Shown here one piece after another: positions 1 through 64,000 of a stretch of 64,000 nt of DNA. The stretch spans positions 3,596,001 to 3,660,000 of the forward strand of contig NZ_CP132932.1 of the NCBI RefSeq assembly GCF_040358985.1. Reading direction: 5' to 3'. The notes below the pieces were generated by a model. That model did no database searches. It was given only the letters and a program-made list of their open reading frames with translations, and was not told the origin of the DNA. Source of the DNA: Tunturibacter empetritectus (GTDB taxonomy: Bacteria > Acidobacteriota > Terriglobia > Terriglobales > Acidobacteriaceae). Both the position numbers and the translations under genes were made by a program. Every line of letters starts with the position of its first letter. Position 1 is the first letter of the stretch.

Positions 1-506
1 CCTCGCCCTACGGCGCCAGCAAGGCAGCGGTCACTGCGTATGCCCGGATGTTTCATCGCGCCTTTCAACTCCCCGTCGTGGTGCTCAGGCCCTCGGTCGT
101 CTATGGGCCCTTCCAGGCTCCCCGCATGCTCATCCCGCAGGTGCTGCAATCTCTCTTCGAAGGGAAAGCGGTCTCCGTCACAGAAGGCAGGCAGACGCGC
201 GACTTTATTCACGTACAAGATGTGGCCAGGGGCGTCGTCCACGCTCTTGTCAGCGAGGGCGTCGAGGGTCGTTCCTTCAACCTGGCATCAGGCGAGGTGG
301 TGACCGTGAGAGATTGTCTCGAGCGGATCGAGCGCATCACCGGCCGCCACGGGCTCATTCGCTACGGCGCTCTTCCGTATAAGACAGGCGAGATCTTTTC
401 CTACGAACCGATTGCAGAGAGAACCTTTTCGGCTCTCAACTGGCGGCCTGCCATCTCTCTCGAAGAAGGCCTTGCAAAAACCTGGGAGGCCCTTCGAGAT
501 TGTTGA
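1..506 (+). CDS. NAD-dependent epimerase/dehydratase, 3' part (5' end outside window)
   Basis: Extended short-chain dehydrogenase acting on a nucleotide sugar. The frame is open from base 3 and the first visible residues include YGASK, the catalytic Tyr-x3-Lys of the SDR family. After it come VVVLRPSVVYGP, typical of the substrate-pocket strand, and RDFIHVQDVARG, which matches the RDF-hV-DVA motif of sugar epimerases. The Rossmann dinucleotide site lies upstream of the window. The gene is followed by a glycosyltransferase, rfbF and rfbG, so a role in making a deoxysugar for a surface polysaccharide is likely. An exact substrate (for example CDP-abequose/paratose or a UDP-sugar) cannot be read from this fragment. 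Confidence 0.85.
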   Translation, partial: SPYGASKAAVTAYARMFHRAFQLPVVVLRPSVVYGPFQAPRMLIPQVLQSLFEGKAVSVTEGRQTRDFIHVQDVARGVVHALVSEGVEGRSFNLASGEVVTVRDCLERIERITGRHGLIRYGALPYKTGEIFSYEPIAERTFSALNWRPAISLEEGLAKTWEALRDC

Positions 507-552
507 CTTTAGCTGAAACCACACTAAAGTAGAGAGCAGGAAGAGAGCCTCT

Positions 553-1554
553 TTGATCCCGGTAAAACCGCTTATTTCAATCGTAGTGCCTGTCTTCAAC
601 GAGGAGGTGAACATCCTTCCTTTCTACGACGCGGTGTGCGTTGAGACAGAAAAACTGGCGGACTTATACCGGTTCGAATTTGTCTTCACCGACAATCACA
701 GCTCCGATCAGACCTTTCCCCTCCTGCGGGATCTCGCCGCGCGCGATAGCCGGGTTCAGGCCTATCGGTTTTCGAGAAACTTCGGATTCCAGCGTTCGAT
801 CATGACCGGCTACACACGCGCACGTGGCGACGCAGCGATCCAGCTTGACGTTGACCTTCAGGATCCTCCCGAGTTGATCGCTACTTTTTTAGAGGAGTGG
901 CGGCAGGGAGCTGATGTCGTCTACGGCGTTCGCATCAAACGGCAGGAGTCCTGGCTCCTCAATCTGCAAAGAGTCATCTTCTATCGTCTGATCGACCGTC
1001 TCAGCGAAGAGAAGATTCCCGTCGATGCGGGCGACTTTCGCCTGATTAGCCGGCGCATCATCGATCTGCTCAAAAGCTTCGAAGACGCTCAACCCTACCT
1101 GCGCGGCACCATCGCCACCATGGGCTTCAAACAGGTTGGAATACCGTACAGCCGCAATGCCAGGCTTCGCGGAGAGAGTAAATTTCCGTTTTCGAAGCTT
1201 GTGTCGCTCGCGCTCGATGGAATCTTGAACCATTCGGTGGTGCCGCTCCGCCTGTCCACCTACTTCGGGCTCGTTGTGTCGGTGATCACGTTGATCTCGA
1301 TCATCGGCTACACCTCGGCAAAGCTGATCTTCCGCTCGCAATGGCCGGCGGGCTTTGCCACGCTGGCAGCTCTCAGCCTGGCCTCCATCAGTATCAATGC
1401 GATGCTCCTCGGCATCATCGGTGAATATCTTGGCCGGATGTATCAACAATTGAAGAAGCAACCTCTCACGATCATTGAAGATGTGGCCGGGGTGACGGCC
1501 GGGGATAACCTATCCTTGACGCCCACGGTTACAAATAGTTTGTCGGGGAATTAG
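553..1554 (+). CDS. Family 2 glycosyltransferase, polyprenyl-phosphate type (ArnC/GtrB-like)
   Basis: 333 residues. The N-terminal GT-A domain has ISIVVPVFNEEVNI near residue 8 and DVDLQDPPE near residue 98, the Asp motifs that bind the nucleotide sugar and metal. Two C-terminal membrane helices (about 235-257 and 270-292) are followed by GEYLGRMY, the layout of enzymes that load a sugar onto undecaprenyl phosphate at the inner membrane. The start is a TTG at 553 behind AGGAAGAG; no ATG or GTG fits the frame closely. It lies 46 bases after the epimerase gene and just before rfbF/rfbG, so it probably serves the same surface-polysaccharide pathway. The sugar transferred is not known. Confidence 0.88.
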   Translation: MIPVKPLISIVVPVFNEEVNILPFYDAVCVETEKLADLYRFEFVFTDNHSSDQTFPLLRDLAARDSRVQAYRFSRNFGFQRSIMTGYTRARGDAAIQLDVDLQDPPELIATFLEEWRQGADVVYGVRIKRQESWLLNLQRVIFYRLIDRLSEEKIPVDAGDFRLISRRIIDLLKSFEDAQPYLRGTIATMGFKQVGIPYSRNARLRGESKFPFSKLVSLALDGILNHSVVPLRLSTYFGLVVSVITLISIIGYTSAKLIFRSQWPAGFATLAALSLASISINAMLLGIIGEYLGRMYQQLKKQPLTIIEDVAGVTAGDNLSLTPTVTNSLSGN

Positions 1555-1667
1555 AGGGAATTGAGCGTAACTTGGCGAAACATAGAGACAACATAGATAC
1601 TTAGCACGACACTTGGTCACGAAGGCTATCGATTCATATTGCGTCGACAAAAAGAGGAAATCAAAGC

Positions 1668-2438
1668 ATGAAAGCAGTCATCCTCGCGGGTGGACTTGGA
1701 ACACGGCTGTCGGAGGAGACCACGCTTCGGCCCAAACCGATGGTGGAGATCGGCGGCAGGCCGATGCTCTGGCATATTCTCAAGATCTACTCCCAGCACG
1801 GCATCAACGACTTCATCATCTGCTGCGGCTACAAGGGCTATGTCATCAAGGAGTTCTTCGCGAACTACTTCCTCCACATGTCTGACGTCACCTTCGACAT
1901 GCAGACCAACAAGATGCAGGTCCACAATTCGGTCGCCGAACCGTGGCGCGTCACGCTGGTCGATACCGGGGATCTGACCGGAACAGGCGGCCGGCTACGT
2001 CGCGTGAAGCAGTACCTCGATCCAGGCGAACCCTTCTGCATGACCTACGGTGACGGCGTCGCGGATGTCGATATTACTGCGTCGATCGCATTTCACAAGC
2101 AGCACCGGAAAGCTGTCACTCTCACCAGTGTTCAGCCTATCGCCCGCTTCGGCGCACTGGGACTCAACAACACGCAGATCTACTCGTTCCAGGAGAAGCC
2201 GTCTGACGAGGGAGGCTGGATCAACGGCGGCTTCTTCGTGCTCGAACCGTCGGCGATCGATGCGGTGACCGATGACTCACAGATGTTCGAACGGGAGCCC
2301 ATCGAGATGCTCGTCAACAAAGGAGAGGTGCATGCGTTCTTCCATCGCGGCTTCTGGCAGGCGATGGATACCCTCCGCGAAAAGCAGCATCTGGAAGAGC
2401 TCTGGCAGACGGGCAAGGCACCTTGGAAGACTTGGTAG
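1668..2438 (+). CDS. rfbF: Glucose-1-phosphate cytidylyltransferase
   Basis: 256 residues, the usual length for RfbF. It makes CDP-glucose from CTP and glucose 1-phosphate, the first committed step to CDP-linked 6-deoxy and 3,6-dideoxy sugars. The N-terminus carries the nucleotidyltransferase signature AVILAGGLGTRL followed by RPKPMVEIGGRPMLWH. YGDGVADVD near residue 126 holds the metal-binding acidic residues. The ATG at 1668 has GAGGAAAT at good spacing. The next gene encodes the enzyme that uses its product, so the two form a functional pair. Confidence 0.95.
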   Translation: MKAVILAGGLGTRLSEETTLRPKPMVEIGGRPMLWHILKIYSQHGINDFIICCGYKGYVIKEFFANYFLHMSDVTFDMQTNKMQVHNSVAEPWRVTLVDTGDLTGTGGRLRRVKQYLDPGEPFCMTYGDGVADVDITASIAFHKQHRKAVTLTSVQPIARFGALGLNNTQIYSFQEKPSDEGGWINGGFFVLEPSAIDAVTDDSQMFEREPIEMLVNKGEVHAFFHRGFWQAMDTLREKQHLEELWQTGKAPWKTW

Positions 2439-2542
2439 ATCGCTCGCCAACCACCACCAAGCTCACTGCCCTTCTGCGAATTTGCAATCAGAGGCGAAGA
2501 ATTTAGAACCAAGAAGCTTAAACCAGGAGACGCGGAGGTTTC

Positions 2543-3640
2543 ATGTCGCACGATGCGAAGTTCTGGGCCGGAAGGCGCGTCTTTCTCACTGGGCATACCG
2601 GCTTCAAAGGGGGATGGCTCGCTCTGTGGCTCTCTCGTCTGGGCGCAGAGGTGCGAGGCTACTCGCTCAATCCCTGCACGATCCCCAGCCTCTTCGACGC
2701 AGCACGCATAGGCAGCCGTGTAGAAGACATTCGCGGCGACATCCGCGACGCAGCCCACCTGGAGAAGTCGATGAAGGACTTCGCCCCGGAGGTCGTCTTT
2801 CACCTCGCCGCTCAGCCTCTCGTGCGTCTCTCCTACGACGATCCCATCACCACCTACGAGACCAACGTCATCGGCACAGCGCGCGTGCTGGACTCAGTTC
2901 GCCGTACGCCGTCGGTTCGCGCCGTAGTCTCGGTCACGACCGACAAATGCTACGAGAACAAAGAGTGGGTGTGGGGTTATCGCGAGACCGATCCCCTCGG
3001 CGGCTACGATCCCTACTCCAGCTCCAAGGCTTGCGCTGAGATCGTCTCCGCCGCCTTCCGCCAGTCATACTTCCCGGTCGACAAGATCGCCAGTCACCGA
3101 GTAGCCATCGCCACCGCACGTGCCGGCAACGTCATCGGCGGAGGCGACTGGTCGCTCGACCGCCTGCTCCCCGACCTCGTCCGAGGTTTTCTCTCCGGCA
3201 AGCCCGTGCCCATCCGCCGTCCGCACGCGATACGTCCCTGGCAGCATGTGCTTGAGCCGCTCCACGGCTATCTGAGCCTCGCCGAAAAGCTGCTCTCCGC
3301 CGACCCCGCGAGGTACGCGACAGCCTACAACTTCGGCCCGGCAGACGACGACGCACGTCCCGTAGGTTGGATCGCAGAGCGCATGACGCGCACCTGGGGC
3401 GACGGCGCCTCATGGGTTCTCGACGAAGACCCCAGCGTGCACGAAGCCGGCTATCTCAAACTCGATGCGAGCCGGGCTCGCGCAGACCTGGCTTGGACGC
3501 CCCGCCTCCATCTCTCCGACGCACTCGATTGGCTCGTCCGCTGGTACAAGGCGCACGAAGCAGGCGCTGACATGCAGGCTTACACCTTCGACCAGATCGG
3601 CCAGTACGAGACGATCCTTGCAAGCCCACCGGCATTTTAG
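2543..3640 (+). CDS. rfbG: CDP-glucose 4,6-dehydratase
   Basis: 365 residues, normal for the family. It converts CDP-glucose to CDP-4-keto-6-deoxyglucose with bound NAD. VFLTGHTGFKGGWLALWL at residues 13-30 is the Rossmann glycine motif in its RfbG-specific form, and Tyr158-x3-Lys162 (YSSSK) is the catalytic pair. GNVIGGGDWSLDRLLPD is also characteristic. A GGAGG lies five bases before the ATG. It sits about 100 bases after rfbF. No rfbH-type dehydratase is present downstream, so the final sugar must be set by genes upstream of this window or elsewhere. Confidence 0.95.
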   Translation: MSHDAKFWAGRRVFLTGHTGFKGGWLALWLSRLGAEVRGYSLNPCTIPSLFDAARIGSRVEDIRGDIRDAAHLEKSMKDFAPEVVFHLAAQPLVRLSYDDPITTYETNVIGTARVLDSVRRTPSVRAVVSVTTDKCYENKEWVWGYRETDPLGGYDPYSSSKACAEIVSAAFRQSYFPVDKIASHRVAIATARAGNVIGGGDWSLDRLLPDLVRGFLSGKPVPIRRPHAIRPWQHVLEPLHGYLSLAEKLLSADPARYATAYNFGPADDDARPVGWIAERMTRTWGDGASWVLDEDPSVHEAGYLKLDASRARADLAWTPRLHLSDALDWLVRWYKAHEAGADMQAYTFDQIGQYETILASPPAF

Positions 3641-3694
3641 ATTCGACCGGAAGCGTTCCTCTCAGCAAGGATGCAGAGCAGGATAACAAGCCGA

Positions 3695-4867
3695 ATGGCG
3701 CAGACAACACAACCCGCCGCAGCATGGACCTCCGACCTCAGGCAATGGCTGCGTGAGTCAGCCGCGCACTCCGGCTTCGACACCGTAGGAGTAGCGCCAG
3801 TCGCCACAGGCAATCCCGAAGACGATAAGCCACTCGACGCGCAACGATTCGAAGCCTGGATCGACTCCGGCCGAGCAGGCGAGATGGACTACCTCAAGCG
3901 CCGTGACGAGCACGGAGTCTTGCTGCGAAGCGACGTGCAGATCGCAATGCCCTGGGCGCGTTCGGTCATCGTCTGCGCGCTGAACTACAACGCCGCGGCC
4001 CCACTCTCCATTGACCCATCCTCACCCGCCACCGGATGGATCGCCCGCTACGCCTGGAGCGGCCGCACCGACCCCGCCAAACCCGGCGAACTCGCCCCCA
4101 CCGATTATCACGACGAGCTGCTAAGCCGCCTCAAAAAAATCGAGTCACAACTCCACGAGCGCCTCGCCTGCCAGACCCGCTGCTATGTGGACACCGGCCC
4201 CCTGGTGGAGCGAGCCGCAGCCGCAAAGGCCGGCATCGGCTGGGTCGGCAAGAACACCTGCGTCCTCGATCAGAAGCTCGGCTCCTGGCTGTTGTTTGGC
4301 GTCATCGTCACGTCAATCCCGGTCTCCCCCACGTTCGAGCTCGAAGTCGCTGTGGACCGCTGCGGCAGTTGCACTCGCTGCCTCGATGCCTGCCCCACCG
4401 ACGCGCTGGTTGCGCCACACCAGATGGACGCCTCGCTCTGCATCTCCTATCTCACCATCGAAAAAAAAGGCACAATCCCTGAAGAGCTGCGAGAACCGAT
4501 GGGCCGCCAGGTCTTCGGCTGCGATATCTGCCAGGACGTCTGTCCCTGGAACCGCCGCTCTCCCATCTCGCAGAGCGACGGAATGCTCCCACGAAGACAG
4601 CTGGTCAACCCATCGCTGTCTTGGCTCGCCGAACTGGACTCCGCAACCTTCAAGCAATGGTTCAAGGGATCGCCTCTCGAACGCACGCGCCTGAAGCGGC
4701 TGCATCGCAACGTCGCTATCGCCATGGGAAACAGCGGCGAAGCGCAGTTCCTCCCACAATTGGAGCAATGGAGCGCAGCGGAAGACCCCGTGCTTGCCGA
4801 GTCGTCGCAGTGGGCCATCGCGCGCATCCACGGCCTCACCAACACTCCAACCCCCCAGCCCTCCTAG
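3695..4867 (+). CDS. queG: Epoxyqueuosine reductase
   Basis: Cobalamin and iron-sulfur enzyme that reduces epoxyqueuosine to queuosine, the last step of making the modified base at tRNA position 34. About 390 residues. Two ferredoxin-like 4Fe-4S sets are visible: CGSCTRCLDACP (near 223) and FGCDICQDVCPWN (near 275). The N-terminal domain contains VDTGPLVERAAAAKAGIGWVGKNT, a well conserved QueG stretch, and the C-terminus is HEAT-like. An in-frame ATG at 3671 would add eight residues, but its only Shine-Dalgarno-like bases abut the start; 3695 has AGGA eleven bases upstream. It lies 54 bases after rfbG but is functionally unrelated to it. Confidence 0.93.
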   Translation: MAQTTQPAAAWTSDLRQWLRESAAHSGFDTVGVAPVATGNPEDDKPLDAQRFEAWIDSGRAGEMDYLKRRDEHGVLLRSDVQIAMPWARSVIVCALNYNAAAPLSIDPSSPATGWIARYAWSGRTDPAKPGELAPTDYHDELLSRLKKIESQLHERLACQTRCYVDTGPLVERAAAAKAGIGWVGKNTCVLDQKLGSWLLFGVIVTSIPVSPTFELEVAVDRCGSCTRCLDACPTDALVAPHQMDASLCISYLTIEKKGTIPEELREPMGRQVFGCDICQDVCPWNRRSPISQSDGMLPRRQLVNPSLSWLAELDSATFKQWFKGSPLERTRLKRLHRNVAIAMGNSGEAQFLPQLEQWSAAEDPVLAESSQWAIARIHGLTNTPTPQPS

Positions 4868-4921
4868 GCCAACATCAACAGCCACCGAAAACCGACACCC
4901 TCTGCTAGCATCGGGAGTGAA

Positions 4922-5929
4922 TTGCCCGGCCGCCGCTCGCCGGATCTTGCATCGAACTCTCCTATGCCGTCAACTCTTCCCGACAAACCCGAAGCGCACA
5001 CGACCGCGAACACCAGCCACCCGGATCTGCCGCCGAAGCCGATCGAGGAGGTCACACCCGTAGTCTGCGACGACACCCTCTCAGGACAGATCGTCGCGTT
5101 AGCCCGCTACATGGGCCGCACCGAGGTCCATACCTACGCCTTCAGCGTCGCCGCCAACGTCATCCTCTCGCTCTTTCCGTTCATCGTGCTCCTGCTGACC
5201 CTCTGCCGCAGCGTCTTCCACTCGCGCTCGATGGAGGCCATCGTCGGCGACATGATGAAGAACCTCCTCCCTGTCGGCCAGGACTTCGTCATGCGCAACA
5301 TGCAGCTGCTGGCCCACCCCCACAAGGGGACCCAGCTCTTCTCGTTGGTCATGCTGCTGATCACCTCTACAGGTGTCTTTCTACCGCTCGAGGTTGCGTT
5401 GAACCGGGTTTGGGGAGTTCGCCAGAATCGAAGCTATCTTCACAACCAGGCCGTATCCCTCGGACTGGCCTTCGCGGTCGGCGTCCTGGCCATGGCCTCG
5501 GTAGCATCCACTGCCAGCCAGCAGACCATCCTCGCCTGGGTCTTCTTCGGCCACACCGAAAATGTCGTCTTCCACTTCATCTCCTTCGCCTTCCTCAAGC
5601 TCTGCGCCGGGCTTGCGAGCATCCTGATGTTCTTTCTAATCTATTGGGTGTTGCCCTACAGAAAGATTCCGGCGCGAGCAGTGGTGCCTACAGCCATCGT
5701 CGTCGGCCTGCTCTGGCAGTTGGCGAAGTACCTCTATATCAAGGCTCTTCCCTGGTTGGACTTTCAGTCCGTCTACGGACCGTTTTATATTTCGGTAGGG
5801 TTGATGATGTGGGCGTTTCTCTCCGGCCTGCTCTTGCTGGCAGGAGCCCATTTTTCCGCAACCCGTTATACCTTGAAGCTGGCACGGCAGGCGGACCTGG
5901 AGGCTGCGAACGATGCAAGACCCGAATAG
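4922..5929 (+). CDS. YihY/BrkB-family inner membrane protein
   Basis: About 335 residues with the multi-helix YihY/BrkB (formerly RNase BN-like) fold. Hydrophobic segments include FSVAANVILSLFPFIVLLLT, LFSLVMLLITSTGVFLPLEV and the C-terminal GLMMWAFLSGLLLLAGAHFS, and the family motif VWGVRQNRS is present. The molecular function of the family is not settled. The TTG at 4922 has GGGAG four bases upstream; the alternative ATG at 4964 gives a protein 14 residues shorter but has no clear ribosome binding site. Its last 17 bases overlap the start of the phosphatase gene, so the two are probably translated together. Confidence 0.82.
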   Translation: MPGRRSPDLASNSPMPSTLPDKPEAHTTANTSHPDLPPKPIEEVTPVVCDDTLSGQIVALARYMGRTEVHTYAFSVAANVILSLFPFIVLLLTLCRSVFHSRSMEAIVGDMMKNLLPVGQDFVMRNMQLLAHPHKGTQLFSLVMLLITSTGVFLPLEVALNRVWGVRQNRSYLHNQAVSLGLAFAVGVLAMASVASTASQQTILAWVFFGHTENVVFHFISFAFLKLCAGLASILMFFLIYWVLPYRKIPARAVVPTAIVVGLLWQLAKYLYIKALPWLDFQSVYGPFYISVGLMMWAFLSGLLLLAGAHFSATRYTLKLARQADLEAANDARPE

Positions 5930-8153
5930 CCCTACCCGGCCGCGCGTTCTCAGCCTGCTGAGAGAACGGCTGCCGACAGGACTTGCCGGCGCCGCAGCTT
6001 GGCTTGGACTGTGGTTCTGTGTGCTGTTCGTCCGCCGCTGGATTCCGGGCGGATTCGGAACCTTCCTTGGAGTGCTGCAGTTTTTTGTTGGAATTGCGCT
6101 GATCTCAGTCGCAATTCCCCTTGCCTGGCAGTTCGTGCGCCGGAATCTGCTGTGGAGCCTGCGCAACAAACTGGTGCTCACCTATCTGCTCATCGGTCTC
6201 GCCCCGGTGATCTTGTTCCTCACCCTCGTCGGAGTTCTGGCCTACGTCGCCGCGGGGCAGTTCGCCATCCACCTCACAGACTCGCGGCTGCAGGCTGAGC
6301 TGATCCAGATGAGAAACGAGAGCGGCCACCGCGCCGACCTCACCACTGCCCTCGTCGCCGAACGCCCCAAGGACTCAGCGCAGCAGATCGGCGGTGCAGT
6401 CCAGAACATCGAAAGCGCCGGAGAGGTAGCTCGTCTCGACATGCCTCGTATGAGGCTGCATCGCGAGACCCGTGTCTTCATGAATGGTGCTCCCATCGAC
6501 CTTGGCCCCAACTATCGCGGTAAAGCCCCGTTCGGCCTTCCTCCCTGGGCGACGGAACTGCCGGGTGGGGAGTTCTCCGGTCTGGTTCTCGATGGGCGCG
6601 ATCTCTACCTCGTCGCGCTTCACCAGAAAAAGTGGGACAGCGGACGCATCTTCACTCTGATGTCGAGCCTGCCGGTGGACAGCGCCTTTCTGAAGCTGGC
6701 CTCTGACGGCCTGGGACAAGCCAGCCTGCTGCCCCAGCGCGCAGGAAGAACCGCCAACGAGATCAGTCAGGAGAACAAAAACGGCGCGCCTGCTCCCGCG
6801 AAAAAATCGAGTCAAAAGGTCCGGTTCGCCGTAGGAGCCGACGGCATCAACAGCGGGTCCAGCTGGGTCGTCGGTGGCACCGAGCCGCCCGCCGTCAACC
6901 TCGCCGACGCCCGCGTCAGCTTCACCTCAACCGAGCCGATTGTCGACTGGGATACAGGAGAGCGGGACAACGTTCTCATCGCGGTTCAATCCCGGCCGTC
7001 TCTGCTCTATAACCAGCTCTTCGGCTCCTCGCTCGGCGGAATTGTAACCAGCGTTCTGCGTATTGCCATCATCCTGCTCTGCGTGCTCTTCGCGCTCATT
7101 GAGATGCTGGCCTTGTGGATGGCGATCGCTCTTAGCCGCACCATCACCTCGTCGGTGGCCGATCTCTACAGCGCAACGGAACACATCGAGGATGGTGATC
7201 TGGACTATCGCATCGGCGTCAAGAGCGACGACCAGCTCGCCGAGCTCAGCCGATCCTTCAACACCATGTCGGGATCGCTGAAGCGCCTGCTTGAAGAACA
7301 GAAGGAAAAAGAGCGCCTGCAGAACGAGATCTCCATCGCGCAGGAGGTGCAGGCCAACCTCTTTCCGCTTCACGCCCAGGGACTCGCGACGCTCGATCTG
7401 CACGGAGTCTGCCGGCCGGCACGCTCGGTCAGCGGCGACTACTACGACTTCCTCGTCTTCCACGAAGAAGCCCATGCAGGCATGATGAACCGCCGCGAGA
7501 CCGGTGTCGGAATCGCCATCGGCGACATCAGCGGAAAGGGAATCTCCGCGGCGCTGCTCATGGCAACCCTCCACTCCGCAGTGCGGGCCTACCGCTTCGC
7601 CAGCGAAGAGCTCGTCTACAGCGAATCCAGTGTGGCCGGGCTCATGGCCAGCAGGGAAGGCCGCGGCGGAGACTGCGACGAGCTGTTCCAATCGCCGGGA
7701 CGCATCCTCTCCCTGCTCAACCGGCACCTCTATCGCAGCACGCAGCCGGAGAAGTATGCCACCCTGTTTCTCGCGCACTACGACGTCGCCACGGCCATGA
7801 TGACCTACTCGAACGCCGGTCAGCTTCCGCCTCTGGTCCTCAGTCGCGACGGTCAGATCCGCCGGCTCGACAAGGGAGGCACCGTGGTGGGGCTCATGGA
7901 CGGCATGCAATACGAGGAAGACCGATTCCACATGCAGCCGGGAGACATCATGGTCGCCTACTCTGACGGCGTAACCGAGCCAGAGAACGACTTTGGCGAG
8001 TTTGGTGAGGAGCGCATGATGGAGGTCGTCGCGCGCTACCGCGATCAGCCCCTGCACATGATCTCCGGCCAGGTGATGCTGGCGCTCGACGCCTGGATCG
8101 GCGCCGAAGAGCAACCCGACGACATCACCCTCGTCCTGGCCCGCAAGACCTGA
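5913..8153 (+). CDS. Membrane PP2C-type serine phosphatase with HAMP domain (RsbU/SpoIIE-like)
   Basis: 746 residues. Three hydrophobic stretches (about 22-40, 48-72, 87-112) precede an extracytoplasmic region to about 370, a further helix (about 372-402), a HAMP linker (about 400-455) and a SpoIIE phosphatase domain (about 490-745). The phosphatase metal motifs are visible as SGDYYDF, GDISGKGISAALLMATLH (near 535) and AYSDGVTEPEN (near 682). Such enzymes usually dephosphorylate STAS anti-anti-sigma proteins in partner-switching stress circuits. A STAS protein is encoded at 47536-47889, but nothing in the sequence links the two. GGAGG lies inside the YihY gene nine bases before the ATG. Confidence 0.9.
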   Translation: MQDPNSPTRPRVLSLLRERLPTGLAGAAAWLGLWFCVLFVRRWIPGGFGTFLGVLQFFVGIALISVAIPLAWQFVRRNLLWSLRNKLVLTYLLIGLAPVILFLTLVGVLAYVAAGQFAIHLTDSRLQAELIQMRNESGHRADLTTALVAERPKDSAQQIGGAVQNIESAGEVARLDMPRMRLHRETRVFMNGAPIDLGPNYRGKAPFGLPPWATELPGGEFSGLVLDGRDLYLVALHQKKWDSGRIFTLMSSLPVDSAFLKLASDGLGQASLLPQRAGRTANEISQENKNGAPAPAKKSSQKVRFAVGADGINSGSSWVVGGTEPPAVNLADARVSFTSTEPIVDWDTGERDNVLIAVQSRPSLLYNQLFGSSLGGIVTSVLRIAIILLCVLFALIEMLALWMAIALSRTITSSVADLYSATEHIEDGDLDYRIGVKSDDQLAELSRSFNTMSGSLKRLLEEQKEKERLQNEISIAQEVQANLFPLHAQGLATLDLHGVCRPARSVSGDYYDFLVFHEEAHAGMMNRRETGVGIAIGDISGKGISAALLMATLHSAVRAYRFASEELVYSESSVAGLMASREGRGGDCDELFQSPGRILSLLNRHLYRSTQPEKYATLFLAHYDVATAMMTYSNAGQLPPLVLSRDGQIRRLDKGGTVVGLMDGMQYEEDRFHMQPGDIMVAYSDGVTEPENDFGEFGEERMMEVVARYRDQPLHMISGQVMLALDAWIGAEEQPDDITLVLARKT

Positions 8154-8164
8154 CAAAAGAAGCT

Positions 8165-8342
8165 GTCCTGCCGGACGGGCCTCCTGCGCGGAGGGCGGGC
8201 GTTCGCACGCCTTTTTAGAGCTTCGCCCGGTCCTCCCGTTGGTCGGCACGAGATCTACCCGCGACCAACGGGAACGCCAACCGAAGGGGTATACACGTCA
8301 CGAAGTGACCGCCGCCCGCGCAGGGCGCCCGTCCGGCAGGAC
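8165..8342. repeat. 178-bp giant inverted repeat (BIME-like element, copy 1)
   Basis: Perfect 16-base outer arms (8165-8180 and 8327-8342), imperfect middle arms (CCTGCGCGG against its complement) and perfect 11-base inner arms (8235-8245 and 8262-8272) mean the whole segment can fold as one long hairpin. The right half, read on the minus strand, matches a second single-arm copy at 19613-19696. It lies just after the phosphatase stop codon, between the convergent ends of this gene and the beta-propeller gene. A pair of inverted REP-like units is the simplest reading. Confidence 0.8.
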
Positions 8343-8554
8343 GCTGTCTCCTAAAAAATAGTTGAAAAACGTGGCGCATTTTTCACCGACGAAAAACACG
8401 TTGTCAGCACACCATCTCCACCACGCATTCCACCACGATCGCACCAGCAAAAAACCACGATCAAACACGCACTTTTTCCAAAACACCCTCAAAAAACCCA
8501 GCAACACAACAGAAATCCAGCCGCCCACCACGCCAAATTTTTTCTCGGAGATTT
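8343..8554. other. A/C-rich, G-poor intergenic tract
   Basis: No credible gene. From about 8391 to 8540 the plus strand is strikingly poor in G and rich in A and C, with runs of A and many CACC/CCAC words, unlike the GC-balanced coding DNA on each side. It is the 3' flank of both convergent neighbours. No terminator hairpin with a clear U-run was recognised. Confidence 0.5.
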
Positions 8555-9772
8555 CTATTTTTTATGGATCGCTTTAATCGCAATCGAGTTGGGGGAGATT
8601 CCAGCGGGAAGAATAGTAAACAGCGCCGGCCCCTGCTTTCCTGCCGTCCGAATCACCGCAACATCGCCCGAATGTGTATCTGCCGCCAGCAAAAGATGCT
8701 GATCCTCCGAAAACGCAAGCACACCCGGCCCAGAGCCCGTACGCACACTGCCCGCCAGCTTGCCATCGTCGATGCTGTAAAGCCCTATAGAGTCAGCACC
8801 TTGATTCGAGATCCAGAGCATGCTGTTATCGCCGCTCACAATCCCTTGAGCTGGCCTGTTGCCAATCGCATAAGTCCCCCCCACTTCGTTAGTCCACGTA
8901 GCAATCTCAGAGAAGCTGTCCGAATCAAAGTTCGAAACGAAGATCTCCCCACCATCCGGCTTCATCGCAAGATGAACCGGCGTCTTTCCAACATCAAGCA
9001 ACGCCAGCATATGGTCCGTGGTTAGTGACGAATTTTGTTTAGCCGCCCACGATCCAGGCGCTGCCGCAAGACCAACCGCCATCACCTGATGTCCCGCAGA
9101 GCAGGCCACAAAGGCCTTCGAAGAGTCAGGCAGAATGACGGTGTCCGAAGCTCCCTGACAACCGGAAGATGTCGAACGAAGATGCAGGGTGGCTCCAGAT
9201 GACGGCTTGGTGGAGTCGTAAGGAGTTACATCAAAGAGAGACACGCTGCCGCTGCCATGATTCGTCACAACAAGCGTGCGGCCATCCGGCGAGATGCGCG
9301 CCTGGACGGGTTGTTCGCCGGCGCCTGCCACAGAAACCTCGCGTCGGCGATCAAGATCAAGAACGCTTACGCTGTTGGAGCCGTAGTTGGCGACGTAGGC
9401 CCGGTGTCCAGTAGGGTCGACGGTAATAAAGGATGGCTGGCGGTGAACCAAAATCGTCGCGACGACACGGTTGACCTCAGCGTCGATTACCGAGATGGTG
9501 CCGGACTGAGCGTTGGCGACGTAGATCTCGTTTCGAGCCGGATTAACGGCCAGATTGGTTGGGTTCGCGCCCACCTGAAGCGTGCGATCCTGACGCAGGT
9601 AAACGAGATCGAGCACCGTGACTGTGTTCGATCCCCCGTTGCTGATGTAGGCATACTCTCGGTAGCCGACTGGAACGTCGGGGAAGCTGCTCCTTCGGCA
9701 ACCTGAGAGGCTAAGGAGCCCAAACGCTGCGAGCGTGACAAAACGAAAGGAATAAGGGTGGGGCGTGGGCAC
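8555..9772 (-). CDS. YVTN-type beta-propeller lipoprotein
   Basis: About 405 residues. The GTG at 9772 gives a lipoprotein signal: FVTLAAFGLLSLSGC with the lipobox cysteine at residue 25, so it is likely anchored to a membrane outside the cytoplasm. An upstream TTG at 9808 would lengthen the signal unusually. The mature part has repeated blades such as NTVTVLDL, GTISVIDAEVNRVVATI and NSVSVLDLDRRREVSV, each with the YVTN-family pattern, about seven in all. The family gives binding platforms or surface proteins; no catalytic motif is visible. It follows the ccm operon by about 200 bases on the same strand but is probably a separate unit. Confidence 0.85.
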   Translation of the reverse strand: MPTPHPYSFRFVTLAAFGLLSLSGCRRSSFPDVPVGYREYAYISNGGSNTVTVLDLVYLRQDRTLQVGANPTNLAVNPARNEIYVANAQSGTISVIDAEVNRVVATILVHRQPSFITVDPTGHRAYVANYGSNSVSVLDLDRRREVSVAGAGEQPVQARISPDGRTLVVTNHGSGSVSLFDVTPYDSTKPSSGATLHLRSTSSGCQGASDTVILPDSSKAFVACSAGHQVMAVGLAAAPGSWAAKQNSSLTTDHMLALLDVGKTPVHLAMKPDGGEIFVSNFDSDSFSEIATWTNEVGGTYAIGNRPAQGIVSGDNSMLWISNQGADSIGLYSIDDGKLAGSVRTGSGPGVLAFSEDQHLLLAADTHSGDVAVIRTAGKQGPALFTILPAGISPNSIAIKAIHKK

Positions 9773-9938
9773 TGTTCGGAGTCTATCGAGGTGTTCCAAG
9801 GGGGGCAAGGGGAGTGCAGCCCGCGAAGAGTTTTTCGCTATTCGCAGAAACTTCTGTATACCATTTGGTGTTTAAGTTGACGATGCTGATTTATCGAAGG
9901 ACGATTTACAGCATCACGTGCAATTCCTACTCGGACAA

Positions 9939-9965
9939 CGAAGCTGCGGTCCCCCTGCGGCTTCG
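9939..9965 (-). terminator. Hairpin after the ccm operon (weak terminator candidate)
   Basis: Nine-base stem (CGAAGCTGC with GCGGCTTCG, one U-G pair) eight bases past the ccmD stop. On the minus strand only TTGTCC follows, so the U-tract is poor. On the plus strand TTGATTTTT follows, but no plus gene ends here. It may close the ccm transcript or simply protect its 3' end. Confidence 0.35.
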
Positions 9966-9972
9966 TTGATTT

Positions 9973-10116
9973 TTAGCGGCGGCTATCCCGCACATGAACC
10001 CAGTTCCAGGCAGTCCATGCGAAGTACCCTCCCTGAATAACCCATACAGCCACATAGGCGAAGAGCAGGTGCCGGTGAGGCATGGTGCTCAGATCGAAGA
10101 AAGAACGCCAGGTCAT
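9973..10116 (-). CDS. ccmD: CcmD-like small membrane protein of heme export
   Basis: 47 residues: one membrane helix (about 18-36) followed by a short basic cytoplasmic tail ending HVRDSRR, the normal CcmD build. In other bacteria CcmD sits with CcmA, CcmB and CcmC and helps release heme-loaded CcmE. The ATG at 10114-10116 overlaps the ccmC stop in an ATGA arrangement, so translation is coupled. A longer frame to 10248 exists but runs inside ccmC and is not credible. The assignment rests on size, topology and position because CcmD sequences are poorly conserved. Confidence 0.72.
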   Translation of the reverse strand: MTWRSFFDLSTMPHRHLLFAYVAVWVIQGGYFAWTAWNWVHVRDSRR

Positions 10117-10850
10117 TGCGGGATCTCCAAAGAAGCTTCGATGGCCTGCAGGGCGGCCTCCTGCTCGGCTAGTTGGCGACGACGCTCGAGGGCGAAACGG
10201 AAGAGAACGATGCAGATACCCCACACGGTCCAGCCGGCGAGATTCCAATAGAAGGCGGGGAGCATGGAGGGGTCAATCCCTGAGTCGGGGCCACCCCCGA
10301 AGACCGGCGCAGGGTGCTGGGTGCGCCACCAGCGAATGGACATGTAGACGATGGGAACGTCCACCGCGGCAAACACTGAGAGAACTGCGGCGAGAGTGTG
10401 GGTCTGCCCAGTAGACGAGAAGCGGCGCAGCATCAGATAGCTGACATAGAGCAGCCACAGGAGGAGCATGCTGGTAAGGCGGGGGTCCCAGGTCCACCAG
10501 ATGCCCCAGGTGGCGCGGCCCCAGAGCATGCCAGTAAGCAGACAGATGCTGGAGTAGACAACTGTCACTTCGGCAGTGCTAAGCGCCAAGGCATCTGCGG
10601 CAAGGGCCTTGAGCGGTTCGCGATGTCGCCAGTAGAGATAGAAGAGCGAGGCTACGAAGTTGATGTAGGGGAAGATCAGACTCAACATCGCGATGGGGAC
10701 GTGGTAGTAGAAGATGCGCCCGACGTTGCCCTGCGCTGCGTCCGTGGGGACGAGGAAGATGGCTTGGCGGAAGCCGACGGCGAGCACAGCGATGCTGATG
10801 CCAAACCAGAGCCAAGCGACGCTGCGGAGAGTGGGGGTGCGCTGCTCCAT
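10113..10850 (-). CDS. ccmC: Heme exporter permease CcmC
   Basis: 245 residues with six hydrophobic helices. The tryptophan-rich heme-handling signature WGIWWTWDPRLTSMLLLWLL is present, preceded by the conserved histidine in FYYHVPIAMLS. It presents heme to the apo-chaperone CcmE on the periplasmic side. A second histidine (RTQHP) lies in the last periplasmic loop, as expected for axial heme ligation. The gene is the fifth of the ccm operon, 24 bases after ccmB, and overlaps ccmD by four bases. Confidence 0.93.
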   Translation of the reverse strand: MEQRTPTLRSVAWLWFGISIAVLAVGFRQAIFLVPTDAAQGNVGRIFYYHVPIAMLSLIFPYINFVASLFYLYWRHREPLKALAADALALSTAEVTVVYSSICLLTGMLWGRATWGIWWTWDPRLTSMLLLWLLYVSYLMLRRFSSTGQTHTLAAVLSVFAAVDVPIVYMSIRWWRTQHPAPVFGGGPDSGIDPSMLPAFYWNLAGWTVWGICIVLFRFALERRRQLAEQEAALQAIEASLEIPQ

Positions 10851-10874
10851 GGATCTAGTTTATCCCGAATGCCG

Positions 10875-11564
10875 TCATTCGGCGTTGAGGACAGTCTCGA
10901 AGAGCAGAATGCAGACCGTGGTGAAGATGATGTCGTAGCCGAGGAGCTGCTTGATCCAGGTGTTGATCTGGATGGGGTCGAGGTCAGCGGTGAGTACGCC
11001 AGTGGTGGCCTGCACCATGGCCAGGAGGGCGGGGAGGGAGATGGGGAGGAGAAGCAGTGGGAGAAGCAGTTCGCGGTTGCGGGCGCGCAGGCCCAAGGCG
11101 GCGAAGAAGGTGCCGTTGACAACCAGCGCCCAAGTTCCAAGCGGCAGGATGACAGCGAGAAGCCAGACGTTGCCGAGCGCGTGGAGGTTGAAAAATACGA
11201 TGAAGATAGGAGCCAAGACCGCCTCGACGGCCAAGACAAACAACATGTTAGCGAGGGCTTTGCCGAGGAAGAGGGCGGAGGCGGGGGAGGGGGCCATGCG
11301 CTGGGCTTCAAGGACGTTGTTACGCTGCTCCCGAGTCCAGGACTGGTTGAGGGCTGTGATGGAGGCGAAGAGCAGGGCCACCCAGAGGATTCCACCGGAG
11401 ATCTGGCGGGCCATGGTGGGGTAGCTGGTGGGGTCGAAGGCCAGGCCGAAGACTACGACGACCAGGAGGGAGAAGAAGAGCATCCCGTTGATGGAGTCGC
11501 GGGAGCGCCACTCGAGGCGGAGGTCTTTGCGGAGGTGGTCCCAGACGTGATGGAGATACTTCAT
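10875..11564 (-). CDS. ccmB: Heme exporter permease CcmB
   Basis: 229 residues, the normal length. It is the membrane partner of the ATPase CcmA, which drives release of holo-CcmE. The N-terminus has the family block [22 protein letters not shown], then six hydrophobic segments, with [17 protein letters not shown] in the conserved central loop. The ATG (11562-11564) overlaps the ybaK stop by four bases. The same frame stays open far upstream, but that part runs antisense-style inside ybaK and is not part of the protein. Confidence 0.92.
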
Positions 11565-12082
11565 GCCTTGGGTTGATCCTTGGTGAGATCGGCCAGGGTT
11601 GCGTTGGCGGCGCGGAGATAGTCTGAGGGAGCGAGGAGGAGCTGGAGGCCTCGCTGGCCGGCGGAGACGGAGATCTGGTCGAAGAGTTCGATGGTCTCGT
11701 CGGCGAAGGCTGGGAAGGGCTTTTTGGCTCCCATGACGGTGACTCCGCCACGGATGTAGCCGGTGAGCGGCTCTACTTCTTTGAGGGAGGCTAGGTCGGC
11801 TTTTTTTGCTCCGGCGGCGTGGGCCAGTTTTTTGAGGTCGAGTTCGGCGTCGCCGGGGATGACCGCGAAGACGTGGTCCATCCCTGCTGGGCCGCCGGCG
11901 ATAGTGTTGGTGTGGGCGAGGAGGGTTTTGAAGACCTGCTCGGGGGGGAGGCCTATCTTGCGGGCGACGGAGATGGCGGTCAGGTCGTCGGGGTCGACCT
12001 CGTAGGGGCGGAGTTCGTAGGGGATGCCCAGGGTGTCGAGGAGGCGGGCGGCGTTGGTCTTGGCTGGGGCGGGCGTCTTCAC
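11561..12082 (-). CDS. ybaK: Cys-tRNA(Pro)/Cys-tRNA(Cys) deacylase, YbaK/EbsC family
   Basis: 173 residues. It hydrolyses cysteine mis-attached to tRNA-Pro. Visible family features are the N-terminal [20 protein letters not shown], the conserved lysine in QVFKTLLAH, and the [17 protein letters not shown] stretch that lines the active site. The unusual point is its place: four-base overlaps with ccmA upstream and ccmB downstream put it inside the heme-export operon between the ATPase and its permease. A role in cytochrome maturation is not implied by the family; co-regulation is certain only at the transcript level. Confidence 0.92.
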
Positions 12083-12846
12083 CCAGCGGCCTCGGCTGGG
12101 GAGTCCGTGGTCCGGGGAGTCTGCCAGTGAGTGTCCAGAATCTGGCCGTTGCGCATGGTGAGGGTGCGGTCGGCGATGGGTTCGGCGAGGGTGGACTGGT
12201 GGGTGGTGAGGAGGATGGTGCGGGCACCGGATACTCCGTTGACCGGAGCTACAGGCCAGGTGCGGAAGTCGGCGAGGAGCTCGACCATGTGGCGGGCGGA
12301 GGCGGCGTCGAGGTTGGAGAAGGGCTCGTCGAGCAGGAGTATCTCCGGGTCGGTCTGGAGGACGCGGGCGAGGGAGGTGCGCTGGCGCATGCCCTGGGAG
12401 TACTGGCCGACTGGGCGGTTAAGCTTGGGGTCGAGGCCTACGGCGCGGAGAGCCATCTCGGGGTTGCCTACGCAGGCGCAGCCTCCTTCGCGATGGAGCG
12501 AGGAGAAGTAGTTCAGGTTCTCGATGGCGGTGAGCTCGTCGTAGAGCATGGGCGAGTGGCTCATGTAGGCGATGCGGCGGCGCTGCTGGTGAGGGGAGCC
12601 GGAGAAGACTGTAACGCGGCCGCGGGTGGGCGTGATGAGGCCGGCGATGATGCGGAGGAGGGTGGATTTTCCGGCTCCGTTTTCGCCGAGGATGACGGTC
12701 GAGGAGCCGGTGCAGAAGCTGGTGGTTACGTTGCGGAGGGCGGCGAAGGTGCCGTAGATCTTGGAGACGGAGTCGAGCGCGATGCAGTCCCTGCCGGCAG
12801 CGGATGGAGTCGGAGTGCTGCGAGTTGTCTCTGCCGTCTGCGTCAT
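12079..12846 (-). CDS. ccmA: Heme exporter ATPase CcmA
   Basis: 255 residues from the ATG at 12844-12846. Walker A is GENGAGKST (near 57), the ABC signature is YSQGMRQR, and Walker B is [12 protein letters not shown], with the switch histidine in LLTTHQS. It powers the CcmB complex during delivery of heme to CcmE. The helical domain carries a CxC pair (GGCACVG) not usual in the family. The frame is open further upstream, but an alanine/proline-rich extension there overlaps ccmE and is not credible. It lies 19 bases after ccmE. Confidence 0.92.
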
Positions 12847-12865
12847 ATTTTTTCGTGCGCGGCGG

Positions 12866-13321
12866 TTAGCGGGTTGCGGGAAGGGTTGCGGCAGCTGTGG
12901 TGGCCGGGGTTGCAGAGGCGGGGGCCGGGGCGTACTTGGAGGCGCATTTGGCCTGGAGCTGGGTGGCGTGGAAGACGCCGTCGTGGCCGTAGGTGCCGAC
13001 GGCGAGCGCCTGGGCGTCGTCCTTGAAGGTGTCGGGGGGTGGCTCGGAGCCCTGGTAGACCACGGAGAGTTTACGGCCTTGTTCGAGGAGGTCAAAGGTG
13101 GCGCTGGTGCCTGCGCGATGGATGCTTCCGGGGGCGACGTTGCCGGCTACGCGGAGGTGGCGGACGTAGGCTTTGTTCCCCATACCCTGAAGCTCGCCGA
13201 TAGTGACGTAGTAGCTCTTGTTGTCGCGGCCGCCCGTGAAGGAGAGATAGGCGATGGTGGCCACAATGATGAGAGTGGCGACGATGAATTTGACCGGGCT
13301 CTTCTGGGGTGCGTTTGCCAT
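12866..13321 (-). CDS. ccmE: Heme chaperone CcmE, CxxxY variant
   Basis: 151 residues. An N-terminal anchor (about 12-28) is followed by the OB-fold heme-carrier domain (about 38-125). In the classical protein a histidine in HxxxY binds heme covalently. Here the motif reads KCASKYAP, with Cys126 and Tyr130, so it is the cysteine variant known from some archaea and sulfate reducers. The last 20 residues are a flexible Ala/Pro/Thr tail. It is first in the operon ccmE-ccmA-ybaK-ccmB-ccmC-ccmD. ccmF, ccmG and ccmH are not in this window. Confidence 0.9.
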   Translation of the reverse strand: MANAPQKSPVKFIVATLIIVATIAYLSFTGGRDNKSYYVTIGELQGMGNKAYVRHLRVAGNVAPGSIHRAGTSATFDLLEQGRKLSVVYQGSEPPPDTFKDDAQALAVGTYGHDGVFHATQLQAKCASKYAPAPASATPATTAAATLPATR

Positions 13322-13977
13322 GTTGTTCGTCTTTCAGTCTACGTTCGCGGGTTCGATTTGGATAGTCAACGAGTTGGGGTATACCCCCCCTCCCCCCTTG
13401 GGTATCTTGGGCGTAAGCCTATTTAATGAGTGGTTTACAGAGGGGGTGTGTCTGTAAAATATTGCATTCAAAGGGCTTACGTGCAAAATATTTGATTTGT
13501 TGCAGTTACACTCCTTGTCGTGTGAATGGTGTGTGTCTGTTCGATTTCTGTTCGTTACTTCTATTTTAGACGATTGGCGGGGGGTAATACGCCACGACAA
13601 AAGCCGCTCTGGGCGTGGGTTTTAGCCACTTTGGGGCTTGACAAGATTTAACGGCAGAGAATTTGGGTAGCTCAATAATTGAGACAAGCAGGTTTCGTTC
13701 AAGGCAGCACGGCTGAACTATCGTTCGGTTAGGTTTTTGGCCGACTTCGGGCATTTGAGATTTTTGATATCGATTCAACACCCGAATGTGAGGATTCAGG
13801 ATAGGTGGAAAAGGAGGACGATGGAGGTTCTGGGAGATTCGAGGCTGTTACGAAACCGGGTTTGATCAGCGTCTCTGAAGACAAGCGATATTTGAGAGAT
13901 TTCAATACGACGGAACAAGTCCTCCGAGTTGGACGTAAAGCAACGCAAGCAGCTAAATGCAGGAAGTGAGGTCTAGC
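13322..13977. other. 656-bp divergent intergenic region between ccmE and a secreted hydrolase
   Basis: No credible gene on either strand; the middle (about 13430-13560) is noticeably more AT-rich than its flanks. It must hold the ccm promoter (minus) and the hydrolase promoter (plus). Near the ccm end are a perfect 12-base palindrome (GGGGTATACCCC, 13376-13387) and an inverted pair ATACCC/GGGTAT (13381-13386, 13400-13405) around a C-run. Confidence 0.5.
13376..13405. promoter_or_regulatory. Palindromic C/G-tract site upstream of ccmE
   Basis: GGGGTATACCCC is immediately followed by a C-run that ends in GGGTAT, so ATACCC and GGGTAT face each other across 13 bases. It lies 55-84 bases upstream of the ccmE start. 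G/C tracts bounded by such words are typical of CsoR/RcnR-type metal repressor operators, but no such repressor gene is in the window, so the assignment is only a suggestion. Confidence 0.3.
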
Positions 13978-15210
13978 GTGCCTTTGCGTCAACTAGCATT
14001 ACTTTGTTACGTGATCCTCGGAGCGCTCAACTTCGCTTTGGCTGAAGACTATGCCGCGGTGAATTTCCTCGAAAAACCGGGACCGCACGCAGTCGGGATC
14101 AGAGTCGTCGAGCACTATGACAGTGCGCGCGACTTTGGATCGGCAGTTGATCAAAAAACTGTCCCAGCGACCCAAACTGAACGTGGCCGGCCGTTGCAGA
14201 CGCTCGTCTGGTACCCCGCGCAGAGGACTGGTCGGAAGACCATGACCATGGGGGATTACGTCGCGTTGATGGACACAGAGGTGAGCTTCGGTAAACCCCA
14301 GAGAACGCGAGATGGCGATGTACTAAAGGCGTGGTTACAAGCATCCCTTGGACAATCGATGTCAGCTGTACGGGATGCGGGCCTTGAGACGGGCCGGTTT
14401 CCGGTGGTGATCTACGCTCCAAGCTTCACTTCCTGGTCTTGGGAGAATGTTGATCTGTGTGAATATCTCGCGAGCAACGGCTATGTCGTGGTTGCAAGTC
14501 CAGGCATGGGAGAGAAGTCTCGTGAATCTACTCATGATCTGTCGGGAGTCAACGCTCAGGCCAGTGACGTATCGTTTCTGATCGAGTATGCGGCCTCACT
14601 TCCAGACACCGACATGACGGGGGTAGCTGCCATTGGCTTTAGCTGGGGAGGACTGGCCGACTTGTTCGCAGCTTCGAGAGACAATCGAATCAAGGCGTTG
14701 GTCTCTCTTGATGGTAGCGAGCGCTACTTTCCGGGCTTGGTTGAAGCGTCCAAGACTGTTCACCCCGACCAAATGACCATTCCGCTAATCTACTTCGAAG
14801 AGGGCGACCAATCGCTGGAAGATCAGGATCTACTTAATCGTCGCTTTCACGCGGATGGACCGAGTGTACTCAATCAGTGGGTACATGGGGATCTGATCAC
14901 CATTCGGATGTTGGGACTCTTTCATCCTGAGTTCTGCTCAATTGCATATCGAAATGAAGAGCTATGGGAAAAGGAGCTTCCGAATCTACAAGTGGCAGAT
15001 TACAACCGTGCAGACGGTTTAGTCGGATATTCCTGGGTGATGCGCTACACGAGAGCGTTCCTAGGCTTTTATCTAAAACACGATGTTCAGGCTGGAGCCT
15101 TCCTGAAGGCTCCTTCAAGTGCGAACGGCGTTCCAAACCACACGATGTCGGTGAAATTGCGGCCGAGTATTCGCGTCGCGAATAAAACGGTTGGAGACCC
15201 AGCCAACTAA
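13978..15210 (+). CDS. Secreted alpha/beta hydrolase (dienelactone-hydrolase-like)
   Basis: About 410 residues. The GTG at 13978 follows AGGAAGTGAGG by six to seven bases, whereas the in-frame ATG at 13957 has its ribosome site downstream; the GTG also gives a clean signal peptide (LALLCYVILGALNFALA, cut before EDYA). The nucleophile elbow GFSWGG places the catalytic serine near residue 222, with VVIYAPSFTSWSWENVD forming the oxyanion region. Related acidobacterial proteins are annotated as dienelactone hydrolase or acetylhydrolase family; the substrate is unknown. The gene stands alone between two long intergenic stretches. Confidence 0.78.
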   Translation: MPLRQLALLCYVILGALNFALAEDYAAVNFLEKPGPHAVGIRVVEHYDSARDFGSAVDQKTVPATQTERGRPLQTLVWYPAQRTGRKTMTMGDYVALMDTEVSFGKPQRTRDGDVLKAWLQASLGQSMSAVRDAGLETGRFPVVIYAPSFTSWSWENVDLCEYLASNGYVVVASPGMGEKSRESTHDLSGVNAQASDVSFLIEYAASLPDTDMTGVAAIGFSWGGLADLFAASRDNRIKALVSLDGSERYFPGLVEASKTVHPDQMTIPLIYFEEGDQSLEDQDLLNRRFHADGPSVLNQWVHGDLITIRMLGLFHPEFCSIAYRNEELWEKELPNLQVADYNRADGLVGYSWVMRYTRAFLGFYLKHDVQAGAFLKAPSSANGVPNHTMSVKLRPSIRVANKTVGDPAN

Positions 15211-15358
15211 GGTCAAATGGTGCGATTGGACAAAGACTGTTCTCGGTGTACGAAGTTTATTTGAGGCGCAACGGAAGGCGGCATATTTGAATGTCTCCGC
15301 CCTTCGTGGAACTAATCTCTGCTTCGTGGATTAAAATTTTGCTACATGAGGCTGGCTT

Positions 15359-16120
15359 ATGTTTATAGCGCGGAGGTTGATAGGTGTTGGTCTGGTGGTG
15401 GCCGTGGCTGCGCCTCTGTGGGGGCAGGATGCGAATGGGCAGGACAAGACTCTGGTGCAGGAAGACAGCCGTTTGAACAGTGTGTATCAACAGAGAGTGG
15501 CGCAGCTGCGGGCCGATCCGAAGGGGTTGACGGCGCTGCGGAAGCAGGAGCGCGACTGGATTATGCAGCGGGATCAGCAGTGCGGGAAGGACGCTGGGTG
15601 TTTGACGCAGGCGACGAAGGCGCACGCCGACTACTTTGAGACGCAGGTGAAGCAGAACGATCCCGCGGCCAAGGCGGGCAGTCCGATTCCTGAGATGATT
15701 AGGGGACAATGGATGGTGAAGAAGGTGCTTCCTACGAAGACGATCGCGTGCTGGGACCAGAAGCAGGCCGATGCAATGATAGGCACTGAGCTGGAGTACA
15801 AGGCGGATAGCCTGCGATGGAAGACGACGACGGTGCGGAACCTTGGCAGTACGGCGGCAACGGTCGAAGCGAAGCAATTTGCTGAAGACAACTCGGGTAG
15901 GGGCAGCCAGAGTTCTCAGGTGGATTTTAGTCAGTTGGGCATCGCGACGCCAACTGTACAGCAGATCACGATCGAGCATCCAGACGTCACAATCCAGGAC
16001 GGGTCGGCTGGCGGCAGTATGGAGATGCCGGGTGATGTGGTGATGATGAAGGATAGCGACCGGCTGGTGTTTTCGGTTTGCAATGTTTATTTTGAGGCGG
16101 ATCGGGCTGGGAAACCGTAA
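15359..16120 (+). CDS. Secreted protein with LprI-like (DUF1311) domain
   Basis: 253 residues. A signal peptide (LIGVGLVVAVAAPLWG, cut before QDANG) is followed by an LprI/DUF1311-type domain: LNSVYQQRVAQL, then RKQERDWIMQRDQQCG with the two cysteines of CGKDAGC. Members of this family inhibit lysozyme in some pathogens, but most are uncharacterised. The C-terminal half (about 110-253) has no motif I recognise. GAGG precedes the ATG by about seven bases. The stop is followed at once by the composite repeat at 16166. Confidence 0.75.
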   Translation: MFIARRLIGVGLVVAVAAPLWGQDANGQDKTLVQEDSRLNSVYQQRVAQLRADPKGLTALRKQERDWIMQRDQQCGKDAGCLTQATKAHADYFETQVKQNDPAAKAGSPIPEMIRGQWMVKKVLPTKTIACWDQKQADAMIGTELEYKADSLRWKTTTVRNLGSTAATVEAKQFAEDNSGRGSQSSQVDFSQLGIATPTVQQITIEHPDVTIQDGSAGGSMEMPGDVVMMKDSDRLVFSVCNVYFEADRAGKP

Positions 16121-16165
16121 GGGTTATCTTCGCGGTGGATGGATGATGACTGGCAGACGCAAGGG

Positions 16166-16375
16166 CAAAATGCGGAGATTCTTCGCTGCGCTCAGAATGA
16201 CAGGCTAGAGGAAGTAGAGCAAAAATAAATGCAACGGCAGAAGCAACAGCAGATCCCTGCGGAATGACAAGCAAAGGAACAGGCAACGGCTACAGAAGCA
16301 GCAACCGCGACAGAAGCAGCAACAGCAGCAGCTACAAAAGCGACCGTGGTCCTCGTTGCGCTCAGAATGGCAGTG
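16166..16375. repeat. Composite interspersed repeat, locus 1
   Basis: Two blocks of the type CTTCGCTGCGCTCAGAATGA flank an AGCAACGGCAGAAG-like stuttering stretch and a hairpin-like GCAGATCCCTGCGGAATGAC block. The same building blocks recur at 19016, 25013, 43312, 49086 and 50680. It occupies the gap between the convergent ends of the LprI-like and YciE-like genes. Confidence 0.8.
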
Positions 16376-16403
16376 ATTCTGATGCACCTTTGAACAGTAA
16401 AAA

Positions 16404-16427
16404 GCGGAGACACTGTGAAGTCTCCGC
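16404..16427 (-). terminator. Rho-independent terminator of the YciE-like gene
   Basis: Perfect eight-base stem (GCGGAGAC/GTCTCCGC) with an eight-base loop, 36 bases past the stop of the minus-strand gene. On the minus strand TTTTTACTG follows directly. CTCTTT on the plus side may let it act weakly in both directions. Confidence 0.8.
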
Positions 16428-16462
16428 CTCTTTAGTTGAGCGCCGGTTGCTATGTAGCAGAA

Positions 16463-16996
16463 CTAGACGCTGGTGGCGGTTACGGTTTTGGGTTCGGCTG
16501 CGGTGGTGTTGACGGTGTCGGAGATGGTGGAGAGGAGTTCGTCGGCGTTCTTCTCTTCGTCGAGGATGCTGTCGAGGAGATCGGCTGCGTCGTCGTCGCC
16601 GAGGAGTTCGGCCCAGGTGCGGAGGGTGCCGTAGACGGCGATCTCATGATGCTCGACCTGCTGCGCGGAGGCGATGAGGGTGATGTCGCGGATGCTGGTG
16701 TCTGCTGCGTCCTTGATGTTGTCCTCGGCTTCGGTGACGAGGGCGGAGATGGCTTTGCAGGTGGAGGTGTCGGCGTTGCCGTTGGTGGCGTCGCGGAGGA
16801 TGCTTTCAACTTTGGCGACGTGGGTTTGAGTTTCGGTGAGGTGGTTGCGGAAGGCGGAGGCGAGCTGGGGGTCGGTGGACTTCTCGATCATGGTGGGGAG
16901 GGCTTTGGTGATCTTCTGCTCCATGTCGAGGGCCTTTTTGAGGTTGGCGATATAGAGGGTGCGGAGGTCTTCGATGTTTTCGGAGAATAGCTTCAT
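16463..16996 (-). CDS. YciE/YciF-type ferritin-like protein (DUF892)
   Basis: 177 residues, a predicted four-helix bundle. Glutamates and histidines occur where a ferritin-like di-iron site would be: ALDMEQKI, HLTETQTHVAKVE, QVEHHEIAVYGTLR and LDEEKNADE. The family is often induced by stress; iron binding has been shown for relatives, but the reaction is unclear. The C-terminal 15 residues are a Thr/Ala-rich tail. AAAGGAG precedes the ATG by eight bases and a strong terminator follows at 16404, so this is a single-gene unit. Confidence 0.88.
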   Translation of the reverse strand: MKLFSENIEDLRTLYIANLKKALDMEQKITKALPTMIEKSTDPQLASAFRNHLTETQTHVAKVESILRDATNGNADTSTCKAISALVTEAEDNIKDAADTSIRDITLIASAQQVEHHEIAVYGTLRTWAELLGDDDAADLLDSILDEEKNADELLSTISDTVNTTAAEPKTVTATSV

Positions 16997-18987
<1,991 letters not shown>

Positions 18988-19015
18988 CGGTTGCCGGAAG
19001 TGCGGTTGTACGGTG

Positions 19016-19088
19016 AAGGCAACAGCAACGGCAAAGACAAGAGCAAATGCGAAATACGGGGATTCTTCGCGTTGCTCAGAATGACAAG
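19016..19088. repeat. Composite interspersed repeat, locus 2
   Basis: GGCAACAGCAACGGCAAAG stuttering followed by ATACGGGGATTCTTCGCGTT and GCTCAGAATGAC, 28 bases after the thiC stop. It has the same architecture as loci 1 and 3-6. Confidence 0.78.
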
Positions 19089-19111
19089 GGGTATTGGTGG
19101 TTTATAGAAAA

Positions 19112-19141
19112 AGGCCGTGTCCCTGGTTTGGGAGGCGGCCT
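19112..19141 (-). terminator. Hairpin terminator, minus strand
   Basis: Two-part stem AGGCCG/CGGCCT and TCCC/GGGA. On the minus strand it runs straight into TTTTTCTATAAA, a good U-tract. It is 240 bases downstream of the small membrane-protein gene at 19381-19482 and could end that transcript. On the plus strand, after thiC, the following ATCTCTTT is weaker. Confidence 0.6.
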
Positions 19142-19380
19142 ATCTCTTTGGGGAGGAAACTGGTTTCGGTTGGCTCGGAGCGTTAGCTGGGAGTCTGTTG
19201 CGTTGGGGGCGAATGGTACTGCGCTGCGGGGCGGCAAGGGGTAGCTCAGAGCTGGAGTCGAAGGACGGCTCGAATTGGTCAGCGCTGAAGTTGAAGGCCA
19301 TGCCCGCGATGCGGTGGAGGATGCGGGTTGGTGTGGGCTGGCAACAACTTACTCCGTGGGGCGGCAGCACAGCGGTGAGT

Positions 19381-19482
19381 CTAGAGAATATCTTTCTCCT
19401 GTTTGTCAGATCGCATGGCAAGAAGTGCAGGAGCAATAATCATTGCGAGAAAAACCAAAGCTAGAACGAGATCGTGGACCAT
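19381..19482 (-). CDS. 33-residue single-helix membrane miniprotein
   Basis: Short open frame from ATG (19480-19482) to TAG (19381-19383). The product starts MVHDLVLALVFLAMIIAPAL and ends with a charged tail RSDKQEKDIL: one hydrophobic helix of about 18-20 residues and a hydrophilic C-terminus. The start has an excellent ribosome site, AAAGGAG seven bases upstream, and a terminator candidate lies at 19112. It has no recognised family. The combination of strong ribosome site, clean helix and charged tail supports a real gene; function cannot be inferred. A longer frame on the same strand (19140-19436) lacks these features. Confidence 0.62.
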   Translation of the reverse strand: MVHDLVLALVFLAMIIAPALLAMRSDKQEKDIL

Positions 19483-19612
19483 TGGGGAGTCTCCTTTGGG
19501 CGGCTTTGACCGTCTTGAGAGTAATCATGCGGCAGGTGACTAAATGGGGACATCCCACTTCGGGAAGCAAAGATGCGTCTTTTGGGGGATGGTTTTTCTT
19601 TTTAATGCTCAG

Positions 19613-19696
19613 GTCCTGCCGGACGGGCCCACTACGCGTGGGGCGGTCACTTCGTGACTTGTATACCCCCTTCGGGTGGTCCTCCCGTTGGTCGGA
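19613..19696 (+). repeat. Half-unit of the BIME-like repeat (copy 2)
   Basis: About 84 bases matching the right half of the 8165-8342 element read on the opposite strand: the GTCCTGCCGGACGGGC arm, then GCGGTCACTTCGTGAC, TATACCCC-TTCGG and CCCGTTGGTCG in the same order. It stops where the hairpin apex lies in copy 1, so only one arm is present. It sits in the 262-bp gap before the M28 peptidase stop, where nothing else is visible. Confidence 0.75.
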
Positions 19697-19744
19697 GGCT
19701 AGCGCTTATGGTGTTGAGGATGGTGGTCTGTGGTGGGTTGGTGG

Positions 19745-21934
19745 TTATTTGGTGGCTTGTTTGTTTGCGTTTTCGAGGATGGCGGCGGAGTGGTTGAGGG
19801 CGGCGGCCAAGGCGGCTAGCTGCGATTGGGCTCTCGGGGCGTCGGGGGCGTCGATGCCTTCGTTCACGCCGGGGATGACGACGGCGGCGTAGCCGGTGAA
19901 CTCGCCTGGAGCGTAGATGGTGTGTTTGTACCAGGAGCGCTTGGGGAGACCTTCGGGGTTTAGAAGAGCGCCCTCGGCTTCGCGCAGGGATTTGTTGAGT
20001 GCGACGGGGTTTGATGACGGCGCGGCCTGGGTGGCTCGGATGGCGGTGCCGGCGGCGGCGAAGCGGTTGGCGGCGGCCTGGGCAGCGGTGAAGTCGAGGG
20101 TGAGGTTCTTGGCGGTGGCTTGTTTCTGCGCGGCCTCGAGGTAGCCTACGATCTCTTTGCCGTAGAGCTGGTAGTCGTAGGGAAGGACGTCGGCGTCGGC
20201 CATGTGGAGGATCTCGAGGCCGAAGACGCGAGCTTGTTGCTGCTCGTAGACGAAGGTGGGGTCGGCGAATTTGGTGAACCAGTTGTAGTTGTCGAAGACG
20301 GAGTGGTAGACGCCGTAGGGGCCTTCGGAGCCGATGTCGGTGGAGGGGACGCCGAGGTGCTGGATGAAGGGGGTGTAGTCGGAGCCGGAGCCGAGGGTGC
20401 CGATGTGGACGTCGGAGTCAGTGGATTCGGTTGGCTTGTGTGTGCGCCGCGTGGGGGCGGTTGCCTGGTCGGCCTTCCACTGTTCGTAGACGGTTCCGCC
20501 TTTGGGGCTGGCGACTTCTTTGGTGACTTCGCGGACGAACTGTTTGAGCGAGGGTACGGCGGCGGCGTCGAAGTTGGGGCCGGCTACGCCTACGTCGGTG
20601 TTGAAGTAGGCTACGGCGTGGGCGAGGTGGGTTTCGTGCTGCTCGGCCCACTCGGTGGAGCCGATGAGACCTTCTTCTTCTGCGTCCCAACTGCAGAGGA
20701 CGATGCGGCGTTGTGGCTTCCAGCCTTGCTTGAGGAGTTCGCCCAGGCCGTGAACGGTTTCGAGCATGGCGGCAGTGCCGGAGTTGGGATCGACGGCGCC
20801 GTAGACCCAGGCGTCGCGGTGGTTTCCGGCTACGACCCAGTCTTCTTTCTGGGTGGAGTCGGTTCCGTCGATGGTGCCGGTGACGTCCCAGATGGTACGG
20901 AGGGCGATGTCCTGATCGAGGTGCATGTGGACAGTGATTTTAGGAGGCGTACCGTGAGTGCCGCCTGCTCCGAGATTGCTGGAGGCTCCTAGGTGGTAAG
21001 TGAAGGGGAGTGCGCCCTGCCAGTCGCGGGGGGATTCGGCTCCGCCGAGGGCTTTGAGGATGGGGGCGGCGTCGTGGTAGGAGAGGGGGTTAGTGGGGAT
21101 GGTGGGCTGATTGTTCTGAAGCTTGTCGACGGGGATGCGTTTGGAGTCGGGGAGGTCGGGTGTGGAGGCTATGCCGGGAGTGGTGGGGTCGCCGGGGTAG
21201 ATGGGAAGGAACTGGATGGAGCCGCGCTGGACGGCGGTCTCGGGGCGGTATGGGCCGCGGGGGTAGATGTCGCCGCGGAAGTAGCCGTCGTCGGCGGGGT
21301 CGGAGTAGATGAGGACGCCGACGGCTCCGTACTGCTGGGCAATGTAGGTCTTGATGCCGCGGAAGTTTTCGCCGTAGCGGACGAGGACGATCTTGCCTTT
21401 GACGCTGATGCCTAGTTTGGTGAGCTGCTGGAAGTCGGCGAGGGTGCCGTAGTTGGCGTAGACGACCTCGGCGGTGACGTCGCCCGAGGGGGAGGAGCCG
21501 TTGAAGGCGGGCAGGATGCGGGGATCGTCCTGGAAGGGGTCGCCGCCGAATTTGCTGGGGTCGACGTGCTCTGGGGTGGGACCGGACATGAGTTTTTTGC
21601 CGTCGGCATCGAAGGCTTCGATGAGGATCTTGACGGGTTTGGTGAGGAGGACTTTGTAGGGGACGATCTGGGTTTCGAGGCCGGCGGCTTTGAACTTGTC
21701 GGCGACGTAGACGGCGGTGGCGTAGTCCTCGGGTGAACTGGCCCAGTGGGGGGCGGCGGTGAGGGTCTTGAGGTGCTGGCCTGCGAGTGCGGCGTCGGGG
21801 ACAGCCATGAAGATTTTGTCCCACTTTGACTGCTGGGCGAAGTCGCGATATCCGAAGACCTGGGGGGTGGGAGACTGGGCCAGTGTGAGGGCGGCGAGGG
21901 GGAGCAGGCAGGCTACGGTGCGGAGACGAGTCAA
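19745..21934 (-). CDS. Secreted M28B metallopeptidase, glutamate carboxypeptidase II-like
   Basis: 729 residues with a signal peptide (TVACLLPLAALTLA). Order of domains: peptidase part 1, a PA insert (about 160-270, GKIVLVRYGENFRGIKTYIA), the catalytic dizinc domain (about 340-580) and a transferrin-receptor-like dimerisation domain (about 610-729). Zinc and catalytic residues are visible as AGNHRDAWVYGAVDPNSG, SWDAEEEGLIGSTEWAEQ and GSGSDYTPFIQHLGVPS. The family removes C-terminal glutamate or acts as an aminopeptidase; this one probably works in the periplasm on scavenged peptides. The start is TTG with CGAGG eight bases upstream. It is a monocistronic gene. Confidence 0.9.
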   Translation of the reverse strand: MTRLRTVACLLPLAALTLAQSPTPQVFGYRDFAQQSKWDKIFMAVPDAALAGQHLKTLTAAPHWASSPEDYATAVYVADKFKAAGLETQIVPYKVLLTKPVKILIEAFDADGKKLMSGPTPEHVDPSKFGGDPFQDDPRILPAFNGSSPSGDVTAEVVYANYGTLADFQQLTKLGISVKGKIVLVRYGENFRGIKTYIAQQYGAVGVLIYSDPADDGYFRGDIYPRGPYRPETAVQRGSIQFLPIYPGDPTTPGIASTPDLPDSKRIPVDKLQNNQPTIPTNPLSYHDAAPILKALGGAESPRDWQGALPFTYHLGASSNLGAGGTHGTPPKITVHMHLDQDIALRTIWDVTGTIDGTDSTQKEDWVVAGNHRDAWVYGAVDPNSGTAAMLETVHGLGELLKQGWKPQRRIVLCSWDAEEEGLIGSTEWAEQHETHLAHAVAYFNTDVGVAGPNFDAAAVPSLKQFVREVTKEVASPKGGTVYEQWKADQATAPTRRTHKPTESTDSDVHIGTLGSGSDYTPFIQHLGVPSTDIGSEGPYGVYHSVFDNYNWFTKFADPTFVYEQQQARVFGLEILHMADADVLPYDYQLYGKEIVGYLEAAQKQATAKNLTLDFTAAQAAANRFAAAGTAIRATQAAPSSNPVALNKSLREAEGALLNPEGLPKRSWYKHTIYAPGEFTGYAAVVIPGVNEGIDAPDAPRAQSQLAALAAALNHSAAILENANKQATK

Positions 21935-22088
21935 GTCGTGGGCCTCGATGTGGGTTGTCGAGATATCAGGGTATCGCAGAATTGAGTTTGGGCAGGATCT
22001 TTGCCGGGGAGGTTCTGTGGACAGAGGTTTCTGGCGGAGGGTTCCCTCGAAGATTTTGAGTCTCAGTGATTTGTTGCGGACACGATAA

Positions 22089-22115
22089 AGCGGCTCACGA
22101 TGGATGTGAGCCGCT
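22089..22115 (-). terminator. Terminator of mscL
   Basis: Perfect ten-base stem (AGCGGCTCAC/GTGAGCCGCT) with a seven-base loop, 24 bases after the mscL stop. On the minus strand it ends in CCGCTTTATCG, a short U-tract, so termination strength is uncertain. Confidence 0.65.
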
Positions 22116-22138
22116 GCGATGGATTTTTGAGCGAAGAG

Positions 22139-22537
22139 CTATACGGGCTGGGTGCAGAACTTGCAGCGAGTGGCGGGGATGGGGATGTCGCCCAGGCACT
22201 GGGGGCAGGGCTTGGTGGCAGGTGGCTCGGCGATTGTGGGGTGGAATTTTTTCAGGAGGTACTGAATGGGCAGTACAAGGAAGAAGTAAACGACGCCGGC
22301 GATGAGGAGGAAGTTGATGATGGCGGTGATGAAGTCGCCGTAGCGGATCTCGCCGCCGTTGACGTGGGCGATGAGGTAGCCGAAGTTGGGCTTGCCGATG
22401 ACTGCGCCCAGGAGGGGATTGATGATCTTCTCAGTCAGCGAGGTGACGATGGAGGTGAATGCGGCTCCGATGATGACGGCGACGGCAAGATCGACGACGT
22501 TACCACGCAGAATGAAATCGCGGAATCCTTTGAACAT
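22139..22537 (-). CDS. mscL: Large-conductance mechanosensitive channel with zinc-ribbon tail
   Basis: 132 residues. It opens under membrane stretch to release solutes on osmotic downshock. FKGFRDFILRGNVVDLAVAVIIGAAF is the conserved first helix with the gate region, and the second helix spans about 70-95. The usual C-terminal helical bundle is replaced by a short zinc-ribbon-like tail, Cys111-x2-Cys114-x10-Cys125-x2-Cys128, a form seen in some Gram-negative phyla. AGGAGATTGACCTC stands before the ATG. It appears to be its own unit with the terminator at 22089. Confidence 0.95.
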   Translation of the reverse strand: MFKGFRDFILRGNVVDLAVAVIIGAAFTSIVTSLTEKIINPLLGAVIGKPNFGYLIAHVNGGEIRYGDFITAIINFLLIAGVVYFFLVLPIQYLLKKFHPTIAEPPATKPCPQCLGDIPIPATRCKFCTQPV

Positions 22538-22679
22538 GAGGTCAATCTCCTAGTTTGATCGTGCATGGAACCGTTGATCGCTGCTTGTTCCGGTGCGGGG
22601 AGTATACCGCAGGAGATTTTAAAGGCTAGAGGGTAGTTGAGGGGGGAGGAGCTGGGGTTGGCTATTGGGAGGAGGCTTG

Positions 22680-22985
22680 TTATTGGGAAGATGCTATCCA
22701 GCGGGCGTAAGGGTAGAGGAGAAAGAAGAGGATCATGCAGAGGGCCATGAGGTCCATGTAGATGCAGAGGATGACGCCGGCGTGATAGAAGCTCCAGCGG
22801 CGCTGCATGCATCGGACGGTGTCGGCGGTGCCGGCGATGGCGAAGAGGACGGGAAGGATGAGGAGGGGAGTGGCGCGGTTGTGGGGGAAGTCGGAAAGGA
22901 GGAGAGCTACGGCGAGGCTGAGGAGTACCAGAAGGCTGCCGCGGAGAAGAGAGTGGACACGCGGATTGAAGAGGGGATATTTCAC
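22680..22985 (-). CDS. Small membrane protein of unknown function
   Basis: 101 residues with three or four hydrophobic helices (about 15-33, 41-56, 66-92) and a short N-terminal hydrophilic start (MKYPLFNPRVH). No motif or family was recognised. The start is a GTG at 22983-22985 without a good ribosome site, which lowers confidence. It lies between mscL and mtnA on the same strand, separated from both by more than 100 bases. Confidence 0.6.
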   Translation of the reverse strand: MKYPLFNPRVHSLLRGSLLVLLSLAVALLLSDFPHNRATPLLILPVLFAIAGTADTVRCMQRRWSFYHAGVILCIYMDLMALCMILFFLLYPYARWIASSQ

Positions 22986-23220
22986 GTAGGGTGTGTCTGT
23001 TTTAAGGATACGAGCGTGCGGAGTTTGGCGCTAGTTTTGGGAGGAGCGGCAGTGGCCTGCCTGAGCTTCATTTTTGATGCAGGCAAAAGCTGATTGCAAT
23101 AATGGCGGGAGATCGTTGCGGAGTTGGTTGTGGTGATGACTGGGTGTGTCCAAGCGAGGGGAACACACCCAGAGGAGTCTGCTGGTTCATCCGATGGCAA
23201 CTTTAGTCGCAGTGAGATTT

Positions 23221-24288
23221 TTATACTGCGGTGAGCTCGGGTTCAGGCTGTTTGGACATAGCGCGGATGGAGTCGTTGTAGGGAGAGGTGAGGACGCCGC
23301 GCTCGGTGATGATGGCGGTGACGTACTTTGCGGGGGTGACGTCAAAGGCTGGGTTCTCGATGGCTACGCCGTGAGGGGTCATCTGCTTGCCGTTGGAGTG
23401 GGTGACTTCGCGGGCGTCGCGCTGCTCGATGGGGATGAGGTCGCCCGTGGCGGTTTGAAGGTCGAGGGTGGACCAGGGGGCGGCGACGTAGAAGGGGATG
23501 TTGTGCTCTTTGGCGAGGATGGCTACGCCGTAGGTGCCGATCTTGTTGGCGACGTCTCCGTTGGCGGCGATGCGGTCGGCACCGACGATGACGGCCTGGA
23601 TGCGGCCCTGGCGCATGAGCGAGGCGGCCATGTTGTCGCAGAGGACGGTGGTGGGGATGTTGTCCTTCATGAGTTCCCATGCGGTGAGGCGGGCGCCTTG
23701 CAGGAAGGGACGGGTCTCGTCGGCGAAGACATCAATCTTGTGGCCGCGCTCGATTGCAGCGCGGATGACGCCGAGGGCCGAGCCGTAGCCGCAGGTGGCG
23801 AGGGCTCCCGCGTTGCAGTGGGTGAGGACGGTGCCTTCTTTGGGAAGGAGCGATGCGCCGTGTGCGCCCATTTGCTTGCAGGCGGCGATGTCCTCGTCGT
23901 ACATGCGGCGGGCCTTAGCGACTATGGCGGACTTGATCTCGGAGATGGGAGTGTCTTTGGCGGCGAGTGCGATGTAGAGATTGCGGATCTCGTCGATGCC
24001 CCAGAAGAGATTGACGGCAGTGGGGCGGGTCTCGGCGAGGGTTTTGGCGATGAGGGCGACCTCTTCGGTGAGGGCGGGGAGGGTGGTCGCAGTGCTGCGG
24101 TCGATGCCGATGGCCATGCCCATGGCGGCAGAGACGCCGATGGCTGGGGCTCCGCGGACGATCATGTCGCGGATGACGGTGGCGACCTGCTTGTAGTCGG
24201 TGGCGAGGACGTAGGTCTCCTCGAGGGGCAGCTTGGTTTGATCGAGGAAGTTAACGCCGGTGGGGAGCCATTCGAGGGTAGGGATCAT
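23221..24288 (-). CDS. mtnA: Methylthioribose-1-phosphate isomerase
   Basis: 355 residues, normal for MtnA. It converts 5-methylthioribose 1-phosphate to the ribulose form in methionine salvage. Family motifs: [16 protein letters not shown] near residue 43, the catalytic cysteine in [15 protein letters not shown], and the catalytic aspartate in [20 protein letters not shown]. No other mtn genes are adjacent, so the rest of the pathway must be elsewhere. A 69-residue zinc-ribbon gene ends 12 bases upstream and is probably on the same transcript. Confidence 0.95.
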
Positions 24289-24300
24289 GTCCCTTCTAGT

Positions 24301-24510
24301 TTATCGCGAATGACCTGTATGGGGGCGGATGTGGGGGCCATAGGCAGTTCGGCGGGCATAGAAGCGCTGGCAGCAGCCGGTGCAGCGAACTGGGCGCAGA
24401 GCCAGGTAGTGGAAGAACCAGTCCCAGCCTCGGCGGTGGGAGCGATGCAGGGATTCGGTGTTGCAGTGGGGGCAGAATCTTCCGTCGGAGAACTTCGGCT
24501 TTGAGAGCAT
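24301..24510 (-). CDS. Small zinc-ribbon protein
   Basis: 69 residues with two CxxC pairs: FCPHCNTESLHRSHRRG near the start and PVRCTGCCQRFYARR in the middle, enough for one zinc ribbon with a tryptophan- and phenylalanine-rich spacer (WDWFFHYLAL). Similar small basic zinc proteins are common in acidobacteria, but their role is unknown. No clear ribosome site precedes the ATG at 24508-24510. It ends 12 bases before mtnA on the same strand. Confidence 0.68.
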   Translation of the reverse strand: MLSKPKFSDGRFCPHCNTESLHRSHRRGWDWFFHYLALRPVRCTGCCQRFYARRTAYGPHIRPHTGHSR

Positions 24511-24642
24511 GGGGGCTTTATCGGCGGAGAGGTTGCGAGTGTTAGGTTCTTGAGAATTGTTTCTCTACGGTGAGGCTTTTCGTGCGGGTTCTCGTCCACA
24601 ATGGGAATAAAGATGCGGCGAGGTTTGTTGAGGGAGGTCCAC

Positions 24643-24978
24643 GTGAGAAAAGATGCGTTGAGGAATGCTCTTCTGCTGGTGATTGCGTTGGCGCTGGTTG
24701 AGATCGCCGCAAGGCCGTATGTGTCTCCTCCCCCGGTTGCGGCGGACTCGTCTGCGGCTCATGCGCTCTACATTGAGCCGGGGGTGCAGAATCTGCGGTA
24801 TCCGGATGGGACGGGGCAGGTGTACGGGAAGGTGGTTGTGGATCTGCGGACCGGGAAGATCTGGGGTTTTCCTACGGGGACCGTTGATCCTTATCCTTCT
24901 TACCCGCTGGATAGTAAGCCGGCGGTTTCGCGTCCGTTTGCGCTGGGGCGGTATGCGTTTGAGGATTTGGATAAATGA
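24643..24978 (+). CDS. Secreted or membrane-anchored hypothetical protein
   Basis: About 111 residues from the GTG at 24643, chosen because GGGAGG lies five to six bases upstream; an in-frame start at 24601 has none and would put a basic stretch before the signal. A hydrophobic segment (ALLLVIALALVEIAA) serves as signal or anchor. The mature part contains IWGFPTGTVDPYPSYP, which I do not recognise as a known motif. The gene points away from mtnA and is followed by the composite repeat at 25013. Confidence 0.65.
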   Translation: MRKDALRNALLLVIALALVEIAARPYVSPPPVAADSSAAHALYIEPGVQNLRYPDGTGQVYGKVVVDLRTGKIWGFPTGTVDPYPSYPLDSKPAVSRPFALGRYAFEDLDK

Positions 24979-25012
24979 ATCGTGGGGCTGTTGGGTTGGG
25001 CTAGGCAACAGT

Positions 25013-25117
25013 GAAAGGCAACAGCAGATTCCTCCGCTGCGCTGCGGAATGACAACAAGAAAACAGGCAACGGCAAAAGCTAAATACGGGGATCCTTCAC
25101 TACGTTCAGGATGACGG
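25013..25117. repeat. Composite interspersed repeat, locus 3
   Basis: GGCAACAGCAGATTCCTCCG with the matching GCGGAATGACAACAAG (imperfect hairpin), then CAGGCAACGGCAAAAGC and ATACGGGGATCCTTCACTAC with GTTCAGGATGACG. It lies between the convergent ends of the hypothetical gene and rhaT. Confidence 0.8.
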
Positions 25118-25177
25118 CTCCAAGAGGCATTGGGCTCCCTTTGCCTGTCAGGCCGTCGTTTTGTGGGTGTGTTGGGG

Positions 25178-26359
25178 CTAACGGGTGGTGATAGTGGTGG
25201 GGGCTTCGTTGGCTTTGAGGTAGTTGCCGTAGCCTACGACGATGGTGGAGCTGACGAGAAGGAAGAGGCCGGTGGCTACGAGGGTTTTGGTGCGGCGGCT
25301 GGTGCCTCGCCACTCTTTGAGGAAGAGCCCCCAGAGGGTGGCGAAGATGATGATGCTGGCCATGTGGAGGGTCCAGCTGGAGAAGTCATACTTGCCCATC
25401 TTGGTCTGACCCATGGAGTAGAAGAAGAACTGGAAGTACCAGATGACGCCGGCGAGGGAGGCGAAGATGTAGTTCTGGACGAGTGTCTTTGGGGCGAGGT
25501 GGTCGTAGGTGGAGGGATCGAGGGGGTCGAAGTCGACCAGGGTCTGGCCGGAGGCGTGGGTGGCGCGCATGGGGTTTAGGCCGGGTTGGCCGGTGAATTG
25601 TTTGATGGAGCCGTTTTTGAGGATGAGGATGGCGGACCAGACGAAGTTGGTGAGGAAGCCTCCCCAGAGCACGACGATGAGGACGGGCAGGTTTTGCCAG
25701 AGGTCGAGGCGGTTGTGGGCGAGGAGCTCGGTTTTGGCGAGGGCTCCGATGGGGGCTCCGGCTTTGAGGCCGAAGGCGAAGAAGGAGCTCATGACGCCGG
25801 CGAAGATGGCTACGGCTAGTCCTTTGCCGAAGTTGTAGTCGGTCTCTCCGGCTTCGGCCTTTTCTTCCGGGGTGATTTCGCGCTCTTTGGAGAGGCCAGC
25901 GGCTCCGTTGACGGCTACGGCGATCAGACAGAGGAGGACGCCGGCGAGGATGATCTGGCCGGAGGTTTCGTGGAGGATGATGTGGATGGAGCCGTCATAG
26001 ATGGGCGGGATGAGGGTTCCGAAGGCGGTGCAGAGGCCGAGGGCGATGGCGTATCCGAGGGCGATGCCGAGGTAGCGGATGGCGAGGCCGAAGGTGAGGC
26101 CGCCTGCTCCCCAGAGGATGCCCCAGAAGATGGCGTAGTGGATGCTGGAGGCGGGCGCGGCGTGGAGGATGCCGAAGAGATTCGGGACGAGGAGCGAGGC
26201 GAGGACGATGGGGGCGATGATCCACGCGGCGAATCCCTGGATGAGCCAGTAGATCTCCCACGACCAGCGCTTGATGCCGCGGAAGGGGATGAAGTTGGTG
26301 GCGGAGGCGAAACCGCCGATCCAGTGATAGATGACGCCGATGAAAGGATTGGGTCCCAC
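25178..26359 (-). CDS. rhaT: L-rhamnose/H+ symporter RhaT
   Basis: About 393 residues with ten predicted membrane helices, family start GPNPFIGVIYHWIGGFASATNFIPF and conserved AIFWGILWGAGGLTFGLAIRYLG. It imports L-rhamnose with protons. The GTG at 26357-26359 is preferred: the upstream GTG at 26422 would begin only 14 bases from the 20-bp operator-like site and would add a histidine-rich stretch outside the family. The gene is divergent from lutA-lutB-lutC-rhaI, and both directions share the site at 26436-26455. It is the entry point of the rhamnose pathway encoded here. Confidence 0.92.
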   Translation of the reverse strand: MGPNPFIGVIYHWIGGFASATNFIPFRGIKRWSWEIYWLIQGFAAWIIAPIVLASLLVPNLFGILHAAPASSIHYAIFWGILWGAGGLTFGLAIRYLGIALGYAIALGLCTAFGTLIPPIYDGSIHIILHETSGQIILAGVLLCLIAVAVNGAAGLSKEREITPEEKAEAGETDYNFGKGLAVAIFAGVMSSFFAFGLKAGAPIGALAKTELLAHNRLDLWQNLPVLIVVLWGGFLTNFVWSAILILKNGSIKQFTGQPGLNPMRATHASGQTLVDFDPLDPSTYDHLAPKTLVQNYIFASLAGVIWYFQFFFYSMGQTKMGKYDFSSWTLHMASIIIFATLWGLFLKEWRGTSRRTKTLVATGLFLLVSSTIVVGYGNYLKANEAPTTITTR

Positions 26360-26435
26360 GAGGCCTCGTTCTGGTGAATGATGGTGGTGCCTGGGTCGAG
26401 CGGGTACTATCGTACCTGACACAAGTTGCGTTAGG

Positions 26436-26455
26436 GAAATATACTCTCTATTGAA
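26436..26455. promoter_or_regulatory. 20-bp operator candidate between rhaT and lutA (site A)
   Basis: On the minus strand it reads TTCAATAGAGAGTATATTTC, identical over 20 bases to the plus-strand site B upstream of rhaI. It contains an AATA-N7-TATT core and a TATATT that could be a -10 element for rhaT. It lies 76 bases from the preferred rhaT start and 36 bases from the lutA start, in a position to control both. Confidence 0.7.
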
Positions 26456-26491
26456 TCTTATTCCGGATCGCTGCTTCGCCTGGAGGATGGT

Positions 26492-27232
26492 CTGCGAGTT
26501 TCACTGTTCATTACTTGTTACAACGACACGCTGTTTCCTGAGACCGGCAAGGCTGTGGTGCGGGTGCTGGAGCGACTGGGGCATACGGTGGAGTTTCCTC
26601 AAGGGCAGACATGCTGTGGGCAGATGCACTATAACACTGGCTATCAGGCGGAGGCGATGCCGCTGCTTTCGCGGTTTGTGGAACAGTTCAAGGGCGCCGA
26701 GGCGGTGGTGGTGCCGTCGTCGTCATGTGTGGCGATGATGCGGGATCACTATCCGAAGATGGCGTTGGCGATCGGACGGGTGGAGCTGATTGCGGAGGTG
26801 GATGCTCTGCTGCCGAAGGTGTTTGAGTTTTCGGAGTTTCTGACGAAGCGGCTGGGGCTGGAGGACGTGGGGGCCTACTATCCGCATCGGGTGACGTATC
26901 ACGCGAGCTGCCATGGGTTGCGGAATTTGGTGTTGGGTGATGGGCCGATGCGGCTGCTGAAGGCGGTGCGGGGGATTGATCTCGTCGAGTTGCAGGGGCT
27001 GGAGCAGTGCTGCGGATTCGGCGGGACGTTTGCGGTTAAGAATGCGGATGTATCGAGCGCGATGCTGGCGGAGAAGACGACGGCGGTTTTGAATACGAAG
27101 GCTGAGGCTTGTACGGCTTGCGATAACTCGTGCCTGATGCATATTCAGGGGGCGCTGCATCGGCAGAGGACGGGCGTGAAGACGGTGCATCTGGCTGAGA
27201 TTTTGGCTGGGGATGAGGGGGCTTTACGTTGA
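26492..27232 (+). CDS. lutA: L-lactate utilisation protein LutA, probable CTG start
   Basis: 246 residues from a CTG at 26492. The family N-terminus (M)RVSLFITCYNDTLFPETG is encoded in full, but the initiator position holds CTG, and the frame has no ATG, GTG or TTG upstream until a stop. GGAGG lies five bases before this CTG. The nearest standard start, GTG at 26555, would delete the first cysteine motif. Two CCG-type cysteine motifs (GQTCCGQMHYNTG, EQCCGFGGTF) bind iron-sulfur clusters. With LutB and LutC it oxidises L-lactate to pyruvate in the cytoplasm. Confidence 0.9.
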   Translation: MRVSLFITCYNDTLFPETGKAVVRVLERLGHTVEFPQGQTCCGQMHYNTGYQAEAMPLLSRFVEQFKGAEAVVVPSSSCVAMMRDHYPKMALAIGRVELIAEVDALLPKVFEFSEFLTKRLGLEDVGAYYPHRVTYHASCHGLRNLVLGDGPMRLLKAVRGIDLVELQGLEQCCGFGGTFAVKNADVSSAMLAEKTTAVLNTKAEACTACDNSCLMHIQGALHRQRTGVKTVHLAEILAGDEGALR

Positions 27233-27347
27233 TGGGAGAGATGAGCTTGCAACGGAGATGGGCAGCAACGGTCGCGCTCTGCGCGATGCCCACATCTCAA
27301 AATCGAGATATGGGGCACCCAAATTTCTGCTTGATTGGGGGTGAGGC

Positions 27348-28850
27348 ATGAGTGGTGCTGGGTTGGATCCAAAGACTGCGCCGACGTTTCCGATGGCGGC
27401 GAAGGCGATGATGGGCGATGTGCAGCTGCGGAAGAATGTGCGTCATGCTACGGACGTGATCCAGGAGAAGCGGGCTCGAGTGGTGAGCGAGATGCCGGAC
27501 TGGCAGGAGCTGCGCGAGGCAGGGAAGCAGATTCGCCGGCACACGATGGAGCATCTGGATTTTTATCTTGAGGAGTTTGAGGCGAACTGTACGCGCGCGG
27601 GCGGAGTGGTGCACTGGGCTCGGGATGCGGAGGAGGCGCGGCGGATTGTTATTGGGCTTGTGAAGGCTTCGGGGTCGGATGAGGTGATCAAGATCAAGTC
27701 GATGACGACGGAGGAGATTCAGCTGAACTCCGCGCTGGAGGCTGCGGGGATTCATCCCTATGAGACCGATCTGGCGGAGTTGATTATTCAGCTGGGGGCG
27801 GATCGGCCGTCGCATATTGTGGTGCCGGCGCTGCATAAGAACAGGGAGCAGATACGTGAGATCTTTCAGCGGGAGATGAACCTGCCGGAGTTGGGAGGGA
27901 GGCCGGAGGATCTGGCGGATGCGGCGCGGATGTTTCTGCGGGAGAAGTTTCTGCGGGTGAAGACGGCGGTGAGTGGGGCGAATTTTTTGATCGCGGAGAC
28001 GGGTGGGGTTTGTGTGGTGGAGAGCGAGGGCAATGGACGGATGTGTCTGACGCTGCCTGAGACGCTGATCACGATTGCGGGGATTGACAAGGTGCTGCCG
28101 CGATTTCAGGACCTGGAGGTAATGCTGCAGCTGCTGCCGAGGTCGGCTACCGGGGAGCGGATGAATCCTTATAACTCGATTTGGACTGGGGTGGATGGGG
28201 CTTCTGCTGGCGATGGTTTGCGAGATGGCGCTCGCGATGGTCTACGAGATGGCCCAAGGGTGTTTCATGTGGTGCTGATGGACAATGCGCGGACCGAGAT
28301 TCTGGCGGATGATGAGGGACGGCAGACGCTGAACTGTATTCGCTGCGGGGCCTGCCAGAATGTCTGCCCGGTTTATCGGCAGACGGGGGGACATGCGTAT
28401 GGGAGCGTGTATGCGGGGCCGATCGGGGCGATTCTGACGCCGCAGCTGCAGGAGATGCATCATGCGCAGTCTCTGCCGTATGCATCTTCGTTGTGCGGGG
28501 CGTGCTATGAGGTCTGCCCGGTGAAGATCAATATTCCGGAGGTGCTGATTCATCTGCGCAACAAGGTGGTGAAGCAGAATACGGCTGGGGTCGCGGGGTT
28601 GTTCGATGTGGAGGCCGGGGCGATGAAGGCGATGGCTCTGATCTTTCGGAGTGAGAGGAGATTCAGGGCGGCCCAACGGCTAGGGCGCATCGCCGAGCGG
28701 CCGTTGGTGCGCAGGGACGCACAGGGTGAGGGATGGATTGGGTGGCTGCCGGGGCTGCTGGGCGGGTGGACGCAGGCCAGGGATCTCGGGGAGATGCCGA
28801 AGGAGACGTTTCGGGACTGGTGGGAGAGGCGGGGTGAGAATGGAAACTGA
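27348..28850 (+). CDS. lutB: L-lactate utilisation iron-sulfur protein LutB
   Basis: 500 residues. An N-terminal LUD domain (about 60-290) is followed by a ferredoxin-like region with CIRCGACQNVCPVY and CGACYEVCPVKI, two 4Fe-4S sites, and a C-terminal domain ending in a conserved ETFRDWW. It passes electrons from lactate oxidation, with LutA and LutC. Between the LUD domain and the clusters is an insertion with an exact eight-residue duplication, DGLRDGAR-DGLRDGPR (bases 28210-28257), not usual in the family. GGGGGTGAGG precedes the ATG. The 3' end overlaps lutC by 11 bases. Confidence 0.95.
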   Translation: MSGAGLDPKTAPTFPMAAKAMMGDVQLRKNVRHATDVIQEKRARVVSEMPDWQELREAGKQIRRHTMEHLDFYLEEFEANCTRAGGVVHWARDAEEARRIVIGLVKASGSDEVIKIKSMTTEEIQLNSALEAAGIHPYETDLAELIIQLGADRPSHIVVPALHKNREQIREIFQREMNLPELGGRPEDLADAARMFLREKFLRVKTAVSGANFLIAETGGVCVVESEGNGRMCLTLPETLITIAGIDKVLPRFQDLEVMLQLLPRSATGERMNPYNSIWTGVDGASAGDGLRDGARDGLRDGPRVFHVVLMDNARTEILADDEGRQTLNCIRCGACQNVCPVYRQTGGHAYGSVYAGPIGAILTPQLQEMHHAQSLPYASSLCGACYEVCPVKINIPEVLIHLRNKVVKQNTAGVAGLFDVEAGAMKAMALIFRSERRFRAAQRLGRIAERPLVRRDAQGEGWIGWLPGLLGGWTQARDLGEMPKETFRDWWERRGENGN

Positions 28851-29505
28851 TTTGGTTACAAATTCGCGGGTGGGGGTGTTGCGCAGGGTGAGGGCGGCTA
28901 CAGGTAGAGCGTCAGATGGAGTTGCGGCTCGGGTTGGGTGGGATGGGATTGCACGAGAGTATCGGCGGAGGGGGACGCTGGAGCGCGAGGGGGTGCTGGC
29001 GCTGCTGGAGGATCGGCTGCGGGACTATGATGCGCGGGTGTTTCGGGTTGTGGGTGAGGACGTAGGGCAGAGTGTCGCGGAGCGGCTGGTGGAGCGGGGA
29101 GTTCGGCGGATGGTGGTGCCGGTGGGGTTGCCGGCTGCGTGGATGTCTGCTTCGGCTGCGGTGGAGTATGTGGTGGATGAGGGGTTGTCCTCGGAGGAGT
29201 TGGATGGTGTCGATGGGGTGATGACGGGGGCGACGCTGGCGATTGCGGAGACGGGGACGTTCGTGCTGCAGGGTGTGGCGGGGCAGGGAAGACGGGCGGC
29301 GACGCTGGTGCCCGACTATCACCTGTGCGTGGTGAGGGCGGAGGATGTAGTGGAGACGGTGCCGGAGGCAATGGGGCGTCTGCAGGGGACGGCTGGACTT
29401 GCGACTACGTTTGTTTCGGGGCCGTCTGCGACGGCGGATATCGAGATGACACGGATCAAGGGGGTGCATGGGCCGCAATTTCTGGATGTACTTCTAATTG
29501 TTTGA
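28840..29505 (+). CDS. lutC: L-lactate utilisation protein LutC (LUD domain)
   Basis: 221 residues with one LUD domain. EGVLALLEDRLRDYDARVFRV and the C-terminal GVTGATLAIAETGT-type stretch (here GVMTGATLAIAETGTFVL) are typical, as is the ending IKGVHGPQFLDVLLIV. The ATG lies inside lutB with GGTGAG just upstream, so translation is coupled. Without a catalytic motif of its own, LutC is known from Bacillus to be required with LutA and LutB for growth on lactate. rhaI follows after 113 bases that contain operator site B. Confidence 0.93.
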   Translation: METDLVTNSRVGVLRRVRAATGRASDGVAARVGWDGIAREYRRRGTLEREGVLALLEDRLRDYDARVFRVVGEDVGQSVAERLVERGVRRMVVPVGLPAAWMSASAAVEYVVDEGLSSEELDGVDGVMTGATLAIAETGTFVLQGVAGQGRRAATLVPDYHLCVVRAEDVVETVPEAMGRLQGTAGLATTFVSGPSATADIEMTRIKGVHGPQFLDVLLIV

Positions 29506-29560
29506 AGCGTGGAAAAAATCTTTTGACAAATGACGGTAAAAAGGCGCAGTCTGCCTATGT

Positions 29561-29580
29561 TTCAATAGAGAGTATATTTC
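29561..29580 (+). promoter_or_regulatory. 20-bp operator candidate upstream of rhaI (site B)
   Basis: TTCAATAGAGAGTATATTTC, identical to site A in opposite orientation. It ends 38 bases before the rhaI ATG, and TATATT within it could serve as a -10 hexamer. The gap between lutC and rhaI is otherwise unremarkable. Shared control of uptake, lactate oxidation and isomerisation by one rhamnose regulator is the likely meaning. Confidence 0.7.
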
Positions 29581-29618
29581 TATATCGTAATATCTTGGAC
29601 GCGCGAGGGACTTGAGTG

Positions 29619-30824
29619 ATGGGAAACAACGGTGCTGGAGTGGCAGAGCGGGACGCACAGAGGGTGTACAGCGCGTTGGATGGTTTTCGGATCGAGGTTC
29701 CGTCGTGGGGATTTGCGAATACCGGGACGCGGTTCGGGAAGTTTATTCAGGGTGGCGCGGCGACGACGATTGAAGAGAAGTTCAGCGATGCGGCGCAGGT
29801 GAATGCGTTGACGGGCGCGAGCCCGACGGTGGCGCTGCACGTGCTGTGGGATTTGCCGCATGGGAGGGCGGATGTTCCTGCGATTCAGGCGCTCGAGAAG
29901 AAGTATGGGATGAAGTCTGGGTCGATCAATCCGAATCTCTTTCAGAGTGCGGAGTACAAGTATGGATCGATTGCGAATCCCAGCGCGGAGGTTCGCGGGA
30001 TGGCGTTGAAGCATCTTCTGGATTCGGTGGCGATTGGGCAGGCGCTGGGGTCGAAGGATGTTTCGCTGTGGATTGCGGATGGATCGAACTATCCGGGGAC
30101 GCAGAGTATTCGCAAGCGGATTGGATGGATGGAAGAGGTGCTGGGTGCGACCCATGCTGCTCTCGGAGAGGGGCAGCGGATGCTGGTCGAGTACAAGCCG
30201 TTTGAGCCGGCTTTTTATCACACCGACATTGCGGACTGGGGGATGGCTCTGGAGTTGGTGCGGCGCTGCGGGCCGAAGGCGAAGGTGCTGGTGGATACGG
30301 GGCATCATGCGCAGGCGACGAATATTGAACAGATCGTGACGTGGTTGCTGCATGTGAAGGAGCTGGGTGGATTTCATTTCAACGACAGGAAGTACGCCGA
30401 TGACGACCTGACGCTGGGGTCGATTGATCCTTACCAGGTGTTTCGAATCTTCCATGAGATTTTGAGTGCGGAGGAGAAGGAACGCGCGGATGTTGCCTTC
30501 ATGATCGACCAGAGCCATAACCTGAAGGGCAAGGTGGAGGCGATGGTGCAGACGGTAGCGATGGCGCAAGAGCTGTATGCGAAGGCTGCGCTGATCGACC
30601 AAGCGAAGCTGGCGGAGTTGCAGCAGGAGTGCCGGCTGGTGGAGGCGGAGGAGTGCTTCCGGAGTAGCTTCTGGCAGGACGTGCGGCCGATCGTGAGGGA
30701 GTGGAGGGTTGCGCGCGGGCTGCCGGCGGAGCCTCTGAAGGCGCTGGCGGAGAGTGGGTATGTGGAGAAGATCACGCGGGAGCGAGAGAGCAGGAACGCT
30801 CGCAGCGTCTCGACTTACGCTTAG
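29619..30824 (+). CDS. rhaI: L-rhamnose isomerase (RhaI type)
   Basis: 401 residues. TIM-barrel metal-dependent isomerase turning L-rhamnose into L-rhamnulose. Metal- and substrate-binding stretches are visible: VALHVLWDLPHG, VSLWIADGSNYPGTQS, MLVEYKPFEPAFYHTD, VLVDTGHHAQATNIEQI and GFHFNDRKYADDDL. This is the RhaI form found in Pseudomonas and Gram-positives, not the E. coli RhaA form. The GTG directly before the ATG (29616) is a possible start; the ATG is preferred, with GAGGG about nine bases upstream. Product goes to the kinase RhaB, encoded 3.6 kb downstream. Confidence 0.95.
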   Translation: MGNNGAGVAERDAQRVYSALDGFRIEVPSWGFANTGTRFGKFIQGGAATTIEEKFSDAAQVNALTGASPTVALHVLWDLPHGRADVPAIQALEKKYGMKSGSINPNLFQSAEYKYGSIANPSAEVRGMALKHLLDSVAIGQALGSKDVSLWIADGSNYPGTQSIRKRIGWMEEVLGATHAALGEGQRMLVEYKPFEPAFYHTDIADWGMALELVRRCGPKAKVLVDTGHHAQATNIEQIVTWLLHVKELGGFHFNDRKYADDDLTLGSIDPYQVFRIFHEILSAEEKERADVAFMIDQSHNLKGKVEAMVQTVAMAQELYAKAALIDQAKLAELQQECRLVEAEECFRSSFWQDVRPIVREWRVARGLPAEPLKALAESGYVEKITRERESRNARSVSTYA

Positions 30825-30985
30825 AGATTTCTTCCTGATCGTTTGCGGGGTGAGGCGCGGGGTTGGGGTTCTGGGAAGAGGGAATTCTGGCGTTTTGATC
30901 GCTGTTGGATGGGAATTCCATTAGCGAAACCGAGGCAGGTGCCGCATAATGGATCGGCTGAGTGGTCGCTCCTCGGCGGGAGACT

Positions 30986-32080
30986 ATGGCGGTACGAAAG
31001 ACCTCGAAACGACTTTATCTGATTCCTGTGCTGTCGAAGGCGCTGGATATTCTGGAGCTGCTGCAGGCGGAGAACCAGCCGATGACACTGGAGTCGATCC
31101 ATCGGCAGACGCGAATCTCGAAGACGACGGTGTACCGGGTGTTGAAGACGTTTGTTCACCGGGGATATCTTTCGCAGTCTCCCGATGGGACGTACCGGCA
31201 GGTGACGCGGCCGAAGAAGATGCGGTTTGGCTTCGGCGGGCAGAGCGCGGATATGCCGTTTTCGGTGGAGGTGACCGAGAGCTTGAAGGATGCAGCGGCG
31301 GCGGCGGGGGTCGATCTACTGATTCTGGATAATCGCTATGACGCGGCGACTGCGTTGCGGAATGCGGAGGAGTTTGTTTCAAGCAAGGTGGATCTGGTGA
31401 TCGAGTTTCAGGTGGAGCAGGAGGTTGCTCCGATGATCGGGGATAAGATTGCGGGGGCGAAGATTCCGCTGATTGCTATTGATATTCCACATCCTCATGC
31501 GACTTACTTCGGAGTGGATAACTATCGGGTGGGGATTGAAGCTGGGGAGACGCTAGGAGCGCATGCGATTGCCATCTGGGACGGGAAGGTGGATTGGGTG
31601 ATCGGGCTGGATCTGGCGGAGGCTGGGCAACTGGTGCAGAGCCGGATTACTGGTGCGTTTGAAGGGGTGAGGAGCGGACATCCGGAGTTGCCGGTGGAGG
31701 TGTTTGTGCGGATCGACGGGCGAGGGATGCGCGACCGGAGCAAGAAGTTGATCTCGGATTTTCTACAGCGGCATCCGAAGGACAAGCACATTCTGATTGC
31801 GGCGGCTACGGACTCAAGTGCGTTGGGCGCGGTGGATGCGGTGCGGGAGCAGAGACGCGAGAAGCATGTGGCGATTGTGGGGCAGGATTGCATTGCGGAG
31901 GCGATGCAGGAGATGCGGAGGGACAAGTCGCCGCTGATCGGGTCGGTGTCGCATGAGGCGAGCTCGTATGGGCCGAGTCTGATTCATCTTGGACTGTCGC
32001 TGCTGCGGGGGCAGACGGTGCCACCTTACAACTATGTGGCTCATAAGATGGTGACCCGGGATTCGCTCGGCGGGGTTTGA
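30986..32080 (+). CDS. Transcriptional regulator: IclR-like HTH fused to a periplasmic-binding-protein sugar sensor
   Basis: 364 residues. The N-terminus (about 14-70) is a winged helix of IclR type: LSKALDILELLQAENQPMTL, then ISKTTVYRVLKTFVHRGYL. The rest (about 80-345) is not an IclR effector domain but a RbsB/LacI-type sugar-binding fold: VDLLILDNRYDAATALRNAE, VDLVIEFQVEQEVAP, IPLIAIDIPHPHATYFGVDN and HVAIVGQDCIAEAMQEM. No signal peptide is present, so it is cytoplasmic. Its place between rhaI and rhaD makes rhamnose or rhamnulose the likely effector. The ATG with GGGAG is chosen over a GTG at 30962. Confidence 0.88.
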   Translation: MAVRKTSKRLYLIPVLSKALDILELLQAENQPMTLESIHRQTRISKTTVYRVLKTFVHRGYLSQSPDGTYRQVTRPKKMRFGFGGQSADMPFSVEVTESLKDAAAAAGVDLLILDNRYDAATALRNAEEFVSSKVDLVIEFQVEQEVAPMIGDKIAGAKIPLIAIDIPHPHATYFGVDNYRVGIEAGETLGAHAIAIWDGKVDWVIGLDLAEAGQLVQSRITGAFEGVRSGHPELPVEVFVRIDGRGMRDRSKKLISDFLQRHPKDKHILIAAATDSSALGAVDAVREQRREKHVAIVGQDCIAEAMQEMRRDKSPLIGSVSHEASSYGPSLIHLGLSLLRGQTVPPYNYVAHKMVTRDSLGGV

Positions 32081-32090
32081 GTTTTGGCAT

Positions 32091-32106
32091 AATTTTCTCA
32101 TTGGAA
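32091..32106. promoter_or_regulatory. Diverged operator-like site upstream of rhaD (site C, weak)
   Basis: AATTTTCTCATTGGAA. Its complement TTCCAATGAGAAAATT resembles sites A and B (TTC-AAT-GAGA order kept) with one inserted and one deleted base. It lies about 76 bases before the rhaD ATG. This could be a weaker copy of the rhamnose operator or chance. Confidence 0.3.
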
Positions 32107-32181
32107 ATAGTTGCCGTATTGGTGTTGCGTGTGGAATGATAGTCGGGGCCTGGATTTAGGCCAGGGCGAAGAGGTTGACAC

Positions 32182-34428
32182 ATGACGGCACAGAGCGGCC
32201 TGAAGTTTTTGGAAGATCGTTGGGATGAGGCTGTTGCGGCGAAGCTGGATGCACCGGAGCTGCTGAGATACAGATCGAACCTGCTGGGCTCGGATCTGCG
32301 GATTACCAACTTCGGCGGGGGGAATACGAGCTCGAAGCTGGAGCAGGTCGATCCGCTGGATGGAAAGACGAAGCAGATTCTTTGGGTGAAGGGGAGTGGG
32401 GGCGATCTGGGGAGCATCAAGCGCGCGGGGTTTGCGACGCTGTACCTGGAAAAGCTGCTGGCGCTGGAGAAGGCGTATCGCGGGGTGGATCTCGAAGACG
32501 AGATGGTGGAGATGTATCCGCTGTGTACGTTTGGGAATAATCCTGTGGCGGCTTCGATTGATACGCCGCTGCATGGGTTTCTGCCGTTTGCGCATGTGGA
32601 CCATCTGCATCCTGACTGGGGGATCGCGCTGGCGGCTTCGGCAAACGGGAAGATCAAGATGGAGGAGTTCAACAAGGAGTTTGGGAACATGCTGGTGTGG
32701 CTGCCGTGGCAGAGGCCTGGGTTCGAGCTGGGCATGATGTTGAAGAAGATCGTGGAGGAGACGCCGGGGTGCGATGGCGTGGTGCTGGGCGGGCATGGGC
32801 TGTTTACGTGGGGCGAGACGCAGCGCGAGAGCTACCTAAATACGATTACGATCATCGATCAGCTGGGGCAGTTTATTGAGCGGCATGGTTCGGTTGCGGG
32901 GCATAAGCACTTTGGCGGCGGGCAGGTGAAGAGTCGCGAAGACCGGGTTGCGGTTGCGCTGCAGGTGATGCCTTATCTGCGTGGGGTGGTGTCGCGGAAG
33001 CAGCGATGGATTGGGAGCTTTAGCGATCTGCCGCAGGTGATGGAGTTTGTGAACTCGGCGCAGGCGGAGAAGCTGGCGCACCTGGGGACGAGCTGCCCGG
33101 ATCACTTTATTCGAACGAAGATTCGGCCGATGTTTCTCAAGTGGAATCCGGCGGGCGATCCGACGGAGTTGAAGGAGCTGATTGAGAGTTCGCTTGAGAC
33201 GTATCGCGTGGAGTATGCGGAGTACTACAAGAAGCATGCGGTGAAGGATTCGCCTGCGGTGCGCGATGCGAGCCCTACGGTGGTACTGGTGCCGGGGGTG
33301 GGGATGTTCAGCTTTGGAAAGAATAAGACGGAGTCGCGGATTACCGGGGAGTTTTATGTCAATGCGATTGGTGTGATGCAGGGCGCGGGTGCTCTGGGCG
33401 CGGGAGTGGATTGTAAGGAGATTTCACCCCAGCGAGCAAGCTTGCCGGGGACCCCGGATATTCCGCAGGCGGGCCCGGCCGCCTCCGCGGATCAGTTTAC
33501 AGTGCATGCGAACTATGTTGCGCTGCCTCTGAGTGAGGCGTTTCGGATTGAGTACTGGAAGCTGGAAGAGGCGAAGATTCGCAGACAGCCGCCGGAGAAG
33601 GAGCTGAGCCGGCGGGTTGCTCTTGTGGTTGGCGGTGGGAGTGGGATTGGGCGCGAGGTTGCGCTGCTTGCAGCTCAGCGTGGAGCGCATTTGGTGGTGG
33701 CCGATCGCGATGTGAAGGGCGCCGAGGCGGTTGCTGAGGAGGTAAAGGCGATTGCCGGGAGAGAGGCGGTCAGCTGGACGAGCATTGATATTCGCGACCG
33801 CAAGACGATTAGGGCTGCTCTTGAGACGACGGTGAAGCAGTTTGGTGGGATCGATATTTTGATCAACACGGCTGCGCTGTTTCCTTCGTCGCCGGATGGT
33901 GTGATCAGCGATGCGCAGTGGGCTTTGACGCTTGAGGTTAACGTCACGGCGAACTATCTGCTAACAGACGAGGCGGCGAAGATCTTTGCGGAGCAGGGGA
34001 TCGACGCAAGCGTGGTGCTAACGAGTTCCGCGAATGCTGTGGTGGCGAAGCGTGGCAGCGAGGCTTACGACGTGAGTAAGGCGGCGTTGAGCCACCTGGT
34101 GCGAGAGCTGGCGGTTTCTCTGTCGCCGAAGGTGCGGGTAAATGGGATCAGTCCGGCTACAGTGGTGAAGGGGTCGACGATGTTTCCGCGTGATCGCGTG
34201 ATCGCTTCGCTGAAGAAGTACAAGCTGCCGTTTGAAGAGACGGATACGGATGATGGACTGCGGAATGAGCTAGCGCAGTTTTATGCGACGCGAACGTTGA
34301 CGCATCAGCCGATTGATCCGAAGGATTGTGCGGAGGCGATTATGTTCCTTGCGGGGCCTCTGGCTCGATGCACGACGGGACATCTGGTTCCGGTGGATGG
34401 TGGTTTGACGGAAGCGTATCTGCGATAA
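32182..34428 (+). CDS. rhaD: Bifunctional rhamnulose-1-phosphate aldolase / lactaldehyde dehydrogenase
   Basis: 748 residues, full length for the aldolase-SDR fusion. The N-terminal class II aldolase half (to about 460) has RITNFGGGNTSSK, LHGFLPFAHVDHLHPD and VVLGGHGLFTWG, giving the zinc histidines and splitting L-rhamnulose 1-phosphate into DHAP and L-lactaldehyde. The C-terminal SDR half starts with VALVVGGGSGIGREVALLAA (near 478), has NVTANYLLTDEA and the catalytic AYDVSKAAL, and probably oxidises lactaldehyde to L-lactate. AAGAGG precedes the ATG by seven bases. Its lactate would feed LutABC encoded 4 kb upstream. Confidence 0.95.
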   Translation: MTAQSGLKFLEDRWDEAVAAKLDAPELLRYRSNLLGSDLRITNFGGGNTSSKLEQVDPLDGKTKQILWVKGSGGDLGSIKRAGFATLYLEKLLALEKAYRGVDLEDEMVEMYPLCTFGNNPVAASIDTPLHGFLPFAHVDHLHPDWGIALAASANGKIKMEEFNKEFGNMLVWLPWQRPGFELGMMLKKIVEETPGCDGVVLGGHGLFTWGETQRESYLNTITIIDQLGQFIERHGSVAGHKHFGGGQVKSREDRVAVALQVMPYLRGVVSRKQRWIGSFSDLPQVMEFVNSAQAEKLAHLGTSCPDHFIRTKIRPMFLKWNPAGDPTELKELIESSLETYRVEYAEYYKKHAVKDSPAVRDASPTVVLVPGVGMFSFGKNKTESRITGEFYVNAIGVMQGAGALGAGVDCKEISPQRASLPGTPDIPQAGPAASADQFTVHANYVALPLSEAFRIEYWKLEEAKIRRQPPEKELSRRVALVVGGGSGIGREVALLAAQRGAHLVVADRDVKGAEAVAEEVKAIAGREAVSWTSIDIRDRKTIRAALETTVKQFGGIDILINTAALFPSSPDGVISDAQWALTLEVNVTANYLLTDEAAKIFAEQGIDASVVLTSSANAVVAKRGSEAYDVSKAALSHLVRELAVSLSPKVRVNGISPATVVKGSTMFPRDRVIASLKKYKLPFEETDTDDGLRNELAQFYATRTLTHQPIDPKDCAEAIMFLAGPLARCTTGHLVPVDGGLTEAYLR

Positions 34429-34460
34429 CAGAAGCGGATTTGCGATAGGAGAGGCGCGCG

Positions 34461-35954
34461 ATGAGACGGACGCCAGATATGGCGCTGGTTCCGCAAATTC
34501 CATTGGATACGCGGGCTTTGGTGGCGGTGGACCTGGGGGCAGAGAGTTGCCGGGTTTCGCTGCTGCGATGGGTGGCGAGACGGCCGGTGATTACGCTGGT
34601 GCATCGGTTTGCCAACGCTCCGCGTGAGACAGATGGCGGGCTGCGGTGGGATTTAGGCATGATCGAAGCTGGGTTGGAGCATGGGCTTCGACTCTGTGCG
34701 GAGATGGCAGTGGAGGGCGTGCGCTCAATCGCAGTGGATGGCTGGGCTGTGGACTATGTGCGCGTGGATGGGAATGGGAGCGCTCTGGCTGATCCGTTTT
34801 GCTATCGCGATGAGAGGACGATTGAGGCGGAGAAGATGCTGTACGAGGAGATAACGCCTGAGCGGCTGCGCGAGTGTACGGGTGTGCAGTTGCTGCGTAT
34901 CAACACGCTGTATCAGCTGTATGCGGACCGGTTGCAGGGACTGCCTGCGGGTAGTCAGTGGATGAATCTGCCGGAGTATATTCTGTCGCGCTGGGGCGGG
35001 GCTCGGGTGGCGGAGTTCACGAATGCGACTCACTCGCAGATGGTGGATTTGCATGGGCGGCGTTGGTGTGAGGAGATCTTTCAGGCTGCGGAGCTGAATG
35101 TTGCACTTGCGCCCAAGCTGGTTCCACCGGGGACTGAGGTTGGGAGGTTGCGTGGTGAGTTGGCGAAGCTGGCGGCGTTTCGCGATACGGTGTTGATCGC
35201 TCCGGCCTGTCATGACACGGCTTCGGCGATTGCGGGGATCACTGCGGTGGGGGAGGACTGGGCTTACCTCAGCTCGGGGACTTGGTCGCTGGTGGGGACG
35301 GTGCTAGCGGAGCCGAGGAATGATGCGGCTGTCGCGGCGGAGAACTTCACGAATCTTGGAGCGGTGGGGGGGAGAGTCTGTTTTCATAAGAATGTGAATG
35401 GGATGTGGTTGATCCGGCAGTGTCTGCAGGAGTGGGCGGCGGAGGGCAGGGAGTGGAGTGTGCCGGAGTTGGTGGCAGCGGCGGAGAAGGTGGCGAAGCC
35501 GGAGGGGCTGCTGAATGTGGATGATGCCGATCTGCTGTTGGCGGGTGGGATGCTGCAGAGGATTAATGCTCAACGGTTGAGGAGGGGGCTAAAGGCTTTG
35601 GAGGAAGGTGCGGAGAATGCTCCCGCGTTTGCGAGTCTGATCTTTCATAGCCTGGCGGCTCGGTATGCGGAGGTGCTGGAGCGCGTGGCGTTTCATAGCG
35701 GGAAGAAGTTGAAGCGATTGTTTGTGGTGGGTGGTGGGAGCCAGAATGATTTTCTGAACCGGCTGACGCAGGAGGCTACGGGGCTGGAGCTGTTTCGCGG
35801 CGCGGCGGAGAGCTCGACGGTGGGGAACTTTGCGGTGCAGCTGGCGGTGCTGGAGGGTAGCCGGGATGAGGTGACCGGCGCGGATGCAGAGCAGGTGTCA
35901 GGATGGGCGGGGCGGTTGGCGCTGGCACTGGAGCAGGCGATTACGAAGGGTTAG
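34461..35954 (+). CDS. rhaB: Rhamnulokinase
   Basis: 497 residues, FGGY sugar kinase. It phosphorylates L-rhamnulose at C1. The actin-like ATPase motifs are seen: LVAVDLGAESCRVSLLRW (phosphate 1), AVDGWAVDYVRVD, SSGTWSLVGT (phosphate 2 region) and FVVGGGSQNDFLNRLTQEAT (adenosine site). AGGAGAGG stands before the ATG. It follows rhaD by 32 bases and is likely co-transcribed with it. A frame for the next gene opens inside its 3' end, but the real start there is downstream. Confidence 0.94.
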   Translation: MRRTPDMALVPQIPLDTRALVAVDLGAESCRVSLLRWVARRPVITLVHRFANAPRETDGGLRWDLGMIEAGLEHGLRLCAEMAVEGVRSIAVDGWAVDYVRVDGNGSALADPFCYRDERTIEAEKMLYEEITPERLRECTGVQLLRINTLYQLYADRLQGLPAGSQWMNLPEYILSRWGGARVAEFTNATHSQMVDLHGRRWCEEIFQAAELNVALAPKLVPPGTEVGRLRGELAKLAAFRDTVLIAPACHDTASAIAGITAVGEDWAYLSSGTWSLVGTVLAEPRNDAAVAAENFTNLGAVGGRVCFHKNVNGMWLIRQCLQEWAAEGREWSVPELVAAAEKVAKPEGLLNVDDADLLLAGGMLQRINAQRLRRGLKALEEGAENAPAFASLIFHSLAARYAEVLERVAFHSGKKLKRLFVVGGGSQNDFLNRLTQEATGLELFRGAAESSTVGNFAVQLAVLEGSRDEVTGADAEQVSGWAGRLALALEQAITKG

Positions 35955-35979
35955 CACTGGCATGGTAGGCTTCCCTTGC

Positions 35980-37443
35980 ATGTCTACCCATACTTTTGAC
36001 CTGGTTGGTTCTGCCTCCGCTGAGATGGTTCGCGAGGGTTTTCATACCGACTTTCCTGAAGGCAGTGACGCGCAGGTGGCGGCGATTCGTTCGGCTGCCG
36101 GAGCGAAGACCGACGCGGATGTTCGCGACCTGCGGGGGCTGTTGTGGTCTTCGATCGATAATGACACTTCGCGGGATCTGGACCAGATTGAGGTGGCCGA
36201 GCGCGTGGACGGTGGGGTGCGCGTCATGGTGGGGGTGGCCGACGTTTCGGCTTCGGTGCTGAAGGATACTCCGCTGGATCGTCATGCGGCGGAGCAGACG
36301 CAGACGGTTTATACGGCGGTGCGAAACTTTTCCATGCTGCCGACGGAGCTTTCCACGGATCTGACCTCGTTGAATGAAGACGAGGATCGGATGGCGGTGG
36401 TGGTTGAGTTTGTGGTGGATAGTGAAGGGAAGGTGCAGGACACTGCCATCTACAGGGCGCAGGTTCGGAACAAGGCGCAGCTTGCTTACAGCCATGTGGG
36501 GCCGTGGCTTGAAGGGAAGGCGGGGCCGGATGCGAAGGTGGCTGCTTCGGTTGATCTACAAGCGCAGCTGCGGCTGCAGGATGAGGCGGCCCAGGCGCTG
36601 CGGGCTCAGCGGGTGAAGATGGGTGCGCTGGAGTTCAACCGGGTGGAGGCCGATCCGGTGGTAGTGGATGGCAAGGTGGAGTCGATTGGGACGGCGTTTC
36701 ATAATCGTGCGAGCGATTTGATTGAGGAGTTGATGATCGCTACGAACGAGACGATGGCGCGGATGCTACGGGAGGCGAAGCGGTCGTCGATTCGGAGGGT
36801 GGTGCGGTCGCCGGAGCGGTGGGCGCGGATTGTGGAGCTGGTGGGGCGGCATGGGACGGTGCTGCCGGCTCAGCCTGACTCGGGCGCGCTGAATGCGTTT
36901 TTGCAGGCACAGAGGGAGTCGGATGCGGTGCACTATCCGGATCTGTCGCTGGCGATCATCAAGCTGATGGGGCCGGGGGAGTATGTTCTGGCCAAGGGCG
37001 ATGATGATGCGGAGCAGCCGGGGCACTTCGGGCTGGCGGCGCAGGACTATGCGCACTCGACTGCGCCGAACCGGCGGTTCGTCGATCTGGTGACGCAGCG
37101 AGTGGTGAAGGCGATGCTGGCGGGCGAGGCTGCTCCTTACACCGATGAGGAGCTTGCCGCGATTGCGACACACTGCAACGAGAGAGAGTCGGCTGGGCGC
37201 AAGGTGGAACGGACGATGTTGAAGCGAGTGGCGGCGGTGGGGCTCGCCGGAAGCGTGGGGAAGACCTTCCATGGAGTGATTACCGGGGCGAACGATAAGG
37301 GGACGTATGTGCGGGTGTTTGATCCTCCGGTGGAGGGCAAGGTGGTGCGGGGCGCGCAGGGGCTGGATGTGGGGGATATGGTGGATGTGACGCTGCTGCA
37401 TACCGATCCGCAACATGCGTTTATCGACTTTGGACGTGGGTGA
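35980..37443 (+). CDS. RNB-domain exoribonuclease (RNase II/R family)
   Basis: 487 residues from the ATG at 35980 (an alternative ATG at 35962 adds six residues). The RNB signature WSSIDNDTSRDLDQIE supplies the catalytic aspartates that bind magnesium, followed by VMVGVADVSASV, and YAHSTAPNRRFVDLVTQR near 365 is the typical late motif. It has a short C-terminal S1-like part (VEGKVVRGAQGLDVGDMVDVTLL), but no N-terminal cold-shock domains, so it is a reduced form shorter than RNase R or RNase II. It begins 25 bases after rhaB. A link to rhamnose use is not evident. Confidence 0.88.
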   Translation: MSTHTFDLVGSASAEMVREGFHTDFPEGSDAQVAAIRSAAGAKTDADVRDLRGLLWSSIDNDTSRDLDQIEVAERVDGGVRVMVGVADVSASVLKDTPLDRHAAEQTQTVYTAVRNFSMLPTELSTDLTSLNEDEDRMAVVVEFVVDSEGKVQDTAIYRAQVRNKAQLAYSHVGPWLEGKAGPDAKVAASVDLQAQLRLQDEAAQALRAQRVKMGALEFNRVEADPVVVDGKVESIGTAFHNRASDLIEELMIATNETMARMLREAKRSSIRRVVRSPERWARIVELVGRHGTVLPAQPDSGALNAFLQAQRESDAVHYPDLSLAIIKLMGPGEYVLAKGDDDAEQPGHFGLAAQDYAHSTAPNRRFVDLVTQRVVKAMLAGEAAPYTDEELAAIATHCNERESAGRKVERTMLKRVAAVGLAGSVGKTFHGVITGANDKGTYVRVFDPPVEGKVVRGAQGLDVGDMVDVTLLHTDPQHAFIDFGRG

Positions 37444-37467
37444 GGCTAGAGGCGTCTACGGCGGTTG

Positions 37468-38136
37468 CTAAGTTGCGTTGCGAATGTACTTTTGTCTTGC
37501 GCGGAGTAGGTCGTCCAGTTGATGGTCGCTGAGGGTTTGCAAGGAGCCTAGCTGGTGGGCGACGAGGCGGATGTGGGCGAGGTGCTCGACGGTCTCCATC
37601 TTGAGGAAGGCGTCCGTGAGCGTGGGTCCATAGGCTACGGCGCCGTGATTGGCCATAAGGATGGCGGTGTGATGGGGAATGAAGGGCCTGAGGCTGGCTG
37701 CGACCTCGTCGGTGCCGGTGGTGGCGTACTGGGCCAGGGGGACTGAGCCGAGGGTCATGACGGCCTCCTGGCAGAGCATCTCGTCGAGGGCGCGGCCTGC
37801 GCAGGCAAAGGCGGTAGCAATGGGGGGATGGGAGTGGACGACGGCCTCGATGTCGGCTCTCATCTGGTAGACGGCGAGGTGCATGCTGAGTTCGCTGGTG
37901 ACCTTTCTTGAGCCTGCGAGCTGGCGTCCTTCGAGGTCGACGATGACCATGTCGGAGGAGCGCATGAGGTACTTGCTCATGCCGGTGGGTGTGACCAGCA
38001 GGCGCTCCTGATCGAGCCTGACGGAGAGGTTTCCGGAGGTGCCGGGCATAAAGCCGAGTCGAGAGAGCCATCGGCCGAACTGCACGAGTTCGCGCCTTAG
38101 TTCGACTTCGGGCCGGCCAATACATTCTTCGATCAT
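37468..38136 (-). CDS. Class II aldolase (L-fuculose-phosphate-aldolase-like)
   Basis: 222 residues. Zinc aldolase fold with GTSGNLSVRLDQERLLVTPTG at the phosphate-binding end, VVHSHPPIATAFACAG giving two zinc histidines, and AILMANHGAVAYG giving the third. Family members cleave fuculose 1-phosphate, ribulose phosphates or methylthioribulose phosphate. An aldolase for a deoxysugar fits the nearby rhamnose locus, but a role in methionine salvage (MtnB-type dehydratase is related) cannot be excluded. The start at 38136 has AGAGGA just upstream; a longer start at 38190 is unlikely. It is the last gene of a minus-strand series. Confidence 0.83.
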   Translation of the reverse strand: MIEECIGRPEVELRRELVQFGRWLSRLGFMPGTSGNLSVRLDQERLLVTPTGMSKYLMRSSDMVIVDLEGRQLAGSRKVTSELSMHLAVYQMRADIEAVVHSHPPIATAFACAGRALDEMLCQEAVMTLGSVPLAQYATTGTDEVAASLRPFIPHHTAILMANHGAVAYGPTLTDAFLKMETVEHLAHIRLVAHQLGSLQTLSDHQLDDLLRARQKYIRNAT

Positions 38137-38196
38137 CGTTCCTCTTTCATTGCCATGAAGTGTAATCCCATTACGGTTTTTAAAGTGCATGTTTCC

Positions 38197-39222
38197 TCAC
38201 AGGATTTCGAATGGAGATCTTTTTATTTGGATGATCCTTCTTGGGGATTGAGGGCTTTGCAGATTTCTCCAAGCTTTTCCGATTTTGGCGGAGGCCAGGA
38301 AGAGATGGCCAGCGGTGAGCGGACCGACGACGCGATGATGGCCGACTGCCGCCAGGCCCATGGAGGCGATGCATCCACACTGTTCGCAGTCGGGGTTTCC
38401 ACCAAACTGGCAGGGTGTAATTTTGGTTGAAAGGTCGGCGGAGACAGTCATAGTTGTTCGAGCGAAGATACACTCTTCGGGGGACTTTGGTGGAGAGGAG
38501 ATTTCTTGGATGACAATGTCCGGCATATCGAGTACCGGATATTTGTTTCGGAGCTGGTGGAGCTCGGCGATGACAGCGACTCGCTGGGACGAGGTGAGAA
38601 TCTCCGGATCGGTGGCACCACGCTGCGGGGTAAACAGACTGAACCAGACTTTGGCCACTGGAGTCTGGCTGCTCCAGAACTGAAGGAACTGATCGAGGTA
38701 TCCGGGACGGTCGGCTATCTGCGCAGTGATGGTGCAGTGGACAGTAACTCTGGCGCCCTGGATGTTCTTCAGAATGCGCTCGTAGGTGGCTGGCTTGCGA
38801 CGTTCGTCGTGCTCGGGTTGAAGTCCGTCGATGGAAACGACAACGTTGAGCTTTTTGAAGCGCTTCCACTCGGGGGGGATGACTCGGAAGGCGCTGGTGA
38901 CGATTTGAGTGTGGATCCCGCGAGCTTCGATCTGCGGGAGGAGAAGTTCGAGTTCGCGATGCCGGACTAAGGGGTCGCCGCCGACGAGAGAGACGTGAAG
39001 GGGCTTCTCTTTGTCGAGCAGGTCGAGTATTCGTTGGACGAGCTCGTCGCCTTTGTAGTCGGAGAGTTCGCGCAGCTGGGTTGCTCCGCCTAGATGTGCC
39101 GTATCGAAGGCGTAGCATCCTGGGCAACGCAGAGGGCACTCCTTCGTAATTTCGATGGACAGGGAGGGAGCGCGGCCGCCGAGGATTCTAGCCCACGCGT
39201 GAAGGACTTCTGATTTCTTCAT
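38197..39222 (-). CDS. Radical SAM protein, function unknown
   Basis: 341 residues. The radical SAM cluster motif is CPLRCPGC near residue 30, preceded by LSIEITKE and followed by VSLVGGDPLVRHRELELLL (SAM-binding GGDP). VVSIDGLQPEHDERR matches the SPASM/Twitch group of the superfamily. The C-terminus has a cysteine-rich patch, CQFGGNPDCEQCGCIAS, which could hold an auxiliary cluster. GGAGAAGC precedes the ATG. No peptide precursor or recognised partner gene is adjacent; its neighbours are a class II aldolase and a small membrane protein. Substrate is unknown. Confidence 0.82.
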   Translation of the reverse strand: MKKSEVLHAWARILGGRAPSLSIEITKECPLRCPGCYAFDTAHLGGATQLRELSDYKGDELVQRILDLLDKEKPLHVSLVGGDPLVRHRELELLLPQIEARGIHTQIVTSAFRVIPPEWKRFKKLNVVVSIDGLQPEHDERRKPATYERILKNIQGARVTVHCTITAQIADRPGYLDQFLQFWSSQTPVAKVWFSLFTPQRGATDPEILTSSQRVAVIAELHQLRNKYPVLDMPDIVIQEISSPPKSPEECIFARTTMTVSADLSTKITPCQFGGNPDCEQCGCIASMGLAAVGHHRVVGPLTAGHLFLASAKIGKAWRNLQSPQSPRRIIQIKRSPFEIL

Positions 39223-39320
39223 TGCTTCTCCATGATCGGCTGTATGAGAACAGATCAGTTTAGGTAGAGACCGCATGCGACTCGGAGGGAGTCGCGACTA
39301 CGAAAGCACGAAGAGAGCTA

Positions 39321-39725
39321 TCAGATTTGTAGTGGGAGATTGATGGAGTGAAGGGAGATGTTGCGCGGCAGGTTGTACTGCACAGACGAGACCATGCAGG
39401 GGCAGAGCCTGGCTGCTGGATCGGCTGGCTGAAAGAGAGAAGACAACACGCGTCGAAGCGACAGTATCAGGGCAAGGACCGCTCTTCGTTGATGAGAGAG
39501 AACGAGCATGAGGCAGAAGACTGCGGCCAGAGCGAGAAGCCCGAACTCACAGTCCTGACCACCGCGGAGAAACTTGTCGAAGGTCCAGAGGTATTCCGTC
39601 ACTGGCATGACGGCTACCAGAAGCGTTGTGAGGAGTACGAGAATCTGACCGAATAAAACGCAGATCTCCGGCGCACGAGAAGGCGTGTCTTCAACCGAGC
39701 GCCTCGCTATGGAGATAAGTTTCAA
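39321..39725 (-). CDS. Small membrane protein of unknown function
   Basis: 134 residues with two hydrophobic helices (about 22-42 and 60-78) joined by TEYLWTFDKFLRGGQDCEFG, whose compact, polar character suggests a conserved loop. The C-terminal third contains cysteines (ARLCPCMVSS) and no recognised motif. It starts at TTG with AGAGGG five bases upstream. It lies between the radical SAM gene and the GH39 pair on the same strand. The gene could be a paired membrane factor of the radical SAM protein, but that is only position-based. Confidence 0.6.
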   Translation of the reverse strand: MKLISIARRSVEDTPSRAPEICVLFGQILVLLTTLLVAVMPVTEYLWTFDKFLRGGQDCEFGLLALAAVFCLMLVLSHQRRAVLALILSLRRVLSSLFQPADPAARLCPCMVSSVQYNLPRNISLHSINLPLQI

Positions 39726-39933
39726 TAGCCCTCTTGTTCTACGCAGATTTTATCCTGATCTGTTTGTATGGGCCAGCGGGGAGCAGTCATTCTTCCAACG
39801 CTGTGCTTCGCTTAAATTCGTTCTGCCTTATGATGCGCAAATTTGCGGTATCGCTCCGTGATTGGGATTTCTTTTTTCTTCTCGGTGTTTATTTTGGGGC
39901 GAGGTGAAGCGATTCTGTCGGAGTTTGGGCGAT

Positions 39934-41454
39934 TCAGTGTTGCGAGTCTTCGACTTGAATCAGGACCAACGCGTTTGGAGTGAGGCTGAGGTGGAGAGTT
40001 CCATTGCGAAGTGCTGTCTGCTCCGGGGCGGGAAGTGCGGTCTCGCGGTTGAGTTGCTCGGCCTGGGCGGGTGTGGGGTTTTTGGGTTTGCCCATGGCTG
40101 CCCACTGGGGTAGGACGTTGCCGTGGGTCTGATCGGCTCTTTGAATCGCGACCTTCGCGTTTTGCGGGACGCTGGCCAGATGAAGGTTGAGTTCTAGAGA
40201 GATGCCTTGCTGGCCGGGGTCAACGAGATTCCAGGCTGCGATGGCCAGGTTTCCGTTTGCTGTTCGTGTGACGATTATGTTGTTGGAGGTGTTGGCAAGG
40301 CGTTGGTCGCCGAGTTGGTGCAGGAGACCGTAGGCGTAGTAGCTGGGCTTGTTGATGCCGTCGAAGGCGCGTAGCCCGAAGTCTCCGCGGAAGGGAGTGC
40401 TGGTGGGGCCGCCTTCTTCGAAGACGTCAGAGAAGGTCCAGAAGGAGAGCATGTCTACGTTGCCGTCGCACTCACGGACTGTGTTGGCCAGCGCTGAGCC
40501 GACATAGATGGTGTCGCGCGATTCCATTTGGCCGGGGACGTTCCATTCGGTCCAGAAGAGCGGGAGGTGAGGGGTGGCGGAGTGATTGATCTCTCCGCGA
40601 ACCTTGGCTATGGCGCGGCCTACGCGGTCGTCCATGGCGATGTCTTCGTTGGTGCCGAACATGTTGTGGACGGTGTCGTCGGCGTAGCCGTGGGTCGATA
40701 CAAAGTCGACGGGGACGTGGTTGTCTGATGTGTGTTGAAGGAACTCTGGGATCCATTGTGCCGCTGCGGTGGCAGGGCCGCCTACTCGCAGACGTGGGTT
40801 GACGGATTTGAGTGTGCGCGCAGTGTGATCGTAGAGATCGAAGTACGATTCCTGGCGCGGGATGCCGTTCCAGAAGTCGATGTTGGGCTCGTTCCAGACT
40901 TCGAAGTACCACTGGGAGACTTCGTCGATGCCATAGCGCTCGACGAGGTGCTGGGCGAAGTGCTGGATGAGGTCGTCCCAGCGCTCCATGCTCTTTGGCG
41001 GTGAGACGTTCTGCTTGTACCAGAAGGGGTGTAGGGCGTCGGGGTTGAAGGCAAGCTTTTTGGGCATGAAGCTGATCTCTACGACAGGACGGACGCCATT
41101 CTTCAAGAGGCCGTCGTAGATGGAGTCGACGTAGGCGAAGTTGTAGACGGGGTTGCCGTGCTCGTCCTCGTTGTAGACGCCGACTTCGTCGTGGAGGATG
41201 GCGTGGAAGCGGACGTAGCGGAAGTCCGCCACTTTTTTCACGGCGCGGAGGTCTTCGCGATAGGCTTCGCGCAGGGTGAGGATGGCGCGCCCGGAGCCGA
41301 ACATCTGCTCCCAAAAATGCGGGAATGGTGTTGTGGCGGCGTGGGCGTCGATTGTGATGGCTACTTCAGCAGGCGGCTGAGACTGAGAGAAGCAAGGCCA
41401 CGCAGTGCATAAAAGGATGAGAGAGAGTTGCAGGAGTCGGTTTTGTCGGCTCAT
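39934..41454 (-). CDS. Secreted GH39 glycosidase (beta-xylosidase-like), paralog 1
   Basis: 506 residues with a signal peptide (LLQLSLILLCTAWPCFS). The (beta/alpha)8 barrel carries the GH-A clan residues: WYFEVWNEPNIDFW with the acid/base glutamate, and LPLFWTEWNVPG with the nucleophile glutamate. GH39 enzymes cleave beta-xylosides or alpha-iduronides; a xylosidase-like action on plant glycan fragments fits the region. GAGG lies six bases before the ATG. It is 60 bases after its paralog and shares with it FPHFWEQxFGSGRAIL near the N-terminus, indicating tandem duplication. Confidence 0.9.
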   Translation of the reverse strand: MSRQNRLLQLSLILLCTAWPCFSQSQPPAEVAITIDAHAATTPFPHFWEQMFGSGRAILTLREAYREDLRAVKKVADFRYVRFHAILHDEVGVYNEDEHGNPVYNFAYVDSIYDGLLKNGVRPVVEISFMPKKLAFNPDALHPFWYKQNVSPPKSMERWDDLIQHFAQHLVERYGIDEVSQWYFEVWNEPNIDFWNGIPRQESYFDLYDHTARTLKSVNPRLRVGGPATAAAQWIPEFLQHTSDNHVPVDFVSTHGYADDTVHNMFGTNEDIAMDDRVGRAIAKVRGEINHSATPHLPLFWTEWNVPGQMESRDTIYVGSALANTVRECDGNVDMLSFWTFSDVFEEGGPTSTPFRGDFGLRAFDGINKPSYYAYGLLHQLGDQRLANTSNNIIVTRTANGNLAIAAWNLVDPGQQGISLELNLHLASVPQNAKVAIQRADQTHGNVLPQWAAMGKPKNPTPAQAEQLNRETALPAPEQTALRNGTLHLSLTPNALVLIQVEDSQH

Positions 41455-41514
41455 TTGTGACCTCGTTCTGAACAGCGAGGAGAGCTGTTTTATTTGGCTG
41501 CTTTATTTGGCTTT

Positions 41515-43089
41515 TCACTTAACTATGAGAAGGACGAGGCCGTGTGGCGGCACAGCGATCTGGAGATGACCGTTGGAGAGCCGGAGTTTTTCTGCGGGCG
41601 CCATCGCACCGGCGGCTCTCAACTTTTTGATCTGATCCTGGGTGAGGTCGCGCGGCCTGCCCATGGCGTCGAACTCTTTCACTGCGTTTCCGTGGTCGTC
41701 ATCCACTCGCAAGAGTTCGACTTTCGCGCTTGATGGAACGCCGGTAAAGGTTAGCTGAAAGTTTTTATCTGGACCTTTGCTGGTGGGAGGAGGAGTGTAG
41801 GCGGCTCCGATGCCGAAGGGTGGGGCGTAGTTCCAGAGAGCGATTTCTACGGCGCCATCGGTCGATTTGGTTGCGAGTGCGTCGTCGTTGTCTAGTTTAA
41901 TTCGGTGGTCTCCAAGACGATGCAGCATGGCGAAGGCGTTGAATGACGGCTTGGGAATGCCATTGGCAGCGACGAGGCCAAAGCCGCCGTAGAAGGGCGT
42001 CCGTACGACTCCCTGCTCCTCGAAGACATCGGAGAACGTCCAGTAGCTCATCGACTCGGTGAGGCCGTCGCACTGGCGAATGTTGTTGGCGAGCCATGAT
42101 CCGAGGTAGGTGGTGTCGGTGACGTCGGGCTCGTTCGAGTAGCTGGCGTTGTATTCGCTGAAGATGAGAGGCATCTTTGGGTAGGGTGAGGCGGCGATCT
42201 CGTCGTGCACTTTTTTGACTGCGCGATAGACCATGAGGTCGCGGGGAATCTGTTCGTCGGTGTGGAAGACATCTTTGGCGGTGTCATTCGCGTAGACGTG
42301 GGTGGAGGCGAAGTCGACTGGTATGTTGTTCTCTTTACAGTGCTTGAGAAAGTCGGCGACGTACGCGGCCTGGGCTGTCGATGGGCCGCCTACGCGGATT
42401 CGTTGGCTGACTTTTTTGAGTGCGAGGGCGGTGTGGTCGTAGAGCTCGAAGTAGGTGGGGATGTTGGGGCGGCCGCCCCAGAAATCCAGATTTGGCTCGT
42501 TCCAGACTTCAAAGTTCCAGGTTGCTACTTCGTTGATTCCATAGCGGGTTATGAGGTGCTGGGCGAAGGCGGTGATCATGGCGTCCCAGAGGGCGTAGTC
42601 CTTTGGCGGCGAGACGACGGGCTTGTAGAAGAAGGACTGCGTCTGGTTTGGATCGGCGGCCATCTTGCGGGGCATGAAGCTTAACTCTATGAAAGGGCGG
42701 ACGTTGTTGGCGAGGAGGCCGTCGTAGATCTGGTCGATGTAGGAGAAGTTGTAGATGCCGGCGCCCTGAACTTTTTCGGGAGGGAGGCCGGGGTTTTGCG
42801 TGGTGGCGTCGGGGTCGTAGAGGCCGACTTCGTCGAGGAAGATGCCGTGGAAGCGCACTGATTTGAAGTCGGTTACGGTCTTTACGGTGCGGAGGTCGTC
42901 GCGGTAGCTCTGACGGAGAGAGAGGATGGCGCGACCGGAGCCGAAGGTCTGTTCCCAGAAGTGGGGGAAGGGAGTGGTAGGAGCGTTGGCGTCTATCTTT
43001 ACTTGCTCGGTTGTCTGAGCGTGGAGGCCCATCGTGCTGATAAGGCTGAGGCTAAGCGCGGCCAGGGCGAGCGTGCGGGACCGAATCAT
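41515..43089 (-). CDS. Secreted GH39 glycosidase, paralog 2
   Basis: 524 residues from the ATG at 43089; a longer frame to 43173 has no support. Signal peptide LALAALSLSLISTMGLHA. Catalytic residues: WNFEVWNEPNLDFW (acid/base) and MPLIFSEYNASY (nucleophile; paralog 1 has TEWN). Compared with paralog 1 it has an extra loop after the EVGLYDPDA stretch and a longer C-terminal beta domain containing GIGAAYTPPPTSKGPDKNF. Different nucleophile surroundings suggest different substrate preference. It is first of the GH39 pair and lies downstream of the TonB receptor gene on the same strand, separated by 544 bases of repeat-rich DNA. Confidence 0.9.
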   Translation of the reverse strand: MIRSRTLALAALSLSLISTMGLHAQTTEQVKIDANAPTTPFPHFWEQTFGSGRAILSLRQSYRDDLRTVKTVTDFKSVRFHGIFLDEVGLYDPDATTQNPGLPPEKVQGAGIYNFSYIDQIYDGLLANNVRPFIELSFMPRKMAADPNQTQSFFYKPVVSPPKDYALWDAMITAFAQHLITRYGINEVATWNFEVWNEPNLDFWGGRPNIPTYFELYDHTALALKKVSQRIRVGGPSTAQAAYVADFLKHCKENNIPVDFASTHVYANDTAKDVFHTDEQIPRDLMVYRAVKKVHDEIAASPYPKMPLIFSEYNASYSNEPDVTDTTYLGSWLANNIRQCDGLTESMSYWTFSDVFEEQGVVRTPFYGGFGLVAANGIPKPSFNAFAMLHRLGDHRIKLDNDDALATKSTDGAVEIALWNYAPPFGIGAAYTPPPTSKGPDKNFQLTFTGVPSSAKVELLRVDDDHGNAVKEFDAMGRPRDLTQDQIKKLRAAGAMAPAEKLRLSNGHLQIAVPPHGLVLLIVK

Positions 43090-43585
43090 GAGAGATCTCT
43101 CCAGAGTGTTTTGCTTGTGGTGATTCGTGGTGACGATGTGGTTTCTTGCTGGCGAAACGTGGTGAATTAGCACTACAGTGGCGTGGTGCGGAGGCAGGAA
43201 TGACGCGGGTTTTATGGTTTTTGTTGGTAAAAAAATCCTCGTGTTTAGAGTGCACCATAAATGAGGCAGCCACTTTTTTTATGGGTGGTGTGTGGTTGCG
43301 GTGAGGGCAGCTGCAAAAGCAGATCCCTACGGGATGACAACTAAAAGGACAGACAATGACAACAGCAACAGCAACGACAAAACGAAATGCGGGGATCCTT
43401 CCCCTTCGACTTCGCTCAGGATGACGACCGAAGGATTACGGATGACGACCGAAGGACAAAGATGACGACCGAAGGTTTTGGATGACGAGTCAAGTGACGG
43501 TGACGAACTCTGGATAGCTACAAAGGAGTTTAGAGTTACGACGGCGAATTCGAAGACGACAAACAATTTGGGACACGATGAGATA
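43090..43585. other. Repeat-rich intergenic region between the GH39 pair and a TonB receptor
   Basis: No credible gene. It contains the GH39 promoter region next to 43090, the composite repeat at 43312-43485, and then about 100 bases without visible structure before the receptor 3' hairpin at 43586. Confidence 0.5.
43312..43485. repeat. Composite interspersed repeat, locus 4, with a 14-bp triplication
   Basis: It has a GCAGATCCCTACGGGATGAC hairpin (ATCCC/GGGAT, 43323-43335), CAACAGCAACAGCAACG stuttering, then GGGGATCCTTCCCCTTCGAC with TTCGCTCAGGATGACG. The final ATGACGACCGAAGG is present three times (43421, 43442, 43462) at 20-21 base spacing. Confidence 0.82.
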
Positions 43586-43626
43586 CTTCCCGTCTGCACC
43601 GGATTGGTTTCGGTGCAGACGGGAAG
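43586..43626 (-). terminator. Long perfect hairpin after TonB receptor 1
   Basis: Sixteen-base perfect stem (CTTCCCGTCTGCACCG with its complement) and a nine-base loop, eight bases past the receptor stop codon. No U-run follows on the minus strand (TATCTCATC), so it may be a 3'-end stabiliser or a Rho-type stop rather than a classical terminator. TonB receptor 2 has a similar structure. Confidence 0.6.
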
Positions 43627-43633
43627 AGGTTGG

Positions 43634-46600
43634 CTAGAAGCTGAAGCGGGCCTGGAGGTTGACGATGCGTCCGGAGAGGCCGCTGGTGGCCTGGCCGAAG
43701 TTGGGAGTTTCGATGTTCGTGACGATCGTACTTGGTGTGAGATTGATGTTGTTGAAGAGGTTGAAGGCGTCGGCTCTGATCTCGATAGCGGCGTCCTCTC
43801 CGATGATGCGTGCCTTTGGAAGACCGAAGGACTTGACGAGGGTTGCGTCGAAGTCTTTATAGCCGGGGCCGTTGAAGGAGTTGCGCGCGATACCGGGAAG
43901 CTGCGGCAGGCCGGAGGCAAAGCCTGAACTGCCAGCGGTGGGCGCGACGGGTGCAGTGAAGTAGGGTTGGGCAGGGCCGGCGTTGGGGAAGTTGACGTTT
44001 GGCCTGCCGTTCTCAAAGGCATTGTTGCTGCTGCTGTTTTTGGCACCTCCGTTATAGGAGGCCGGGCGCAGGGTGTTGTAGGGGCTGGCGGAGTAGTAGA
44101 GGCTGCCTCCGGGCACGTTGTAGGTGGGGGTGAAGGGGAAGCCGGTGTGCAGGTTGAAGATGCCGCTGACCGACCAGCCATCCGCAACTTTTGAGAGAAA
44201 GGAGTTGCCGTGGAAGAACTTTGGCTGCCACAGGCCGTAGAGCTTGAACGCCTTTCCGTAGTTGAAGTCGGAGCGACCGTAGGCGAGGTAAGGCAGGTAG
44301 GGATAGGGGTCCATGTAGAAGGGACCGGAGCCGGTATCCATGGTCTTGGCGTAGTTGAACTCCGCGTCGAACATGAACTGGTGCGACATCTGGTGCTTGA
44401 AACCTAACAGGAGGGAGTTGTTGTTGGAGTTACCGGTGTTTGCATACTCGTCGATGTTCTGCACGAGATTGTTTTGCGGTATCCCGGCTGCGAACGCGTT
44501 GGCGTAGAGGAAGGTTTGAACGATGAGATGCTTGGTCGTGCTTCCCTGGTAGCCGACGGTGGCGACGAACTGATGTCCGAGATCGATCTGGGTGTCGAGG
44601 GAGAAGTGCTGGGTGTAGATGGTGGGCTGGTTGGGTTGGAAGGCATAGAGGAAGGCTCCGCCTCTGACCGGGAGGTTTGCGGAGTTGAAGCCTCCGATGG
44701 CGTTGGGGTTGGGCGGATAGCCGAAGAGCGATTTGGGATCGGGGGCGATGCCGTAGACGATTCGCGGATCGATGGTGGTGGGACTGCCGCTGGCGTAGCT
44801 GACGCTAAGAATACCGGGGGGATTGTTGCCGGAGTTGGATGTGATCGAGATCTCGGACTGGTTGTAGTTGAGGCCGTACCCGCCGCGAAAGACAGCTTTG
44901 CCGTGAAACATATCGGGGCTGAAGGCGAAGCCGAATTGCGGGCCGAAGTTGCCCTTTTGCGCGTTGGTGAGATTGCCGCCTTGCCGGACGGTGAGGCCGG
45001 TGAAGCCGGTGGCACCACTGCCGAGAACGACGACGCCGAGGTTGTTTTCTTTCGAGGAGAATGGTCCAAAGTAAGAGTAACGGAGGCCTGCATTGAGGGT
45101 CAGATTCGGGAGAGCCTTCCAGTCGTCCTGGATGAAGAAGCCGTAGAGATCTTCGCGGGTATCCTGGCGGTTGGCGGAGGGAGTGCCGGTTGCAGGATTG
45201 AAGCTGGCGTCTTCCCGTTCCGGAGCGTCGTTGAGAAAGTCCCAGATGTTGTAGAAGGAGTAGAGCGGCCGAGCAGCGTTGATGGCGTCGTTGAGGTAGT
45301 AGAGCCTCGTGACTTCTCCACCGAATTTGATGGTGTGATTTCCGGCGATCTTGGTGGCTACGTCTTTGTAGGTGAAGGTGTGTTGATTGAGAACGGCTGG
45401 GCCACCGGCACCAAAGGTACCGAGTGTGGCACTGCCCAGGTTCTCCACGATGGCGAGGGGGAGGCCGAAGGGCGCCTGCGGGTTCGAGGTGACCTCGTTG
45501 TAGCGATAGCCGGCGTCGTTGGCGCGAGCTTCGTTGAGAAAGGTTGGCGAGAAGATGTGGTTGTAGATGATGGAGTATGCTTCGTTATTTTGCTCGTGAT
45601 TGAAGAGATTGTAGGCGCGGACCGAACTGTTGTAGGTGGTTGAGGTGAGGGGGACCCAGTAGACCGCGAAGGCGGCATGGTCTTTCTTGGTGATGTCGGC
45701 GTCGAGGCGTCCGTTGTACTGGCTGGCGATTTGAGAGCTAGGGTTCAGCGTGTTGTAGAAGGCGATGTCGGGCACGTTCGAGAGGCCTCCGCCAACACCT
45801 GGGTTGGTGACGCTTTGCCAGGTGAGGTCCTGGGTGCCAAGAGCCTGTTTGAGAGGGGAACCGATGTTAAGACCCTGACCTGGAATGGTGACGCAGTTAA
45901 CGCCTTCGGCCAGGCCTGCATTGGCGCAGGTTTGATCGATAAGAGATGAAGCTGAGACTAGAGAGCCGGGGAAGCTCAGGTAGGTCTTGGAGATGCTGTT
46001 TGCAGGGGCGAGGGCTTGAAACGCGGCCGTTTCATACCAGCCGGTACCCGGCGTCTGCGAGTTATTGCGCTGGGTTTCGTAGGAGAAGAAGGCAAAGAGC
46101 CTGTCGTGAAGAATAGGGCCGCCAACGCTTCCGCCGATCTGGTTTGCCCTTTCGCTGTCTCGCAAGAGGCCTCGTTCCGACGGAGTACCGGGTTGAAAGG
46201 TGCCGGCGCCGTTGTAGCGCTGGTAGGCGTTGAGGCCGGGGCGGCTGGCACGGAAGTAGGCGCTTCCGTGAAATTGATTGCTGCCGGTCTTCGAGGTGAC
46301 CTGAATCTGGGCTCCGCTGAAGCGGCCGTTTTCGGCGTCGTAGCCGTTCGAGAGGACTTTGATATTGCCGACGGAGTCTTCGGAGGGAGTGATGACCGAG
46401 GTTCCGCCCCAGACTGCGCTGACGGTACTGATGCCGTCGATCTGGATGCCATTGGTCTCGTACTGTCCTCCGTTGGCGTTGGCCTGGGGACCGTTCTCGG
46501 TCTGGAAGATGCCATTGCTTCGGTTGGCTCCGCCGGGGCCCTGGGTTCCAGGAAGCTGATTGGCATTGCCTGGGTTTGAAGATTGTGCGCCGTCGCCGAA

Positions 46601-47134
46601 GACGCCGGGGGCGAGCTGCACAAGCTGAAAGACATCGCGGCCGGTGGAGGGGAGATGTTGGATCTGGTTGCTGTCTACAGTTCCGCTGATGGAGGCGGTC
46701 TCGGTGTCGAGAGGAGGGAGGGTATCGCCGTTGACGGTGACGCTGGTGGTTGCTTCGCCGAGCTCGAGGGTTACGTTGACAGCATTTGGCTGCTCGGGGA
46801 TGATGTGCAGGTCCTGGATGACCTGCTGCTTGAATCCCTTGGCCGCGGCGGTGAGGGTGAAGTGGTCGGGAGGCAGCGCGCTGAAGTTATAGACGCCGCT
46901 TGCATTTGAGATAGCGGTGATGGGATGGTTGGTGTCGGTGTCGGTAAGAGTCAGAGTTGCGCCGGGGACGACTTCGCCCTGCGGGTCGGTGACGGTTCCC
47001 TGGATGGACGCGCGGAATTGGGCGTGCGCTGTGACCGCGCACAAGCTGAAGAGGATGGCGAGCAATGTTGAGCCGAGCCTATGGGGGCGGAGTCTCGGGA
47101 GTGGGGAGAAGCTGCTGGAATGAAAGTGCTGCAT
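43634..47134 (-). CDS. Oar-type TonB-dependent receptor 1
   Basis: 1166 residues from the ATG at 47134, which has AGGAGG five bases upstream; the open frame to 47242 includes the operator and is not coding. Signal peptide LLAILFSLCAVTAHA, then a carboxypeptidase-regulatory-like domain (ASIQGTVTDPQGEVVPGATL), a plug domain (about 120-260) and a large outer-membrane barrel ending in a terminal phenylalanine (LQARFSF). Such receptors take up oligosaccharides or other large ligands using TonB energy. It lies upstream of two GH39 genes on the same strand, pointing to glycan uptake. A LacI-like palindrome lies 80 bases upstream. Confidence 0.92.
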   Translation of the reverse strand: MQHFHSSSFSPLPRLRPHRLGSTLLAILFSLCAVTAHAQFRASIQGTVTDPQGEVVPGATLTLTDTDTNHPITAISNASGVYNFSALPPDHFTLTAAAKGFKQQVIQDLHIIPEQPNAVNVTLELGEATTSVTVNGDTLPPLDTETASISGTVDSNQIQHLPSTGRDVFQLVQLAPGVFGDGAQSSNPGNANQLPGTQGPGGANRSNGIFQTENGPQANANGGQYETNGIQIDGISTVSAVWGGTSVITPSEDSVGNIKVLSNGYDAENGRFSGAQIQVTSKTGSNQFHGSAYFRASRPGLNAYQRYNGAGTFQPGTPSERGLLRDSERANQIGGSVGGPILHDRLFAFFSYETQRNNSQTPGTGWYETAAFQALAPANSISKTYLSFPGSLVSASSLIDQTCANAGLAEGVNCVTIPGQGLNIGSPLKQALGTQDLTWQSVTNPGVGGGLSNVPDIAFYNTLNPSSQIASQYNGRLDADITKKDHAAFAVYWVPLTSTTYNSSVRAYNLFNHEQNNEAYSIIYNHIFSPTFLNEARANDAGYRYNEVTSNPQAPFGLPLAIVENLGSATLGTFGAGGPAVLNQHTFTYKDVATKIAGNHTIKFGGEVTRLYYLNDAINAARPLYSFYNIWDFLNDAPEREDASFNPATGTPSANRQDTREDLYGFFIQDDWKALPNLTLNAGLRYSYFGPFSSKENNLGVVVLGSGATGFTGLTVRQGGNLTNAQKGNFGPQFGFAFSPDMFHGKAVFRGGYGLNYNQSEISITSNSGNNPPGILSVSYASGSPTTIDPRIVYGIAPDPKSLFGYPPNPNAIGGFNSANLPVRGGAFLYAFQPNQPTIYTQHFSLDTQIDLGHQFVATVGYQGSTTKHLIVQTFLYANAFAAGIPQNNLVQNIDEYANTGNSNNNSLLLGFKHQMSHQFMFDAEFNYAKTMDTGSGPFYMDPYPYLPYLAYGRSDFNYGKAFKLYGLWQPKFFHGNSFLSKVADGWSVSGIFNLHTGFPFTPTYNVPGGSLYYSASPYNTLRPASYNGGAKNSSSNNAFENGRPNVNFPNAGPAQPYFTAPVAPTAGSSGFASGLPQLPGIARNSFNGPGYKDFDATLVKSFGLPKARIIGEDAAIEIRADAFNLFNNINLTPSTIVTNIETPNFGQATSGLSGRIVNLQARFSF

Positions 47135-47535
47135 GATGGCCTCCTGATCGGAACGTTTGGGGAGCCTTCCGTCCATGAAGCAGAGTCCTTCTGGGGGATA
47201 GGGGAGAATTAGGCAAACGTTTGACCGATAACGACTATGCACGGCGCCCTAAATGACTGTCAAGGTTGGGACTGGGATGATTACGGGGGGATCAACAGGT
47301 TTGGAAGCAGCATTCGACTAGCGTATTTTGTCTGCTGGATCGACAGAGCCTGGAGGGATGGGGATCTGCGGCTGGGTGCAGAGTCTTTGAGGCGCTTGTG
47401 CTCGTTGAGGCGGCGCTTTGTCTGGAGAGTGGTGTTCGGTTAATGACCGGTGCCGGAGACCGGAGTTTTCACTTGCGATCGTATGCGCCGATTGTGTATG
47501 AGAGCGAGCGTGGGAGAGGCTTGCGGGCTGGCGGC
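47135..47535. other. 401-bp intergenic region upstream of TonB receptor 1
   Basis: It holds the receptor leader and promoter region and the palindrome at 47214. Frames that cross it have no ribosome site or family resemblance. The stretch from about 47260 to 47535 is the 3' flank of the STAS gene; I see no convincing terminator in it. Confidence 0.45.
47214..47223. promoter_or_regulatory. LacI-type palindrome upstream of TonB receptor 1
   Basis: CAAACGTTTG, a perfect ten-base palindrome with a central CG, matches the core of many LacI-family operators. It is 80 bases before the receptor ATG. No LacI-family gene is adjacent, so the regulator would be encoded elsewhere. Confidence 0.45.
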
Positions 47536-47889
47536 TCAGGAGGGGGCGAAGGAGGAGATTGCTTCCTGTTCTTCGGAGAAGATCTCGAAGAGTGGCAGGA
47601 GGTTGCACATCTTCAGGGTCTGGGTTACCTGCTTGGATGGATTGACGAGTTTCAAGGCTCCGCCGGCTTCTTTGGTGGAGCTCATGATCATGACGAGGAG
47701 GCCGATGCCGCTCGAGTCCATGCGGGTGATGCCGGTGAGATTGAAGACGAACTGGGTGGCTCCGTGAGCGGTGAGGTTGTCGATTTTTTGGCGCAGGGTG
47801 TTGACGGGAGTGCCGAGGACGAGTGCGCCGGTGAGCTCGACGGCTTCGATCTCTCCGTACTTCATGATCTTGATCTCAAGCGTGTTCAA
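47536..47889 (-). CDS. STAS-domain anti-anti-sigma-factor-like protein
   Basis: 117 residues from a TTG at 47887-47889, chosen because AAGGAG lies seven bases upstream and because the resulting start (NTLEIKIMKYGEIEAVELTG) fits the first strand of a STAS domain. The phosphorylatable serine is in ITRMDSSGIGLLVMI. Such proteins bind and are phosphorylated by a kinase anti-sigma factor, and are reactivated by PP2C phosphatases like the one at 5913-8153. No kinase gene is adjacent, so its partner is unknown. Confidence 0.86.
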   Translation of the reverse strand: MNTLEIKIMKYGEIEAVELTGALVLGTPVNTLRQKIDNLTAHGATQFVFNLTGITRMDSSGIGLLVMIMSSTKEAGGALKLVNPSKQVTQTLKMCNLLPLFEIFSEEQEAISSFAPS

Positions 47890-48105
47890 GGTGCTGCTCC
47901 TTGTTCTCGACAACTGCGTTCTCAACAACTGCCGTGTGGATTAGCCGGCCGGTGGTGAGGTGCGATTGTCGATGGTCCCCGTCGATTGGCAGCAGAGAAA
48001 GCTCCGCGCGCCAGCCTGCGGCAGGATAACATCCTCCTTGCGGGTGAGGATATGTCAGGGCGGCGGGTCGCGTCCTGGGGCGCTTGACGAAGGGGATGGG
48101 TGGGA

Positions 48106-48984
48106 TCAGCCGTGGGTGAGGTATCCCATCCCTGCGAGGACGCCTCGCATGTAGGAGAAGCTGGCGATGACGCCGGGCATGGGGTCGTCGGCGTGGACTT
48201 CGTATTCGAGGTCGACGAAACCTTTGTATTTGGTTTTGATGAGGGCTTCGAAGATGCCTCGGACGGGCATGATTCCGTCGCCTACAGCTACCTGGCTCTC
48301 TTTGCTTTGGAAGTTGGTGAGGTCCTTCATGTGGACGTTGAAGAGGCGGGGGCCGACTTCGTGAATGGCCTGGGCGACGTCGGTGCCGGCACGGACGGTG
48401 TGGCCAACGTCGATGCAGCAGCCGATGCGTGGGTCCATGTTTTTGACGGCTTTGAGGATGTCGAGGGGGGAGTGCCAGAGCTTGTCTTCGGGGCCGTGGT
48501 TGTGGATGGCGATGCGGATGTCGTATTCCTTGACGAATTTTTCGATGCGGGGGAGGGTGTCGGGGGCGGGGTCGCCGGCGACGATGACGGAGATTCCGGC
48601 GCGCTTGCAGTATTCGAATTTGCTGCGGATGTCGGCGTCGTCATCTTTGGTGAAGTAGATGGCTCCGGCGGCGTGGAGCTTGATGCCGGCGGCGGTGTAG
48701 TCGGCGAGGGCCTTGGCCTCTTCGGCGGGGTCCATGGGGAGGTGGTCTTTGATGTCTTTGACGTTGAGGTCGGTGATGTTGAGCTGCTTCATGTAGCCGA
48801 TCATCTGGTCGCGGGTGAAGTTGCGGAAGGTGTAGCTGGTGAGGCCGAGCTGGATGGGCGAGGGTGCTCCGGTGGCGGGGGAGGGTTGCAGAGCGAGGGA
48901 AGGGATGGCGTTGGAGGTGATGCCTGCTGCTGCGAGGAGGGCGCCGGATTGGACGAAGCTGCGACGGGATAGGGTGTTGATCAT
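48106..48984 (-). CDS. Tat-exported sugar phosphate isomerase/epimerase-like TIM barrel, 1
   Basis: 292 residues. The N-terminus has a Tat signal, SRRSFVQSGALLAAAGITS, so the enzyme is probably periplasmic. The xylose-isomerase-like barrel has metal-ligand stretches VIVAGDPAPDTLPR, IAIHNHGPEDK, CIDVGHTVRAG and GFVDLEYEVHAD. Family members isomerise or epimerise sugars, inositols or keto sugars; a non-phosphorylated substrate is likely because of export. A long upstream frame to 49236 runs through repeat DNA and is not coding. It is downstream of the Gfo/Idh/MocA gene on the same strand, with the repeat at 49086 in between. Confidence 0.85.
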   Translation of the reverse strand: MINTLSRRSFVQSGALLAAAGITSNAIPSLALQPSPATGAPSPIQLGLTSYTFRNFTRDQMIGYMKQLNITDLNVKDIKDHLPMDPAEEAKALADYTAAGIKLHAAGAIYFTKDDDADIRSKFEYCKRAGISVIVAGDPAPDTLPRIEKFVKEYDIRIAIHNHGPEDKLWHSPLDILKAVKNMDPRIGCCIDVGHTVRAGTDVAQAIHEVGPRLFNVHMKDLTNFQSKESQVAVGDGIMPVRGIFEALIKTKYKGFVDLEYEVHADDPMPGVIASFSYMRGVLAGMGYLTHG

Positions 48985-49085
48985 GAGAGGGTAGACTCCG
49001 TGCTTTGCTGGGTTGAGTGGAGATGACGGTAAGGTTGCGGCCGGGTGGTGACGGCTATGGCAGTTTGTCCTGTGGTGTAGGAATT

Positions 49086-49186
49086 GCAAACGCAGATTCC
49101 CTTCGGGAATGACAACAAGAAGGACAACGGCAAAAGCAACTGCAACGGCAACGGCAAAAGCGAAAGCGGTTCCACACCAACTGCGG
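49086..49186. repeat. Composite interspersed repeat, locus 5
   Basis: Perfect hairpin ATTCCC-TTC-GGGAAT (49096-49110) inside CGCAGATTCCCTTCGGGAAT, then GACAACAAGAAGGACAACGG and CAAAAGCAACTGCAACGGCA stuttering. It lies between the stop of the Gfo/Idh/MocA gene and the start of the isomerase gene. Confidence 0.82.
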
Positions 49187-49193
49187 CATTGCT

Positions 49194-50516
49194 CTAGACG
49201 TGGGGCGCCCAGCCTTTTTCGTAGTCGCGTCCCCACATCTTCATGGCTTCGGAGTCGTGGAGCACCTTGCCGTCGGAGTTGTCGAGTTGCAGCTCGCGGT
49301 TGACCTCCCAGGCAACGTTGGAGAGTTGAAGCATGGTGACGGCTACGTTTCCGATGGAGACGGGAGCGTTAAGTTTTTCTCCTTTGCGGACGCCTGCGAT
49401 GAAGTTCGCGAAGTGGGCGTCGGTCATGGAGTCGCGACCGGTGAGGTCGGTGGAGGAGGTTTGATCCTTGTTTGCTTTCAACTCGCTGGTCTTGTTTCCT
49501 TTGAGGTCGTAGATCTCGTAGCCGTCGCGGTCGACGAGGACGGTGCCGGTGGTTCCCATGATGGCCGAGCCACGGTCGCGGTTGTAGTACTTCATGCCCT
49601 GGCAGCTCTTGCCCTCCCAGGTGATCATCTTGTCGGGGTAGTAGAAGCTGGTGACGAGGGTGTCGTAGAACTGCCAGTCGTCCTTGAACTGATAGCGTCC
49701 ACCGGAGGAGGTGACGCGGTCGGGAAAGTCGACGCCGAGTGCCCAGCGGCAGACGTCAACCTCGTGGGTGCCGTTGTTGAGGGTTTCGCCGGTACCGTAG
49801 GTTCTGAACCAGTGCCAGTTGTAGGGCTGGATGTTGTCGGTGTAGGCTCTGCGCGGCGCCGGACCCTGGAAGAGATCCCAGTCGAGTTGCGGAGGAACGG
49901 GTGCTTCTTTACCGGTGCCGATGGATTTTCTTACGTTGCTGTACCAGGCTTTGGCGAAGTAGGCGCGACCGATGAGGCCGTTGTGAATCTTGTCGACGAT
50001 CTCTGCGGTATGGGGGGAGGAGCGCTGCTGCGTGCCCATCTGGACGAGCTTTCCGTACTTCTGCTGGGCCTGAACGAGGAGCGCGCCTTCGGCGGGGTTA
50101 TGGCTGCAGGGTTTTTCGACGTAGACGTGCTTGCCGGCCTGCAAGCCGGCGATGGCCATGGGGGTGTGCCAGTGGTCGGGCGCGGCGATGGTGATGGCGT
50201 CGACATCTTTTTGTTGGAGGATGTGGCGGAAGTCTTTTTCGGTGGCGGGGGCTTCACCCATCTCTTTTTGCGTGTCGTCGGCGAACTTCTTGAGCGTATT
50301 GCTGTCGACGTCGCAGACATAGGTGATGCGGGCATCTTTCTTGTTGGCCTTGAGGGCGGAGAGGTGAGCATAGGCGCGGCTGCGAACGCCGATGACGGCA
50401 AAGTTGAGCCGGTCGTTGGAGCCCATGATCTGCGCGTAGCTCTTTGCGGTGGAGGCGACAGCGAGGCCTGCTGCGCTAACTGCCATTGTGTCGAGAAACT
50501 CTCGTCTGGTGATCAT
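49194..50516 (-). CDS. Tat-exported Gfo/Idh/MocA-family oxidoreductase
   Basis: 440 residues from the ATG at 50516 (GGGAG upstream). A Tat signal, TRREFLDTMAVSAAGLAVAS, precedes a Rossmann fold (LNFAVIGVRSRAYAHL, then YVCDVDSNTLKKFAD) with the catalytic-site motif VEKPCSHNPAEGALLV. The C-terminal domain has WNWHWFRTYGTGETLNNGTHEVDVCRW-like features (read as HWFRTYGTGETLNN and HEVDVCRWALG). Exported members often carry their own tightly bound NAD(P) and oxidise or hydrolyse glycosides through 3-keto intermediates. It sits between two Tat-exported sugar isomerases, suggesting a shared periplasmic pathway. Confidence 0.88.
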   Translation of the reverse strand: MITRREFLDTMAVSAAGLAVASTAKSYAQIMGSNDRLNFAVIGVRSRAYAHLSALKANKKDARITYVCDVDSNTLKKFADDTQKEMGEAPATEKDFRHILQQKDVDAITIAAPDHWHTPMAIAGLQAGKHVYVEKPCSHNPAEGALLVQAQQKYGKLVQMGTQQRSSPHTAEIVDKIHNGLIGRAYFAKAWYSNVRKSIGTGKEAPVPPQLDWDLFQGPAPRRAYTDNIQPYNWHWFRTYGTGETLNNGTHEVDVCRWALGVDFPDRVTSSGGRYQFKDDWQFYDTLVTSFYYPDKMITWEGKSCQGMKYYNRDRGSAIMGTTGTVLVDRDGYEIYDLKGNKTSELKANKDQTSSTDLTGRDSMTDAHFANFIAGVRKGEKLNAPVSIGNVAVTMLQLSNVAWEVNRELQLDNSDGKVLHDSEAMKMWGRDYEKGWAPHV

Positions 50517-50875
50517 TGTTTTCTCCCATCGCCCATGGAGGCGCGGTGATTTTGCGGAATGAGGAAGATTACTTGCAACGATTGAGGTTGATCGTGGTGT
50601 CGGTTTGGTGGGTGTTTGTGATTCTGAGACTTGGGAAGCGAGGGTAGAAAGGTTTTGATGACATCGGTAGTGTAAAGAGCATCGGGGTCCTTCGCTACGC
50701 TCAGGATGACGACAAAAACTAGGTGATAGCAAGACTGGGGATCACCGCTCAATCAAAGGACAACAGCAGATTCCCTTCGGGAATGACAACCAAACAGCAA
50801 AGCCGGGACAAGATGCAAGAGCGAACTAAATGAATTCTTTACTCCGCTCGGGACGGCGGCGGGTAAGGTGGAGCA
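50517..50875. other. 359-bp intergenic region with the upstream flank of the Gfo/Idh/MocA gene
   Basis: It holds two blocks of the composite repeat and the presumed promoter of the oxidoreductase gene within the first 150 bases from 50517. No gene was found; frames that cross it are repeat-derived. Confidence 0.5.
50680..50857. repeat. Composite interspersed repeat, locus 6
   Basis: ATCGGGGTCCTTCGCTACGC with TCAGGATGACG at one end, then a perfect ATTCCC-TTC-GGGAAT hairpin (50770-50784) inside CAACAGCAGATTCCCTTCGG, followed by CAAACAGCAAAG stuttering and a degenerate ATTCTTTACTCCGCTCGGGA block. It shares all its parts with the other five loci. Confidence 0.82.
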
Positions 50876-51841
50876 CTAGAAGGTGCCTGAGTTGATCAGG
50901 CATTGCTTCATGCCGGCCCAGCTGATGCGCGTGGAGGCTTCAGGTGTGCCTGCTCCGCGCCAGTGGGTTTCGAGACTGACGGCGTCGCGGTAGCCGGACT
51001 GTTTGAGGGCGCGGTATTGCGCGGTCCAGTCGATGAAGCCTTTGTCGACGGGGGACCAGACGATCTTTCCTGAGTCGTCCTTGACGGCGTTCTTGCAGTG
51101 GCAATGGTGGATGCGGTTTTTGGGAAGAGCGTCCCAGCCGCCGGGGAAGGCGTCGAGCTCTCCGCGCATGACTGCGTTGCCTGGGTCCCAGTTGAGAACG
51201 AAGTGGGGCGATAGAACCGCTTCGAGGGTTTTGGCGGCTTCGCGGCCGGTGGCGGTGTTGCAGGCGAACTCGTTTTCGATGACTAAGAGAATGCCTTGCT
51301 GACCGGTGATTTCAGCGGAGGCGCGAAGCTTTTCGTTGATGGCTGCGCGGTAGGGAGCGACGTCATCGAGGCGCCAGAAGTCGAAGCAGCGGATCTTGTC
51401 GGTCTTGAACTGTTTGGCGAGAGAGATGGAACGAGTGAGGACTTCGTCTTGCTGCTTGTAGGCGGACTCGGCGGCGCCGTGGAGATCTTCTTTGGAGCTG
51501 TATTTGGATTTGGGTGCGCCGGGCCAGTCAACTTTGAAGAGCGGGCTGGCGATGTCTGTGACCTGGAGGTTGTACTTTGCAAGGATTTTGAGGGCTTCTG
51601 CGATCTCGGCGTCGGAGACGGTCTGAAGGTTCTTGCCCCAGATCTCGCGGAGTTCGACGTAGTGGAGGCCGAAGTCGTTGGCGATGACCGAGCAGGCATG
51701 ATCGAAGTCCTGCGAGATCTCGTCGGAGATGACGGCGATTTTGAAGGGCGAAGTTGCGGCCCATGCGCGCATCGGCAAAGAGAGCGATGCGACTAAGCCA
51801 GCCGAACCCCCTACGAACAGTCGCCGGGAAACACTCTTCAT
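50876..51841 (-). CDS. Tat-exported sugar phosphate isomerase/epimerase-like TIM barrel, 2
   Basis: 321 residues with a Tat signal (SRRLFVGGSAGLVASLSL). The xylose-isomerase-like barrel shows LLVIENEFACNTATG, FVLNWDPGNAVM, IHHCHCKNAV and VSLETHWRG, which hold the expected glutamate, aspartate and histidine metal ligands. It is related in fold to the protein at 48106 but clearly diverged. GAGGAG lies eight bases before the ATG. It follows TonB receptor 2 on the same strand, after 198 bases, and precedes the Gfo/Idh/MocA gene. Confidence 0.85.
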   Translation of the reverse strand: MKSVSRRLFVGGSAGLVASLSLPMRAWAATSPFKIAVISDEISQDFDHACSVIANDFGLHYVELREIWGKNLQTVSDAEIAEALKILAKYNLQVTDIASPLFKVDWPGAPKSKYSSKEDLHGAAESAYKQQDEVLTRSISLAKQFKTDKIRCFDFWRLDDVAPYRAAINEKLRASAEITGQQGILLVIENEFACNTATGREAAKTLEAVLSPHFVLNWDPGNAVMRGELDAFPGGWDALPKNRIHHCHCKNAVKDDSGKIVWSPVDKGFIDWTAQYRALKQSGYRDAVSLETHWRGAGTPEASTRISWAGMKQCLINSGTF

Positions 51842-51999
51842 GATTGGAACTCCTCTTTCTTCTTTGCCATTTTGGCGTAATGCAGGAACAGGAACTTAAG
51901 ACGATCCATTAGCCAATTAGTTGCATCGTTGCTAAGCGGTCGGACGATGCGAAGCTTCGGGTAAGATAGCGAATCTCGAAACAGATTGTGGAAGCAGGA

Positions 52000-52033
52000 G
52001 AGAAGTCCCGATTGAGATGGACCGGGACTTCTC
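52000..52033 (-). terminator. Long perfect hairpin after TonB receptor 2
   Basis: Eleven-base perfect stem (GAGAAGTCCCG/CGGGACTTCTC) with a 12-base loop, six bases past the stop. No U-run follows on the minus strand. It matches in position the hairpin at 43586 after TonB receptor 1. Confidence 0.55.
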
Positions 52034-52039
52034 CCCTGG

Positions 52040-55000
52040 TTAGAAAGAAATTTTGACTGCAGCCTGAAGGACACGTGGGCCGCCGACGCCGTTGACATTG
52101 CCGACGCCACTGCCGAGGGTTCCGGTTATGACACCAAACGAACTGGAGCCGTAAGTGGTTCCGGGCAGACCGAATGCGGGTGTGTTGGTAAGGTTGAAGG
52201 CATCGAAGCGAGCCTCTAGAGACGACTCGCGGAAGATAGGAAAGCTTTTGAAGAGGGACAGGTTGTCTGAGAAGTAGCCGGGGCCGCGGAATTGATTTCG
52301 TTGCGTGTTTCCGACGACGCATGGACCCGGGGATACGCAACCGGTGAGTCTGCTGATGCTGAAGCTGGTTGGATCGAACCATTGGGTGGTGCCGCTAGGG
52401 TTGCTGTGATGGTGCAGGACGTGGAAGGGGGCAACCTGATCGACGGTCTGGGTGGTGCCAGGGGTTGCGCTGGTGGTTGTGAGGGTAAACGGCAGGCCAG
52501 AGACCGCCGACAGGATGACCGAGGTCTTCCAGCCACCCAGTACGTAGGATCCGATGCCTGAGTTGAAGTACTTGTGATTCCGTCCAGCGGGCAGCTCCCA
52601 GGTGAGAGTCTGGGAGAAGTTGAGCCTGCGGTCGAAGTCCGCAAGGGCGTAGTTGCGACGGCGGTCGCCGCTGTAGAAGAGCAGGGCTCCATCTTGTGGG
52701 GTGGTCACATAGTTTTGCGCCTTGCCCCAGGTAAAGGCTGAGCTATAGGCTATGCCGTGGGTGAATCGGCGTGTGAATTGTACTTGCAGCGATTGGTAGT
52801 TTGAGGAGTAGCCCAGAAAGAATTGAGTCACGGAGGCGGTCTTTCCAAAGGCTATGTTCAACGGATCGAAGGCAGCACTCTCTCCGTAGACGCTGGGGAC
52901 GTTGATGTTCTGCGAGGAGTCAATTCGCGTGCCGTGGTTGGCAACGTAAGCGATCTGGAGGGAGCTGTCATGCGGGAGCGCCTGCTGGATGGCCGCATTC
53001 CAGGAGGAGACATAGGCGTTCTTGAAGTTGAGCGGGATGTAAAGGTTGCCAAGGCTGTTGAGGAAGGTGTTGCCGGTGGCTGTGATCTTTCCATTAGCAT
53101 CGACGGGGACGGGCGGGGTGGGTGGGATTCCGCTGACGAAGTTGACTGCGGCGGGATTCGTGGAACCCAGTACGGCGGCTCCATAGGTTGGAATATTGGT
53201 GTAGTCGGTACTGGTCTTGATGGGATAGTTGTAGGCGTAAGTGTTATCGACGAAGGGAACGTAGCTGACGCCGAATCCGGCTCGGAGGACTGTGGAATCG
53301 GTGGCGCGAAAGGAAGCACCAAGCCGGGGCGCAAAGTTGGTGTAGTCGGTCTTCATCCCGATATTCGAGGGATTTCCAGCTACGCCGGCGATAGTCAACT
53401 GATTGGTTGCCGGGCTGTAGCTGGAAAATCCTCCCGCTTTGCGCGGCGTTGCGGGTGGGTATAGTTCATAGCGCAAACCGACGTCGACAGTTAGTTTCGA
53501 GGTAGCCTGCCACTTGTCGGCGACAAAAAAGAAGAGCCAGGTCTGGCGGTAGGCGGGGAAGGTACTGTTAGTGTCCTGCCCTACCTGATACGGGGTGTCA
53601 AAGAGGATGCTGGCGATAGCGTTAGCCTGACCAGTAGTTGCGTTATTGAACTTCGTAGCACCGGGAGTGGAGGTTTGATTTTCACTGAAGTAGAAGGTTC
53701 CGGCAGCCGCGTTGATGTTTCCCTGAAGGAGATCGTCACGGATGCGGCGGATGTCGGCGCCTGCTTTGAGCGCATGGTTGCCGAGGATCTTGGTCCAGTT
53801 GTTGGCAAAGTCGATGTTCGACTCGGCGCGGAGCCACGGGAGTGATTGGGAGTAACCGATGAGCGGATTGGTGGTGCCGTTTTCTCCATTGCCGGCGAAG
53901 TTGCTTACCTGGAAGGCGACCTGGCCGCTATCGATCGAACTGAGATTGGTGCCGGGGATGCCGAGCTTCTTGGCGTCGTCCTGACCAAAGTCTGACTGCT
54001 GCGCCGAGTTGCGCAGGTGGGCTACACCGACGCGAACTTCAGTGAACAAGGTTGGCGAAAAGACGTGATCGTAGTTGCCGCCGGTGCTGTAAGCGGTTGC
54101 CGTTCCAGTCGCTTCGAAGCCTCCGCCTGCCGGGCCGCCGAGAAAGGATCCGAACAGAGGCGCCTGGAAGGTGGTGATTTTTTGATGGCTGAATCGACCG
54201 CTCAAATGATCTTTCTGGGAGATCGTCCAGTCTGACTTGATGTCGTAGCTGATGGCATCTTTGCTGAAGGGGGAGTTTTGGGAAAAGTTGTTGGTCTTCG
54301 CACCGGCAATATAAGCAGCGGAAGCGAGATTGGTCTTGGGATCTCTCGCGAGGGCGTCGAGGGATTGGAGAACAGTCAAACCAATGTTGCTGTCGTTGGC
54401 CGGGGTCGACAGGCGGCTGAGAGGAATGAGGTTGCCTGCAAACGGCGTGCGCCCCTTGCCGCAGTTAGCGGGAGTTGGGCCGCCGTTGCAATCTGCAGTG
54501 TCTCCGGTCTTCGGATCGTAGACCTGGCCAGCGTATTTGCTGAGATCGAGGTTACTGCCAACGACGTTGTAGAAGGGAATGTTTGTGTTGACTGTGGAAG
54601 ACTCATGATCCGAGGTGCGGAGGAAATCGCCGAAGAAAAAGAGTTTGTCTTTGAGGATCGGGCCTCCGATGGAAGCGCCCGTGTAGTTGTAGACGAGGCG
54701 TCCGTTGGGACCGCTGGAGAAGTAGTTGCGAGCATTGACGCCGTTGTTTTCCATGTTCTGGAAGACAGATCCATGGAACTGATTTGTACCTGACTTGAGG
54801 GTGACGTTGACGACGCCGCCGACGGCACGGCCAAACTCCGCCTCGAAGTTATTGGTGGTGATGTCGACGTTCTGGATCGCGGCGGCGGGGGGGACGAGGA
54901 TGATGTGGATTCCGGTGCGCTGGTCATCGTCGATACCCTCAATTTGATAGAGGTTGACGTAGGAGGACTGACCGTTGGCATTCACAGACAGATCGTTGTT

Positions 55001-55537
55001 GGCGTTGAAGAACTGTGAGTTGTTGAAGACGACGGGGGCCATGCCGGGAACGGTGTTAAGCAAGGATTGAAAGCTGTTGCCGCTGCTGAGGGGGAGATTG
55101 GAGATCTGATGCGCCTCGAGGGTGGTGGAGATATCGGCGCGGTCTGTTTGCAGCAGCGCGGGAGCGGTGGACACGGTGATCGTCTCGGACGCGCTGCCTG
55201 TGACGAGAGCGAAATCGACACGCGTTGAGGTGTTGGTGAGAAGATCGATGCCCTCATGGGTATCTTTCTTGAATCCGTTGGCTTCGACCGTGATGGTATA
55301 GGTCCCTGGCGGAAGGTTGGGCAGGGTGAAGTTGCCGCTTTCGTTGGTCACGGTCTCGTGAGTTGTTTGGGTAGCGGTTTCAATGACGATGACTCTCGCT
55401 GCAGAGACTGCGGCTCCGGTTGGATCATTGATCGTGCCAAGGAGTGTGCCGCTGACCGCCTGTCCAAAGAGAACGGGTGACAGAGCGAGTATCAATATCG
55501 GGAGAATGAGAAGACTTAATTTCTTGATCGCGATCAC
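52040..55537 (-). CDS. Oar-type TonB-dependent receptor 2
   Basis: 1165 residues. A GTG at 55535-55537 is chosen because GGAGG lies six bases upstream; the frame continues to a TTG at 55561 that would put the ribosome site inside the gene. Signal peptide LSLLILPILILALSPVLFG, then a carboxypeptidase-regulatory-like domain (SGTLLGTINDPTGAAVSAAR), plug and barrel ending in AAVKISF. It belongs to the same family as receptor 1 but is clearly different in sequence. It heads a minus-strand series with Tat-exported sugar enzymes, so its ligand is probably a carbohydrate or glycoside. Confidence 0.92.
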   Translation of the reverse strand: MIAIKKLSLLILPILILALSPVLFGQAVSGTLLGTINDPTGAAVSAARVIVIETATQTTHETVTNESGNFTLPNLPPGTYTITVEANGFKKDTHEGIDLLTNTSTRVDFALVTGSASETITVSTAPALLQTDRADISTTLEAHQISNLPLSSGNSFQSLLNTVPGMAPVVFNNSQFFNANNDLSVNANGQSSYVNLYQIEGIDDDQRTGIHIILVPPAAAIQNVDITTNNFEAEFGRAVGGVVNVTLKSGTNQFHGSVFQNMENNGVNARNYFSSGPNGRLVYNYTGASIGGPILKDKLFFFGDFLRTSDHESSTVNTNIPFYNVVGSNLDLSKYAGQVYDPKTGDTADCNGGPTPANCGKGRTPFAGNLIPLSRLSTPANDSNIGLTVLQSLDALARDPKTNLASAAYIAGAKTNNFSQNSPFSKDAISYDIKSDWTISQKDHLSGRFSHQKITTFQAPLFGSFLGGPAGGGFEATGTATAYSTGGNYDHVFSPTLFTEVRVGVAHLRNSAQQSDFGQDDAKKLGIPGTNLSSIDSGQVAFQVSNFAGNGENGTTNPLIGYSQSLPWLRAESNIDFANNWTKILGNHALKAGADIRRIRDDLLQGNINAAAGTFYFSENQTSTPGATKFNNATTGQANAIASILFDTPYQVGQDTNSTFPAYRQTWLFFFVADKWQATSKLTVDVGLRYELYPPATPRKAGGFSSYSPATNQLTIAGVAGNPSNIGMKTDYTNFAPRLGASFRATDSTVLRAGFGVSYVPFVDNTYAYNYPIKTSTDYTNIPTYGAAVLGSTNPAAVNFVSGIPPTPPVPVDANGKITATGNTFLNSLGNLYIPLNFKNAYVSSWNAAIQQALPHDSSLQIAYVANHGTRIDSSQNINVPSVYGESAAFDPLNIAFGKTASVTQFFLGYSSNYQSLQVQFTRRFTHGIAYSSAFTWGKAQNYVTTPQDGALLFYSGDRRRNYALADFDRRLNFSQTLTWELPAGRNHKYFNSGIGSYVLGGWKTSVILSAVSGLPFTLTTTSATPGTTQTVDQVAPFHVLHHHSNPSGTTQWFDPTSFSISRLTGCVSPGPCVVGNTQRNQFRGPGYFSDNLSLFKSFPIFRESSLEARFDAFNLTNTPAFGLPGTTYGSSSFGVITGTLGSGVGNVNGVGGPRVLQAAVKISF

Positions 55538-55717
55538 GTGAAACCTCCGAAGGTGTGACAACTTTTCAGGCCCGTACGGTTTATTGTTTGAAGAGCGAAC
55601 GAACCCTACCAGTGGCGATATGACACAGTCAAGAAAATAAACGGACGGCTTTCTCTGGAGCAGTTTAGGCGCGGGAGTTGAGGAGAAAAAGCGGGTTGTT
55701 GAAGAGGCGTGGGCGCC

Positions 55718-56185
55718 TTATCGTTTGGGCCGGTGAAGAGTCCAGCACTGATCGGGAGGGCTGATCAGGAAAGCGATGAAGCAGAGGGCAAGGACGGAGT
55801 TTTCGAGAGAGGCGCCGAAGAACAGCCAGAAGGGGGAGTTGGGGCCGGGATAGTTCGAAGAGAAGAGGAAGAGCAGCACCATGGTCAGACCGCCCAGGCT
55901 TGCCCAGCGGACCAGAACTCCTGTGAGCAAGCTCAGTGCAATCAACAGTTCGGAGATGGCGACGACGGCGCCAAAGAAGACGGCGTGCGGAAGGATGATG
56001 TTTTTGAGCAAGGGGCGGATGAAGGCGTAGGAACCCTCTTTGAGGAATCCTGCGATGTCCTGGGCCATTCCTCCCCAGATGAACTTGGTGCTGGCCAGTT
56101 TGTACTCGGACAAGATGAGGAAGAGAAGGCCGATGGAGATGCGCAGGAAGGCAAGCGCTTTGGATTGTTGATCTACAGCGCTCAT
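55718..56185 (-). CDS. DoxX-family membrane protein
   Basis: 155 residues with four hydrophobic helices; LAFLRISIGLLFLILSEYKL and the later SELLIALSLLTGVLVRWASLGG are typical of DoxX/DoxD proteins. The family is linked to quinone or thiol redox systems in a few cases; function here is unknown. Its ATG overlaps the pyrE stop by four bases, so it is translationally coupled to pyrE although no functional tie is known. Confidence 0.82.
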   Translation of the reverse strand: MSAVDQQSKALAFLRISIGLLFLILSEYKLASTKFIWGGMAQDIAGFLKEGSYAFIRPLLKNIILPHAVFFGAVVAISELLIALSLLTGVLVRWASLGGLTMVLLFLFSSNYPGPNSPFWLFFGASLENSVLALCFIAFLISPPDQCWTLHRPKR

Positions 56186-56859
56186 CTCTTCTTTTGCGTC
56201 TTCTTTTGCTGGGCGATGTGAGCGGCGCGGACGTCGGAGGCGGTGAAGACGGAGAGGAAGGGGACGCCGGGGATGGTGGCTTCGATGTTGGCGCGGCCTC
56301 CTTGTTCGCGGTCTACCAGGCAGAGGACTCCAGCAACGTTCATGCCGGCTTCGCGGGTGGCTTCGATGGCGGTGATTGTGGAGCCGCCGGTGGTGCAGAC
56401 GTCGTCGACGATGACGACGTGGGCGCCGAGTTTGAGGAAGCCTTCGGTGCGGCGGCCGGTGCCGTGAGTCTTTTCTGCTTTGCGGACGAGGAAGCCGTGG
56501 AGGAGGGTGGGTGCGGGGCCTTCGTCGCTGCGTTCGTCGGGGTCGAGTTCGAGCGCGTCGGAGAGTTCGGCGATCTCGTTGTGATCGGCGAGGGCCCAGG
56601 CACTGGCGCTGGCGGTGTTGGAGACGAGGGGGTCGGCTCCCATGGTGAGGCCGCCTACGGCTTCTGCCTGGGGGAGGTGTTCGCTGATGAGGTCGTAGAG
56701 GACGAGGCCGGAGAGGCGTCCGCCTTCGGCGTGCAGGGTGGTGATGCGGCAGTCGATGTAGTAGTCCGACTTCTGGCCGCTGGCGAGGGTGAAGTCGCCC
56801 AGCTTGAAGGAGTGGGTGGCGATGAGGTTGAGGAGGGTGGTCCTGTTGTCGGTTGGCAT
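56182..56859 (-). CDS. pyrE: Orotate phosphoribosyltransferase
   Basis: 225 residues. It joins orotate to PRPP to form OMP in pyrimidine synthesis. The PRPP loop is VDDVCTTGGST at 151-161, and KSDYYIDCRIT and GGLTMGADPLVS give the orotate side. Between residues 88 and 120 there is an acidic insertion (DHNEIAELSDALELDPDERS) where most OPRTases run straight from the GADP region into FLVRK. The insertion keeps the frame and flanking motifs, so the enzyme should be functional. No other pyr gene is adjacent. Confidence 0.93.
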   Translation of the reverse strand: MPTDNRTTLLNLIATHSFKLGDFTLASGQKSDYYIDCRITTLHAEGGRLSGLVLYDLISEHLPQAEAVGGLTMGADPLVSNTASASAWALADHNEIAELSDALELDPDERSDEGPAPTLLHGFLVRKAEKTHGTGRRTEGFLKLGAHVVIVDDVCTTGGSTITAIEATREAGMNVAGVLCLVDREQGGRANIEATIPGVPFLSVFTASDVRAAHIAQQKKTQKKR

Positions 56860-57407
56860 GGTCAGCTCCGATTGTAGAGGATACGGGTTGGCCCTCCCCC
56901 CGAGGTATTGTTGAGCAAAGTCTTAGATCAGGCGACTTAGAGGTGGGCTGCAGGTCTGCTTTTATGTGTCGAAGTTTCGAAATCAGGAGTTTGGTAAATT
57001 GAGTGGCAAAGTCTTCATTGCCGTTGGTTCCCCTTTGTGGGTTTAACCTTGAAGCCCAGGCTGGGCCGCGGTTTTCTTGCTGTTTTTATTATGGCTAGTT
57101 GGAGGAGACTACTGTGCCATGGGTATGTCTTTTGTTGGTATGGCGTTGGCCTGCTTTGGAGCTCGACAGGTTTTTTTGAGAGGCTTGGCAGATCTGTCGA
57201 TTCTGAAAAAAGCACACTACACTTGAAGAATCGAGATCGGCCAGGTGATGATGTCCGAGGTACGGTGTCCCGGGTACGGCAGTCCCGCCATCCTACCTTG
57301 CAGAAAGGCGAGTGGGTCCTGACATTTCCGGCTGGCGCGCGTCGCTTGTTATGATCGCCCGGTGGCGTGTGCGGTCTTACCGGACGGGTGCTTGAAAGGA
57401 TTTCTAT
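56860..57407. other. 548-bp divergent intergenic region between pyrE and the RidA-like gene
   Basis: No convincing gene: a 105-codon frame (57037-57354) has no ribosome site or family resemblance. A 40-base segment at 57191-57230 is a diverged direct copy of 57858-57896, upstream of the ATPase gene. TTACCGGACGGGTGC near 57377 resembles the end arm of the BIME-like repeat but is too short to call. Confidence 0.45.
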
Positions 57408-57806
57408 ATGACTCAGCGCGATGCGATATTCCCTGCAAACCGTCATGCCCTCTACGAGGCGCACGGCTATTCTGCTGCGATCCGATCCGAAAATCTGCTG
57501 TTCGTCTCCGGCCAAGTCGGCAGCCGTAGCGATGGCTCGCCGGAACCGAACTTCGAGGATCAAGTTCGGCTCGCGTTCGCCAATCTGAAAGCGACGCTGA
57601 TCGCGGGAGGATGCGGATTTGATGACATTGTAGATGTGACGACCTCTCACACCGATCCTGAGAGCCAATTTGAAACCATCATGGCCGTGAAGAGCGAAAT
57701 GTTCGAACAGGCTCCTTATCCAAACTGGACGGCAATCGGTGTGAACTGGCTTGCCGGTTTTGATTTCGAGATCAAGGTGATTGCCCGCATTCCAAGCAAG
57801 ACGTAG
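57408..57806 (+). CDS. RidA/YjgF-family protein
   Basis: 132 residues, the compact trimeric RidA fold. FVSGQVGSRSDGSPEPNFEDQV and AFANLKATLIAGGCGFDDIVDVTTS are family stretches. The arginine that typifies imine deaminase RidA (in the C-terminal ARIP-like motif) is present as VIARIPSK. Enzymatic deamination of reactive enamines is known for the RidA branch, but many paralogs lack it. GAAAGGA precedes the ATG. The AAA+ ATPase gene follows after 98 bases. Confidence 0.87.
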   Translation: MTQRDAIFPANRHALYEAHGYSAAIRSENLLFVSGQVGSRSDGSPEPNFEDQVRLAFANLKATLIAGGCGFDDIVDVTTSHTDPESQFETIMAVKSEMFEQAPYPNWTAIGVNWLAGFDFEIKVIARIPSKT

Positions 57807-57904
57807 TCGGCCATGTAATGGCTGCCAGTCGCGGTTTCGGCTTCTGTCTCCGCGACGGATCTATTGAGTTCGAAAAAGCACACCATGCCTGGAGAAGCTG
57901 TTAC

Positions 57905-59284
57905 ATGGGATTCTCATTTTCGGTCGGTAATCAGGGGTTTCGCGAGCCGCAGCTCTCCAAAAATCTATTGAAGCATCTTGGAGTTTCGGCTCGGGATATT
58001 GCGACAGCGGCGCGCCAGTTTCCGATTACGTCGCGGATCGATATTCAGACCGGGCTGGAAAGCTTACTGAAACGTGAACCGCAGACGCGGTTGACTGGAC
58101 TTTTTTCGCCGAATCCGCATGAGGGCGTTACGTTTGCTCAGATACTCGGCGGCTCTCACTTTCAAGTGGATACGGGGCCACTGCAGTATGACGAGATTGA
58201 TATTGGCGATGCGGAACCGGCACGTTGTCTGAAGAATGGATTGTGGATGGGGCGAGAGAATGGGGTCCCTTTTGCGATCATGCTCGCTTCGGGTGGGCGA
58301 TTCGGCTTTCAGGTGGGGGTAAACGTCGAGATTGCTGTTGCCGCAGGCGAATCCGGCTCCAGGTTCTCCCATGACTTCTTTCGTCAACTGGAGCAGGCGA
58401 TCAGCGAGGGACGAAGCTATCGCGGCCGAGTGATTTCGCTTGAGGCGCATCATCATCCGATGGGAGGCGGCAGTTCGGTGAAGGTGCATCGGTTGGCCAA
58501 GGTGAACCGGGAGGATGTCATCCTTCCGCAGAAGACGCTGGCTACGCTCGATCGTAATGTCGGCGGTTTTATGGCAGCGCGAGACGCGCTGAAGGCAATG
58601 CATTTTCAGGCGCGGAAGGGGCTGCTGTTTTATGGGCCGCCGGGAACGGGCAAGACACACACGATCCACTATCTGGCTTCGCAGTTGCCGAATCATACGA
58701 CGTTGCTGGTGACGGCTGAGCAGGTGGGATTGATCGGAGAATATTTTCGTCTGGCACGATTTCTGCAGCCTTCCATGATGGTGATTGAGGATGTGGACTT
58801 GATCGCCCGGGATAGAACAGAGATGCGGAACGGGGGCGAGGAGGTGTTGCTTAACAAGCTGCTGAATGAGATGGATGGACTGCGGGAAGATGCCGAGGTG
58901 TTGTTTATCCTGACGACCAATCGTCCGGACCAGATCGAGCCGGCGCTGGTCTCGCGTCCGGGGCGCATCGATCAGGCGATTGAGTTTCCGTTACCGGACG
59001 AGGAGGGCCGGGCGAAGCTGACGAAGCTGTATGGGCGCGATCTGAAGTTGTCGGATGAATTGCTGGAGTTGATCGTTCGGCGAACGAAGGGTGTGAGCGG
59101 CGCTTTTATCAAAGAGCTGATGAGGCGTTGCGCGCAGTTTCAGATGGAAGGCTCTGGGGGCAGCGTTCTCGCACAGGCTGCGGTGGATGAAGCGCTGGAG
59201 GAGATGTTGTTTGCGGGAGGAACTTTAAATCGGCGTTTGCTTGGCGGGGAAGCGGTTGAGACCTTGGGGACGGAAGTGGGTTAG
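57905..59284 (+). CDS. AAA+ ATPase with unusual N-terminal domain
   Basis: 459 residues from the ATG at 57905 (GGAGA nine bases upstream); the longer frame from 57818 is unsupported and runs over a repeated non-coding segment. The first 220 residues contain RFGFQVGVNVEIAVAAGESG and RVISLEAHHHPMGGGSSVKVH, which I do not recognise. The AAA module has Walker A GPPGTGKT (near 244), Walker B MMVIEDVDLIARD, sensor LTTNRPDQIEPAL and arginine finger SRPGRIDQAIEFP, like the SpoVK/Cdc48 type. It is probably a protein-remodelling ATPase; the substrate is unknown. Confidence 0.85.
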   Translation: MGFSFSVGNQGFREPQLSKNLLKHLGVSARDIATAARQFPITSRIDIQTGLESLLKREPQTRLTGLFSPNPHEGVTFAQILGGSHFQVDTGPLQYDEIDIGDAEPARCLKNGLWMGRENGVPFAIMLASGGRFGFQVGVNVEIAVAAGESGSRFSHDFFRQLEQAISEGRSYRGRVISLEAHHHPMGGGSSVKVHRLAKVNREDVILPQKTLATLDRNVGGFMAARDALKAMHFQARKGLLFYGPPGTGKTHTIHYLASQLPNHTTLLVTAEQVGLIGEYFRLARFLQPSMMVIEDVDLIARDRTEMRNGGEEVLLNKLLNEMDGLREDAEVLFILTTNRPDQIEPALVSRPGRIDQAIEFPLPDEEGRAKLTKLYGRDLKLSDELLELIVRRTKGVSGAFIKELMRRCAQFQMEGSGGSVLAQAAVDEALEEMLFAGGTLNRRLLGGEAVETLGTEVG

Positions 59285-59435
59285 CTTTACTGGGATTCGG
59301 AAGACTAAATTTGACCGACTATCACTTCTTTTTCTGTTTAGGCGTTGCCTCGAGCGGGCGTATTCGAGGGCGGGCTGTTCGCTTTGCTCAGAGTGCTGAT
59401 CCTTCTGTTTGCCGATAGGACAGGATTCGACACCG

Positions 59436-59789
59436 TTATCTGTGGCGAAACCAGTGTGATGCCAGCAAAATCAGAATGAGAGCAGCACCGATAATGAGTC
59501 GGCGCCTAAACGGATGGAACGTGAGATCGTCTTCACTTCCTGAGTTGTCGTTAGGATTGTGCGGATCGTAACTGATGATAAAGGTATGACCTAAAGGGAC
59601 ATCGGCATGGGCAATGTACTGGCCGGAGTGTAGTTGCCCGTTTGCATGGTAGGTGAATGTAACGGCATATCTTGAGAAGTCCGGCATCTCAAAGTTTGCA
59701 ATGCGGCCAGTGCGGATGCGTGGTGCATGTTTTATGAGTTCGCACGCTTCGACCGTTGCTGTTGCTTCAATCCAAGGAGGATCTTCCAT
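59436..59789 (-). CDS. Small membrane protein, DUF3592-like
   Basis: 117 residues. A soluble part with WIEATATVEACELIKHAPRI, FSRYAVTFTYHANGQLHSGQYIAHADVPLG and FIISYDPHNPNDNS resembles the DUF3592 pattern (a beta domain with a YDP-NP turn), followed by one C-terminal membrane helix (about 97-112). Function is unknown. No strong ribosome site precedes the ATG at 59787-59789. It stands alone downstream of the CPBP protease gene on the same strand. Confidence 0.7.
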   Translation of the reverse strand: MEDPPWIEATATVEACELIKHAPRIRTGRIANFEMPDFSRYAVTFTYHANGQLHSGQYIAHADVPLGHTFIISYDPHNPNDNSGSEDDLTFHPFRRRLIIGAALILILLASHWFRHR

Positions 59790-59880
59790 ATTGGGCCCAG
59801 AGGATTCTAACCTGCGGGTCGATCGCTGCTGAAGAGCAAACGAAAAAAGAGAGTGGAACAATCTTGGACTGTTGTATGGG

Positions 59881-60957
59881 TTAGTGGGAGAGCTTGTCGA
59901 GGTGGCGGTAGCCGCCGGTGGCGATGAAGGCGGTGAGGAAGATGGTGAAGTTGTAGCTGGCGTGGATGAGGGTGGAGGCCAGGACCGAGCGCAGGCGGAT
60001 GCGGACGGCGCTGAGGATGAGGGAGACACAGAACAGGAGCAGCAGGACGGGCCAGGTGAAGGCGGTCTGCTGGCCGTGGAGTGCGGCGAAGAGGATGCTG
60101 GTGAAGACGGCGGAGAAGACCAGGGCTGGGGTGGAGATCTTGTTGTTGGAGTGCCAGAGCTCGCGGGCGGCGGGGGTGCGGGGGAGTGAGAGCCAGTCGT
60201 AGGCGATGGCGACGGCGGGCAGGAGGAAGCCCCGGAAGAGGATCTCTTCGAAGAGAGGTGCGACGAGGATGCCAAAGAGGGTGACCAGCCAGACGTCCGA
60301 TGGGGTGCGGAAGAAGTCGTCGATCGGGATGTCTTTGGGGATGGAGATGACCGAGGAGATGGCTTGCACGGCGAAGGAGAGGGCGAGGCCGATGGGGATG
60401 AGACGGAAGGCGTTGCGGCGGGCGGCGTCGGGGTTGGCGTCGATGCCGTTGGCGAAGGGGCGCCTCCAGAGGAGAGGGAAGACGAACCAGGAGATGGCGA
60501 GTGTCGCGAGGTAGGTGACGGCTTCTGAGGCTATGAGCAGCTTGGGGGGGATGGAGGCGGCGGATAGTTTGCCTGCGATTGCGGGAGCGTGGGTGAGGCC
60601 AAGGAGAAGCAACTGGGTGAGGAAGAGGAAGACACCGGCGATGGCGAGGAAGAGGAGCGCGTGGCCGAAGTTGGGGATGCGGTGAGGCGCGTCTTCGGGC
60701 GCGTCGTTGGGGGTGTTGTCCATGGGAGGCTGGAGGATGGCCTCGCCTTCGGGGAGGAGAGAGAGTTCGGGAAGGATGGGGCGTTCGGGGAGTATCGGGT
60801 GCACCGGGGCATCAGATTGGCTTCGGCTTTGGGGGCTGGCGGCGACTGGATTCGGAGAGAGAAACGCGGCTGTGTTTTGGGCGATGTTCGAGCTAACGGA
60901 TCGGGACGCGGGGGACCCGGTGGCTGGTGTTGCGGGGTTCGGAGTTAGTTCGCTCAT
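59881..60957 (-). CDS. CPBP-family intramembrane metalloprotease
   Basis: 358 residues. The first 90 are proline-rich and probably cytoplasmic ([20 protein letters not shown]); then come seven or eight membrane helices. The CPBP (Rce1/Abi) motifs are EEILFRGF near 238, FAALHGQQ and the late HASYN, which supply the glutamates and histidines of the metal site. Bacterial members process membrane proteins or act in self-immunity; this one has no bacteriocin genes nearby. Its ATG overlaps the uvrA stop by four bases, so it is on the uvrA transcript. Confidence 0.88.
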
Positions 60958-63900
60958 GCTTTTTTCGTGCGTGGGACTGGCTTTGAGGCAGGTGCTTTCT
61001 TGTTCGGTGCCGATTCTGGAGTTGCTGCTTTGCTTATTGTGGACTTCTTTGCGGCTTTTGGCGTGATGCTTTTGGGGGATCTTTCTTCCGGTTTGGCGGC
61101 GCTTGCTTTGGCCAGGCCGGTCTTCTTTTCGGGGGCGATGAATTTGGCTTTTGGCTGTTTGACCGCGTCGGGGGCTGCGGCGATGTTTGCGGGCTGAGGG
61201 CCGGCGTGGCTGGTGCCGTTGCGGCTGGCGAAGGCTTGGCTTCCTAAAGACGGGTTGTGGGAGGCGTAGTAGCGGGCGAGGAAGCTGCCGGTGTGGGAGG
61301 CGGCGACGGTGGCGATCTGCTCGGGCGTGCCGTGGGCGATGATACGGCCGCCGCCTTCGCCGCCTTCGGGTCCCATGTCGAGGATGTAGTCGGCGTTGCG
61401 GATGATGTCGAGGTTGTGCTCGATGATGATGACGGTGTTGCCGAGGTCGGTTAACCGGTGGAGGACTTCGAGGAGCTTGCGCACGTCGTCGAAGTGGAGG
61501 CCGGTGGTGGGCTCGTCGAGGAGGTAGAGGGTGCGGCCGGTCTGGCGCTTGGAGAGCTCGCGGGCCAGCTTCATACGCTGGGCTTCGCCGCCGGAGAGGG
61601 TGGTGGCGGACTGGCCAAGATGGATGTAGCCGAGGCCTACATCGACGAGGGTTTGCAGCTTTACGTTGACGGTTGGGATGTCTTTGAGGATGGGGACGGC
61701 GTCGGCGATGGGGAGGTCGAGGAGATCGGCGATGGAGTAGCCGTTGAACTTGACGGAGAGGGTCTCTTGATTGTAACGGCGGCCGTTACATACTTCGCAG
61801 AGGACGTAGACGTCGGGGAGGAAGTTCATCTCGATGCGGCGCTGGCCTTCGCCCTGGCAGGCCTCGCAGCGTCCGCCCTGAACGTTGAAGGAGAAACGGC
61901 CGGGTTTGTAGCCGCGCTCGCGAGACTCGGGGAGCATGGCGAAGAGATCTCTTATCGCCGTGAACACTCCTGTATAGGTAGCAGGATTGCTGCGTGGGGT
62001 GCGGCCGATGGGGGACTGGTCGATCTGGATTACTTTGTCTAGCTGGTCAATACCGATGACCTTGCCGTGCTGGCCGGGCTCTTCGCGGCTGCCGTAGAGT
62101 TCTTTTGCCAGGGAGCGGTACAGAATGTCGTTGACTAGCGTGCTTTTGCCGGAGCCGCTGACGCCGGTGATGACGGTCATGACGCCGAGGGGGAAGTGGG
62201 CGGTGACGTTCTGGAGATTGTGGGAGTGGGCGTCTTCGACGGTGATCCAGTTGCCGGTGAGGGCGCGCGGGTTGGTGCGGGCTAAGATCTCGATCTTGCC
62301 GGCGAGGTACTGGCCGGTGATGGACGCTGGGTTGTCCATGATTTGTTGGGGGGTGCCGTCGGCGATGAGGAGACCGCCGTTTTTTCCTGCGCCGGGGCCG
62401 AGGTCGAGGACGTAGTCGGCTTTGCGGATGGTGTCTTCATCGTGCTCGACGACGAGGACGGTGTTGCCGAGGTCGCGAAGGTTTTCGAGGGCATTGATGA
62501 GGCGCTGATTGTCGCGCTGGTGGAGGCCGATGGAGGGCTCGTCGAGGACGTAGAGGACGCCGCGGAGGCGGGAGCCAATCTGTGTGGCGAGGCGGATGCG
62601 CTGGCCTTCGCCCCCGGAGAGGGTGGCGGCGCTGCGGTCGAGTGCGAGGTAGCCAAGGCCGACGGCGTTGAGGAACTCGAGGCGCTCGATGATCTCGCGC
62701 TGGAGGCGGTCGGCGATGATGCGGTCGCGGCCTACGAAGTTCATGTTGCGCGCTGAGGTGAGGGCGCGCTCCAGGGGGAGGGCGGTGAAGTCGGCGATGG
62801 AGGCGCTGTTTACGGTTACGGCGAGGGATTCGGGGCGGAGGCGGCGGCCTTTGCAGACGGGACAGAGGGTCGCGGACATGTACTGCATCATGTACTCGCG
62901 GTAGCCCTCGGATTTGGTGTCTTCGAGGTTGGAGCGGAGGTATTCGAAGATGCCGTGGAAGCCGGTGCGGCCTGCTTCGGCGCGCGGAGGGCCGTATAGG
63001 AAGAGATTCTGGTGTTCGGTGGTGAGGTCTTCGAAGGGCAGCTTGATGTTGATCTTGGTTTTTTCGGCGAAGAGCTTGATGAGGCGGAGGAGGTAGGCGG
63101 AGCCGGAGCCTGGGCCCATGGCGCCGTCGAGCAGGGGCTTGGACCAGTCGGTGATGGTCTTGGCGGGGTCGAAGTCGTAGATGCTGCCGAGGCCGTGGCA
63201 GTTGGGGCAGGCGCCGTAGTTGGAGTTGAAGGAGAAGCTGCGGGGCTCGAGGCGGGGGACGTTGATGCCGCAGTCGGGGCAGGCCATGGAGGAGGAGTAG
63301 AGGGTTTCGTCCATGCCGTGGATGGCGATGAGGACAAGGCCGTTGGCCATCTGAAGGGCTTTGGCGACGGAGGTTTCGAGGCGGCGGGTGTCGTACTTTG
63401 GCGCGGCGTTGGCTAAAGCGGCGGTGGTGTTATCGGGCGGGAGGGGTTTGAGGATGATGCGGTCGACTACGGCTTCGATGGTGTGGTTTTTGCGTTTTTC
63501 GAGGCGCATGCCTTCGGTGAGCTCGGTCATCTCGCCGTCGATACGGGCGCGGAAGCCTTGCTGGTCGAGTGCTTCGAGTTCTTCGCGGAACTCGCCTTTG
63601 CGTCCGCGGACGATGGGGGCGTAGACGGTGATGCGCTCGCCGGGGGAGAGGCTGGCGATACGTTCGACGATCTGCTCGGCGGACTGGCGGGTGATGGGGC
63701 GGTGGCAGTTGGGGCAGTGGGGTTGGCCTACGCTCGCGTACAACAGCCTCAGGTAATCATAGATCTCTGTGATGGTGCCGACGGTGGAGCGGGGGCTGCG
63801 GGAGGTGGTCTTTTGCTCGATGGAGATGGCGGGGGAGAGGCCGTCGATGGCGTCGACGTCGGGGCGCTCCATCTGGTCTAAGAATTGCCGGGCGTATGCC

Positions 63901-64000
63901 GATAAGGTCTCTACGTAGCGGCGTTGGCCCTCTGCGTAGATGGTGTCGAAGGCGAGGGAGGATTTTCCGGAGCCGGAGAGGCCGGTGACGACGGTGAGGG
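60954..64000 (-). CDS. uvrA: Excinuclease ABC subunit UvrA (N-terminus outside window)
   Basis: More than 1010 residues visible; the frame is open to the window edge and starts within [20 protein letters not shown], the first Walker A. UvrA finds DNA damage and hands it to UvrB. Also visible: first zinc site CPNCHRPI, second Walker [13 protein letters not shown], zinc finger [13 protein letters not shown]...CEVCNGRRY, both signature motifs ([24 protein letters not shown]) and both Walker B regions. Unusual is a 100-residue C-terminal tail after FLARYYASH, rich in Lys, Ala and Pro (17 lysines in its last 70 residues), absent from most UvrA proteins. Confidence 0.96.

Follow-up and report, generated by a model that had tools for sequence, protein, structure and literature searches.

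A REPIN-like repeat family with a distinct fold and strand-oriented single units in Edaphobacter genomes

Introduction

The 178-base hairpin found at positions 8165-8342 of the window (the whole stretch of 64,000 nucleotides from Tunturibacter empetritectus analyzed here) belongs to a high-copy family of extragenic repeats, which is REPIN-like in its working, but has a distinct fold and strand behavior, and for which no transposase was found. The reading that we favor, and to which we give a probability of roughly one half, is that of a genus-restricted, non-autonomous and REPIN-like mobile family, with a replication-coupled and probably single-stranded spread, mediated by an enzyme that our searches did not find.

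REPINs are defined as hairpin-forming doublets of REP sequences, the singlets being regarded as remnants (PMC3116915, excerpt). How REP-like doublets multiply, and whether the singles are remnants or a separate form, are questions touched by the family described here, a large one whose host genomes include several with no Y1 transposase detected. The singles are near-absolute in their strand polarity and the dimers have none, and the fold can be read by covariation. Given this polarity, the genomes with no Y1 detected and the readable fold, the mechanism becomes testable with a single-strand substrate. Additionally, the singles offer a strand marker in genomes with a very strong GC skew. Our search of titles and abstract openings (with subscription papers largely outside its reach) returned no published description of the element.

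Results

The two window elements

A preliminary description of this DNA, made from the letters alone, had proposed a 178-base hairpin built from two inverted units, together with a half-element 11 kb away that matches one arm and stops at the apex. Both proposals held: at window 8165-8342, two halves that are related without being alike (hereafter A and B) form an inverted dimer, and 19613-19696 is a real copy of its right arm (8260-8342, minus strand), ending near the apex. This single is a B half, because it scores 76.0 bits against the profile of the B arms and 37.5 bits against that of the A arms. Read from the outside, half A consists of hairpin 1, hairpin 2, a GCGG linker, hairpin 3 with its TTTTT tail and the apical strand; half B has hairpins 1 and 2 in common with A and differs in hairpin 3. 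Both the dimer and the single lie between convergent genes. The features of the window are as follows.

5913..8153, plus strand: gene with HAMP and SpoIIE domains, upstream of the dimer; the end of the stop codon and the start of the dimer are 11 nt apart
8165..8342: the inverted dimer as a whole, with half A on the plus and half B on the minus strand
8165..8248, plus strand: half-unit A (hairpin 3 followed by TTTTT), 82.4 bits with the A profile
8165..8176, plus strand: hairpin 1 of A, GTCC-TGCC-GGAC; the stem covaries to GGCC/GGCC and GCGC/GCGC (genome G040)
8180..8194, plus strand: hairpin 2 of A; strong stem covariation, with the outermost pair formed in only 199 of 310 units
8187..8197, plus strand: pseudoknot of A, loop CGC (8187-8189) with GCG (8195-8197)
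8198..8216, plus strand: hairpin 3 of A (8198-8211) and five T, terminator-like by eye
8234..8245, plus strand: left strand of the apical stem, pairing with 8262-8273
8260..8342, minus strand: half-unit B, 78.6 bits with the B profile
8297..8309, minus strand: hairpin 3 of B, reading GTCAC-TTC-GTGAC in the direction of this strand
8313..8327, minus strand: hairpin 2 of B
8331..8342, minus strand: hairpin 1 of B
8555..9616, minus strand: convergent gene past the dimer (beta-propeller, Lactonase family), 212 nt from it
17491..18987, plus strand: ThiC-family gene, 625 nt to the left of the single
19613..19696, plus strand: single half-unit of B type, on the G-rich strand
19745..21934, minus strand: convergent gene right of the single (peptidase M28 family), with its 3' end 48 nt away

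Fold and covariation

The nested arms that had been described as spanning the whole element were recovered as an outer pair of 34 nt (8165-8198/8309-8342, 88% complementary) and an inner pair of 25 nt (8221-8245/8262-8286, 76% complementary), of which the lower arm has no covariation support. The RNA fold of 8150-8360 reaches -119.4 kcal/mol (z -7.27, with none of 200 shuffles as stable) and the same region folded as DNA has a z of -6.85; the single half by itself has no exceptional stability (z -0.81). The structures supported by covariation are, in each half, three local hairpins and a pseudoknot, and not the lower arm of the giant hairpin. Among 20 A/B dimers, picked among the best BLAST matches in this genome, the local hairpins are paired in 96.6% of the cells; two-sided covariation is seen in 40 cells (11.0 in shuffles), and the covariation score is 0.223 against 0.080 (0/500 shuffles in both cases); further pair types in these hairpins are not above the shuffles (15 against 14.2; 210/500). 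For the lower arm, the giant hairpin was rejected as a selected structure, with 8 two-sided changes against 8.4 and a score of 0.050 against 0.058. The apical stem is paired in 97% of the cells and never changes on both sides, so covariation neither supports nor refutes it.

A broader set of 310 distinct half-units (selected by the TGCC loop, the hairpin-2 loop frame and the hairpin-3 motif, and not all independent) gives 98.0% pairing for hairpin 1 (94.2 shuffled), 91.2% for hairpin 2 (68.9% shuffled) and 99.5% for the pseudoknot between the CNC of loop 2 and the GNG of the linker (97.4 shuffled). The middle pair of this pseudoknot is G-C, T-A or A-T across copies (293, 8 and 4 half-units, respectively, with 5 unpaired), which amounts to few independent changes, since the paired variants come from genome G065 and Granulicella sp. 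L60 only. The G040 copies have an unchanged TGCC loop in the outer hairpin, with a stem of either GGCC/GGCC or GCGC/GCGC, which may differ between the arms of a dimer. An extra hairpin of the CCCCACAAACGAAGACCTGTTTGTGGGG type lies within hairpin 2 in six sampled copies (L301, L304, L307, L346, L277:11570 and L281:94); a seventh match to this motif, in L333, is unrelated.

Copy number and distribution

The genome-wide search suggested in the preliminary description revealed a high-copy family, excluding the outcome in which the two window copies would be the only ones. The 16-mer of the outer end, GTCCTGCCGGACGGGC, has 117+132 matches with at most one mismatch (249 in 5.03 Mb), against 2+0 for its reversed control. 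Profile searches of a 1.264-Mb genome sample (an even set of 60 stretches plus the window, with a 4-kb copy-free part counted twice) found 91 half-units, about 82-97 nt long and forming 61 elements. The count of paired and single copies, also suggested at the outset, came to 30 dimers (16 B/B, 8 B/A and 6 A/B; the arms of a dimer are often of different types) and 31 singles (18 B+, 13 B- and no A single). Extrapolation suggests some 360 half-units in the whole genome.

Within the genus (62 genomes), 14 genomes have at least 40 matches to the 16-mer, 6 have 5-39, 20 have 1-4 and 22 have none. In a survey of 150 genomes of the family (4 of them from this genus), the 146 others have 0-4 matches each, about the control level. 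Among the genomes surveyed, high copy number was observed in this genus (Edaphobacter) alone; the named loci among the matches listed are Edaphobacter, Granulicella, Terriglobus and Acidobacteria records. The 16-mer count misses variants: G040, with only 2+2 matches, is rich in a variant element, with at least 76 match rows in a comparison using the whole element (40 of 376 candidates being scored). A blastn search of plasmids and phages gave no match to the element, nor did viral contigs match an exact pattern. No Rfam family reaches its gathering score in the window and, at E values up to 1 over four loci, the only hit is MIR918, whose 36.4 bits (E 0.002) compare with a gathering score of 268.

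In the distant genome G071, most matches (L390, L394, L414 and others) are of the A half only, with about 89-95% identity over 82 nt, and, despite these well-matched A halves, identity is only 67% for the gene next to the window locus. Such a similarity would reflect either horizontal spread or strong constraint.

Strand polarity of the singles

The G-rich strand is normally the leading strand, which has the same sequence as the lagging-strand template. Taking as strict singles those with no weak mate within 420 nt and not at the end of a stretch, 27 of 28 in this genome (G000) are on the G-rich strand, as are 11 of 11 in G054 (same species) and 58 of 67 in named-genome loci, the last set overlapping with G054, G014 and G037, so that not all are independent. 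When copies with identical first 100 nt are removed and G054 and G072 omitted, singles with the apex motif are on this strand in 72 of 79 cases, and dimer arms have no bias (24/55, 21/50 and 34/65). Gene strand was considered as the cause of single orientation and rejected, as it accounts for 15/29 (net) or 18/29 (nearest gene), against 28/29 for the skew.

This genome has a very strong local skew, averaging 0.18 in absolute value over 2-kb steps. The skew is independent of gene strand (the correlation between neighboring genes on opposite strands is 0.84) and seldom changes sign, with 2 strong flips among 571 steps. Around the window single it is +0.256 (10001-20000) and +0.332 (20001-30000). 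Beyond its first 10 kb (10001-64000), the window is mostly at +0.2 to +0.4 in 1-kb steps, and long blocks of opposite sign occur elsewhere in the genome sample; a typical skew is roughly 2.5% according to the SkewDB abstract, and the window is far above it. The elements are not switch points of the skew, whose sign differs at 3/25 dimers and 0/17 singles, with a background of 11% of 515 gaps.

That singles follow the strand of the GC skew is the outcome expected for a replication-coupled, single-strand (HUH-like) mobility. With GC skew as a proxy, the singles (27/28) have the orientation of IS200/IS605-like elements, among which IS608 and ISDra2 act on the lagging-strand template (PMC6006769, excerpt). 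We infer that the polarity of the singles reflects replication, GC skew standing in for fork direction; the bias could instead arise after insertion.

Gene context

Based on gene calls from our own codon-usage script, the elements are close to neighboring gene 3' ends (median 12 nt, 47/75 within 15 nt) and farther from 5' ends (median 72 nt, 2/41 within 15 nt). The 61 elements fall in 29 tandem, 23 convergent and 6 divergent gaps, 2 being at the edge of a stretch and 1 overlapping a weak gene call; the background is of 514 tandem, 140 convergent and 146 divergent gaps, and the convergent ones are enriched (23/58 elements against 140/800 gaps, p 7e-5). No gene-facing preference of the arms was seen. 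A terminator model with the A arm first was rejected, given that the A/B dimers in tandem gaps have A first in 4 cases and B first in 4; the singles in such gaps are sense in 9 cases and antisense in 5.

Search for a moving enzyme

The preliminary description had assigned the element to the architecture of REP/BIME sequences mobilized by RAYT-type transposases. The part that stands is the inverted dimers and singles in extragenic positions; no linkage to a RAYT was found. Two Y1_Tnp genes do exist in this genome (L061 and L062), and neither has a half-unit within about 1.5 kb. The gene at L062 (G000:C1:617956) is flanked on both sides, by eye, by a different repeat containing GGTGCCCCATCCTTTCGCAGTCTCATCGCGATAGGGTGGGG. 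Y1_Tnp is present in 49 of 60 genus genomes (129 matches); none of the 32 loci examined (L061, L062 and 30 more from among the 129 matches, with flanks of about 1.5 kb) has a half-unit, and the number of Y1 genes has no relation to copy number (Spearman -0.07, p 0.60, n=60). Among the genomes with at least 40 matches to the 16-mer, 3 of 13 are without Y1, and the element-rich G014, G002, G041 and G040 give no Y1_Tnp match (their assemblies being in contigs, with completeness of 99-100%). RAYT genes have been described as always flanked by two inverted REPs (PMC2817692, excerpt).

The GTAG tag is in neither the A nor the B consensus. On the unit strand it occurs in 7/88 outer 15-nt segments, 3/88 bodies and 1/88 inner 15-nt segments, and its complement CTAC occurs in 19/88 bodies, in a variant of the hairpin-2 loop. 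The tag is crucial for the TnpA_REP enzyme of E. coli, and changes in it are largely tolerated by others (PMC8266576, excerpt).

An autonomous element framed by plus and minus units was also sought and rejected, with no DDE or HUH transposase among the 30 distinct longest ORFs of 35 framed intervals (0.5-3.5 kb, from the loci sampled, one duplicated protein and four orthologues being left out). These ORFs are mostly housekeeping genes, and 4 have no Pfam match. A 151-aa ORF between units at L197:6565-7017 (E. lichenicola M8US30) has a weak serine-recombinase match (PF07508, E 2.3e-4).

Same-site comparison and turnover

Empty sites in relatives, which the preliminary description had proposed to look for, do exist: G041, G067 and G066 have the region of the window dimer without the element. 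Among the 30 loci compared, the element is present in G000, G054, G044, G037, G072 and G014, and 19 are too different in their neighborhood for comparison. In G060 and G002 (L245 and L246), a different, CGTC-like repeat occupies the site orthologous to window 8165, which suggests an insertion hotspot. Over nine sites, the element is shared at 7 with G044 and with G037, at 6 with G014 and at 7 of the 8 mappable ones with G054.

Arm types change at a fixed site. The copy at 19613 is a single in all four comparable genomes, of B type in G000, G037 and G014 and of A type in G044; as such A/B swaps are not point mutations, we read them as gene conversion or replacement. Between species, orthologous elements have mean identities of 0.73-0.83 (2-6 pairs per species pair), close to the 0.73 of random paralogues, and their flanks have 0.88-0.93, a contrast that is partly expected because the flanks include coding sequence, conserved anyway. 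Orthologous elements are 0.97 identical within a species and 0.99 in the near pair G014/G072. No clear new insertion separates G000 from G054 (same species): 13 of 15 compared sites are equal and 2 differ in content, and one further site is occupied in G000 and has a remnant in G054. Remnants or truncated arms are found in G014 at the L338 site, in G054 at the L277:11532 site and as a 55-nt unit in G041 and G060. At L357:7725-7788 (G014), a remnant with its interior deleted has the two ends left as a small palindrome.

Flanking direct repeats

When the 32 nt next to each end were compared, 36 of 117 dimers had a direct repeat of 6 bp or longer, against 17.9 in 100 shuffles (sd 4.1, maximum 28), and 14 had one of 7 bp or longer (4.7 in shuffles, maximum 11). 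A limit of 20 nt leaves a weak excess, with 14 dimers against 6.8-6.9 for 6 bp or longer (maximum 16 in 100 shuffles; 5/200) and 4 against 1.6 for 7 bp or longer (maximum 5). Among the 42 dimers of G000, the 32-nt limit gives 12 with repeats of 6 bp or longer (6.8 in shuffles; 4/200) and 7 with 7 bp or longer (1.9; 0/200), and the 20-nt limit gives 5 with 6 bp or longer (2.7; 24/200). The element ends are constant, and the flanking repeats (6-10 bp) vary in length and offset, the strongest cell being at 8-15 nt on both sides (7 against 1.8); some of these pairs are orthologues (L379/L381) or T runs (L015). At three sites with an empty allele we saw, by eye, about one copy of TCTCAG, GAAGATT or CCTGAA in the empty allele and two around the element. 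The window dimer has no intact flanking pair.

According to an excerpt of PMC2817692, IS200/IS605 transposition makes no larger target duplication. The flanking repeats are suggestive of a target duplication and constitute the main evidence against a pure HUH mechanism, as they fit better a transposase that makes such duplications than an HUH enzyme.

Discussion

Alternative explanations

These repeats make it necessary to consider a MITE, in which the dimer would be moved by a DDE-type transposase making 6-10 bp target duplications, the terminal inverted repeats would be a weakly conserved AGARACT followed by GTCCTGCCGGAC, and the singles would be truncated remnants. The excess of direct repeats within 32 nt (in both the 117-dimer and the G000 sets) and the three empty-allele sites speak for it; nevertheless, the excess is weak within 20 nt, the repeats have no constant length or offset and include orthologous pairs and T runs, the window dimer has no intact repeat, and the framed intervals yielded one weak serine-recombinase match and no DDE or HUH transposase in 30 ORFs. 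Moreover, a MITE does not predict oriented singles, and these do not sample the dimer arms at random (type A in 0/31 singles against 14/60 arms, p 0.002), so that we regard this explanation as unlikely. The classical REPIN/RAYT system, in which a Y1 transposase moved the units and may act from a distance or have since been lost in some genomes, appears less probable still. It would account for the inverted doublets and singles in extragenic positions, for a strand bias like that of lagging-strand-template transposition (PMC6006769, excerpt) and for the Y1_Tnp genes in 49/60 genus genomes, yet none of the 32 Y1 loci has a nearby half-unit, the numbers of Y1 genes and of copies are uncorrelated, 3/13 genomes with at least 40 matches and the element-rich G040 have no Y1, and the consensus has no GTAG tag.

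The orientation of the singles might also be acquired after insertion, by fork-dependent replication slippage removing one arm of a dimer or by selection for one direction. Truncated arms and remnants, such as those in G014 and G054 and the 55-nt unit of G041 and G060, agree with this possibility; however, the similarity among singles stops within about 11 nt of the apex, they are not a random sample of arms, and window 19613 is a single wherever it can be compared (four genomes), which makes the idea improbable to about the same degree as a MITE. We find it hard to believe, with the same reserve as for the REPIN/RAYT system, that the family is mainly a 3'-end RNA element (terminator or mRNA stabilizer) kept by selection and only incidentally mobile. 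The median distance of 12 nt from gene 3' ends and the T run after hairpin 3 of A (kept in Terriglobus MAG copies with GGCGT/ACGCC and GGTGC/GCACC stems) are in its favor, but there is no orientation towards the gene (an even split of 4 to 4 between A-first and B-first dimers, and 9 sense to 5 antisense singles), the B arms have no T run, hairpin 3 of A is absent from the listing of a consensus terminator scan, and presence differs between species.

Proposed mechanism

In the reading that we favor, a replication-coupled REPIN-like family, the folded half-unit would be recognized as single-stranded DNA on the lagging-strand template, and singles would therefore enter in one orientation; dimers are palindromic and would be without orientation. 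After insertion, the copies would be homogenized by gene conversion among hundreds of copies. The moving enzyme may be other than a Y1/RAYT from the genome that holds the copies, and placement after stop codons may be tolerated, or be useful as a 3'-end RNA hairpin. A bolder version, doubtful although somewhat less so than a MITE, would make the family a RAYT-independent class of repeats, in which the pseudoknotted, multi-hairpin half-unit is copied as single-stranded DNA at the fork by a host enzyme or one acting in trans, and dimers form by fork-linked joining or template switching, followed by genome-wide homogenization. If this were true, singles would always be one-way and dimers would be two different half-units joined.

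Comparison with known systems

The family resembles REPINs and BIMEs in its inverted doublets and singles, its hundreds of copies, its extragenic location in convergent and tandem gaps and the complementary changes in its stems. It differs in its half-units, which span 82-97 nt and contain a pseudoknot besides their three hairpins (a REP being one palindrome of 20-60 nt), in having no consensus GTAG and no linked Y1 gene seen, in its strand-oriented singles and in its excess of flanking direct repeats. MITEs of the ERIC, RUP and Correia type are extragenic imperfect palindromes of 100-200 bp, and IS630-type MITEs duplicate TA; the element is likewise an extragenic imperfect palindrome, and is distinguished by its modular arms, its singles and their strand orientation.

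Acidobacteria carry TIRYT genes (PMC3733652, excerpt), RAYT-like genes flanked by non-GTAG repeats; the phylum is the same and the L062 gene has similar surroundings, but the repeat that flanks it is not this element. The CGTC-tagged REPs form dimers and have no transposase associated with them (Di Nocera et al. 2013, PMC3733652, excerpt), as seen for this element, and their gene context is of the same kind. As described in that excerpt, a CGTC REP is a single stem of 8-9 bp with a loop of 4-5 nt and CGTC at one end, whereas the element has three stems of 4-5 bp and its CGTC is internal, between hairpins 1 and 2. This CGTC is on the opposite strand (as GACG) in 69/88 units and is absent from the G040 copies. 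Separate CGTC-like repeats are also present alongside the family and, in a Terriglobus MAG (L134, L147 and L169), the apex of the element has a CGTC-type repeat (GTCATCCTGAGCGAAGC...) nested within it.
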